In this document: in pieces, positions 1 to 42,251 of the stretch
Layout of the letters: each line of letters starts with the position of its first letter
Numbering within the stretch: the stretch's first letter is position 1
IMG/VR virus record: IMGVR_UViG_3300020473_000053
Coordinates: 1-42,251 of that record
Direction: 5' to 3' (one strand)
Length of the DNA stretch: 42,251 nucleotides
Origin: a virus
Notes under the pieces: generated by a model
What the model was told of the DNA's origin: nothing
Seen by the model: only the letters and a program-made list of their open reading frames with translations
Database searches by the model: none
Position numbers and translations under genes: made by a program

Positions 1-1472
1 TCAATATAATATGCATCTGCTCTCAGAGACTGAGCACCAGTCATACCGTGTGAAGATCCATTAAAAACTGAAGATAATACAAAATGTGTGAAAGCTATAG
101 GACTTCCATGATCATAAGTAGATGATGTCCATCCAGTATATTCTCCACTATCAGCACAGTTATCAGACTGATAAGTATAAAGCCAAGTAATATCGTTAAG
201 ACTATCTGTAGTATTCAACCCCATCCTAGCAACTCTAGGGAAATGATTATGATAATTTGCTGACTCGCCTCCTTCTTGGATTCTCCAATATCTATGTGCT
301 GAATGAGCATATCCTGCTTCTACTGCTCCATTAGCAGTATTAACTGCACTATATCCATTTGGAGGAGTTTGAGCAAATCCACCAGATCCAAAATTAAAAC
401 TAAGAGTCCAACCTTGATAAACCGAATATGAAGGTTTTTTAATTACAGATGAGCTCATCGTTGAATCATATGAATATTTAAGTGTTCCATTTACATAAAT
501 GTACATATATCCATTATCAGCATCAAATGCTACTCCTATAGTTTGACCATCACTCCAATCATTACCTGAATCAACAACTTGAGTACCTCCAAACCAAACT
601 TTTCCATCACGAGTCGCAAGTCCTGCTGTTCCAGCATTAAAGAACTCCCTATCAATATTTTCAGAGATAGGTTCAACTCCAATCATTGCACCTCCAGAAG
701 CAGTAACTTCCCAGTACCATTTTCCAGTAGTAAATCCAAGTGTGCTTCTACCATGAGACCAATTTGTTGTGCTTGGATCAGATGCTGCAGCAGTTAAATT
801 ATTATTACTAAGAGTAGGTTGATGAGCATCCTTAGTATCAGAATTATTAGTACTTAACTCAGCGAATGTTCCTGCTGGTGTTGTAGAAGTATCTGCAATA
901 GTAACAGTTAAAGTATTACCAACCTGAGTAGTTCTTCCAGAATCACTATAAACTTTAATCGTAGCAGTTTCTGTACCCTCAGTTAAATTATCCTCATCAA
1001 CAGTATGTGAGAAAGTAGCAGAATTACTTGATATAGATGCTGTTCCTGTTAGTGCTCCTGAAGAGAAATCATCAGCGACTACACCAGTTAATTCCCAATA
1101 TAAATTAGTCCCATCATCAACATTAGTAGTTGAAATAGTAGTAGTAAAACTTCCACCTTCATCTACATTAGTAGCAGATACTGAGTGAGTATATGTTGGA
1201 CCTGTAGAACTTGATCCTACAAAACTCATCATAGAAGAATAAGCAACCTTTGTTGCCAATACATCAACACTACCTTCTAGAGTATCAGTAAAATATTTTT
1301 CAGCATATATTACTTCACCAGCAGGAACTATAAAAGATCCTAGAACTGTACCAGCATAATCCTTTCTAGTTACAAGTATATTAGAAGTACCGCTATTAAA
1401 GAGTCGTACAACAGGAGCATTATCAACATTAGTAGCAGATGCTAGAGTTGCTTGTAGTGATAATATTTTCAT
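1..1472 (-). CDS. SPRY-domain tail fibre-like protein, C-terminus cut by window edge
   Basis: Open frame of 490 codons from an ATG at 1472 to the left edge with no stop, so the C-terminus is missing. The first ~85 residues form a short N-terminal domain. About 90-195 is a beta-rich segment with a VDEGGSFTTTI start and a TEGTETATIKVYS strand, resembling phage Calx-beta-like repeats. About 235-375 looks like a SPRY domain (TGKWYWEVTASGG, then IGVAFD, FNFGSGGF). The remainder (AHRYWRI onward) is another beta-rich region, possibly a carbohydrate-binding type. Such modules decorate virion fibres and probably bind a cell-surface ligand; a role in host attachment is inferred. The start codon overlaps the stop of the upstream 784-aa gene (ATGA), indicating translational coupling. 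Confidence 0.75.
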   Translation of the reverse strand, partial: MKILSLQATLASATNVDNAPVVRLFNSGTSNILVTRKDYAGTVLGSFIVPAGEVIYAEKYFTDTLEGSVDVLATKVAYSSMMSFVGSSSTGPTYTHSVSATNVDEGGSFTTTISTTNVDDGTNLYWELTGVVADDFSSGALTGTASISSNSATFSHTVDEDNLTEGTETATIKVYSDSGRTTQVGNTLTVTIADTSTTPAGTFAELSTNNSDTKDAHQPTLSNNNLTAAASDPSTTNWSHGRSTLGFTTGKWYWEVTASGGAMIGVEPISENIDREFFNAGTAGLATRDGKVWFGGTQVVDSGNDWSDGQTIGVAFDADNGYMYIYVNGTLKYSYDSTMSSSVIKKPSYSVYQGWTLSFNFGSGGFAQTPPNGYSAVNTANGAVEAGYAHSAHRYWRIQEGGESANYHNHFPRVARMGLNTTDSLNDITWLYTYQSDNCADSGEYTGWTSSTYDHGSPIAFTHFVLSSVFNGSSHGMTGAQSLRADAYYI

Positions 1473-3823
1473 ACAGTAACCTTACTATCAGTCTTCTTCT
1501 TATTCTTTACAAGATACCTATAATCTACAGGACAAGGTTCATTTGATCCTTTAGATATATCTTTTTTATTACCAGATCCACCTATAGTTACTCCGTGACA
1601 TTTAGTTCTATTACCTTCATCAACAGTACCCCAAGTAGTTTCATTAATATTCAAGTCACTTCTCCAATTAAAAGATTCTTCTACTTTTTTTGGTTTTTTC
1701 TTAGCAGCTTGATGTTTTTTTAATTGCTCTAACGATGGTTTTTTACTTTGATCTCCTGTAGGATCTAAAATACTATCAGTCTGTTCATTGTCAAGAGCAT
1801 CCTTATCATACGTATCTTTCATTGCTTTAGGTTTTTCCTTAGTACCAAAATGCTTCTCTAAATCTGGTCTGCCTATATTGACACCAGGTATATTTGCTGA
1901 ATTTTCAATAGAGTCGTCATCCTCCATTTGCTTTTTAATATCAGCAGGAATATCTCCATCAGGTAAAGCATCTGTTCTTCTAGATCTAAGAACTTGATTT
2001 GCAACTCCAGCACCACCAATAGCAGTTGCTGCCCAAGGAAGTACTTTTTTAGCTAATACTTTAGCTCCTGTTCCCAATAATGGTTTTGCTAATACTGCTA
2101 CTCCTTCATCTACTTTCTTTTTTTCTCTTGGTGCAATAACATTACCATACCTATCAGTCCATGTAGAATTTTTTCCTACAAATTTAGTTCTACTTCCAAG
2201 ATTAGTATCCTTCTTTTTAGTATCCTTTATAATAGGATTTGCTTTAGGATCTACATCCTTTTTCCCATCATTTGTTATAGGTGGAACTACACCAGAACCA
2301 CCATCAGATCCAGATCCACCTCCAGATCCAGATCCACCTCCAGTAATACCCTTATAAACTCCTTTTGAGAAAGATCCAAGTCCAAGTGCAAGTCCAACAC
2401 CACCACCTATTTTACCACCTCTGCGAGCTATATCCCAAATCTTTTTACCCATTTGATTTTTATCACTTCCAGATGTGCTAATACGACTAACAGGTTTACC
2501 TGTAATTCCAGGAATACTTAGTTGCTTTCCTTTCTGAAGTTTTCCACCAGAATTAGTAACAATCTTTCCACCAGAATTAGTAACAATCTTTCCACCTGAG
2601 TTAGAAACAATCTTTCCACCTCTTGTTGTAATTGATTTACTTTGAGATTTTACTATATTACTACCTTTACTTGTAGATAAAGAACCAGGATCTGGTATTT
2701 TTAATGCTTGATCAATTTTTTTTATCTTCCCTTTCGTAACTGCAGCAGCCATTCTATTTGTTAATTTATTTGACTTCTGAAGCTTATGAAGAGCAGTCAT
2801 TCCCTGATGCCTTATTTGAGAATCTGTAAGACCTTTAGTAACAGGACCACCTCTCATTGGTCTACTACTACCGATTAAACCTTTAATAGTAGTTCCAGTT
2901 AATTGCTTAGTAGATTTAGTTGGTGTCACGTTTATCATCTTTCTAGGAACTGTACTCTTCCAAAGAGGTTTCCTTACATTTCTATTATACCATCTTTTAG
3001 CAGCAGCACTTATTTTTCCAGCTTTTTTACTAAGAAAATCGCCTATACCAGGTCCAATATCACCTTTAATTTGTGCTCTACGTACTGCAATTGTACCTTG
3101 CCTGTTAACTGATTTAATAGTTTCTACACCCTTTTGTATTTTATCAGTTGCAGCACCAAATAATTTCCTACCTTGCTTTAATTTATCACCTACTGCTCTA
3201 AAACCAGCATATGTACGTGCAGGAAGTTCTCCTACAGCTTTACCAACTTTATCAATATCTTTATTTGCTCTTGCCCAATTTTTAGGGTTTCTAGCAAATT
3301 TAGCAACTTTACCAGCATCCTTTACACTACGAGAACCAATATACCTTGCACCTTTAAGTGCACCACTTCCAATAGTTTTAAGAATTCCAAGTGCAAGTCT
3401 ATTTTCAGAAATTATTTCACTTTTCCAATCAACATGCTCATACATCACATTAGATGAAGTTGGTTTAAGTGGTTCTGGTTTTATAATATCAACAGTTTCG
3501 TATCTAGTTGGAATAAAATCATCTCTCCAATTATAATGTAATTTATTTTCCTCTACTACTTCACCTTCCAATTCCTTAGAATCACTAAATTGGTTATTAA
3601 TTTTCTTTTGCATCTTAGTAATTCCTAAATTAAGCAAGTCCTTTCCCATATTCTTTAGATCAGTATCTAAACCACTATTTGCAATACTATGTGCAGTATC
3701 TCTTAATCCACCTTTACCAAAAACTAATTTTTTACCTTTTGTCAAAGCTTTTTTAACACTTTTCTTGTTACTGAATTGATTGATAAAAGCATTTATATCT
3801 TGATCTTCATGTAGGTGGGACAT
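1469..3823 (-). CDS. Basic, repeat-containing protein of unknown function (784 aa)
   Basis: I do not recognise a catalytic domain. The protein is Lys/Arg- and Gly-rich. A short W-R/K-S/D-D/E motif appears near residue 98 (YNWRDD), near 132 (VDWKSE) and near 720 (FNWRSDL). The middle carries three copies of the octapeptide GGKIVTNS (variants) and a Gly/Ser linker (GGGSGSGGGSGSDGG). Gly/Ala-rich hydrophobic stretches flank the linker (VGLALGLGSF; LPWAATAIGGAG) and could be amphipathic or membrane-active. It lies 3 nt after gp16 and overlaps the fibre gene by 4 nt, so it is probably a late virion or virion-associated product. My memory that W-R-S-D/E motifs recur in cyanophage structural proteins is only a weak support. 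An internal or injected protein is also possible. Confidence 0.7.
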   Translation of the reverse strand: MSHLHEDQDINAFINQFSNKKSVKKALTKGKKLVFGKGGLRDTAHSIANSGLDTDLKNMGKDLLNLGITKMQKKINNQFSDSKELEGEVVEENKLHYNWRDDFIPTRYETVDIIKPEPLKPTSSNVMYEHVDWKSEIISENRLALGILKTIGSGALKGARYIGSRSVKDAGKVAKFARNPKNWARANKDIDKVGKAVGELPARTYAGFRAVGDKLKQGRKLFGAATDKIQKGVETIKSVNRQGTIAVRRAQIKGDIGPGIGDFLSKKAGKISAAAKRWYNRNVRKPLWKSTVPRKMINVTPTKSTKQLTGTTIKGLIGSSRPMRGGPVTKGLTDSQIRHQGMTALHKLQKSNKLTNRMAAAVTKGKIKKIDQALKIPDPGSLSTSKGSNIVKSQSKSITTRGGKIVSNSGGKIVTNSGGKIVTNSGGKLQKGKQLSIPGITGKPVSRISTSGSDKNQMGKKIWDIARRGGKIGGGVGLALGLGSFSKGVYKGITGGGSGSGGGSGSDGGSGVVPPITNDGKKDVDPKANPIIKDTKKKDTNLGSRTKFVGKNSTWTDRYGNVIAPREKKKVDEGVAVLAKPLLGTGAKVLAKKVLPWAATAIGGAGVANQVLRSRRTDALPDGDIPADIKKQMEDDDSIENSANIPGVNIGRPDLEKHFGTKEKPKAMKDTYDKDALDNEQTDSILDPTGDQSKKPSLEQLKKHQAAKKKPKKVEESFNWRSDLNINETTWGTVDEGNRTKCHGVTIGGSGNKKDISKGSNEPCPVDYRYLVKNKKKTDSKVTV
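2306..2341. repeat. 18-bp tandem repeat coding a Gly/Ser linker
   Basis: Two perfect adjacent copies of an 18-base unit (agatccagatccacctcc on the plus strand) encode a GGGSGS linker on the minus strand inside the 784-aa protein. In-frame copy-number change would only alter linker length. Confidence 0.8.
2541..2620. repeat. 24-bp tandem repeat coding GGKIVTNS octapeptides
   Basis: Three consecutive 24-base units (2541-2564, 2565-2588, 2589-2612) plus a partial fourth. The first two are identical and the third differs at a few positions. They encode GGKIV(T/S)NS on the minus strand. The near identity at DNA level suggests a recent in-frame expansion. Confidence 0.85.
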
Positions 3824-3826
3824 GGT

Positions 3827-4270
3827 TCAGGTATTATCTTCCTTATTATTTAGAATACCATCTTTTAGCATCTTTTGTAATTCAGTTGTACTACCAACAA
3901 AAACAGCATTATTTGTAACGTTATTTGTAGTTTTTATTTTCTCTTCATCAACTTCCTTAACCTTTTTCTGTAACTCCATCAACTTATCAGTTGTATCAGC
4001 AACAGATTTAATAATTTGCCCTGCAACTTCATATGCTCTTGGACTTGCACTTTCACCAGCAAGTTCCATAATTCCATTAAGAGATTCTTGACCTTTCTCG
4101 ATTAATGAATATAAGTTTGCACGAGTATATTGATAGTCCTTATCAATGTCATCAGTTACATTTCTAAGCTCATCTTTCCTTCTAACACAACCACCTTCAG
4201 GAGTATTACTTACTTCAATCGCAGAATCTGTATTAAAAGTATCATTTAAGTCATCATAATTATCTTTCAT
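3827..4270 (-). CDS. gp16: Terminase small subunit gp16
   Basis: 147 aa, close to the usual length of the T4-type small terminase of marine myoviruses. The diagnostic part is the helical core, YTRANLYSLIEKGQESLNG followed by SPRAYEVAGQIIKSVADT and a Lys/Glu-rich coiled segment ending DTTDKLMELQKKVKEVDEE. In T4, gp16 forms oligomeric rings that regulate DNA cutting and stimulate the gp17 motor. Its place after gp13-gp14-gp15 is exactly the T4 order. It starts 2 nt after the gp15 stop. What follows is not gp17, which is unusual. Confidence 0.9.
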   Translation of the reverse strand: MKDNYDDLNDTFNTDSAIEVSNTPEGGCVRRKDELRNVTDDIDKDYQYTRANLYSLIEKGQESLNGIMELAGESASPRAYEVAGQIIKSVADTTDKLMELQKKVKEVDEEKIKTTNNVTNNAVFVGSTTELQKMLKDGILNNKEDNT

Positions 4271-4272
4271 AA

Positions 4273-5115
4273 TTACAAGTCTACCTTACGAGTTGGACTG
4301 AAATCTTTAGCATCACCAAAGAATGTTCTTTCTTCAGTAAATCCAAAATCATCACCTGGTGGAATTAATGGATCATCATACTGGTCAATTACAGTATCTT
4401 CATTATAATCCTTTTTCGCTTTAGCAGCGACTGTATATCTCATTTCACGAGATGCAGTTCTTGTATTTGTATCACTATAGTAATCCAATTGAACCTTACG
4501 GATAAGACCATCAGTACTATCTGCAATAGGTCCAAACATATAAGTTTTTGCAGTAAAACTTAATGTGTATATTAATGCTCTTCTAGTCTCAAAATTTCCT
4601 TCATAATCATCTTGAAAGGCAATATTCTCTAGAACCATAGGAACATCTCTCTTTTCACCTATCTGCTTAACTAAATCGATTGATAGATTAAAACCTGGTT
4701 GAAAAAATGGTAGTATCTGTTCTAATATTTGTAAAGAGTCATCCTGTAATTTTGTAAGAATATTTAACTCAAATCCCAAATTATATGGTACTGGCATAAA
4801 GACTTTTTTTAATTTTTTACCATCCTTTGCCTTAAAAGTTTGAGTTACTCCAGATTTTCTTGATGGATCATATGAAATATTATTAACCTCAAAAGACATC
4901 CTTGGTAAAGTAATTTGAATTGCTTTACTTAATTCAGGTTGTTGTTGAATTCTTGCTAAAAACTTTTGTCTTGGTCCATATGAAATTGGTACTTTAATCT
5001 CACTTATATCCTTTCCTGAAGCATCTTGATGACGTATATGAACATCATTAAAAAGAGTTCCAAAAGCAACTACAGTCTTTCTTATTATTTCGTGATAAAA
5101 ATATGTACCTAACAT
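4273..5115 (-). CDS. gp15: Tail sheath stabiliser and completion protein gp15
   Basis: 280 aa, near the T4 gp15 length (272 aa). The N-terminus MLGTYFYHEIIRKTVVAFG, then VPISYGPRQKFLARI and LPRMSFEVNNISYDPSRK, is the gp15 family signature. In T4 gp15 forms a hexamer that caps the tail tube and sheath terminus and later docks to the gp13/gp14 neck. The start ATG overlaps the gp14 stop as TAATG, so the two are probably translated together. No oddities beyond a charged C-terminal tail were seen. Confidence 0.92.
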   Translation of the reverse strand: MLGTYFYHEIIRKTVVAFGTLFNDVHIRHQDASGKDISEIKVPISYGPRQKFLARIQQQPELSKAIQITLPRMSFEVNNISYDPSRKSGVTQTFKAKDGKKLKKVFMPVPYNLGFELNILTKLQDDSLQILEQILPFFQPGFNLSIDLVKQIGEKRDVPMVLENIAFQDDYEGNFETRRALIYTLSFTAKTYMFGPIADSTDGLIRKVQLDYYSDTNTRTASREMRYTVAAKAKKDYNEDTVIDQYDDPLIPPGDDFGFTEERTFFGDAKDFSPTRKVDL

Positions 5116-6518
5116 TAGTATGTACCAAATGGATTTGACTCAGTGAAGTCTAAAATATCGTCGCCAAAAGATTCAAACTCATCACCTGAATTATATATAG
5201 CGTCAACATCTGTTGGATCATATGAAGCAACTGTATATACTGCTCCAGATTCTTTTCCAATAATATCTTCTCCAGTATAGAATCCAGATACTGTTGATCC
5301 TATACCAACATTAGCAATCTTAAGAATATTTGTATCTTTATCCCATTCTTTTACTCTTGCTTGAGTAAATGATCTAGTACCTTCAATTATTTCATTAAAG
5401 AAGAACGTTCCTGTACCACCTAAAGATTCTGGTTCAGCAATCGTTACTGTTGGTACGGTAGTATATCCACGACCTGGATCTCCAACGTATATACTCTTAA
5501 CAACAGTCTCAGTACCAACATTACCAATAGATGCTATACCAACTGCAGTAGTTCCTGCACCTGGTTGACCAATAGTTACTACTGGTTCAGTTCCATATCC
5601 GACTCCACCACCAGTTATACTAAATCTAATAACACCATTATATACAGTCTCAATAGAACAAGTTGCAGCAGCACCTGTTCCACCACCACCAGAAATTGTA
5701 ATAGATGGTGGGGTATTATAACCACCACCTGCACTTGTCATCAAAATCTTCTCAATAGAAGTAACATTTGCTCTAGTTGTTAATATACCAATTGCTCTTG
5801 CATTATCCCCAGTAGGAGATTCTGAAAAATTAATATTTGGGGGTGATGTAAATCCAGATCCATCATTATTAAGGAAGATTTCTCTAACATATCCAACACC
5901 TATAGATGCAGTAGCGGTAGCAGTCTGACCAACACCAACTAATCTAAGTCTACTAATATATCCTTCATCTTGAACTTGAGTATCAATAACATCAATAGAA
6001 GTATCAATAACTTCATCCTCAAACTCAAATAATTCACATTTTAATTTATAAACATAATTTTTACCTAATTGGTAAAATGGATCTTCATGTTCTACAAATT
6101 TAATCTCAAACAATCTTTGCCCTAAAGGAAAATATACTAAATCACCTTCCCTCGGTCTAGTTGCAAGAGTTACCTCTGTATTCTCACCAACATATGCTGC
6201 TAAAAATGGTGCAATAAAATCCTCAAATCTTTCTCTGGATATAGTTAAATCTACCTCATCCTTTAAGCTGATTCCAAATTTGGTCATCACATCACCTTGA
6301 CCACCATATCCATCATAACTGTTAAGATATGCTTCTATAGTAAAATTATCATCAAACTTAGATGATTGAACTTCATTTAGAACATCATCTGTTTCTATAA
6401 ATTTTCTTGGTATATAAGTTACATCAATACCATGAATTTTCAGATGTTCATTTATTAGATCTTGAGCTAATCTTTGTTCAGATGAAGCACCTTGTAAGAA
6501 AAATGGATTTAATGCCAT
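5115..6518 (-). CDS. gp14: Neck protein gp14 with a GxGY beta-repeat insertion
   Basis: 467 aa, much longer than T4 gp14 (256 aa). Residues 1-185 are the conserved part (MALNPFFLQGASSEQRLAQD, IDVTYIPRKFIETDDVLNE, YDGYGGQGDVMTKFGIS, then the FEIKFVEHEDPFYQLGKNY segment). Residues ~195-375 carry at least four copies of a G-x-G-(F/Y)-x-x-(P/V)P-x-(I/V)-x-I beta-repeat (near 211, 265, 306 and 350). The C-terminal ~90 residues return to an acidic tail ending SNPFGTY. In T4 gp13 and gp14 form the neck that joins filled heads to tails. The insertion is probably exposed on the neck surface (inference). Confidence 0.92.
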   Translation of the reverse strand: MALNPFFLQGASSEQRLAQDLINEHLKIHGIDVTYIPRKFIETDDVLNEVQSSKFDDNFTIEAYLNSYDGYGGQGDVMTKFGISLKDEVDLTISRERFEDFIAPFLAAYVGENTEVTLATRPREGDLVYFPLGQRLFEIKFVEHEDPFYQLGKNYVYKLKCELFEFEDEVIDTSIDVIDTQVQDEGYISRLRLVGVGQTATATASIGVGYVREIFLNNDGSGFTSPPNINFSESPTGDNARAIGILTTRANVTSIEKILMTSAGGGYNTPPSITISGGGGTGAAATCSIETVYNGVIRFSITGGGVGYGTEPVVTIGQPGAGTTAVGIASIGNVGTETVVKSIYVGDPGRGYTTVPTVTIAEPESLGGTGTFFFNEIIEGTRSFTQARVKEWDKDTNILKIANVGIGSTVSGFYTGEDIIGKESGAVYTVASYDPTDVDAIYNSGDEFESFGDDILDFTESNPFGTY

Positions 6519-6524
6519 GTTTTA

Positions 6525-7370
6525 TTACCCTACAAAGTCATATGGTGGTAATTCATATTCAGATGCCATTCTAGATCTAAGACCTTCTATTTCTCTTTCA
6601 GCATCATCATATATTTCTCTACCGTTAAGTTCTATGCCACCTGGTAATTTAACTCCACGGAATTTAATTAAATTTTGCCCCCATTGTCTCTTCATGAGAG
6701 CAGTGAGATACAATTTAAGAAATGGATCATTATAAACTTGAGTAAATGATGTTGGATCCAATGCTCTATAACAATCAAGAATTAACCAATTATCAACAGA
6801 TTCTGCACCCCAATCAATATCCAAATATAATCTATCTTGTCTCTTATTAAATCTTATTTGTTTATCAGTAGTAAGTAAATGGTCAATATCCTCAAGATAT
6901 GATTTTACCATTGCATACTGAAGTAATTCTACAGAGTTAAAGTAATAAAGATCATTTAAGAATAACTGATACTTTATACTAAACATTCCACCAGATATTG
7001 AACTGGTATCAAATTTAAAAATCTTTTCTACACCAACTACAGAATCTGGAACTGGTAAAAAATTAGAGGTTTCATACCAATTACCCGTAATTGTTCCTAT
7101 TCCACTTACATTAGTAGAAGTTGCAGTAGTAGTTACAATTCCTACACCATCAGTATCCTTTCCTGTTCCCCTATCAATATCATCCTGAGTAATCTTATAT
7201 TTAAGATACATCCTTTCAACACCGTCAAAGTGTCTTTCATTGAAAAGTTGTATAGCATCATCTACTGCGTCATCAATCTGATCATCATCAATATTAATTT
7301 CCAGTACAGGAGCACCCAGCTTCCTTAAACAGTAATCTACTAATTGTGTTCTACTTGCTGGTTTTGCCAT
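6525..7370 (-). CDS. gp13: Neck protein gp13
   Basis: 281 aa, close to T4 gp13 (309 aa). The N-terminus MAKPASRTQLVDYCLRKLGA followed by INIDDDQIDDAVDDAIQLFN and the YLKYKIT strand is typical of gp13 of marine T4-like phages. The C-terminal part keeps the hydrophobic helices with LKLYLTALMKRQWGQNLIKF and GGIELNGREIYDDAE. It works with gp14 to complete heads before tail joining. A Thr/Gly-rich insert near residues 75-95 (TTTATSTNVSGIGTITG) resembles the beta linkers of the other structural proteins here. It lies between the coiled-coil gene and gp14 with 5-6 nt gaps. Confidence 0.93.
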   Translation of the reverse strand: MAKPASRTQLVDYCLRKLGAPVLEINIDDDQIDDAVDDAIQLFNERHFDGVERMYLKYKITQDDIDRGTGKDTDGVGIVTTTATSTNVSGIGTITGNWYETSNFLPVPDSVVGVEKIFKFDTSSISGGMFSIKYQLFLNDLYYFNSVELLQYAMVKSYLEDIDHLLTTDKQIRFNKRQDRLYLDIDWGAESVDNWLILDCYRALDPTSFTQVYNDPFLKLYLTALMKRQWGQNLIKFRGVKLPGGIELNGREIYDDAEREIEGLRSRMASEYELPPYDFVG

Positions 7371-7375
7371 TTACT

Positions 7376-7591
7376 CTAACTATCAGTTTTCTTGGTCTTT
7401 TTCAGTTTTTGAATTTCTTCTTGTAAAGTAACAATTTCTTGTTGAAGATTTCTCTCCTCTTCCTCAAAATCTTGTTTTAGTGTTTGTAATTTTGCCTCAA
7501 GTAACACTACTTGATTTGATGCTTGTGCAAGTTTTTGATTATATAAACTTACAAGAACATTTACATCCACTTCACTATTATGTTGTTGCAT
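7376..7591 (-). CDS. Small coiled-coil protein (71 aa)
   Basis: Not recognised as a named family. From residue ~15 to the end it is a near-continuous heptad-like helix (LYNQKLAQASNQVVLLEAKL, then LKQDFEEEERNLQQEIVTLQ and a Lys-rich end). It probably dimerises or trimerises. It sits 5 nt upstream of gp13 and 11 nt downstream of the fibre-like 534-aa gene, so it is part of the neck/whisker operon. A chaperone or minor neck role is possible but not shown. Confidence 0.75.
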   Translation of the reverse strand: MQQHNSEVDVNVLVSLYNQKLAQASNQVVLLEAKLQTLKQDFEEEERNLQQEIVTLQEEIQKLKKTKKTDS

Positions 7592-7602
7592 GATAATTTA
7601 AC

Positions 7603-9207
7603 TTAGAAAGTACCTCCGTCTAGTGTTGATGTCCAACTAGGCTTATTAGTATATATGACAGAAACTGTAGATGGAACTACGCCAAGGTCTTGAATCGCAC
7701 CATTATTTCCTTCTTTCCTAATATTATACGTATTAGTAATAGTACCTTCTACACCAACTAAATCTACAGAATTTCCATTAGATACTGGAGATTCAACAAC
7801 ACCATAAGCACCAGTGGTATCTTGCCTTATTATATCACCAACAACTAAAGTAACATTAGATGGCAGTGTCAATGTATTTTTTGTAATAGCAGTTAAAACT
7901 TGCTTGGAAGTAATAACTGGTGCTGCTGGATTATTAGTTGAGGTCTGTAAACCATTCTCATCGAAGTATACAGCACCGTGAGTATTGTAATCAGCAGTTT
8001 GATAATAAATTCCTTTAATGTCTAGGAATCCTCTAGTACCAGATACAGTATTACTTGTTGTGCTTGCATCTGGAACATAAGTCCAAGAACCTGCAGGAGC
8101 ATAACTTCCATTATTTGAGTCAGTATCTACATATCCAAAGAAACCAGTTTTACTATTAGCAGTACCAATACCTGTATTATAGTTAAATGCAATACCACGA
8201 TCAGTATTAGTATCAAAAGCGTGAGTAACAGTCAATACTGTTGTAGTTGTGATACCAGCAGTAGTAGTTCCTTCAACTGTAACAATCTTATTATTAACAT
8301 CATATTGAGTGACTGTTGTTAATCCACTATTTGGAAGTGAGGCATGTCCACTAATAATATCACCAGTATTAATACCAACAATAGAATCAAGAGTAATAGT
8401 ACTGACACCAGTAGCAACTGATGCCATTACAGTTCTTTCACTAGTTACATCACCAATTGAGAATATTGGATCATTGACAGTTACATTGGTTGAGTTAACT
8501 GATGTTGTTGTACCATCAACCTGTAAATTACCTTTAACAATAACATCACCCTGATTGCTTAAACCATCGGGGAATGGGTCAATAAACAGTTTATCACCAG
8601 CACCACTGACTGTAGATATAATATTATCTTCTATCTTAACTTTACCAAAATATGATTCAGTAGAAACGTTCAACGGAGTGTTGAACATTACCTGTTTACC
8701 AGATACTATTAATCTATCAGTACCATCTTCATCATACTCAAACTTAACATCTTTGTCAGAACCAAACGATAAGTGAGTATCATCTACAATATTAACATGT
8801 CCAGTTCCTGCAGGATCAAATATGACATCACCATCTGTATCTGTGGATGATATAACATTACCATCCATTCTAATGTTGTCTACATTCCACTGATCAACTT
8901 TAAGAGATATTGCTCCAGCTAATGCAGTATTTGGGGATGGTCCCATGACAGCGACTATACCACCATCACTATTTCTTGTATTCTGTACACCAGCAATAGC
9001 ACCTGGCGAGTGCTCCATCATAGATGAATAATAATAACCACCTACTGGAAATACATTATTACCGTCGTCTCCGACAAATATCCTATCCTTATATTGATTT
9101 GTTCCTCCGTAACTGCCTATGCCAGTTACATAGCCCATCTCACCCCAATTTAGACTGGCAGGTTTATTAGTCCCAGAGGATCGTTTAATCCTAATAATAC
9201 TAGCCAT
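7603..9207 (-). CDS. Tail fibre/whisker-like virion protein (534 aa)
   Basis: The N-terminus (IIRIKRSSGTNKPASLNWGE, then KDRIFVGDDGNNVFPVGG) is a conserved phage fibre head domain that begins many marine T4-like structural proteins. Near residues 220-250 is the common fibre motif DVIVKGNLQVDGTTTSVNS with TNVTVNDPIFSIGD. The middle is Thr/Gly/Ser-rich beta structure. The C-terminus ends TSTLDGGTF, matching the NGGNF end of the adjacent 75-aa protein. It occupies the position of T4 wac (fibritin), just before gp13, so whisker or side-fibre is the best guess; no fibritin homology is visible. It begins directly after the previous stop (TAAATG). Confidence 0.75.
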   Translation of the reverse strand: MASIIRIKRSSGTNKPASLNWGEMGYVTGIGSYGGTNQYKDRIFVGDDGNNVFPVGGYYYSSMMEHSPGAIAGVQNTRNSDGGIVAVMGPSPNTALAGAISLKVDQWNVDNIRMDGNVISSTDTDGDVIFDPAGTGHVNIVDDTHLSFGSDKDVKFEYDEDGTDRLIVSGKQVMFNTPLNVSTESYFGKVKIEDNIISTVSGAGDKLFIDPFPDGLSNQGDVIVKGNLQVDGTTTSVNSTNVTVNDPIFSIGDVTSERTVMASVATGVSTITLDSIVGINTGDIISGHASLPNSGLTTVTQYDVNNKIVTVEGTTTAGITTTTVLTVTHAFDTNTDRGIAFNYNTGIGTANSKTGFFGYVDTDSNNGSYAPAGSWTYVPDASTTSNTVSGTRGFLDIKGIYYQTADYNTHGAVYFDENGLQTSTNNPAAPVITSKQVLTAITKNTLTLPSNVTLVVGDIIRQDTTGAYGVVESPVSNGNSVDLVGVEGTITNTYNIRKEGNNGAIQDLGVVPSTVSVIYTNKPSWTSTLDGGTF

Positions 9208-9435
9208 TTAGAAATTTCCCCCGTTGATGTCTAAATTCTGCTCCGCACCTGGAGTCAGAGTTAAAGTAGCGTCCCATTTTTGTGTCGCACCATTATATAC
9301 AAGAACCATACCATTAAGTAAATTCGAGGCATTAACATCGCTGAGTTCAGCTAAGGAAAGACCTTGGGCTCCAGCAAGTGAAGAAAGTACTTTAACTGCA
9401 TTTTTTTGCCCTACCCTGACCTTAATATCTGCCAT
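9208..9435 (-). CDS. Small fibre-tip-like protein (75 aa)
   Basis: Contains LSLAELSDVNASNLLNGMVL followed by VYNGATQKW, the L-x-D-V...G-x-V-L-V-Y-(N/D)...W motif common in phage tail fibres, and ends LDINGGNF. It begins MADIKVRVGQKNAVKVLSS. It may be a stand-alone fibre segment that trimerises with, or decorates, the following 534-aa protein, whose start is immediately adjacent. A late promoter-like CATAAATA lies 30 nt upstream of its ATG, so it is probably the first gene of the neck transcription unit. Confidence 0.7.
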   Translation of the reverse strand: MADIKVRVGQKNAVKVLSSLAGAQGLSLAELSDVNASNLLNGMVLVYNGATQKWDATLTLTPGAEQNLDINGGNF

Positions 9436-9464
9436 TTATGTAAGCAATTCAGAATCTATATATT

Positions 9465-9472
9465 TATTTATG
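9465..9472 (-). promoter_or_regulatory. T4-type late promoter CATAAATA
   Basis: CATAAATA on the minus strand, one base away from the T4 late consensus TATAAATA, about 30 nt upstream of the 75-aa gene. It lies in the only non-coding gap of this area. T4 late promoters consist of just this -10 element, read by RNA polymerase with the phage gp55-type factor. A second overlapping TAAATA-like run follows, so the exact register is uncertain. Confidence 0.6.
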
Positions 9473-9474
9473 TT

Positions 9475-9681
9475 TTATAAGATTGGTTTATTATTAACTA
9501 ATTGCTTTAAGAGAATTTTTATTTCATCAATATCCTTTCTCATTTCATCCAATTCTTCTCTGTCATGAATTTTTTTATTCTTAGACCTAATATATCTACT
9601 ATATGAAGCATTATCTGTTTCCAATATAGCACCTGTTTCTGGATCACGAAACAGATTTTTATGTCCTTCAACTGGTATCAT
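9475..9681 (-). CDS. Small conserved phage protein (68 aa)
   Basis: Begins MIPVEGHKNLFRDPETGAIL and ETDNASYSRYIRSKNKK, followed by an acidic coiled-coil (REELDEMRKDIDEIKILLKQ). I associate the GHxNLxRD-x-x-TGAI pattern with a small protein that recurs among marine T4-like phages, but I cannot name its function. Its ATG overlaps the stop of the 218-aa gene (TAATG). The helical C-terminus suggests oligomerisation. Confidence 0.7.
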   Translation of the reverse strand: MIPVEGHKNLFRDPETGAILETDNASYSRYIRSKNKKIHDREELDEMRKDIDEIKILLKQLVNNKPIL

Positions 9682-10337
9682 TATGCAATCCTTGAACTAT
9701 TTTTTTTATCTATCTTCAATCTATCTTTAGCAACTTTTGCTGAAGGTCCAGATTTAATTGGAATAATATCTTTTGCATTAGCAATTTTTTCTGTAGAAGC
9801 ACCAGGTGCTCTACTTAGATCTTTCCAAGTTGATCTAACAGATCTATTTTTTACCATTACTTGTGTAACAGCACCTTTATCCTTTGTCTTACCAAGTGTT
9901 AAAAGATTTTTTATCCTATTAAGAGGTTTACTATTTTCATAATTACTACCTCTTCTTGCATATTGTTGTGCTCTTGATGGATCGGTTGTAAAGTATGCAT
10001 CCCTACCAGAAGTTGCACTATTAGGTTTCCAGTTAGATTTCTTTGCCCATGCTAAATCAGATTTATCTATCTTATATGTTCCTGTTTTTGCAGGTTGTAC
10101 ACCAGTTTTAAAATATTGGTTTATTTTCTTCTGAGAACTACCATGAAAACCTTTAATCGCTGTTCCTTTACTAAATGCTTTTTGAGCAAAATATGGATCT
10201 ATTGTCCTTGATGGTTTCTTCTTAAATACATGTTTTAGAGTCTTTACAACTGGTTTTTTTAACTTAGAAACAAGTTTTAATCCCAATCTTAAAGCAGACT
10301 CATCAAGATCTTGTTGAAATGTTTTAAAAGTTTTCAT
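9681..10337 (-). CDS. Putative ADP-ribosyltransferase-like protein with capsid-targeting-like N-terminus
   Basis: 218 aa, strongly basic. The N-terminus MKTFKTFQQDLDES resembles the capsid-targeting peptides of T4 internal proteins (MKTYQEF...) and contains L-D-E at 11-13, a match to the (L/I)-x-E cleavage site of the T4 gp21 prohead protease. Residues ~61-67 read IKGFHGS and ~111-127 read GRDAYFTTDPSRAQQYA, the H and Y motif pattern of ADP-ribosyltransferase-like folds (HG(T/S)...G-x-Y-F-T-T-D-P...A...YA). A later strand (GAVTQVMVK, 155-163) and a PIKS segment near 183 fit the same fold, but no clear catalytic glutamate can be assigned (E173 is one option). An injected host-modifying effector is inferred. 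Start and stop overlap the neighbouring genes (ATGA, TAATG). Confidence 0.6.
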   Translation of the reverse strand: MKTFKTFQQDLDESALRLGLKLVSKLKKPVVKTLKHVFKKKPSRTIDPYFAQKAFSKGTAIKGFHGSSQKKINQYFKTGVQPAKTGTYKIDKSDLAWAKKSNWKPNSATSGRDAYFTTDPSRAQQYARRGSNYENSKPLNRIKNLLTLGKTKDKGAVTQVMVKNRSVRSTWKDLSRAPGASTEKIANAKDIIPIKSGPSAKVAKDRLKIDKKNSSRIA

Positions 10338-10471
10338 ATCTGATTAAAAGGATATTGTTTTAACTTATCCTCAACGGTTCTAAGATCTATTGGAAGATGA
10401 AATTTTACTAATTTACCAGATCCACTAGGATCTATAATAAATTTAGTTGCTGGATTTACAGAATTCCTCAC
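10334..10471 (-). CDS. Short GTG-start protein coupled to its neighbours (45 aa)
   Basis: A 45-codon frame beginning at GTG (10471-10469), which overlaps the TGA of the 2,518-aa gene as GTGA, and ending in a TGA that overlaps the ATG of the 218-aa gene as ATGA. The product contains NPATKFIIDPSGSGKLVKFH and ends KLKQYPFNQI. No family is recognised. The double overlap fills what would otherwise be a 130-nt gap, and the gap's other minus-strand frames offer nothing better. This geometry is the main support; it is a predicted, not certain, gene. Confidence 0.6.
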   Translation of the reverse strand: MRNSVNPATKFIIDPSGSGKLVKFHLPIDLRTVEDKLKQYPFNQI

Positions 10472-13400
10472 GCTAAAGCAATTGCTCTAAAGTCTTTGAG
10501 TCTGACAGGAACACACTCATTAGTTGATGTCATAACAATCTTAATAGTAAATCCATTAAATTGCTCTAAATCATCGATACTAAATTGATATTCAGAGAAA
10601 TCATTTAATCCATTTTTCTTAACAATAGCATCAGATCTACCATCATTATTTGCTTGATTAATAATTACATCTCCAAATCCATCACCATCAGTGTCAATTA
10701 GATTCTTATATCCAGGGAATGCTCTATATGATTGAGAAACTTCACTGGAATCTGCTGTAAACAATCTATAAAATACCCTAAAGTCTGCTTCTGGTCTAAC
10801 ATTTGCAGCAACAAGTACCTTTAATGAAGTTGCTGGTTGCTTTAGATTAACCCTTCTAGAAACAAATATAGATCCATGTGGGTCATTGCTAACAGCATTT
10901 GTTCTACTATCAGTAGCATAATTATCAATTCCTATAGGATTATTAATTTTACTTCTACCCATGACAAATGTGGCATTCTTAATATCCAATACAGGAGATA
11001 AGTTTTTATCATTTGATGTCATATCAACCTTTAATGCCAATGATTTATTTCTAGGCAATCCTTCCAATCTTTCAGATTCATTAAGTTTAGAACAAACCAT
11101 TCTAGGAGTTGGGAAGAAAGTAGTTTCATTTAATATAGTTGGTTCAAATCCCTGATCTATAAATGAGACTTCATTTCCGTTTGCACTTGTTCCACTAACT
11201 GTTCTCACAGAAGCACTTGCACGAGTTCCCTGTCCTGGTGTAATAATATTAAATCTAGAAGATAATGAACTAAATTGATGGTTTTGCGAAATCTTAACAG
11301 TATTTCCACCAACAGATTTATGATCAGTAAAACAAACCATAGTTTTACCATCTTTTCTAGAACTAGTTCCTCTATCAACTTCTAAGTAATAATTATCAAT
11401 ATTAGAATTCTCTTGTAAAGATAAAGTTGTTGGTAAACTAAATGTTGAGTTAATACCAGCTAATGGGAATCCATTTATCTCATATGGTTGGATACTAGAT
11501 CCTGTAGGATGAGAAACTGCACCACTCCCCTCCATACCTCTACCAGTAATACTAAGTGTACCAATTTGTACAACATAATCAACAACTTCATTTTCTATTA
11601 ATGCTTGTCCTCTATCAGTAGTAACACCAGCATAAGTAACAAATGAAGTTGTACTTGCTACAGATACGGATTGTCCAGCTATAGATAGATTTTCTGTTGT
11701 TTGTGTAGCAACACTATCTGGTCTAATGTCCTTAATTTCAACTTTATTATTAAGACCGTGATGTGCATGGTTATATTGAATAACCTCTATAACATTACCT
11801 TCATTTCTAGAATCTATTACTACAGAATCTGCAGCAGCAGTAGTTGCATTTGCAAATGCTGTTCTAGTATCTTTATTTGGACCATAATGTATTAAAGTAT
11901 CACCATTAACAATTTTTTCACCTTGAACGTCTGTTAAGTATAGTGTATCAATTGACGAACTAACAGCAGCAACTGCAAATTTAGCATGACCACCCCTAAT
12001 TACATCTGCTTGTTCATTGTTTATTGTAAGAACATCACCAACTTGATATCCAGATCCAGCAGTAACAGAATCAATTTCTATTACAGTGCGATCTACTCCA
12101 TCCACTACAATAGTAGCAGTAGCACCAGATCCATTACCAGTTAATGAAACTAATTCAATAGATGTTTTCTGGAAGTTTTCATTATTAGCTCCTGTTGTAG
12201 TTTCACCTACAAACTTGTATCCAGCTCCAGCAGCAATAATTTCTGGTTGAGTACTTGTGTTTATTGGTGCACCAGTACCTTCAACAATACCAGTAATACT
12301 ATCATCTTCTTCATCACCAGTAGCACCCGTACTTATCTTTCTTCCAACCGCAACATGTGAACCTTCACCAGCCCCTAAACTAATTGCTAGTTTTAATTTT
12401 CTTGGTAAAGTTCTAATTGGATTATTAGATAATGCTTGTGTATTTTCATTACCAGCTTCAACATCCGTGTTATAGAATGTAACTGTTCCAGCAGGAACAA
12501 ATTCAGCTTTATAAAGCTTGAATGTTAGATCTTGATACTGACTTGGAGTCCAAATAGTTCCATTTTGAGACTTAAATAAACTACCACCAATATACTGCTT
12601 ACTAACAACTACACTTTCTACATCAGGTAAATTAGAAGTCTTAACAGTCTTCTGACCCATTGTTGCACACCACATCTCATATAGATCAGATCCAGGTGAT
12701 AAGAATACTAATGCATATTCTTTACCTGATTCCAAATAAATTGGAGATGGGAATTTAATATTAGTTGCTATAGATGCATCATCAGAAATTTGAATATCAT
12801 TTGGATTTAATGCAACTTGAGCAAAATCTTGTACTAGGAAACTTGTAGGTGTTCCTAATTCAACTTCTCTAACTTCTACAAAAACCTTAGAGTTTGGATC
12901 TTTACTTCCAAAATAAACATCAACTGAAGTTAAGAATGCACCACTTTCATCAACTGTAAATGTTTGTGCTAGAGGATCTCTATATGGAGCTTCAACTCTA
13001 GTAGTAGATGAAGTTGAATTAACTGATACCTGAACGTTTATATCATTAGGTCTTTGTGCAGGTGGGGGTGGATTTCTAACTCCAACCGTTGATGTCTGCT
13101 GAGTTAAAATAGTACCTGTTCCTGAATATGTTCCAGTCGCATCACTAGCATGTGCAGTACTTCCAGGTAAAGTAACAGTTCCAGGTGGAGTAGCAGTAAC
13201 CTTGAATGTTTTTGTTCCAGTAAAGAATAAGGCTGGAGGTGGAGGTGTTTGATTTGCATCTCTAAAGAAGAATGCACCTAAAATATCACCCCAATTGTCG
13301 GAAATAATATCTATATTAGTTACACTTGCAGTAGCACCACTACTTTGACCTATAATTTTTGCTCCTTTAACCACATAACCATAATAATCAGGATCATTAG

Positions 13401-16400
13401 CTAATGCTTGTGTATCACAATTAAACAACTTAGAAGTTGCAGAATATGTTGCTCCTGGTGTAGGTCTAGTTCTATCAAAAGGATCAATAGAATATACTTC
13501 AACATTTACAGAAACTGTACCCATTCCACTAGGTATTACAGATATAGAAGCATCTCCAAATTTATGATTTGGTGCTTTAACTCTTACATTTCCAATTTCT
13601 ACCCCATTAGAAATTATCTTTGCATCCTCATTTAATGAGAATGATCCAGATTCCATTGAGATTTCAATTAATTTAGGGAAAATATCTGGTGATCCACTAT
13701 CTAAGTAATGATAATGTTTTGTAAGTGGTTTTAATCCATTAGCAGAAAAAGCAACATTCCTAGATCTCATATATTGATCAGCTTCACCACTAATTTTAAC
13801 ACTCTCAACATAGTCAAATTCCCTTGAAGGTCCTTCTAATTGATTAGTAAAACTAGTTTCTATAGTTCTAGTTGTAGTTGTTGTAGTTGTTGTAGTTGTA
13901 TCAATATGATTACCATCGAATAGATCCTGATCTGCTTCTACTTCAGCATCTGTTACTGATACATCAGTTGCTACTGTAGTATTATCAGAAACTACATTTG
14001 AGCTTTCTGCCCATTCTGCTCCAGTAGATTCAATTCTATGATCATCAATATAGATTGTTCTTGTCCAATTATCTGATGCTGGATCAAGTAGTATACCACC
14101 AACATACACAATAACATTAAATGGGTTAATATTCTCAACCTGAGTTGCTTGTGGTTGATCTATCCAATCAGCTTCAGTATATGCTAAAGTTAATATATCT
14201 CCTGTTTTTTGGCAATTTGGGTCTAAAAGTTTAAGGTTAGCTGATAAATCAGCAACTTCTGTATCGATTCCACCATCAAATGCTAATTGTGCTGGAATTG
14301 ACCAAAAATCAATTGCACTAATAAGTTCTCTATTAACAACATCAACATCACATCTAGATCCATCTTCAGGATTGTAGTCGATAAAGTTTCTATCTTTAAA
14401 ATCATTTACAACAAATCCAGTCTTGAACCTATCCAAACCATCAGCATCAGTAACTTGTAAAGATTTGGTATCTAATTCAAGAGCAGTAAGAGATGTCATA
14501 ATCTCTAAATTATCAATTCTCTTTTCAAGTTTACCAATATCCCTCATGGTAAACCTTCTATTATCAAATAACTTAATTGTAGGTCCTTTTATTGGATCAT
14601 AAAGATATGGAGGAAGATTAATTTGTGCCACTTCCATAGAATCACCAACCTCAGTTGGTGGTGCTGGTTTATCAGCAGAAACACCCTTTATAAGTTTAAC
14701 TTGCTCAAACTTATTAATAACAAGTTTATCAATTCTTGGTAGATAATAAGTATATCCAAGAACAGTACTTTCATTAGGAGTAATAACATATCTTGATGTA
14801 TTCTCAAATCCTCTTGCTGAGAATGCAAAAGGTGATTTAGTTGTTACTGAAGGATCGAATACATTAACTCTTGGTCTAAAATCTATAATATCCGATGCTC
14901 TATCCCTACCAACTGATGGAATATCATTAGTATATCTGTCTTTAGTATAAGAATTTACACTGTAGAATTCGCCAACATTTCCAGTCGCATTTTTATAGTA
15001 ATCAAAAATTACAAGCAATCTCTTAGAAGGTACAGATGCATTATTCTTTCTAACTAATCTTGAATAATCTGCATATTGCTTTTTATGTCCTTTATCTAAA
15101 GTATAATTACTGGTTCTATCTACATAATTTCCAATATATATTTCTTGAATATTTGCTTCAATGCTAGACTCCTTAAACTTAACAGTTTCTCCAACATCAA
15201 AAGTATTTCCATTTAAGTATACAAATTCAATTTCTTCACCACTTACCCTATTAACAATTTGTCCAATTGCTCTACTTGCTTCACCAATAACTTTTTCACC
15301 AACAACAGTGTTTACATCTAATCCTAATCCAGAAACAAATCTTAGTTTATCAAGAGATGCTATAGATCTATCTTTAGATTCATATACTGCATGAATTTTT
15401 GCAACATCTGGAACGTTTAAGCAAATTTCCTTATCTTCTACTCTAACTCCATAATATGGACTTTGTGTTAAAGCACCATTAGTTGAAACACCAACTGTTC
15501 TTGTTATTTCTGTCTGAGAACTTCTTACATAATCTTTTGATCTACTAGCTAAACCAATTTTCTTCATTGTAACTATTACATTACAAATACTATTATTAGT
15601 TAATCCAGTAAACTTAATATCATTACCGTTATTCAGTATAGTTACTTTATCTGATGTTAAAGGTTCTTGAGTACCGTTTGCATATGAAATAGAATATCTT
15701 TCAGCATCATAAGGCTCAAAAAATGCACTACTAATACCAGATGCATTTCCATTACCACCAAATGTTTTTTCATAAGCATCAGCAGATGATAATGTTAACT
15801 CACCATTACTGACCAATTTACCAGCTACTTGCCTAGTAACAATCATTGTAGAACTTGATACATCAATATTTGATACATTTTTCTTAGGTAATCTAGTATA
15901 AAGACCAGATTTATTAAGATTAATTAGTTTTGGTGATTTAATCCTAAATGTTGTAGTTGTATGTACACCAACATTCCAAGGAGTTACTCCATCAACATGG
16001 TTCTCAATACTCAAAACAGGATTAAGAGTTAAAGTTGTACCATCAGCAGATATAGCATCAACTCTATTATAGGTTTGATTTAATGACCCACCAGTTGAGA
16101 ATCCAACAATTGCATCTGTTCTTATACCTACTTTACCAGAAAATCTTCTTTTTGGACATATTGCAGATGCCTCTGTATCCAACGTTACGCCAGTAATAGT
16201 CAATTCATCACTAGATGAGAAATTAGGCAATATACGATCATATAGGACGGTATCAGCACTAAAATTAGTTGCCAATGCATTATATCCACTAGCAGTAGAC
16301 AATCCATCTGCATCTTGGAACACAGATCTTATATCATCAACTGAATATGCAATAACTCTTTTAACAGAAGAACCAGTTACTACATCTTGTCCATTAAATT

Positions 16401-18024
16401 TTAATTGTTCACCTTCAATAAAAGATCCAGAAGTTTGTACTAAAGCAATCTCTCCAGGATTTAAATGCTCTGCAACATATCCCAATGCACCACTACTAAC
16501 TCCCTTAACAAGAGTTGTTTCTGGTAATGCAGCTTGCATTTCAGCAAATGTACCAGAATTTGTTATTTGGAGAGTAGTATATGTCTGAACATCAAATAAA
16601 TATAAATCCCATTCTGTAGAAGCGTCTTTCCATGCTTCATCACTAACACCATACCAATAAACACGAGCTTCACCAACTTTTAATCCATTACCAAAGGAAT
16701 CGTTAGTTCCAGAGGACATTTTTCTTTTATTATATAATCCAATAACATTGTTACCACTACTATTAAGTGGCTCACCAATATTAATAAATGGAACACCTTG
16801 AACATTATCAACCTTTATCATACTTCCCATTCTAAAGGGAACAGATGCTGCTTTAACTGTTTTAGTATCTCTTGGTTTGTCTACATCTAAAACTGTTGTT
16901 CCTGGTAATGCTACGTCAAATCCCCTTACATATGCTTTACCTGGAGATAGTTTAACACACATCATGTCATCTGAAGGATCATTACCTTCGTCCGTTTTCT
17001 GACCTTCTGTGTATAGTCCAGCAGAACTAATTTCATCATTTAAGGAATTCTGCAAATTAACCCTAAATGGATTTACTGCATAGTTACCAGATTCGTCATA
17101 TGTTCTTTTAGCAAGATACTTTTTAATCTCAGAATATACAGAACTATTCTGTAGTTTCTTAATTTCACCATCTCTTACTCTTACTAATTCTATAAAATTA
17201 GTATCATTATAATCTAATAATGCCTTTTTAGATAATTTGACTGTTATCTTAAATCTATCTGCTCCTGGTGCTGCAAAATTAGTAAATCCTTTAGCATTAT
17301 CATTTAATGAAGGATCATCATTTGAGCTAACTATAGTTTCTAAAATCTCAAATCCAACCCTATATGAAGGTTTGTTTGAGTATGGTTCCAATACAACAAC
17401 AGATTTTGGAACATCTACAAAAGTACCCCTAATAAAATATATTCCTTTATCAACACCAACAGAAGATCCAATTGTAGAAGCATCTTCTGGTACTAAAGTT
17501 AAAACTGTTTCCCCAGATACTAATGTAGTATTACCATAGGTAACATTTTCATCAAGTATTAATATTTCTGAATTTGGGAATGAATTACTTACAAAATCAG
17601 TTCCTGATTCATTATACTTAAGAAATATGGTAATATCATCAACACCTTCGTTAGGTGGTAAAACGTAATTCTTAATAGTACCTACTATTTGAGAATTTTG
17701 TCCTATAACTCTAGTTCCTTTTCCGTTATTATTATTAATTAATGCATCCAAATATATGCTAATATCAACACCTAAATGGTCTGGATTTACCTTACATGAA
17801 AAATAAGTACTATCATAAGTTACTCCACCAGGAATAACCATAGATCCTTCTTTAAAAATATGACTTCCAAATGCTTCTAATTGATTCTGCAATATTGATT
17901 GCAGATTAGTTAATTCTCTTGCTTGAACTGGAAATCCAGGCTTAAACAGTACCTTATAGAAGTTATCTGCCTTATCAAAATCATCATAATAAGGACTTAT
18001 ATTTAAGTTAGTCTTTTGTGGCAT
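10468..18024 (-). CDS. DUF4815-type giant virion structural protein (2,518 aa)
   Basis: The N-terminus (NLNISPYYDDFDKADNFYKV, LFKPGFPVQARELTNLQSIL, GSHIFKEGSMVIPGG) is the DUF4815 signature seen in large tail/baseplate-associated proteins of marine T4-like phages. The rest is modular: a ten-Thr run near residue 1376, Pro-rich linkers (TPPPPALFF; NPPPPAQRP) near 1590-1660, a GxGY beta-repeat near 1930-2000, and a DTDGDGFGD calcium-loop-like motif near 2440. It lies right after gp8, in the place of T4 genes 9-12, and is probably a baseplate-periphery or long-fibre component (inference from position). It starts 6 nt after the gp8 stop. Confidence 0.82.
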   Translation of the reverse strand: MPQKTNLNISPYYDDFDKADNFYKVLFKPGFPVQARELTNLQSILQNQLEAFGSHIFKEGSMVIPGGVTYDSTYFSCKVNPDHLGVDISIYLDALINNNNGKGTRVIGQNSQIVGTIKNYVLPPNEGVDDITIFLKYNESGTDFVSNSFPNSEILILDENVTYGNTTLVSGETVLTLVPEDASTIGSSVGVDKGIYFIRGTFVDVPKSVVVLEPYSNKPSYRVGFEILETIVSSNDDPSLNDNAKGFTNFAAPGADRFKITVKLSKKALLDYNDTNFIELVRVRDGEIKKLQNSSVYSEIKKYLAKRTYDESGNYAVNPFRVNLQNSLNDEISSAGLYTEGQKTDEGNDPSDDMMCVKLSPGKAYVRGFDVALPGTTVLDVDKPRDTKTVKAASVPFRMGSMIKVDNVQGVPFINIGEPLNSSGNNVIGLYNKRKMSSGTNDSFGNGLKVGEARVYWYGVSDEAWKDASTEWDLYLFDVQTYTTLQITNSGTFAEMQAALPETTLVKGVSSGALGYVAEHLNPGEIALVQTSGSFIEGEQLKFNGQDVVTGSSVKRVIAYSVDDIRSVFQDADGLSTASGYNALATNFSADTVLYDRILPNFSSSDELTITGVTLDTEASAICPKRRFSGKVGIRTDAIVGFSTGGSLNQTYNRVDAISADGTTLTLNPVLSIENHVDGVTPWNVGVHTTTTFRIKSPKLINLNKSGLYTRLPKKNVSNIDVSSSTMIVTRQVAGKLVSNGELTLSSADAYEKTFGGNGNASGISSAFFEPYDAERYSISYANGTQEPLTSDKVTILNNGNDIKFTGLTNNSICNVIVTMKKIGLASRSKDYVRSSQTEITRTVGVSTNGALTQSPYYGVRVEDKEICLNVPDVAKIHAVYESKDRSIASLDKLRFVSGLGLDVNTVVGEKVIGEASRAIGQIVNRVSGEEIEFVYLNGNTFDVGETVKFKESSIEANIQEIYIGNYVDRTSNYTLDKGHKKQYADYSRLVRKNNASVPSKRLLVIFDYYKNATGNVGEFYSVNSYTKDRYTNDIPSVGRDRASDIIDFRPRVNVFDPSVTTKSPFAFSARGFENTSRYVITPNESTVLGYTYYLPRIDKLVINKFEQVKLIKGVSADKPAPPTEVGDSMEVAQINLPPYLYDPIKGPTIKLFDNRRFTMRDIGKLEKRIDNLEIMTSLTALELDTKSLQVTDADGLDRFKTGFVVNDFKDRNFIDYNPEDGSRCDVDVVNRELISAIDFWSIPAQLAFDGGIDTEVADLSANLKLLDPNCQKTGDILTLAYTEADWIDQPQATQVENINPFNVIVYVGGILLDPASDNWTRTIYIDDHRIESTGAEWAESSNVVSDNTTVATDVSVTDAEVEADQDLFDGNHIDTTTTTTTTTTRTIETSFTNQLEGPSREFDYVESVKISGEADQYMRSRNVAFSANGLKPLTKHYHYLDSGSPDIFPKLIEISMESGSFSLNEDAKIISNGVEIGNVRVKAPNHKFGDASISVIPSGMGTVSVNVEVYSIDPFDRTRPTPGATYSATSKLFNCDTQALANDPDYYGYVVKGAKIIGQSSGATASVTNIDIISDNWGDILGAFFFRDANQTPPPPALFFTGTKTFKVTATPPGTVTLPGSTAHASDATGTYSGTGTILTQQTSTVGVRNPPPPAQRPNDINVQVSVNSTSSTTRVEAPYRDPLAQTFTVDESGAFLTSVDVYFGSKDPNSKVFVEVREVELGTPTSFLVQDFAQVALNPNDIQISDDASIATNIKFPSPIYLESGKEYALVFLSPGSDLYEMWCATMGQKTVKTSNLPDVESVVVSKQYIGGSLFKSQNGTIWTPSQYQDLTFKLYKAEFVPAGTVTFYNTDVEAGNENTQALSNNPIRTLPRKLKLAISLGAGEGSHVAVGRKISTGATGDEEDDSITGIVEGTGAPINTSTQPEIIAAGAGYKFVGETTTGANNENFQKTSIELVSLTGNGSGATATIVVDGVDRTVIEIDSVTAGSGYQVGDVLTINNEQADVIRGGHAKFAVAAVSSSIDTLYLTDVQGEKIVNGDTLIHYGPNKDTRTAFANATTAAADSVVIDSRNEGNVIEVIQYNHAHHGLNNKVEIKDIRPDSVATQTTENLSIAGQSVSVASTTSFVTYAGVTTDRGQALIENEVVDYVVQIGTLSITGRGMEGSGAVSHPTGSSIQPYEINGFPLAGINSTFSLPTTLSLQENSNIDNYYLEVDRGTSSRKDGKTMVCFTDHKSVGGNTVKISQNHQFSSLSSRFNIITPGQGTRASASVRTVSGTSANGNEVSFIDQGFEPTILNETTFFPTPRMVCSKLNESERLEGLPRNKSLALKVDMTSNDKNLSPVLDIKNATFVMGRSKINNPIGIDNYATDSRTNAVSNDPHGSIFVSRRVNLKQPATSLKVLVAANVRPEADFRVFYRLFTADSSEVSQSYRAFPGYKNLIDTDGDGFGDVIINQANNDGRSDAIVKKNGLNDFSEYQFSIDDLEQFNGFTIKIVMTSTNECVPVRLKDFRAIALA
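13870..13899. repeat. Trinucleotide-based run coding ten threonines
   Basis: Thirty bases made of ACA/ACT codons (minus strand), with a 9-base sub-period, encode ten consecutive Thr in the 2,518-aa protein. The run sits between an acidic segment (VEADQDLFDGNHID) and RTIETS. It is probably a flexible linker and may vary in length by in-frame slippage. Confidence 0.85.
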
Positions 18025-18030
18025 TTTTCT

Positions 18031-19596
18031 TTAGAATTCCAGGATGATTTTAACGTCTTCTTTTTGTCTCTCATTACGAGCAACCAAGGGTCTATTATCA
18101 ATGTAAATAATTTCTCCCGATCCTTTATTTATCTCAGATTTAGATAACCCACCAACGAAGGTAGTTCCTAAGTTAATTAATTTAGTTCCAGTTGGATTAG
18201 TACTGATACCTATAAAGTTTTCATCAACTGTTCCATTGAAATTAGTTCCTCTAACAGCAACGGGAGATGACTCAAATTGATGTATTCTACCTGTTGTAGA
18301 AATTCCAGAATAATCAGTTTGATCATTAGTACTTGTATAGTTTAAAGATCTATCTCTAAAGTATTTTAATACTTGAGTTTCTTTGTCATACGACGCAACA
18401 TAACCAGTAGCCAAATTAGTATCTGGAGCAGTTCCAACTATTTGAGAGATTTCCTCACCAACATCAGGTGTTCCTTCTAAAGACTTAAACTTAATTGCTT
18501 GTAAAGAAGAAAAATTAGTTTCTGTGATAGTAGAAGCAGTCCCTGCAGCAGTTGGATTTTTTACAATTCCAACTTGTGCAAATTTGGTATCGGTTGGAAA
18601 ATCTTTCGTAGAATCATCAAATCTTGCATAAACTAAAACTTTATCAGTTCCCAATTCTTTATAAATGTCATATCCATGACCCAATGATGGTGGAATAATC
18701 GGAACTAACTTTGCCCTTTTGTTGACAGGAACATTACTACTTAATGGACCTAAATCTACAAGAGCATAAGTATATCCTTGACCACCAGAACTAACAGTTG
18801 CATTTATAATTTTACCTGCAACAACATCAACTCTAGCTGTTGCACCTTCACCATCTCCAATAATTTTAACCTCTTGACCTAAACCATCAGCATATGCACC
18901 ACCAGCATCTGCAATGTATATGTGCTTAATTTGGTTATTATTGGCAGTAGAATTACCATTCTCTCTCACTGCTCTTATTTGAGCATCTGTACTTGTAGAC
19001 CAATTATTAGGAACTGTTATATATTCAGTCGAATCAAACTTTATAATGTCACTTGGAGAAACTGTATAAAGATATTTCCAAATATAACCATCACCACTAG
19101 TACCAGCTCTAGATGGTTCTAAATCAGTAAATGTTGGTTCATCTTGAGATATATTTCCTTCTAGATTATCTCCAGTAGAACCATTATCGATACAAATATA
19201 AACTTTATAATCTGAATTCATTACATAATAGTTTGAGCGATACAAACTACTTGATTTTGTTAATGGACTTTGATTACTAGAACTATAATCATCTCGATAA
19301 ATTTCATATCTTGTGCCAGCAGCCCAATCTACCCTTCTAATAATTCTTCTAATATTGGCAGAAGAAATCTTCTTACCAAACATCATTGTATCACCAGAAT
19401 GTGCATTATAAGAAAAATTATCTACAGGTGCTGGAGTACCACCAGCACTATTCCATGTTGATTCTCTACCAAAACCATTAAGAGTTGGGTTTGGTAAACC
19501 AATATAGACATAATAAGAATTCTTATCAGACTCTACTGATTCTACAAAATTATTTGCGTTCAGAATTCTAAACTGATCAGTAACAATTGCCGACAT
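18031..19596 (-). CDS. gp8: Baseplate wedge protein gp8
   Basis: 521 aa versus 334 in T4. N-terminal MSAIVTDQFRILNANNFVES, then YYVYIGLPNPT, IIRRVDWAAGTRYEIYRDDY, NYYVMNSDYKVYICIDNGS and SGDGYIWKYLYTVSPSDIIK are hallmark segments of the gp8 family. Extra length comes from a GxGY-type beta region near residues 225-285 (DAGGAYADGLGQEVKI; SSGGQGYTYALVDLG) and a Thr-rich C-terminal part. In T4 gp8 dimers join gp10, gp7, gp6, gp53 and gp25 in the baseplate wedge. A perfect late promoter TATAAATA lies 28 nt upstream, so it may start its own late transcript. Confidence 0.9.
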   Translation of the reverse strand: MSAIVTDQFRILNANNFVESVESDKNSYYVYIGLPNPTLNGFGRESTWNSAGGTPAPVDNFSYNAHSGDTMMFGKKISSANIRRIIRRVDWAAGTRYEIYRDDYSSSNQSPLTKSSSLYRSNYYVMNSDYKVYICIDNGSTGDNLEGNISQDEPTFTDLEPSRAGTSGDGYIWKYLYTVSPSDIIKFDSTEYITVPNNWSTSTDAQIRAVRENGNSTANNNQIKHIYIADAGGAYADGLGQEVKIIGDGEGATARVDVVAGKIINATVSSGGQGYTYALVDLGPLSSNVPVNKRAKLVPIIPPSLGHGYDIYKELGTDKVLVYARFDDSTKDFPTDTKFAQVGIVKNPTAAGTASTITETNFSSLQAIKFKSLEGTPDVGEEISQIVGTAPDTNLATGYVASYDKETQVLKYFRDRSLNYTSTNDQTDYSGISTTGRIHQFESSPVAVRGTNFNGTVDENFIGISTNPTGTKLINLGTTFVGGLSKSEINKGSGEIIYIDNRPLVARNERQKEDVKIILEF

Positions 19597-19623
19597 TTTG
19601 TTATTAACTAAACTTTTTTTCTT

Positions 19624-19631
19624 TATTTATA
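19624..19631 (-). promoter_or_regulatory. T4-type late promoter TATAAATA
   Basis: Exact match to the T4 late consensus on the minus strand, in the 50-nt gap between the stop of the giant gene and the ATG of gp8, 28 nt upstream of that ATG. It would let gp8 and the following genes be transcribed without reading through 15.7 kb of giant gene. Confidence 0.75.
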
Positions 19632-19646
19632 CCCTATTAGGATTAA

Positions 19647-22600
19647 TTATATTTTCATCCTAAGAGCACCAGTATTTCTCAATCCCTTTAAGGATTGATT
19701 ATCATAATTTCTTCTTTGGATTGTTGGGAATGTAGTCAACCCAGAATCAACAGTTAATCCAGTTACTCCAATGGAGATAGGACTTGTTTCTCTGGTTAAA
19801 TCATCACCATAGATTCTACCCCATGATAGTCTACCTAGAGAGGTAGTTAATCCAGCATCACCTAAAGGTCCAGGACCATCATAATATCCAGTTGCTGCAA
19901 AACCAGTAATAGTCTCAGTAGTACTTAAGATATTACATGTTATATATCCACGTTTACCTAATGTATACGTTTCAGCAACTTTATAGATGTTATCCAAGTA
20001 AGTAGATCCAATACTTACTATTTCATTATCATTATTATCTACAGAAGTAACTGCAGCACCACCTTTACCTGCTGTCCACCTATTATTATTAGGTTGATAT
20101 GAATCATCAGGGAACCATTTACCAGTAGTAACAGCACCACCAACAGTAAAGAATGTATCTTGAATCAATACTGGATATCCAACAATAAGATCACTAGCAA
20201 CTTTATCAGCATAATAATCAAATCTAACTGCTAATGGATGACCATTAGTACCTGCTGATGTACTAATTCCAGTAATAATACCAGTAAACCCTTGAACATT
20301 TCCAATCCTAGTGATTTTTTCTGTATCATAATATGGTCTTGGTAATATAACTTGTGGTGGATTTGTGTTGGTATATCCTAAACCAATATTGTCAATGGTT
20401 ATTGAATCAATCTTACCGTTAACTATATTAGCAGTTGCTTCAGCAAAGGTAGAAAGACCAACAGTAGCAAATTCGTCCTTAGTAACAGTTCCAACACCAA
20501 TTGAAACAAAGTTTGTAGTTATTCCAAGAGTACTAATTCCTAAAGTAGGATCATATTCAATGCCATTAAAGACATAGTTTGGAGCACTTATATAAAGTGT
20601 AACTCCAGCACCAATGTATCCACTACCCGAATTTTCAATCGTAAAGGATTCAATATCACCTCTAGTAGAAACATTTGCTGTAACTACACCACCAACATAA
20701 TCTGATGATGGTAATAATAAAGTATCTACAAAATTAATATTTGTTTGATAGCGATCCTCTGCATCTAATGCGGGATTATTTTCATCTTCATAGAAGAATG
20801 ATTCTGCATCATCAACAAATATTCCACCATTAAGTCCAACTCCAGTAGAAGCATTTACATCATAAATTATTTTTGCTGTAGGATATATTTGAGGTTCAAT
20901 AGATTCTCTAGATTTAGATATTAGAGATCCTTTTACCCACTTATCATGTTTTTGTTTTGTCCATTCAAGTGGTTTACCAATTTCTTCATTTATTCCACGA
21001 CCAGTGTATATTGTTGTCTCTGTAAGATCAGAACCAAGAATTTCCTTAATTGTTCTATTACTCTCTTGAGTAATAGTGTATGGATCTACATTCTCATCAA
21101 TATGATCTGGATGCTGATTAATTCTAACTAAATCTCCAACCTTAATAGATTCTGTTTCATCAACAATCTCAATATCTACTCCATCTTCTCCTTTATAGAA
21201 GAATATATCAACCTTATCACTAAATGTTGGTGCTTCAGTGAACATAAATGTTGTTCCACCTTGGAATTGATATGCTATATTTGGTGTCTGAAGTACACCA
21301 TTCACAAATATCATTAATACTGCATTAAGATCTATTTGCGAAGATAATTTAGAAGTTTTATCAACCTCAAAACTCAATAATTGACCATTAAAGAATAATG
21401 GGAATCTTCTTCTATATCCATCTTGAAGGTAACTAATAGTATCAATAAAATCTAATTCACCAAACTGCCAAGCAGCGAAATAATCATTAAATACCTCAAC
21501 AATTTCAAGTTCAAATTCTTGTATTGGTCTTTGTAATCTCTTATCAACAACCAAACCAGATGGTTTTAATTTATCACCAACCTTGAAGGAATGTCCCTGT
21601 CTAGCAATTTTAAAATCTGCTATCTCAAACATACTACGAGCAATACCAATGCTAGTATGTGCTGCACCAACGTCCAAATTAACTAATAGATTTTGACCTG
21701 TTGCTTCTGTTAATCCAACTCCAAGTCTAGAGATACCAATAACAGGCACATTTTCATACACTGGATCAGGTATTTCTAATTCTGGGTTAACATATCTTGC
21801 ACCAGGATTGTTTATTGTTAATGCTAATGAACCACCAGAAGAAGCAGGTGATTTACCAACCATTACTCTGAAATCATCACCAGCAACTTTACCTACAGGT
21901 AATTCTATTCTATGTGCAGGATCAGTTATACGTGGATAAGAATGAAGTGTTTGATGATTATCATTCGCACATGTAAATGTTAAAGATGAGGTTTCAATAC
22001 CTACAGTATCATTTGATTTAAGAATACAACCATTCTTAATATCTACAATTGTATGTGGATATTTTTCATCAGATGGATTTGGATTAACATTAACCTTAAA
22101 TGTATTAATAGTTCTATTTGTAATTGTTAACCATTTTCCACTAGCATAATCAGTAGGTCTAGGATAACTATGTCTAGTTACATTACCATCTTTTGTGCAA
22201 GTAAATGTTAGTGAATTATCCTCAATAAGAATCTTATCATTAACTTGATATCCATGACCATTCTTGGTAATCGTCAATACACCAGAATTCTGATTATAAG
22301 CAACATTACTTGGTGTAATAGTAGAACAACCAACATAATCGTGAGAAGGACTGGTTAATATTAATTCACCTGTAGATGGATCATATTTTCCATCAGTAAT
22401 ATTGCGATTTACTAATGGTGATTTTCCAACAAAAACAGTAACTTCATTTCCTACTACAGAAACTGGAACGTTTGATGAATTGTGTATTGGATCAGTGTGA
22501 CGAGGATAAGTATGCTCTGTAGCATGATTATCTCTAGTACAGGTAAATGTTAATGAATTTGTTGCTATACCAATTGAATTTACATTAGTAATTCCATGAC

Positions 22601-25600
22601 CACTAGGTACAGTTAGGACTAAGTTACCAGTATCTGCATCATAAGTTGCATTAGTTGGTGTTACCTTAGTTCCTGCCCAATAATCAATAGCAATACAATC
22701 AGTATTCTCTGTTCCAGGAACAAAGATATGTTCATAATCACCACCAGTAAATGCAGCACCTGCTTTAGCTTCAACAAATTTATGTACGTTAGGTGAAACA
22801 ATGGCACTAACAGATCCACCTGTACCACCTCCACCACCAGATCCAACATTTATAACGATAGTTGTATCTGTTGTCTTACCAATACCAATAACTTCAGATG
22901 AACCTGCTGGATCAGTTGTACGTGGATATGTATGACCACCTAGATGATTATCTCTAGAACATGTAAATGTTAATGAATTTTCAGTAAGTACAACACTATT
23001 ATTTGCCTTTTCTAAACCACCAGTCATTCCAGATACAAATGTATGAGGATAATTTCCACCAGTAGTTACAGCATCGTTATCTGCTGTTACAAATGTATGT
23101 CTTGTTATATTTGTAGAAGGTATTGTTGATAGAACTTGAAGTGTTATAGTTGTATCTGTTACTGACTGAATGATAAAACCAGATGTGTAGAATGGATCAG
23201 TTGTTCTTGGATAACCTTTCTGAGATGTGTTATCATCAACATCACAAGTAAATTTCAATGATTCTTCTGCAATCTTAACATTTGTTCCAGCTCTCAATGA
23301 ATGAGTACCAATGGTCAATTCCATTAAACCAGTTACTGGATCATATTCAGCATCAGTAGGAGTAAATTTCAATAAAGCAGATACACCGACATTAACAACA
23401 AATGAATCTGTAGTCTGCGATGCAACACTAATCCACTTACCACTTACTGGATCTGAAGGTCTTGGATAATGATGACTTGTTGCATGATTATCCATCTCAC
23501 ATGTAAGAGTGATAGCATTATCCTTAAATCTAACTTTATCAGCAGTAGTAAATCCATGATCAGAAGTAATAGCACCTGGAAGTGCTGAATTAAATTCATG
23601 ATCGCTAGTATCTGTAATAGCACCTTGTCCACCATTTACATTAACTGTAATAGTATTCCAAGTTGTTGCTGTTATAGGAAGCCAAGTATTATGTGCATAA
23701 TCTTTCCCATTACCTGTACTTGCACCAGATGATCTAGGATATGACTTAACAGTCTGCTGATTGTCATCATTGTAATTGCAAGTAAATTTAATAGACTCTT
23801 CAGCAATTTTAATCTTATTGGATGTAGTTAAATAATGACCACTTCCAATTGTTAATACCATATCACCACTTGTAGGATTATATGTTGCATTTGATACATC
23901 AAAACTATTACCAGTAGTAGTTACCTGAAGTTCACCATTTACAGGATTATATGATGCATCAGTTATTGTATGTGAGCTAGAACCTCTTAAATTGTGTGCA
24001 CCAAGTGTTAATACTAACTCTCCACTATGTGATGTATAAACAGCATCTGTAGGAGTATACTTATCAGAAGGACCACCACCGTATAATTGTATAGAATCAT
24101 CAGCAGAACTAACAAACTTATGATCAAATTCTATATCAGTAACTCCAATAGCAACTGGTTCTCTATAACCAGATCCTAATTGTAGATCTGGATAATATTC
24201 ATATGCATAAGCACTTGAATTATCATGGAAGATATGTCTGATAGTGCAAATACCAGCCATTGCCTCAAATGTTCTCTCAGATATTATTCCAGTTACAGAT
24301 ATTGGTCTTTCGGTATCTTGGAAGAATGATGTCGTAAACCCAACGTAATTAAGAGTACGAATACAATCAGGAGTTGCACCTACGAATGTATGATCAGTAG
24401 TATTAGTTGGTGTTAATCCACGTAAAATATTAACCTTAAATGTATCTGTTTGAGAATCAAATACAGTTAAAAATTCATCATATGCTGGATCTGTTACTCT
24501 AGGATATTCATGATTACCACTACCATGAGTACATGTAAATGTTAGAGATTCCTTTTCAATCTTAATTGCATCACCATTTGCAAGACCATGACCAGCAATT
24601 TTTATAGTTAAGTCTCCTGTAGTTGAATTATAGGAAGTTCCTGATACATCAGGTGTTCCAACTGAATTTGTTGGACATATAAATTCTAATCCTTTTAACT
24701 TAATTAGTTTAGGATATCCTAATGCAAATCCATGAAGACCAGTAGTAGTAACTGTTATAATTCCAGTAATATTGTCATAAGCAGCTGTCTGAATACCAAG
24801 ACTACTTCTATTAACCATAGAAGATGTTCCTACACCAACAATACCATCTAAAGTATTTGCAGCAAATCTATTAGAAGAAATTTCCTTTGTATCGAATCTA
24901 GCTTTAGCACCTTCTAAAGGAGCATATCCAACACCTGGTGTTGATCCCATAGAAACTATCAGACCACCTCTTGGTAATTGATTCTGATTAATATCAAATT
25001 CTGACTGCATCATTTGCCCATTTTCTGAGCTAATTCCTGTAAATACTACACTTGATATTCCTGCAACAGGTGCTGTCTCAAATTCATAGTTGTTACCAGA
25101 ATTATTAAGTGTTAATGGTGTCTGGAATACTCCATTAATAAACAGAATTCCATTACCAATACTAACACCACTAATTGTATCTGCTGCTCCTACAGTTAAT
25201 GAATATGTTCTACCTATTCCAGTAAAATTATCTGAAATATCATCAAATACCATATTGGTATCATAATTCTGCCTTAAGAAAGTTCTTCCACTAAATTCTG
25301 CTCTTACATAAGGAAGATTTGTTATACTTCTTCTTTCTCTAGTATTTCCTTTAGGTGGATCTAAGAACCATACAGTACTATCAACAATATTGAAAGATCC
25401 TCTATGAACTCTAGCAACTGATTCATCATCATGTTCAATTGCTGGTATACCCAAAGATCCTCTTTGTACTCTAACAACAGGTAATGTACAAATACCAAGA
25501 GCAACATCTTTAGAATCGTTTATAGTTCCAAGACCAACACTTGCAAATCCTACCTGCTCAACCTTCATATATTCATTATCAATTTTAAGAACATCTCTTG

Positions 25601-28600
25601 GTTGAATAGAACTTATTCCACTTAAGACAAATTGAGAAGTTGCTGCACCTATTGCACCATCAAGTTCGTGTGAAATTGCAGTAAATGTAATTGGTTGTTG
25701 AACAATACCATCAAGACCAATAACAGTTTTACTCAACTTCTTGGTCATATCAAATCTATGTGCATTACCTTCACCAACACCAGTAACAGTAATAGCAATT
25801 CCAGTATTTACATATTCCTTTCTACTGAATATTTGGAATTCATTCTCATTTATTACACTAACATAAACATTTGATGGCATTATATCAGTTATAATACCAG
25901 CATTATTTGTAGTAGATCCTATTGATATTGCAGTAGCACCAATACCAATAAACGTAGAACCTGCTGAGTACTCTAATTCTTCATTATCATTAAAGAAGTG
26001 ATTGTTAATCTTAAATACATCTTTATCTTCAACTGATGTAGGATTAAAACGTTTGCTATAGATTGGAACACCTTCGTGCTTAAGATCAAAATCAATCTTA
26101 TTTGCTCTATTTCCATTTGCACCATCATATGCAGATAATATTAAATCATTTACAACTGGACCATATTCCAGTGCAGGAGGTTCATTAGCAAAGTCATTAA
26201 AACGATTGAAGACCTCATTGTATGCTTGAACTTCAATAACTGCATTTGTATAATCTAAAGTATTACCAGTTCCATCATCTGGATAGAAACTAAATGCAAC
26301 CTGATTTCCAACATTAGTAGTTCCAAATGTACCTAAACCAATAGTAGAATTAATAGGAACAAATGGATATTCTGTTATTGATATAGTAGAAGCATCATTA
26401 AAGAGAACTACCTGATGAATAGAAGAAGTTTTTCCACAAGAAACTCTAACAAGAGATTTAACACTTGAATCAAGATCACTATTAATATTAGTGACTAATA
26501 TAGGTGCTGTTGCATTTCCAGAATGATATGTAGACTCTAATCTACCACTTCTTTCTGCACCAACTGGTTGTCCAGGAACTGCATAACGATATGTACCAAT
26601 ACCTGCAGTTGTTGTACCAAATCCAACAACATTTGCACTTATTGATAATGTTCTAGATCTATCATTTTCACACTCAAGATAAACTCTATCTGTACCAGAA
26701 TCGTATCTAGCAGTAATTAAACCTACTCTACTTGAACTATATGTGTATGTTAAATTGTCTGCATATATTTCAGAAATATATGTTGCTGTACCATCAAAAT
26801 CAACATTAACTTCACTATAGTTAATTTGTTTTGTAACATCATCCTGAACAACTACATTAGCATATAATGCATTGAAATCACTAGTTGGCCAACTTAATAT
26901 CTCTGTAGTATCTGGTCCAAATACAAACCTATCCTCAAATCTATCTAAAAATTCAATTGGAGTAGCAGAAACTGTCTGATTCGTACTAGAAACTACACGA
27001 TCTCCATCCTCATTAAAACTAACAACTACTAATTCAGCAGAAGTATCAGAGAGAATAGAAGTAATTGCTGTTCCTACTCTTATACTATCTCCACTTAGAT
27101 GTGCTCCAAGCATATCTGAAGTTAATGGTGTATCAGCAGGTACTGTTAATTGAGTATTAGTAATACTTCCTAAAGCAGTTGTTATACCTGTTCTAACCTT
27201 TGTAGTTGTTCCTGTTAGATCTATAGACCCTATACTTTGTGCTCCAGTAGAAGCAATACTTGTATTAAAGTTTGATTTTAGTATTTTAATATCATGATCT
27301 TTATCAAACTGTTCTTCAGGATTAAATACTAGAGTCTTTCTTTGGAAAGTATCAGATTCTGCAACAAATTCTCCTAATTGCTTATTAGAAAAATCTGTAG
27401 ATTTCTCTAACATATAAGCATTATTTGTTGATGTTAATACGACTAAATCTGTAAGTTGTATATCGTAGGTATCTGGATCAACAACCTGAATTAAGTATCT
27501 TCCAAAATTAGTAGTTACTTCTTCAATTTCAGTAAATAAGTCCTGCAATCCTTTACTGGAGAATCTTCCACTAATATCATCATGAATAAGAACTCTATTT
27601 GTTTTACACTTAGTGTAATCTGTTAATTTTACATTCTCAAATTGAATGAATTTAGATTTATTTCCTCTGGAATCATAATCCAATACCATATCAAAATTAT
27701 TAATAGTATCAACTCTTCTTTCGTTAGTTACATCTAATACAAGTACATTATTAGTAGTTGCAGCATAACCAGAATTAACTTTAGATGAAGAACCAACGCT
27801 AACATCAGCAAAATTCTTTAATCCAACTGGATGAACTAACCTATTAACTGGATCAGAAATTTTATCCCAAGTAATTGGACTCTTAATAGAATATGAAAGA
27901 TTTTGATAATAATCATTATTAGGAATTACTTGGAAATCTTCATCCAATTTACCAATTTCATCAGACCATCCATAATCCTGACGATTAGAATAATCTACCT
28001 CAAATCTTGCTTCATTCTTATTAATGCCAGTAACAGTAGCAGTAACGTTACTAGTACTACCTTTTATTCTAGCACCTATTTCTAGATCATAGGTTCCATC
28101 AATCTTAATATAATCATCTCTAGCATCTACAACAAATAGATTTTGTTCCAAATAAGTATTATTAAATTTAACATATAATTTCTCATTTATTGTAAATCTA
28201 CCTCTTTCTTGAATTGATTCAAGAATAGGATATTTGTTTCTATTAACAATAGTTGCATATCCAGATTGGAATGTTTTAGCAATACCTGGATTTGTAGTCA
28301 GTCCACTTATACTATATTTTAATACTGCTGGATTAGAATTAATAAAGTCTTGTATCTTAAAGAATCTAAACTGATAATTAGCAGAATTGTAACCATCACC
28401 ATCAGATATAGTATTCATACCAACAGTTGATGACTGCTGAGTTCCTATACCAGATTCTCCAAATAATTCAACACCTTCTACAAAAATATCATCACCTATC
28501 TCAAATGGAGGAACTACAAATCCATTAATTGGAGTGTCTAAAACGCATGTAACAATTCCTGATCCACCACCAACAATAGAGTTAATTCCCACACCATTAG

Positions 28601-31600
28601 AATTATTAACTGATATAATCCTATGATTAACTGAAGTTAATCCTTGTATAGGAGCAAGTATATCAATTTCTGATATAGATTGGTTTGGAACCTTAGCTAT
28701 CAATGAAGTCTCATCAACAATCTCATCGTTTTGTGGATCATAAACAACAATATCAGGAACACTTAAATATTCTTTACCACCATCAACAATCTTAATATCC
28801 TTAATAGTATCTAAATTATCAAGTCGTATTACTGGTGAAACAAATGCTTCTGGACTTAAAGTCTTATCAGAAGAATATTCATATCCAATATCTACAATTC
28901 TAACATCCCTAATTCTACCTATAGATGTTGATAATGCTACAATATTAGCATTTTTACCATTCATACTAACAATGTTAGAGAATGCTGGTAGACTCTTATA
29001 ATTATATCCTCTAGATATAGTTTTTACTTCTTTAATTGTACCTTGTACATTTGTTGATTCTGTAGCATATTCAATAGTTTCACATTGATCTTCTGCATAT
29101 GTAAGAACTGTAGGAATAGATCTTGGAGATATCTTAAATGTATCAGATGTTATTCCGAATATACTATAATCTCCACTATATGCACTATCAACAAAATTTA
29201 TTTGTGAATAATTTTCAACTTTAGTATCTGCTGTACTAATAAATCCAGATTTGGTTAACGAATAATATAAACGAGTTGGAGCTGATTTTGAGAATGATAA
29301 TGATACAGTACTATTATCACCAACACCAACAGTACCAAAACCAACTACATTGAAAGTAGAACTATCCGATGAACTATTGTATTCATTCTTAAATTCATAA
29401 TCATAGAAAATCTTAAAATCATATCCAAGTAAATTAGGATCAGAAACATTAAATGTTAATTTTGAGTTTTTAACAACATTAATTGCTGGATTTATTAAAC
29501 CAACCTGATGATCATCAGATAAAGTAGATCCAATACTAATCAATGCTGGAGGATCAACCTTAACATCCCTTAAGGTTTTTCCTAAACTGAATTTATCAGA
29601 ATTTACCTCATAAACATAATACGCACCTGTAGATAAACCAATCAAAGGTATAGTAGTATCATAAAATAATCTATCACCAGTATGATATCCATGATCAGTT
29701 ATTGAAATTGTATTATGAATCTCATCTACTTGTGCCGTTGGGAATCCAACCTGATTTATTATTAATTTTCCTTCACCAATTGAGGTTCCACCAAGTCCAA
29801 CAGTTAATGGTGCAGTACTACCTAATCCAACAACACAATTAGGAACAACATTTAAGCTGATAACATCAGAATTTCTTAATCCATGCGTATCAGTATTAGC
29901 AGCACCTATTTTTGTACTTACTGTAGATACAATCTTATTAATATCACCCAATACTTGATCGTGATTAGATTTTAGAAAATACTCTGAATCATCTGATCCA
30001 TTACCGTGGAAAAATAAACCTTCACTTGTACTACCTATAGATGCTCTTAAAGTTACAAGACCAACATAATTTTGACCTTTATTAATTGCATAAACGGTAG
30101 AAACATCTGTAGTTACATTTGGAATATTGAAGAGTGGGAAATCATTATTATTTGCAATATCAGTTTGACCTACAATTAATGAAGTTGCACTACCTCTTTT
30201 ACCTATAGTTAATTTTTGACCCGTCTTGAATGGATGATTTGGAATATAAATTGTTCTTGTAGGAATAGGAACTGATTTAGTTGTCTCTCCTATAGTATGA
30301 TCAACACTTATACCACCACCAACTGTAGTACCTAGACCAACTGATTGAGGTGCATTAAAATAAACTAGATCGTCAATAGTAGATGTAAATTCTTTAGTTC
30401 TAACTGGAATAGTAATTTTACTGTTTAGAACATCAATTTTTGAGCTATAAGTATGTGCAATACCAACACTATATCTCTTAACCCTTAAAATAGAACCTAA
30501 TGGGAAGATATTCAGAACCTTAACAATCTCAGTGTCACTAATTCTTAAACTAGAACCAACAGAAACTGTATTTGGTATAATATTGACATAGATATCATCA
30601 ATTCTACCCTCAACAACTGAATTAGCAGTCATTGATTTTGCTAATCCAATAACATCAGTCTTAATACCTATAGAAAATGAATCTGTAAGGTGTACAATAG
30701 AACTACTAAGTCCAGAAATAGCAACAGTATCCTTATTGTTTAATTCAATATATGGGAAATATGATGCTTCTACTTCATGATCATTTTTCCAAACAAATGT
30801 AGCATTCTCATATGCTTCTATTTCAGTATCAATACGAGAAATACCAATACCAACTATAGATTTAACAGTTCCTCTAAGTCCAGATCCACTAGTATTTGCA
30901 TTATCAAAGACTGTAAAATCACCAACTGCATATCCATCACCACCATCTAATACTCCAATAGTATCAACAGGTCCAGCAGTTACAGATTCAACAGTAGTAA
31001 GTTGTCTAAGGAATTCATTAGATTCTATTATAGAATCATTATTTACTCCAACCTTACCAACTTTATGTGGGAAGGTGTTTCTAGAAAGTTTAGTAGTATT
31101 GAAATCTAAATCTTGTGTTAGATAAGTATTTGTTGAAATAAAGGGAGAACGATAAGAATTACCAATAAAATAAGGATATTTTGGTTCTAACTTATTAGTT
31201 TGTGTGGATGTTGTAACTCCAGCAAAATATGCATAAACTCCATTAGGAAATTCTGGTGTTTTACAGAATCTTCCATTATGAATATCAAGATCACCAGAAC
31301 CATCAAAGTAATAATCATCAGTAAAGTATCCTGATGGGAATTTATTTAAGTCTATAGGTCTATCAATAACCTTATTACTGTCTAACTTATAACCAGGTCT
31401 CATTATATGAACTTCTGGACCTAATTCATCAGGACTTATATACCCATATGGTCCATATATTGGATTACCATCGTATGCCCATCCTATAATTGGAGAATGT
31501 CCACTAATTGGATTAGGATCATTAAATAATGTGCCAATATCTTCAGTATATCCAACCACATTAAGATGTAATGATTCACCACCAACATCAGGATTTAGAT

Positions 31601-34600
31601 AATACTCACCATCTCTTTTTCTAGTGTCGATAGTAAGTCTTCTAACTCTACTCTCAAATAATGCGTTTTTACCTTTTCCTTCTGCATAAACATTAATTTT
31701 ATCTGCAGTATATCCAATACCTGGATTAATTACTATTACATCTTCTAATTTTCCATCAACAATGACTGGGCGAATAACAGCACCATTTCCACTAATTCCT
31801 GTAGTTGTTATTCCTGTTGATTCTACAACCAAATCAGGCATAGAATAATATTCTTTACCCTTATTAAGAACATGTACATCAACTAATTTTCCATCAACAA
31901 CACTTGGATTTAATTCAGCACCCTTTCCGTTCTGAATAGTTACTTTTGGTTTTCTTTGATGATTTAATATTTCAGAACCATATTTAGATCCCTCTTCATA
32001 AAGATAAGTACCAATTATTTCACCAGTAACAATCGGAGTGAAAGTAAATGGTGTAGAAACACCAGCAAGTGCAGTTGCCGTTGTTGCATAAGCAACATCC
32101 ACACTTACTTTAATATCTGGATACTTAAATGTTTGGAAACCTGTACCAGTTGTTGATAATCCAACATAATCACCCCTATCATAATTGTCTCTAGAAGGGG
32201 TTCCTATACCAGCATCAGCTAAACGGAATGAATCTTCATCAATTTTCATCACATAATATGAATGAGATGAATCTAATCCTTCAATTGCGTTTGGTGTTGT
32301 ACTTCCTAAACCTACTGTTGTATGATATTCTACAAGATCACCTTCACTGAATCCATGATTAACAAAATTAATACTATCAAAGTTTGTTGATATTCCTAAT
32401 GGTTTTACATGTAATTTTCTATACTGATAACCAGATCCCTCAGTTAATACTTTAACACTCTTTAGATTATTCTTAGATGATGTTCTAAATTTATGAATAC
32501 CACTAGCAGTTGTAGAAGTTGATAAACCAATAGTATTGATACCACTTACAGCATCTTCATAAGATTCATATAATTGAACAGTTTTATCGTTGATTATACC
32601 TACATGATATGGAGAACCATTTGCTAAAGTACCTGTTGCTTCATTACTAAGAGCTTTGTAAACACCTATTCCAAGATTAGAATTGCCATTATTATTATAA
32701 TAAACTAAATCACCGTCTACTAGAAAATGCTTCTTAGTAAATGTGATTGTTTCATTTACTATAGAAAGACCACCAGCAAAGAAAACATCTCTACTGTCAA
32801 ATGATAATTCTCTAAATCTAGGACCAATAATAGGTTCTAAAGTAGCACCAGAACCATTACCACCTGTTATATCAATTGAAATAACTCTATCAATATCAAA
32901 ATCTTGAGGATCAACAAAAACCTCTTTAACAGATCCACTAATAATTGGTTCAGCAAGTGCAGTTACACCTAATCCAACACTATCATCTATTAATAGTCTT
33001 GGTGGATTTACTACATCGTACCCATCACCACTATTAAAAGTATCAATACTTGATAATGGTCCATAATAGATGTAATCATCAGAAAGTGGTGTTCTTATTT
33101 CTACACCATCTGCCATTAAACCAATATTATTAACTGGTCTTTCACCAGACCCCTTCTTAAATAAATCTTGAGATAATGGGAATTTTCTTATAATGGAATT
33201 TTTATTAAGAAGTCTATTATAATGTTCAGATCTAATCCAGTTATGAATTCCCGAACCTTTCTTAAATTTAACACATAAAGGTAAATTAGTTACTGGATCT
33301 ACTAATCCAATTTGAGATCTTGAAATATATAATCTTATTTTTCCTGGATTAGTTTGTAATACTTCAGCATAGTATATTGATCCTGCAGATAATCCAGGTA
33401 ATGAATCTCCTTCTGGTATATAAGTTAGAGATTCTCCTGTAATAAATTTAATTGGTTCAGTGAATACAAATATATTATACTCATCACTAACCGAATTATA
33501 ACCATCAAGAGAGAAAGTTAAAGAATCAGATTGACTAGTATCTGTTGCAGCAGTTCCAACAATGTCTACATCAGTGCTTAAAACATAATTTGGAAGAGAG
33601 TTAGAAGCAACATATCCATCTTTATCTCCATCAACATATACATTTAATACATCAGAAAGAATGGTGTTATTACCATCACTAAGAGGAATTCCATCACTTG
33701 ATGCCTTCTTCAACTTTCTTCTGAGATCATAAAGTTTTGTAGAATCCCAATTAAATGATCCACCAGATCCACTTAAAGTAATTGATTTAGTACTATTATC
33801 AATTGAACCAATAATTAGATTAGAAAATTCAACAAGTTGATTATTAGGATCACTACTTCTTCTCAAGATATCAACAGCATCACCCTTTCTTAAACTTGTA
33901 TGGTCAGGAGTACTCTTTAATATAATATTAGGACCTGAAAAACTTTGTATTTCCCACCTAGTATTTGTATTATAAATCCAAGAATTGGCAAAAATTTCCT
34001 TATAAGTACCCTTTCCCTGTTTTGGAGTATCAATAGATGTACCTACATTCTTAACATATATCTTCTCATCCTGTTTAATCAATGAAATGTCAGATAATGG
34101 TGTAAACTTAGAAAGTACACCAGTAATTCTAAGTTCTACTTTTTTAGTTAAATCACCATCTTCATATCCATATATAACCTCATCAGATCTAATATCATCA
34201 GAAGTTGAAATACCAATAGTAGTACCTGGAACTCTCTGTACTTCTATACCTGTTACCCCAAAAAATTGGTTAATAGATTTAGAAGTGTATTTGATTGAGG
34301 TATTTTCTCCACTTATAATACTACCAGAAGCAGGGAATCCAATTGTTGAATCGACACTAATGATAGAATCACCAATATTTGCAGATTCTAATGTTTTCGT
34401 CTTTCCAGGAACAGTAAATGTACCTTCAATTAAATCTCTATCATTAAATCCAACAAATAAAGATAGTTTATAATATGGTTTATTATCTCTAGTTAATATT
34501 TCAACTTCAGATACAGATGCATTTGTTCCAAGATCAGTGGATTTGTATATTGTTTGACCAACTAATTTAGATGGATCTCCAGATAATCTATCAGCAATAA

Positions 34601-35357
34601 CAATTTCTCTACGGATAAATTCCGCACCAGATGCTTTTATTAACCTATCTTCTAAATCTATTACTTCAGCATCAATACCATAAAGAAGTTTGCATAATAT
34701 TCTAATGGATTCTTGGATACCTTTTGATTGGTAAAAAGATCTTGCATGTTTTATGAAGACAGAAACATCAACATCTTCATCAAAATCATTATCTTCTAAA
34801 CCAGGTAAAAAGGTTTTCTTTAATTTTCTATAAAATTCCTGTAAAAATAAAACACTAAGATTGGTTACTGTAGTACCAGCAGCATGTGCTGCTATAGATG
34901 TAGACTCAAATATTAATGATTGATCATTAACTTTATTAATAAAAGACGAAATACCTACATTATATCCAGTTACACCACTAAATCCACGAATACATCCAGT
35001 AAATGTAGATTCTGTTTTTCCAGTATATGTAATAATCTCACTATCTATTTTGATCAAACCATATTGATCAGGAAATCCTTTTGTAGAAGAAACAGATATT
35101 ACTTCTTCAGTGAGTTGTTCAGATGGAACATCAGCACCTAAAACAGTAGTTCCAGTAATAACTTCAGGGACTAAATTATCTGATTTAATATACTGATCAA
35201 AATTAGAAATTAAATCTTGCGGACCACCTTGATATTCCTGTGAAAGGTAATATTGCTTAAAAAATTCCGTTGCAAGTGGAAAATCGTTAATCAGAAATTC
35301 TGGTAACTGACTCTCTATTATCTTATTAACTTGGACTCTCTTATCAATATCGCTCAT
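19647..35357 (-). CDS. Giant baseplate/fibre protein with YHYH and YPR repeats (5,236 aa)
   Basis: A single uninterrupted frame of 15.7 kb. The N-terminal ~300 residues (IIESQLPEFLINDFPLATEF, LFLQEFYRKLKKTFLPGLED, FYQSKGIQESIRILCKLLYG) are a predicted helical domain that heads giant virion proteins of marine T4-like phages. About 1291-1380 contains a YHYH-like segment (GWAYDGNPIYGPYGY, later DIHNGRFCKTPEFPNGVYAY). GxGY beta-repeats recur throughout. About 3600-4490 is an array of eight YPR repeats. The C-terminus has an FNGQLLSFEVDK segment and further GxGY units. It sits between gp6 and gp8, the place of T4 gp7 (1,032 aa), so it may combine a wedge anchor with an extended fibre; no gp7 homology is visible to me. 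Confidence 0.85.
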   Translation of the reverse strand: MSDIDKRVQVNKIIESQLPEFLINDFPLATEFFKQYYLSQEYQGGPQDLISNFDQYIKSDNLVPEVITGTTVLGADVPSEQLTEEVISVSSTKGFPDQYGLIKIDSEIITYTGKTESTFTGCIRGFSGVTGYNVGISSFINKVNDQSLIFESTSIAAHAAGTTVTNLSVLFLQEFYRKLKKTFLPGLEDNDFDEDVDVSVFIKHARSFYQSKGIQESIRILCKLLYGIDAEVIDLEDRLIKASGAEFIRREIVIADRLSGDPSKLVGQTIYKSTDLGTNASVSEVEILTRDNKPYYKLSLFVGFNDRDLIEGTFTVPGKTKTLESANIGDSIISVDSTIGFPASGSIISGENTSIKYTSKSINQFFGVTGIEVQRVPGTTIGISTSDDIRSDEVIYGYEDGDLTKKVELRITGVLSKFTPLSDISLIKQDEKIYVKNVGTSIDTPKQGKGTYKEIFANSWIYNTNTRWEIQSFSGPNIILKSTPDHTSLRKGDAVDILRRSSDPNNQLVEFSNLIIGSIDNSTKSITLSGSGGSFNWDSTKLYDLRRKLKKASSDGIPLSDGNNTILSDVLNVYVDGDKDGYVASNSLPNYVLSTDVDIVGTAATDTSQSDSLTFSLDGYNSVSDEYNIFVFTEPIKFITGESLTYIPEGDSLPGLSAGSIYYAEVLQTNPGKIRLYISRSQIGLVDPVTNLPLCVKFKKGSGIHNWIRSEHYNRLLNKNSIIRKFPLSQDLFKKGSGERPVNNIGLMADGVEIRTPLSDDYIYYGPLSSIDTFNSGDGYDVVNPPRLLIDDSVGLGVTALAEPIISGSVKEVFVDPQDFDIDRVISIDITGGNGSGATLEPIIGPRFRELSFDSRDVFFAGGLSIVNETITFTKKHFLVDGDLVYYNNNGNSNLGIGVYKALSNEATGTLANGSPYHVGIINDKTVQLYESYEDAVSGINTIGLSTSTTASGIHKFRTSSKNNLKSVKVLTEGSGYQYRKLHVKPLGISTNFDSINFVNHGFSEGDLVEYHTTVGLGSTTPNAIEGLDSSHSYYVMKIDEDSFRLADAGIGTPSRDNYDRGDYVGLSTTGTGFQTFKYPDIKVSVDVAYATTATALAGVSTPFTFTPIVTGEIIGTYLYEEGSKYGSEILNHQRKPKVTIQNGKGAELNPSVVDGKLVDVHVLNKGKEYYSMPDLVVESTGITTTGISGNGAVIRPVIVDGKLEDVIVINPGIGYTADKINVYAEGKGKNALFESRVRRLTIDTRKRDGEYYLNPDVGGESLHLNVVGYTEDIGTLFNDPNPISGHSPIIGWAYDGNPIYGPYGYISPDELGPEVHIMRPGYKLDSNKVIDRPIDLNKFPSGYFTDDYYFDGSGDLDIHNGRFCKTPEFPNGVYAYFAGVTTSTQTNKLEPKYPYFIGNSYRSPFISTNTYLTQDLDFNTTKLSRNTFPHKVGKVGVNNDSIIESNEFLRQLTTVESVTAGPVDTIGVLDGGDGYAVGDFTVFDNANTSGSGLRGTVKSIVGIGISRIDTEIEAYENATFVWKNDHEVEASYFPYIELNNKDTVAISGLSSSIVHLTDSFSIGIKTDVIGLAKSMTANSVVEGRIDDIYVNIIPNTVSVGSSLRISDTEIVKVLNIFPLGSILRVKRYSVGIAHTYSSKIDVLNSKITIPVRTKEFTSTIDDLVYFNAPQSVGLGTTVGGGISVDHTIGETTKSVPIPTRTIYIPNHPFKTGQKLTIGKRGSATSLIVGQTDIANNNDFPLFNIPNVTTDVSTVYAINKGQNYVGLVTLRASIGSTSEGLFFHGNGSDDSEYFLKSNHDQVLGDINKIVSTVSTKIGAANTDTHGLRNSDVISLNVVPNCVVGLGSTAPLTVGLGGTSIGEGKLIINQVGFPTAQVDEIHNTISITDHGYHTGDRLFYDTTIPLIGLSTGAYYVYEVNSDKFSLGKTLRDVKVDPPALISIGSTLSDDHQVGLINPAINVVKNSKLTFNVSDPNLLGYDFKIFYDYEFKNEYNSSSDSSTFNVVGFGTVGVGDNSTVSLSFSKSAPTRLYYSLTKSGFISTADTKVENYSQINFVDSAYSGDYSIFGITSDTFKISPRSIPTVLTYAEDQCETIEYATESTNVQGTIKEVKTISRGYNYKSLPAFSNIVSMNGKNANIVALSTSIGRIRDVRIVDIGYEYSSDKTLSPEAFVSPVIRLDNLDTIKDIKIVDGGKEYLSVPDIVVYDPQNDEIVDETSLIAKVPNQSISEIDILAPIQGLTSVNHRIISVNNSNGVGINSIVGGGSGIVTCVLDTPINGFVVPPFEIGDDIFVEGVELFGESGIGTQQSSTVGMNTISDGDGYNSANYQFRFFKIQDFINSNPAVLKYSISGLTTNPGIAKTFQSGYATIVNRNKYPILESIQERGRFTINEKLYVKFNNTYLEQNLFVVDARDDYIKIDGTYDLEIGARIKGSTSNVTATVTGINKNEARFEVDYSNRQDYGWSDEIGKLDEDFQVIPNNDYYQNLSYSIKSPITWDKISDPVNRLVHPVGLKNFADVSVGSSSKVNSGYAATTNNVLVLDVTNERRVDTINNFDMVLDYDSRGNKSKFIQFENVKLTDYTKCKTNRVLIHDDISGRFSSKGLQDLFTEIEEVTTNFGRYLIQVVDPDTYDIQLTDLVVLTSTNNAYMLEKSTDFSNKQLGEFVAESDTFQRKTLVFNPEEQFDKDHDIKILKSNFNTSIASTGAQSIGSIDLTGTTTKVRTGITTALGSITNTQLTVPADTPLTSDMLGAHLSGDSIRVGTAITSILSDTSAELVVVSFNEDGDRVVSSTNQTVSATPIEFLDRFEDRFVFGPDTTEILSWPTSDFNALYANVVVQDDVTKQINYSEVNVDFDGTATYISEIYADNLTYTYSSSRVGLITARYDSGTDRVYLECENDRSRTLSISANVVGFGTTTAGIGTYRYAVPGQPVGAERSGRLESTYHSGNATAPILVTNINSDLDSSVKSLVRVSCGKTSSIHQVVLFNDASTISITEYPFVPINSTIGLGTFGTTNVGNQVAFSFYPDDGTGNTLDYTNAVIEVQAYNEVFNRFNDFANEPPALEYGPVVNDLILSAYDGANGNRANKIDFDLKHEGVPIYSKRFNPTSVEDKDVFKINNHFFNDNEELEYSAGSTFIGIGATAISIGSTTNNAGIITDIMPSNVYVSVINENEFQIFSRKEYVNTGIAITVTGVGEGNAHRFDMTKKLSKTVIGLDGIVQQPITFTAISHELDGAIGAATSQFVLSGISSIQPRDVLKIDNEYMKVEQVGFASVGLGTINDSKDVALGICTLPVVRVQRGSLGIPAIEHDDESVARVHRGSFNIVDSTVWFLDPPKGNTRERRSITNLPYVRAEFSGRTFLRQNYDTNMVFDDISDNFTGIGRTYSLTVGAADTISGVSIGNGILFINGVFQTPLTLNNSGNNYEFETAPVAGISSVVFTGISSENGQMMQSEFDINQNQLPRGGLIVSMGSTPGVGYAPLEGAKARFDTKEISSNRFAANTLDGIVGVGTSSMVNRSSLGIQTAAYDNITGIITVTTTGLHGFALGYPKLIKLKGLEFICPTNSVGTPDVSGTSYNSTTGDLTIKIAGHGLANGDAIKIEKESLTFTCTHGSGNHEYPRVTDPAYDEFLTVFDSQTDTFKVNILRGLTPTNTTDHTFVGATPDCIRTLNYVGFTTSFFQDTERPISVTGIISERTFEAMAGICTIRHIFHDNSSAYAYEYYPDLQLGSGYREPVAIGVTDIEFDHKFVSSADDSIQLYGGGPSDKYTPTDAVYTSHSGELVLTLGAHNLRGSSSHTITDASYNPVNGELQVTTTGNSFDVSNATYNPTSGDMVLTIGSGHYLTTSNKIKIAEESIKFTCNYNDDNQQTVKSYPRSSGASTGNGKDYAHNTWLPITATTWNTITVNVNGGQGAITDTSDHEFNSALPGAITSDHGFTTADKVRFKDNAITLTCEMDNHATSHHYPRPSDPVSGKWISVASQTTDSFVVNVGVSALLKFTPTDAEYDPVTGLMELTIGTHSLRAGTNVKIAEESLKFTCDVDDNTSQKGYPRTTDPFYTSGFIIQSVTDTTITLQVLSTIPSTNITRHTFVTADNDAVTTGGNYPHTFVSGMTGGLEKANNSVVLTENSLTFTCSRDNHLGGHTYPRTTDPAGSSEVIGIGKTTDTTIVINVGSGGGGGTGGSVSAIVSPNVHKFVEAKAGAAFTGGDYEHIFVPGTENTDCIAIDYWAGTKVTPTNATYDADTGNLVLTVPSGHGITNVNSIGIATNSLTFTCTRDNHATEHTYPRHTDPIHNSSNVPVSVVGNEVTVFVGKSPLVNRNITDGKYDPSTGELILTSPSHDYVGCSTITPSNVAYNQNSGVLTITKNGHGYQVNDKILIEDNSLTFTCTKDGNVTRHSYPRPTDYASGKWLTITNRTINTFKVNVNPNPSDEKYPHTIVDIKNGCILKSNDTVGIETSSLTFTCANDNHQTLHSYPRITDPAHRIELPVGKVAGDDFRVMVGKSPASSGGSLALTINNPGARYVNPELEIPDPVYENVPVIGISRLGVGLTEATGQNLLVNLDVGAAHTSIGIARSMFEIADFKIARQGHSFKVGDKLKPSGLVVDKRLQRPIQEFELEIVEVFNDYFAAWQFGELDFIDTISYLQDGYRRRFPLFFNGQLLSFEVDKTSKLSSQIDLNAVLMIFVNGVLQTPNIAYQFQGGTTFMFTEAPTFSDKVDIFFYKGEDGVDIEIVDETESIKVGDLVRINQHPDHIDENVDPYTITQESNRTIKEILGSDLTETTIYTGRGINEEIGKPLEWTKQKHDKWVKGSLISKSRESIEPQIYPTAKIIYDVNASTGVGLNGGIFVDDAESFFYEDENNPALDAEDRYQTNINFVDTLLLPSSDYVGGVVTANVSTRGDIESFTIENSGSGYIGAGVTLYISAPNYVFNGIEYDPTLGISTLGITTNFVSIGVGTVTKDEFATVGLSTFAEATANIVNGKIDSITIDNIGLGYTNTNPPQVILPRPYYDTEKITRIGNVQGFTGIITGISTSAGTNGHPLAVRFDYYADKVASDLIVGYPVLIQDTFFTVGGAVTTGKWFPDDSYQPNNNRWTAGKGGAAVTSVDNNDNEIVSIGSTYLDNIYKVAETYTLGKRGYITCNILSTTETITGFAATGYYDGPGPLGDAGLTTSLGRLSWGRIYGDDLTRETSPISIGVTGLTVDSGLTTFPTIQRRNYDNQSLKGLRNTGALRMKI
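21890..24570. repeat. Array of eight degenerate YPR protein repeats
   Basis: Within the giant gene, Y-P-R codons occur at 24498-24506, 23733, 23460, 23205, 22920, 22500, 22158 and 21930. Each follows a S-L-(K/T)-F-T-C strand (ALTC/SLTFTC variants), usually precedes (T/P)-(T/S)-D, and is accompanied by a (D/N)-x-x-Y-(N/D)-x-x-(S/T)-G-x-(L/M)-x-(L/V/I)-T strand. Intervals are 228-765 bases, so units are diverged and partly fused. Four units carry C-x4-H-x3-H (for example CTRDNHATEHTYPR). Confidence 0.8.
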
Positions 35358-35360
35358 TAT

Positions 35361-37412
35361 CTACTTCCTCTCCAGATCCCCATTTGCATAACTTGATGTG
35401 TAATAGTCTCTTGAAAATACAACTCCAGAAACATCTTCTCCTGAAGCAATTACGTCTTTAACCATATTTATCTTACTATTAGAAACGTCAAAATTGAGAT
35501 AAAGATCCTTTAATCCGATAATATCATTAGATTCTGGGAATGCCTGAATCTCTATTAAATTATTTGGAGCAGCAGTTGATGCAATATTAATTGTATTTAA
35601 CTTAATTTCACCTTTTTTGTAATCAACAGTACCAACAGATTTGATAATAACCCTAAGTTCATTTAGTTTTGTTCTTGAAACAACACTAATAGTACCCATA
35701 TGACTTCCATCTAAGTCACCATTTTCATTTTTATTTGGAACATCAGTTAGATAAACTAGATCATTTGATCCAGAAACAGTAAATCCACTACTCTTAATAT
35801 TAAATCCTTTTGGATTAACGTGGAATTGATTACCATAACATAATTCATACTGTGCAAATTGATTAATAAGCACTTTCATATCTCTTCTAATTCTAACCTT
35901 GGTTATGTTAGAAGTGATTGCATTATCAACCCTATCAATCAATTGAAGCATCTTACTGTACTTAAACCTTCCACCAAACTTATTAATATCAACAGTATTA
36001 GAATAAGATGAAAGAGAATTAGTAATAGTTGACTTTAATTGATTAGAATTACTAACAAGAGCACTATTGTAATAAATTGTAGAATCAATCTCAACATATA
36101 GTGTCTTAAGATCTACAATTTCAGCATTAATACCAGCAATAGAGTAGTTTTTAAGTTTATTCTTTATTTGTAACTTATCAAAATCTGAAACATATGTACC
36201 ATTTTTTGGTTTAATACTAATCTGAACCTTACCAAATTGTGGTGGGTTCAATTCTTCACCACCAACTACAGCAACAGACTCTGTTCTTGGATAGATTGTT
36301 TGTATTATTGCCTCGTAATCCCTGCCTGTAACTGCCCTGTATTGTGCTGAATATATTCTAGGGGCAAAATACTTAATAGATGATATATTCTCCTTCTCAG
36401 ACCCATTTCGAGCAGGTTGAACGGTAGTAATATTAATAGTATCATAAGGTGTTACAACTTTTGCAGTAGGATCATTAGGATCCTTACTAGTAAAAACACC
36501 TTGGAAATCAAATAAACCAACAGATCCTACTTTTCCACCAGGTCCGTTACCATCCTCACCATCAGTAACAATGTATCTTACAGTAACTACCTCATCATTA
36601 TGAAGCTTTTTACCAAAATGACCATCACCGAATAATATTTCATACTTTTCATCCTGTATTTCTTGTAAGAAGAATATTTCAGAGTTTTTATCAATATTTA
36701 AAATATTATCAACCATAGCAAATTGTCTACCAATAGTAGTTGTTCTATTGGGAGAAACATAAGTTGTGATACTAGATGTATCAATATTTGGATTGCCTAA
36801 AATAAATCTTTGATCTTGAGTAGTAGTAACACGGAAAGTTCTTTCTAATACTGTACCTTGATAGACTTCTATACCAGTATTAGCATCTATCCCAAAAGTT
36901 GCTTTATAAATGTTATTACCAGATGCTATAGAATCAGTTAAAGTCTTATCATAAACTAATGCTGCACTTATTGGTTCTGTAATTGAAAATCTATATGTAG
37001 AGTCGTCAGTATTACCAATACAAACTAAACCTGGTTTTAAGTATATTCTCTCTAATTTCTTCTGCTCTATAACCGTAAAATCAGTCGCTGAAGTGGGTTC
37101 ACCCTCATATACTACCTCAAAGTAAATTAACGCCTGTGCAGCAGATCTAGAGCGTGGTATATAACCAATATTACGTGCTAATGATACGACATTCTCTCTA
37201 ACAGTTGCAGAATCTAAGAAAGATTCATTAGCAACTAAATTTGCATTAAATGAATTAATATAGGTATTATATGCTAACGTATCAATTAGAATTGAAAAGT
37301 TAGATCCCTCAAAATCAAAATCCGAAAACTTAGAATTTGCCCGAAGATAATCTCTTATCTGAGCTTTAATCTGATCAAAATCTAGAGTTGAAAAGTGCGT
37401 GAAGGAAGACAT
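35361..37412 (-). CDS. gp6: Baseplate wedge protein gp6
   Basis: 683 aa, near T4 gp6 (660 aa). The N-terminus (SSFTHFSTLDFDQIKAQIRD, YLRANSKFSDFDFEGSNFSI, LIDTLAYNTYINSFNANLVA) and the VRENVVSLARNIGYIPRSRS motif are characteristic. The middle (ISSIKYFAPRIYSAQYRAVT, then GRDYEAIIQTIYPRTESVAV) is the Baseplate_J-like region. In T4, gp6 dimers form the continuous inner ring that drives the baseplate conformational switch. It follows gp25 by 1 nt and precedes the giant protein by 3 nt, so these three are one late operon. Confidence 0.94.
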   Translation of the reverse strand: MSSFTHFSTLDFDQIKAQIRDYLRANSKFSDFDFEGSNFSILIDTLAYNTYINSFNANLVANESFLDSATVRENVVSLARNIGYIPRSRSAAQALIYFEVVYEGEPTSATDFTVIEQKKLERIYLKPGLVCIGNTDDSTYRFSITEPISAALVYDKTLTDSIASGNNIYKATFGIDANTGIEVYQGTVLERTFRVTTTQDQRFILGNPNIDTSSITTYVSPNRTTTIGRQFAMVDNILNIDKNSEIFFLQEIQDEKYEILFGDGHFGKKLHNDEVVTVRYIVTDGEDGNGPGGKVGSVGLFDFQGVFTSKDPNDPTAKVVTPYDTINITTVQPARNGSEKENISSIKYFAPRIYSAQYRAVTGRDYEAIIQTIYPRTESVAVVGGEELNPPQFGKVQISIKPKNGTYVSDFDKLQIKNKLKNYSIAGINAEIVDLKTLYVEIDSTIYYNSALVSNSNQLKSTITNSLSSYSNTVDINKFGGRFKYSKMLQLIDRVDNAITSNITKVRIRRDMKVLINQFAQYELCYGNQFHVNPKGFNIKSSGFTVSGSNDLVYLTDVPNKNENGDLDGSHMGTISVVSRTKLNELRVIIKSVGTVDYKKGEIKLNTINIASTAAPNNLIEIQAFPESNDIIGLKDLYLNFDVSNSKINMVKDVIASGEDVSGVVFSRDYYTSSYANGDLERK

Positions 37413-37413
37413 A

Positions 37414-37815
37414 TTATCTCGTTGGTTCTAATAAAAATGTAAATTCTTGTGTAGGTATAGCTAATCCAGAAACATCAAAAAATATTGTAACCTCAAATGC
37501 ATTCCTATCAAAATAGGGATCTACTACTACATTAATATTTTCAATTCTAGGTTCATAATTAGTTAAAGTTTCCATTATTTGGGTTTCAATAATAGAGGAT
37601 ATTGAAGGAGTGAAGTTCTCAAAGAGACTGCCTCTAATATCAGTACCAATTAATGAATTAAAAAACCTTTCAGTAGGAATTGTTTCTACTAAATTTCTTA
37701 CTGACCTTATAATTGCACGTTCATTCACCAGAACTGGTAAGTCCTTTGTTACAGGATGAGGTAAGAAAGAGAAACTGATGTCCTTAAAACTTCTTGATTT
37801 ACGTACACTTGCCAT
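37414..37815 (-). CDS. gp25: Baseplate wedge protein gp25
   Basis: 133 aa, matching T4 gp25 (132 aa). Segments SFKDISFSFLPHPVTKDLPV, NERAIIRSVRNLVETIPTER, FFNSLIGTDIRGSLFENFTP and YEPRIENINVVVDPY are the conserved gp25/GPW fold. It binds gp6 at the core of the wedge and helps initiate sheath assembly. It is the first gene of the structural block: a CTAAATAA late promoter lies about 33 nt upstream and a strong terminator insulates it from the oxygenase block. Confidence 0.95.
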   Translation of the reverse strand: MASVRKSRSFKDISFSFLPHPVTKDLPVLVNERAIIRSVRNLVETIPTERFFNSLIGTDIRGSLFENFTPSISSIIETQIMETLTNYEPRIENINVVVDPYFDRNAFEVTIFFDVSGLAIPTQEFTFLLEPTR

Positions 37816-37847
37816 TAAAAGACTATATTTAGTACTATTTTCTTTTT

Positions 37848-37855
37848 TTATTTAG
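37848..37855 (-). promoter_or_regulatory. Late promoter CTAAATAA before gp25
   Basis: CTAAATAA on the minus strand, in the AT-rich gap between the terminator and gp25, about 33 nt upstream of the ATG. CTAAATA/NATAAATA is the form I associate with late promoters of marine T4-like phages. A second CTAAATA occurs closer to the gene (near 37825-37831), so one of the two may be fortuitous. Confidence 0.6.
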
Positions 37856-37885
37856 GCATGAAATATAAAATTTTATATTAGACAC

Positions 37886-37912
37886 AAAAAAACGCCCTTT
37901 CGGGCGGTTTTT
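37886..37912 (-). terminator. Intrinsic terminator after the oxygenase/glycosyltransferase block
   Basis: CGCCC-GAAA-GGGCG hairpin with a GAAA tetraloop, followed on the minus strand by seven T and preceded by A residues that can extend the stem. It begins directly after the TAG of the 49-aa gene. The T tract on the plus strand is also five long, but nothing is transcribed rightward here. Confidence 0.92.
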
Positions 37913-37913
37913 C

Positions 37914-38063
37914 CTATTTTCCTTGACCTCTATAACGCTTTTTTGCTTTATTTCTAGAGGTTGCAGAGTATTTTGTATGTTTTCCTCTGCCTTGGATTGT
38001 TTTTTTGGGTGTTGATTCTAATTCAATACTTCCCCATACACCTGTTTTGGTTTTTGCTGCCAT
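37914..38063 (-). CDS. Small very basic protein (49 aa)
   Basis: Begins MAAKTKTGVWGSIELESTPK and continues with a Lys/Arg-rich tail (GRGKHTKYSATSRNKAKKRY) ending RGQGK. I recall small proteins with this KY...YRGQG(K/R) ending as widely conserved in marine T4-like phages, with no known function; nucleic acid binding is likely from charge alone. It has the best ribosome-binding site in the window (AGGAGG, 6 nt before ATG). Its ATG overlaps the preceding TAA by one base, and the terminator follows the stop immediately. Confidence 0.82.
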   Translation of the reverse strand: MAAKTKTGVWGSIELESTPKKTIQGRGKHTKYSATSRNKAKKRYRGQGK

Positions 38064-38233
38064 TAATCCTCCTTAATAATAATTTCAGTTCTTAGACCTT
38101 CTGGATTATGAGATCCATTATCATAGAACTCATAGGCAAGGTCTTCCATTGCGTTAAAATATTCATCTTGGGTGAGGTTCTCAAAGAGAATCTTCTCACC
38201 TTCATAGATGTTATATAACTCTTGTTTTTTCAT
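38063..38233 (-). CDS. Small acidic protein (56 aa), paralogue of the 58-aa protein
   Basis: Begins MKKQELYNIYEGEKILFENL and continues TQDEYFNAMEDLAYEFYDNG. The Y-x-I-Y-x-x-(E/D)-K-x-(I/L)-F-x-x-L-T-x-(D/E)-E-(F/Y) pattern is shared with the 58-aa protein at 40241-40417. I recall similar L-(F/Y)-x-x-L-T-x-E-E-(F/Y) proteins in cyanophages, function unknown. Its start lies inside the last codons of the glycosyltransferase gene (23-nt overlap) and its stop overlaps the next ATG. Confidence 0.78.
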   Translation of the reverse strand: MKKQELYNIYEGEKILFENLTQDEYFNAMEDLAYEFYDNGSHNPEGLRTEIIIKED

Positions 38234-38966
38234 GTCCTACACGAACACGAGGATCGCACCAGATCTCAAAACCTGCTTCTTTTGCATCTAAACAGAAAGA
38301 AACATCTTCTCCACACATATCTTGAACCTCACCAGACTCAAATACCTGCATTTTAGGTGCAAACCAAGGATATTTCATCTCTTGATGCTCAAATACACCC
38401 TTCTTAATTAATAACCAACCAAATCCAGTATAATCAACAGTAAAAGGTTTCTTTCTCTTACTAATACTTTCAATAGTTTCATGATTCATTACCCCACCAT
38501 TAGTGCGGAAATCATCTTCTTCTAACCAATGAGCAACTGATGTTGTCTTACCATCTTCAGTACAATACCAACCAGCAGCAAGATCCTTATCCATTAGGAC
38601 AACCTGCCAGAACTTATCAGAATTGAATACAATATCACTATCGATCCATAACTGCATATCATACTTTAATTGACCATCCCAAGGTAATTGATCTGGTCCT
38701 CTTAATACATTTGCACCTAAGCACTTACAACGTGCAAAGTTAACCATTGATGAATAGTCTTGACTGATTTGGATAGAACCACCAGCTTGAACTATGTCAA
38801 AACACAATTGGACAAATGCTTTTAAGAATGTGAATGAAACCCCTCTACCAGGGAGGCAGAAAACTATTGTTTTCCCCTTTACCATTTCTCTTGCAGCATC
38901 ATAGTCCCATTCGGGTTTCTTTGCTACAACAGGAGATTTAGCTTTAACTGTAAATCCTTTTGCCAT
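38211..38966 (-). CDS. GT-A-type glycosyltransferase
   Basis: 251 aa. A Rossmann-like start (GKTIVFCLPGRGVSFTFLKA), then SQDYSSMVNFARCKCLG, LPWDGQLKYDMQLWIDSDIV with the D-S-D metal/nucleotide-sugar motif at 109-111, and a C-terminal GEDVSFCLDAKEAGFEIWCD ending near H245 (RVGHEK). This layout is that of GT2-like enzymes and matches glycosyltransferase-like proteins common in marine myoviruses. Likely roles are glycosylation of virion proteins, phage DNA or a host surface component; the substrate cannot be read. It has its own sigma-70-type promoter 23-51 nt upstream and forms a three-gene unit ending at the terminator. Confidence 0.8.
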   Translation of the reverse strand: MAKGFTVKAKSPVVAKKPEWDYDAAREMVKGKTIVFCLPGRGVSFTFLKAFVQLCFDIVQAGGSIQISQDYSSMVNFARCKCLGANVLRGPDQLPWDGQLKYDMQLWIDSDIVFNSDKFWQVVLMDKDLAAGWYCTEDGKTTSVAHWLEEDDFRTNGGVMNHETIESISKRKKPFTVDYTGFGWLLIKKGVFEHQEMKYPWFAPKMQVFESGEVQDMCGEDVSFCLDAKEAGFEIWCDPRVRVGHEKTRVI

Positions 38967-38988
38967 AATCTACGTAAATTACTCTTAC

Positions 38989-39017
38989 ATCATACTCGAT
39001 TATGTATATTATGTCAA
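38989..39017 (-). promoter_or_regulatory. Sigma-70 promoter TTGACA-N17-TATGAT
   Basis: Minus strand: TTGACA at 39012-39017, 17-bp spacer, TATGAT at 38989-38994. The -35 is a perfect consensus and the -10 is 5 of 6. The start would fall near 38982, about 16 nt before the glycosyltransferase ATG. It occupies almost the whole gap after the upstream stop. Host polymerase could use it early in infection. Confidence 0.8.
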
Positions 39018-39734
39018 CTACGAATCTTTGTATACTCTTATGTTATTACAGGGGGTTAACCACCCAGTTAGTACGTATTTTGTCTCTTTTAAGGGTGGGT
39101 TTCCCCTATGTGTATGTGTAAAACCAGCAGGCCATATTAAGGCAGTATTCTTTACAGGTTTAATTCTCATACTCTGATATAAGAACTCTGTTTCTCCACC
39201 TTCTTCAATATCATTAAGGTAAATCATCCATGCAAGCACTCTTTCCTTGGCATCCCACTCCATATTTTCACAATGGAACATATGATAACCTTGGGTTGGT
39301 TCAGTTTTCTGTAAAATCGTTGCCCCACTCATCCATTTCAGACCTTTCATGGTAGGAAACTCTTTAACATACTTTTTAAGGCACTTATTAACTAATAATT
39401 CAGAGATTTCGTTACAGACATCTCTAAAGAACGGATCCATTAAGAACTGGTGATCACTCTTTTGGTCTTCAATACGTTCTACCCACTGTGGACGTTCCTC
39501 TATTAGGTTAATAATAAAGTCTAATGATTCTTCGGGTAAAATATTATCATATGCTCTAATAAATGTTTCTGCTTCGTCTTTTTTTGGTTTCGTACCCTCA
39601 ACTAATTTGGATTCTGGTGGAACATATTCCTCATCCACTATAGACCGAGGTACTACGTGCCCCTTATCATTTACGAGCAATTGCGATTTTTCTCCAAATC
39701 CTTTTCCCATCGAGGTGCGTTCCCGTATTTTCAT
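39018..39734 (-). CDS. 2OG-Fe(II) oxygenase, prolyl/lysyl-hydroxylase-like
   Basis: 238 aa. The C-terminal half has the double-stranded beta-helix pattern: GYHMFHCENMEW (H154 and E156 as an H-x-E variant of H-x-D), RVLAWMIYLNDIEEGGETEF, and GFTHTHRGN with distal H207 or H209 followed by KYVLTGW, where K219 may bind 2-oxoglutarate. The family hydroxylates proteins or small molecules using 2-oxoglutarate, O2 and Fe(II). The target is unknown. An alternative start is the ATG at 39710 (M9): a TATAAT sits only four bases upstream of the first ATG, so transcripts from that promoter would begin at or after it. Confidence 0.82.
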   Translation of the reverse strand: MKIRERTSMGKGFGEKSQLLVNDKGHVVPRSIVDEEYVPPESKLVEGTKPKKDEAETFIRAYDNILPEESLDFIINLIEERPQWVERIEDQKSDHQFLMDPFFRDVCNEISELLVNKCLKKYVKEFPTMKGLKWMSGATILQKTEPTQGYHMFHCENMEWDAKERVLAWMIYLNDIEEGGETEFLYQSMRIKPVKNTALIWPAGFTHTHRGNPPLKETKYVLTGWLTPCNNIRVYKDS

Positions 39735-39737
39735 AGT

Positions 39738-39766
39738 ATTATACCATTAGAAATAATTTACTGCAA
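39738..39766 (-). promoter_or_regulatory. Possible sigma-70 promoter TTGCAG-N17-TATAAT
   Basis: Minus strand: TTGCAG at 39761-39766 (3 of 6 to consensus), 17-bp spacer, perfect TATAAT at 39738-39743. It overlaps the end of the 164-aa gene. The predicted start near 39731 falls at the first ATG of the next gene, implying either a leaderless message or use of the internal ATG at 39710. Confidence 0.45.
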
Positions 39767-40241
39767 TTACACAACGAGTTTTTTCGTCCGTACACGTTGT
39801 GCTGTGATGCCATTGAGTACCATCAAACACTACAAGACGGTTTGCAACACTCTGAACCTTTGTACCATCATCAAAACCTGTATATCCGTCATTGGTATTC
39901 AGATATAATAAAGCAGCATTGTGTGGAAATAAAGTATCTTGATGAGATTCGTGCACAACTTGCTTACCTTGATTCACATACATCAAGAATCGGGCACGAA
40001 CTAACGACTTCATATCAAGAGCATTTAATAACGGCACTATTTTATTAAACATCGGACTTTCCTTTTCACACTGAGTGCCATTATAGAGACTGTGAACAAA
40101 ATAAAATTCACCAACTCTATCGTCTGCATGAGTACCTACAGCATCTTGATACATCCACATGAAACCAGAACCCATAACGAGATCTCGTAGTTCATTAAAA
40201 TACTCTTCATCTAAAAAGTCGTCTATAACTTGCTTTTCCAT
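39747..40241 (-). CDS. 2OG-Fe(II) oxygenase-like protein (164 aa)
   Basis: Residues 97-102 read HESHQD, giving an H100-x-D102 iron pair. Strand NAALLYLNTNDGYTG follows, then VFDGTQWHHSTTC with distal H145/H146, and TRCVIAVNYF with R156 as the likely 2-oxoglutarate-binding arginine. This set is complete and in order for a 2OG-FeII oxygenase of the small phage type. The substrate is unknown. Its ATG overlaps the 58-aa gene's stop (TAATG), with GGAGAT as ribosome-binding site. Confidence 0.82.
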   Translation of the reverse strand: MEKQVIDDFLDEEYFNELRDLVMGSGFMWMYQDAVGTHADDRVGEFYFVHSLYNGTQCEKESPMFNKIVPLLNALDMKSLVRARFLMYVNQGKQVVHESHQDTLFPHNAALLYLNTNDGYTGFDDGTKVQSVANRLVVFDGTQWHHSTTCTDEKTRCVIAVNYF

Positions 40242-40417
40242 TAATATGATGCATCTCCATATAACTCAGATTCATCTGCTTCTAACATCTCAATTGACTC
40301 TATGTAATCACTATTATACTCCATATTCATTCTATTCCAAATGAAATCAAATTCATCTTCAGTAAGTAACTTAAAGATACACTTATCTTTATAATAAATG
40401 TGATAATACTTGTTCAT
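40241..40417 (-). CDS. Small acidic protein (58 aa), paralogue of the 56-aa protein
   Basis: Begins MNKYYHIYYKDKCIFKLLTE and continues DEFDFIWNRMNMEYNSDY with an acidic end (EMLEADESELYGDASY). It shares the Y-x-I-Y-x-x-x-K-x-I-F-x-x-L-T-x-D-E pattern with the protein at 38063-38233. Start overlaps the upstream oxygenase stop (ATGA) and its own stop overlaps the next oxygenase start (TAATG), so it is embedded between two oxygenases. Function unknown. Confidence 0.78.
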   Translation of the reverse strand: MNKYYHIYYKDKCIFKLLTEDEFDFIWNRMNMEYNSDYIESIEMLEADESELYGDASY

Positions 40418-41052
40418 TTTATAAACCCCTTAGACCCATCAAATCCAAAAAACTGTGCCATACACCATCTTCCATTCTTTTTACCTGTATCAGTATTCTT
40501 CATTTTAACTTCATCTACAGAATGCCTTATAAAAGCAGGAAATATAGCAGTTCTATTATGTTTTACTTCTATTGTCTTATCATAGGTATCAAAGTGTAAA
40601 TCACCACCAGTAAATTTCTTTGGTTCTCTATAGAACCATGTAAGTGCAGTAATAAACCCTTCATCTATATGACTTTTATATTCTTCTGCATTCTCATAAT
40701 ATGATATCATTGTATTATAATCATTCACAATTAAATTAGAATAATACCAAGAGAAATCTTTATTACTTCTCTCTGCCATTCTTACATCTAACATAAGTTG
40801 CTGTACCTTTGGGTTTACAGACAATATGTTAGAAAATGTTGGTTTAGTATATGTTTCATCTAAAAAGATAGTCTTATTATTTTTTAAGATTACTCCATTC
40901 TCTTCTGCAGATCCTCCTTGTATAGGATCTAATAACTTATCATCGTAACAAAGGAAATCTAATTCTTCCCATATCAAATCCATTTCTAATGGATCAAACA
41001 TTTCATCAATTACAAGATATGGAAATTTTTCATCATAATAACTTACATTCAT
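40414..41052 (-). CDS. 2OG-Fe(II) oxygenase (212 aa)
   Basis: N-terminal helix-rich part, then YKSHIDEGFITALTWFYREP with the H128-x-D130 pair, FTGGDLHF, AIFPAFIRHSVDEV with distal H177, and GRWCMAQFFGF with R195. All four expected active-site residues can be placed in the right order, so it is probably active. This arrangement is typical of the phage 2OG-FeII oxygenases of the 2OG-FeII_Oxy superfamily. Substrate unknown. It is coupled by TAATG to the upstream AbrB-like gene and by ATGA to the downstream 58-aa gene. Confidence 0.85.
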   Translation of the reverse strand: MNVSYYDEKFPYLVIDEMFDPLEMDLIWEELDFLCYDDKLLDPIQGGSAEENGVILKNNKTIFLDETYTKPTFSNILSVNPKVQQLMLDVRMAERSNKDFSWYYSNLIVNDYNTMISYYENAEEYKSHIDEGFITALTWFYREPKKFTGGDLHFDTYDKTIEVKHNRTAIFPAFIRHSVDEVKMKNTDTGKKNGRWCMAQFFGFDGSKGFIK

Positions 41053-41219
41053 TAATCTTCACTAATAATAATTTCACTACCATCTGTTTTAAAACTTATT
41101 ATGGTATCTTCATACCAACTTTGATCATTTATAATCCATTCAGGTATTTTTAGATAGTATTCCCCTGTCACTGTATCAACTTCAATCTGTGATTTTAAGT
41201 CTTCAGGTGTTCTACGCAT
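41052..41219 (-). CDS. AbrB-like small protein (55 aa)
   Basis: Sequence MRRTPEDLKSQIEVDTVTGE, then YYLKIPEWIINDQSWYEDTI and an IISE end. The V-D...G-x-Y-x-L-x-I-P-E-x-(I/L)...W-x-(E/D)-D-T-(I/L)...(D)G-x-x-I-I pattern resembles the swapped-hairpin AbrB/SpoVT fold, known from DNA-binding regulators and antitoxins. I chose the ATG at 41219 because a TATAAT -10 box lies at 41241-41246, so a message would start near 41234. A longer frame reaches a TTG at 41252, 33 nt upstream, but that lies upstream of the predicted start. No good ribosome-binding site decides it. Confidence 0.65.
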   Translation of the reverse strand: MRRTPEDLKSQIEVDTVTGEYYLKIPEWIINDQSWYEDTIISFKTDGSEIIISED

Positions 41220-41240
41220 TCTAATATATTCTGTTTTTCC

Positions 41241-41269
41241 ATTATATATCAATTGCGATTTATTCGCAA
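41241..41269 (-). promoter_or_regulatory. Sigma-70-type promoter with inverted repeat over the -35
   Basis: Minus strand: TTGCGA (41264-41269), 17-bp spacer, perfect TATAAT (41241-41246). The -35 hexamer is also the left arm of a perfect inverted repeat TTGCGA-N5-TCGCAA (41253-41269). A protein bound there would block polymerase, so it could be an operator. The AbrB-like product immediately downstream is an obvious but unproven candidate. Confidence 0.5.
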
Positions 41270-41288
41270 CTGTTTACTATAAGCATTT

Positions 41289-42050
41289 TTACATAAAGAA
41301 TACTTGATTTATTCTATTATAATCCTTAAACATATCAAGATCTATACGTTGAGAATGTAATAGATCTGCATTGTATAATACAAATCTATTATATTTCATC
41401 TCTGCATGAAACTCTTCCTTCCACGGTGGTACATCATTATGAATAGATTCATTAATATGATTAAATCCTTCTTCTCTTGTTATCTGCCAGTGTTTTAATG
41501 GTGTTGGTATACCAAAATCATCTCTTATCTCTATACTTACTTGACCATTAAAAGAATAAAAACTTGTACCACCAGCACATTCTTCAGGTGTATTCATATA
41601 ACATACAGCACCGAATGAATTATTATCAATCCAACTTTCATGACTGTAATAATCTTGATGGGGCACGATTCCACCAGGAAACTCTATTAAGGTCTTTGTG
41701 TTTATGATATTACACATAAACCCTAGTTTATCCCACTTATCATCAAAATTACCACCTTCTCCCTTACCTCTATAATCTCCATATACCTTATCTACTAGAT
41801 CTCTAATTGTTTCTTGCAATTTATCTTTGGGTTCCCTATCGGGTAGGAACAGTCTTTCGCCAGGTAAACCAGTAATTAAACCATGAGATTCTTCTCTATC
41901 TAAACCTCTCTCTTTAATATTGGCAAAACCTTCATCATGTATTCTTTGTCGAATCTCATCGGGGTTTTTGTAAAAGTTATCGATAATCACAACTTTTTTA
42001 TCTTTTACCTCATGCACTTGTACATCAAGGTTTTCATTTGGCTCAAACAT
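41289..42050 (-). CDS. 2OG-Fe(II) oxygenase-like protein (253 aa)
   Basis: GGIVPHQDYYSHESW gives H131-x-D133, followed by FGAVCYMNTPEECAGGTSFY, then YNRFVLYNADLLHSQR with distal H232, and YNRINQVFFM with R246. The order and spacing fit the phage 2OG-Fe oxygenase type with a long insert before the last strands (DUF6445-like in my recollection). The N-terminal HEVKDKKVVIIDNFYKNPDE is a usual start for this subfamily. It is the first gene of the block. Substrate unknown. ACAGGATCACTTAAAATG offers a moderate ribosome-binding site. Confidence 0.82.
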   Translation of the reverse strand: MFEPNENLDVQVHEVKDKKVVIIDNFYKNPDEIRQRIHDEGFANIKERGLDREESHGLITGLPGERLFLPDREPKDKLQETIRDLVDKVYGDYRGKGEGGNFDDKWDKLGFMCNIINTKTLIEFPGGIVPHQDYYSHESWIDNNSFGAVCYMNTPEECAGGTSFYSFNGQVSIEIRDDFGIPTPLKHWQITREEGFNHINESIHNDVPPWKEEFHAEMKYNRFVLYNADLLHSQRIDLDMFKDYNRINQVFFM

Positions 42051-42251
42051 TTTAAGTGATCCTGTAGAGTGAAAAAATTTTCCGAAAAAAAATTTGGAAT
42101 TTAATGAAACAAAGAGCTCGCTTGGGTAACACTTTGTAGGTTAGGGTAGTTAGGCGTTTTTATACGGGGCGGCGACGGCGACCACGGACGGACGGGCAAC
42201 TGTCATATAACGAACAGGAGTAGACATACTGTCGCAATACGTCTACTTAGG
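42051..42251. other. Non-coding right edge with GC-rich patch
   Basis: No gene is supported. Next to the oxygenase start are A/T homopolymer tracts (about 42070-42100). Farther right, about 42158-42200 is a GC-rich patch with repeated CGG/GAC steps, in strong contrast to the AT-rich surroundings. Minus-strand frames here are short (the longest with an ATG is 25 codons). It may hold the upstream promoter region of the oxygenase block or the tail of an unrelated element; the window ends too soon to tell. Confidence 0.5.

Follow-up and report, generated by a model that had tools for sequence, protein, structure and literature searches.

The neck protein gp14 encoded in the window (the whole stretch of viral DNA analyzed here, 42,251 nucleotides, IMG/VR record IMGVR_UViG_3300020473_000053) carries an arm of four GxGY repeat units and a small beta domain between a T4-type core and a conserved C-terminal tail. 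On balance, we favor reading this arm as a modular decoration or surface appendage, displayed six times per virion at the head-tail joint. Sequence comparison shows the modular architecture itself, the changes in unit copy number, the exchange of the module between relatives, and the occasional insertion of a lectin-type domain. The modularity of the arm, its exchange, and its occasional lectin-type domain appear to be new; the structure found in the window is itself ordinary for this phage group.

Gene 14 and the anatomy of its arm

The window belongs to a P-SSM2-like cyanophage. The neighbors of its open reading frame at 5115-6518 encode gp13, gp15, and gp16, which identifies this frame as gene 14. 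Its product is a T4-type gp14 (head closure Hc2), which fits its position between genes 13 and 15. The Pfam profile T4_neck-protein (PF11649) aligns with residues 3-180 at an E value of 2.5e-33 and 116 bits versus a curated cut-off of 25, PHROG 460 ("head closure Hc2") covers residues 1-325, and significant sequence hits in the PDB come only from chains of T4 gp14, along residues 3-173. A Foldseek search with the whole protein, dominated by the core, also retrieved 9lu4-9lu7 and 9mkb. A reading error or a split gene is ruled out by the single open frame and by full-length relatives in isolates. The features are as follows.

5115..6518, minus strand: gene 14, neck protein/head closure Hc2, 467 aa (open reading frame; PF11649, E 2.5e-33; PHROG 460, E 6.7e-132)
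6525..7370, minus strand: gp13, neck partner, head-tail adaptor Ad2 (PHROG 211, E 2.9e-47; alignment with T4 gp13)
4273..5115, minus strand: gp15, tail sheath stabilizer, whose T4 counterpart binds the gp14 C-terminal arm (PF16724, E 7.6e-89; T4 role, PMC12270204)
5964..6518, minus strand: gp14 core, residues 1-185, shared with T4 gp14 (PDB match to T4 gp14 at 3-173; Foldseek 9lu4-9lu7, 9mkb)
5895..5963, minus strand: beginning of the arm, including a half unit, residues 186-208 (unit HMM match at 195-208, 7 bits)
5772..5888, minus strand: GxGY unit 1, residues 211-249 (unit HMM, 52 bits)
5643..5756, minus strand: GxGY unit 2, residues 255-292 (unit HMM, 45 bits)
5517..5633, minus strand: GxGY unit 3, residues 296-334 (unit HMM, 37 bits)
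5373..5501, minus strand: GxGY unit 4, residues 340-382 (unit HMM, 56 bits)
5208..5408, minus strand: "GE" domain, a small beta domain, residues 371-437, overlapping the end of unit 4 (beta strands of the arm model; unit-free in S-RIM44)
5118..5207, minus strand: conserved C-terminal tail, residues 438-467, ending in DFTESNPFGTY (kept in 0-, 2-, 4-, 6-, and 8-unit proteins)

With 467 aa versus 256 aa, the window gp14 exceeds that of T4 by 211 residues, in line with the roughly 210 given in the first-pass annotation of this DNA. The repeats proposed there ("four or more" units containing PP) are real, but they number exactly four, and PP occurs in only two of them. Residues 220, 264, 305, and 349 mark its occurrences in the form G-x-G-[FY]-xxx-P-x-[VIFL]-x-[VIFL], the motif used here. 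Chance occurrence was rejected, as 20,000 shuffles of residues 191-385 yielded one match in 30 cases and two matches in none. The unit HMM, built from the units of 380 distinct gp14s, describes a unit of 43 residues with the consensus "VKSIFLTNGGSGYTSAPTVTISGPPAGGIGTTAAAVASIG..". Since the window units are only 22-39% identical among themselves and DNA repeats in gene 14 are short only, the array is an old protein repeat, and recent expansion of a DNA tandem array is ruled out.

The first-pass annotation had singled out residues 190-380 for structure prediction and described the ends as conserved. The module is longer than this interval, since the units are followed at residues ~383-437 by another beta domain, not of GxGY type (the bulk of the GE domain, pattern ..NEIIEG..ARVKEWD..GFYTGEDIIG..SGA..). 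Conservation of the N-terminal end extends over the 185-residue core, whereas in comparison with T4 the C-terminal end is reduced to a short NPF/SPF motif, SPF being the counterpart of the window tail at the T4 gp14 C terminus. Besides this motif, T4 gp14 (PF11649; 9LU4-9LU7, 9MKB) shares with the window protein the homologous core (3-173) and the gene order 13-14-15-16. It differs in its arm of ~75 residues, which has no GxGY unit or extra beta domain, against about 250 residues in the window. In T4, C-terminal residues 178-256 of gp14 are disordered and become bound to gp15 upon tail joining, which places the arm at the gp14/gp15 joint (PMC12270204). Sited between the core and the conserved tail, the module thus falls within the stretch that is disordered in T4.

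Structure prediction, a check proposed in the first-pass annotation, returned a confident all-beta domain for residues 190-400; the arm alone was modeled as all beta with a mean pLDDT of 90 and a pTM of 0.73. Predicted strands run long, short, long in each unit. From their order, we would expect each hairpin to bridge two neighboring units, an arrangement that would account for the half unit with which the array begins. The arm model had no match with an E value of <0.06 in a PDB fold search, and the PDB sequence search of the arm was also without a match. Pfam yielded no meaningful match for the arm, either to an Ig family or to whisker and fiber families, the lone Ig-type hit being a chance-level PKD_3 (E 0.19, 1 of 18 members); PHROG tail fiber matches reflect the common repeat. 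The arm therefore resembles Ig-like decoration domains neither in sequence nor in fold. Like T4 Hoc and Hoc-like decoration proteins (PMC11821841, Sf14), it would display beta domains in varying number at the surface of the virion, but the Hoc domains are Ig-like and decorate the capsid, whereas the window arm belongs to a connector protein.

Copy number and exchange of the arm among relatives

The GxGY arm is usual in P-SSM2-type phages and in many other marine cyanophages, and the window gp14 is an ordinary PHROG 460 member, a single protein in which the core is joined to GxGY units, a GE domain, and an NPF tail. P-SSM2 gp14 is 74% identical to it end to end, with four units, and 181 phage records match at least 80% of its length; P-SSM2 and the other cyanophage gp14s of PHROG 460 share this architecture with no difference in kind. 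The variation in copy number that the first-pass annotation had suggested looking for among cyanophages does exist, with counts of 0, 2, 4, and 6 among the 380 distinct gp14s and about eight in S-8S56, although the loci were gathered with 0-, 2-, and 4-unit queries and the frequencies of these counts are no census. The units do not belong to the gp14 core in all T4-like phages, so that the outcome named as a refutation in the first-pass annotation did not arise: T4 (256 aa) lacks them, and so do cyanophage S-RIM44 (292 aa), pelagiphage HTVC008M (290 aa), and Sinorhizobium phage phiM19 (217 aa). On inspection by eye, odd raw HMM counts of 1, 3, and 5 (loci L089, L316, and L329) were put down to units that are degenerate or had been missed. 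Even counts were rejected as a strict rule and are suggestive only, given these raw odd counts and the few independent events that carry parity.

Among four-unit phages, units at the same position are 56-70% identical between phages, whereas different units are 28-36% identical, which argues for an old and ordered array. The 6-unit gp14s of L322/L329 and of L325 fall apart on the core tree, and in both cases the two additional units sit between units 3 and 4. Possession of four units is a stable state in the window's clade, every clear member having at least four, and the arm diverges faster than the core (mean identity of 48-67% versus 78%). Two relatives (L330 and L334) have four-unit gp14s of 544 and 555 aa with an insertion of ~80 residues in the post-unit beta domain, which gives the arm another site of insertion.

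Several relatives whose arms are longer or altered also have a longer gp15 (344-361 aa versus 261-280 aa). The 344- to 361-aa gp15 proteins of L575 (4435-5517), L322, L329, L330, L334, and L316 carry a small additional domain N-terminal to the conserved EFGDDFGF near the C terminus, so that the partner of gp14 also has an optional domain. A rule by which unit number sets gp15 length was discarded, as gp15 of the 6-unit L325 is of ordinary length (265 aa).

The isolates S-RIM44 (0 units) and S-H9-2 (2 units) are 94% identical in the gp14 core and 92% in the C termini but 63% in the domain adjoining the units. Their gp13 and gp15 remain 88% and 85% identical, respectively, so that these partners need not change with the arm. 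The gp14s of both phages (Kyanoviridae) share core family, GE domain, and tail with the window protein; they differ in having zero or two units, sited within the GE domain, whereas the window units precede it. Among 112 relatives, pairs of differing state remain at ~62% identity in the unit-adjoining domain at core identities of 65% and 95% alike, whereas same-state pairs climb from 75-80% to at least 90%; the eight differing-state pairs with cores >95% identical are noisier (74% and 67%). On the core tree (102 rows), the state switches at least 12 times, against 28 to 36 times in the ten label shuffles listed. The rows behind this evidence are mostly metagenome contigs, and forks in the core tree are often weak. 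Such a pattern would result from two old alleles, the 0-unit and 2-unit arms, being repeatedly recombined onto near-identical cores within one cyanophage clade.

Lectin-type domains and related units in other proteins

The gp14 of the isolate Sf-FS3 reaches 763 aa and carries a Laminin_G_3 domain (ConA-like lectin/glucanase) between its second and third recognizable units. This domain, 51% identical, also occurs within gp14 of the isolates S-SSM7 and S-SSM6a. The gp14s of Sf-FS3 and S-SSM7 both score 31.2 bits against a cut-off of 27.6, and neither genome has another Laminin_G_3 match outside gp14. A Pfam search found no Laminin_G_3 in the window's own gp14. A lectin fold is no proof of glycan binding, but these insertions are the strongest hint of an exposed arm that may be able to bind.

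GxGY-type sequence recurs in the window in the baseplate wedge protein gp8.

18763..18939, minus strand: GxGY-type sequence in gp8, residues ~220-278 (PHROG 460 at 210-278, E 9e-4; hhalign to the gp14 arm, probability 88%)

This gp8 (18031-19596) has 521 aa, of which residues 3-196 are matched by T4 gp8 (334 aa) and residues 463-521, weakly, by a related wedge protein; the GxGY-type stretch has no T4 gp8 match. Among the baseplate genes, gp6 and gp8 are separated by a single open reading frame of 5236 aa (19647-35357), a putative virion protein of giant size for this place. Units resembling those of gp14 are likewise detectable in PHROGs 701, 5342, 19630, 708, and 2885, but in other virion proteins (baseplate wedge, fibers, and large structural proteins). 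Searches of Pfam and PDB found no family or solved structure covering the GxGY repeat. Among predicted viral structures (BFVD), the gp14 model matches those of cyanophage structural proteins as well as A0A6J5L2T0, A0A6J5SB35, and A0A5S9C1A0, which are annotated either as P22 gp10-like (in uncultured phages) or as a Tenacibaculum phage neck protein. Judging from these predicted structures, similar repeats may occur in neck proteins of other phages. In HTVC008M (NC_020484.1, L094), a 1016-aa protein of the baseplate cluster (33435-36485) is annotated "head closure Hc2", and the true gp14 lies at 60545-61417. This protein has weak unit matches, and its label may have been carried over via the common repeat.

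Proposed role of the arm at the head-tail joint

In T4, a gp14 hexamer sits under the gp13 dodecamer and closes the DNA channel (PMC12270204). We propose that the T4-type core of the window gp14 would likewise form a hexameric ring below gp13 and that the conserved tail would clip onto the tail terminator gp15. Four beta-hairpin units and a small beta domain would replace the flexible linker arm of T4, and the array would loop out between core and tail to form six appendages around the head-tail joint. Relatives would exchange this arm, lengthen it by two units per step, and sometimes insert a lectin-type domain. Its most likely role would be binding glycans or particles, or contacting tail fibers, outside the DNA gate. 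The first-pass annotation had envisaged a beta domain on the neck where T4 has none. Structure prediction and the absence of units from T4 support the domain itself; from T4 we infer its position outside the ring, and we also expect six copies per virion and a binding role.

Decoration or adhesion ranks first for us in view of how the arm is exchanged, of its faster divergence, and of the lectin-type insertions. Against it we count the stable four-unit state of the window's clade, as compatible with a structural function as with adhesion, the lack of a lectin-type domain in the window gp14, and the derivation of the exchange evidence mostly from metagenome contigs and a tree with weak forks. 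More tentatively, and with the balance tipping against it, the neck ring protein of marine T4-like phages might be an exchangeable adhesion organ, with six arms of paired beta-hairpin units that recombine like alleles, in some cases gain a lectin-type domain, and do the work of T4 whiskers in binding host or particle glycans or in controlling tail fibers.

A structural collar, in which the arms would pack on gp13, gp15, and the first sheath ring, strengthen the joint, and bind nothing external while their copy number is tuned to the partners, strikes us as rather improbable. It draws on the binding of the T4 gp14 C-terminal arm to gp15 (PMC12270204), on the four units and position-specific conservation kept in the window's clade, and on the longer gp15 of several relatives with longer or altered arms. 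The exchange of 0- and 2-unit arms on cores up to ~96% identical fits it poorly, as do the conserved partners of the isolate pair and the ordinary gp15 of six-unit L325, and a collar has no need for a lectin-type domain. We give still less credence to arms that hold or sense the long tail fibers in place of whiskers, the task in T4 of the separate fibritin (Wac), which binds domain III of gp13 (193-238) and contacts the long tail fibers (PMC12270204). The window gp13 is 28 residues shorter than that of T4, with gaps in or near the fibritin-holding part, and no wac gene was recognized next to gene 13 in the window. This alignment is weak and the gap shifts with the method, so the shorter gp13 was rejected as proof of missing whiskers and kept as weak support only; unit-free S-RIM44 and HTVC008M also have a shorter gp13. 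Whiskers are, moreover, long coiled-coil trimers, whereas the gp14 arms are short beta arrays. A 534-aa protein (7603-9207; PHROG 15769, unknown function) adjoins gene 13 where T4 has wac. With its N terminus MASIIRIKRSSGTNKPASLNWGEMGY, resembling cyanophage fiber-type proteins, it could itself be a neck fiber. T4 fibritin whiskers and the neck fibers of A-1(L) are neck appendages too, but as separate trimeric fiber proteins anchored on gp13 in T4 (PMC12270204) and on neck gp5 in A-1(L) (PMC10966104); the appendage of the window phage would be the ring protein's own.

Least credible to us is a passenger repeat, in which the units would be filler widespread in phage virions that entered a tolerant loop and has no particular role. 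Related units do occur in many virion proteins, including the window's gp8, and close relatives do without any unit, but unit order and position-specific identity are kept (56-70% for the same unit against 28-36% for different units), and every clear member of the window's clade retains at least four units.

For cyanophage necks of this type we found neither a structure nor virion proteomics, and the open literature searched yielded no report of a gp14 insert or a neck lectin in cyanophages. Profile families that contain the repeat, such as PHROG 460, may mislabel baseplate or fiber proteins as head closure. With gp14, a repeat that lacks a solved structure gains a natural copy-number series for experiments (0, 2, 4, 6, and about 8 units). 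Neck proteins are usually viewed as conserved internal plumbing; a swappable, lectin-bearing arm would make the neck surface-variable in very abundant marine phages.
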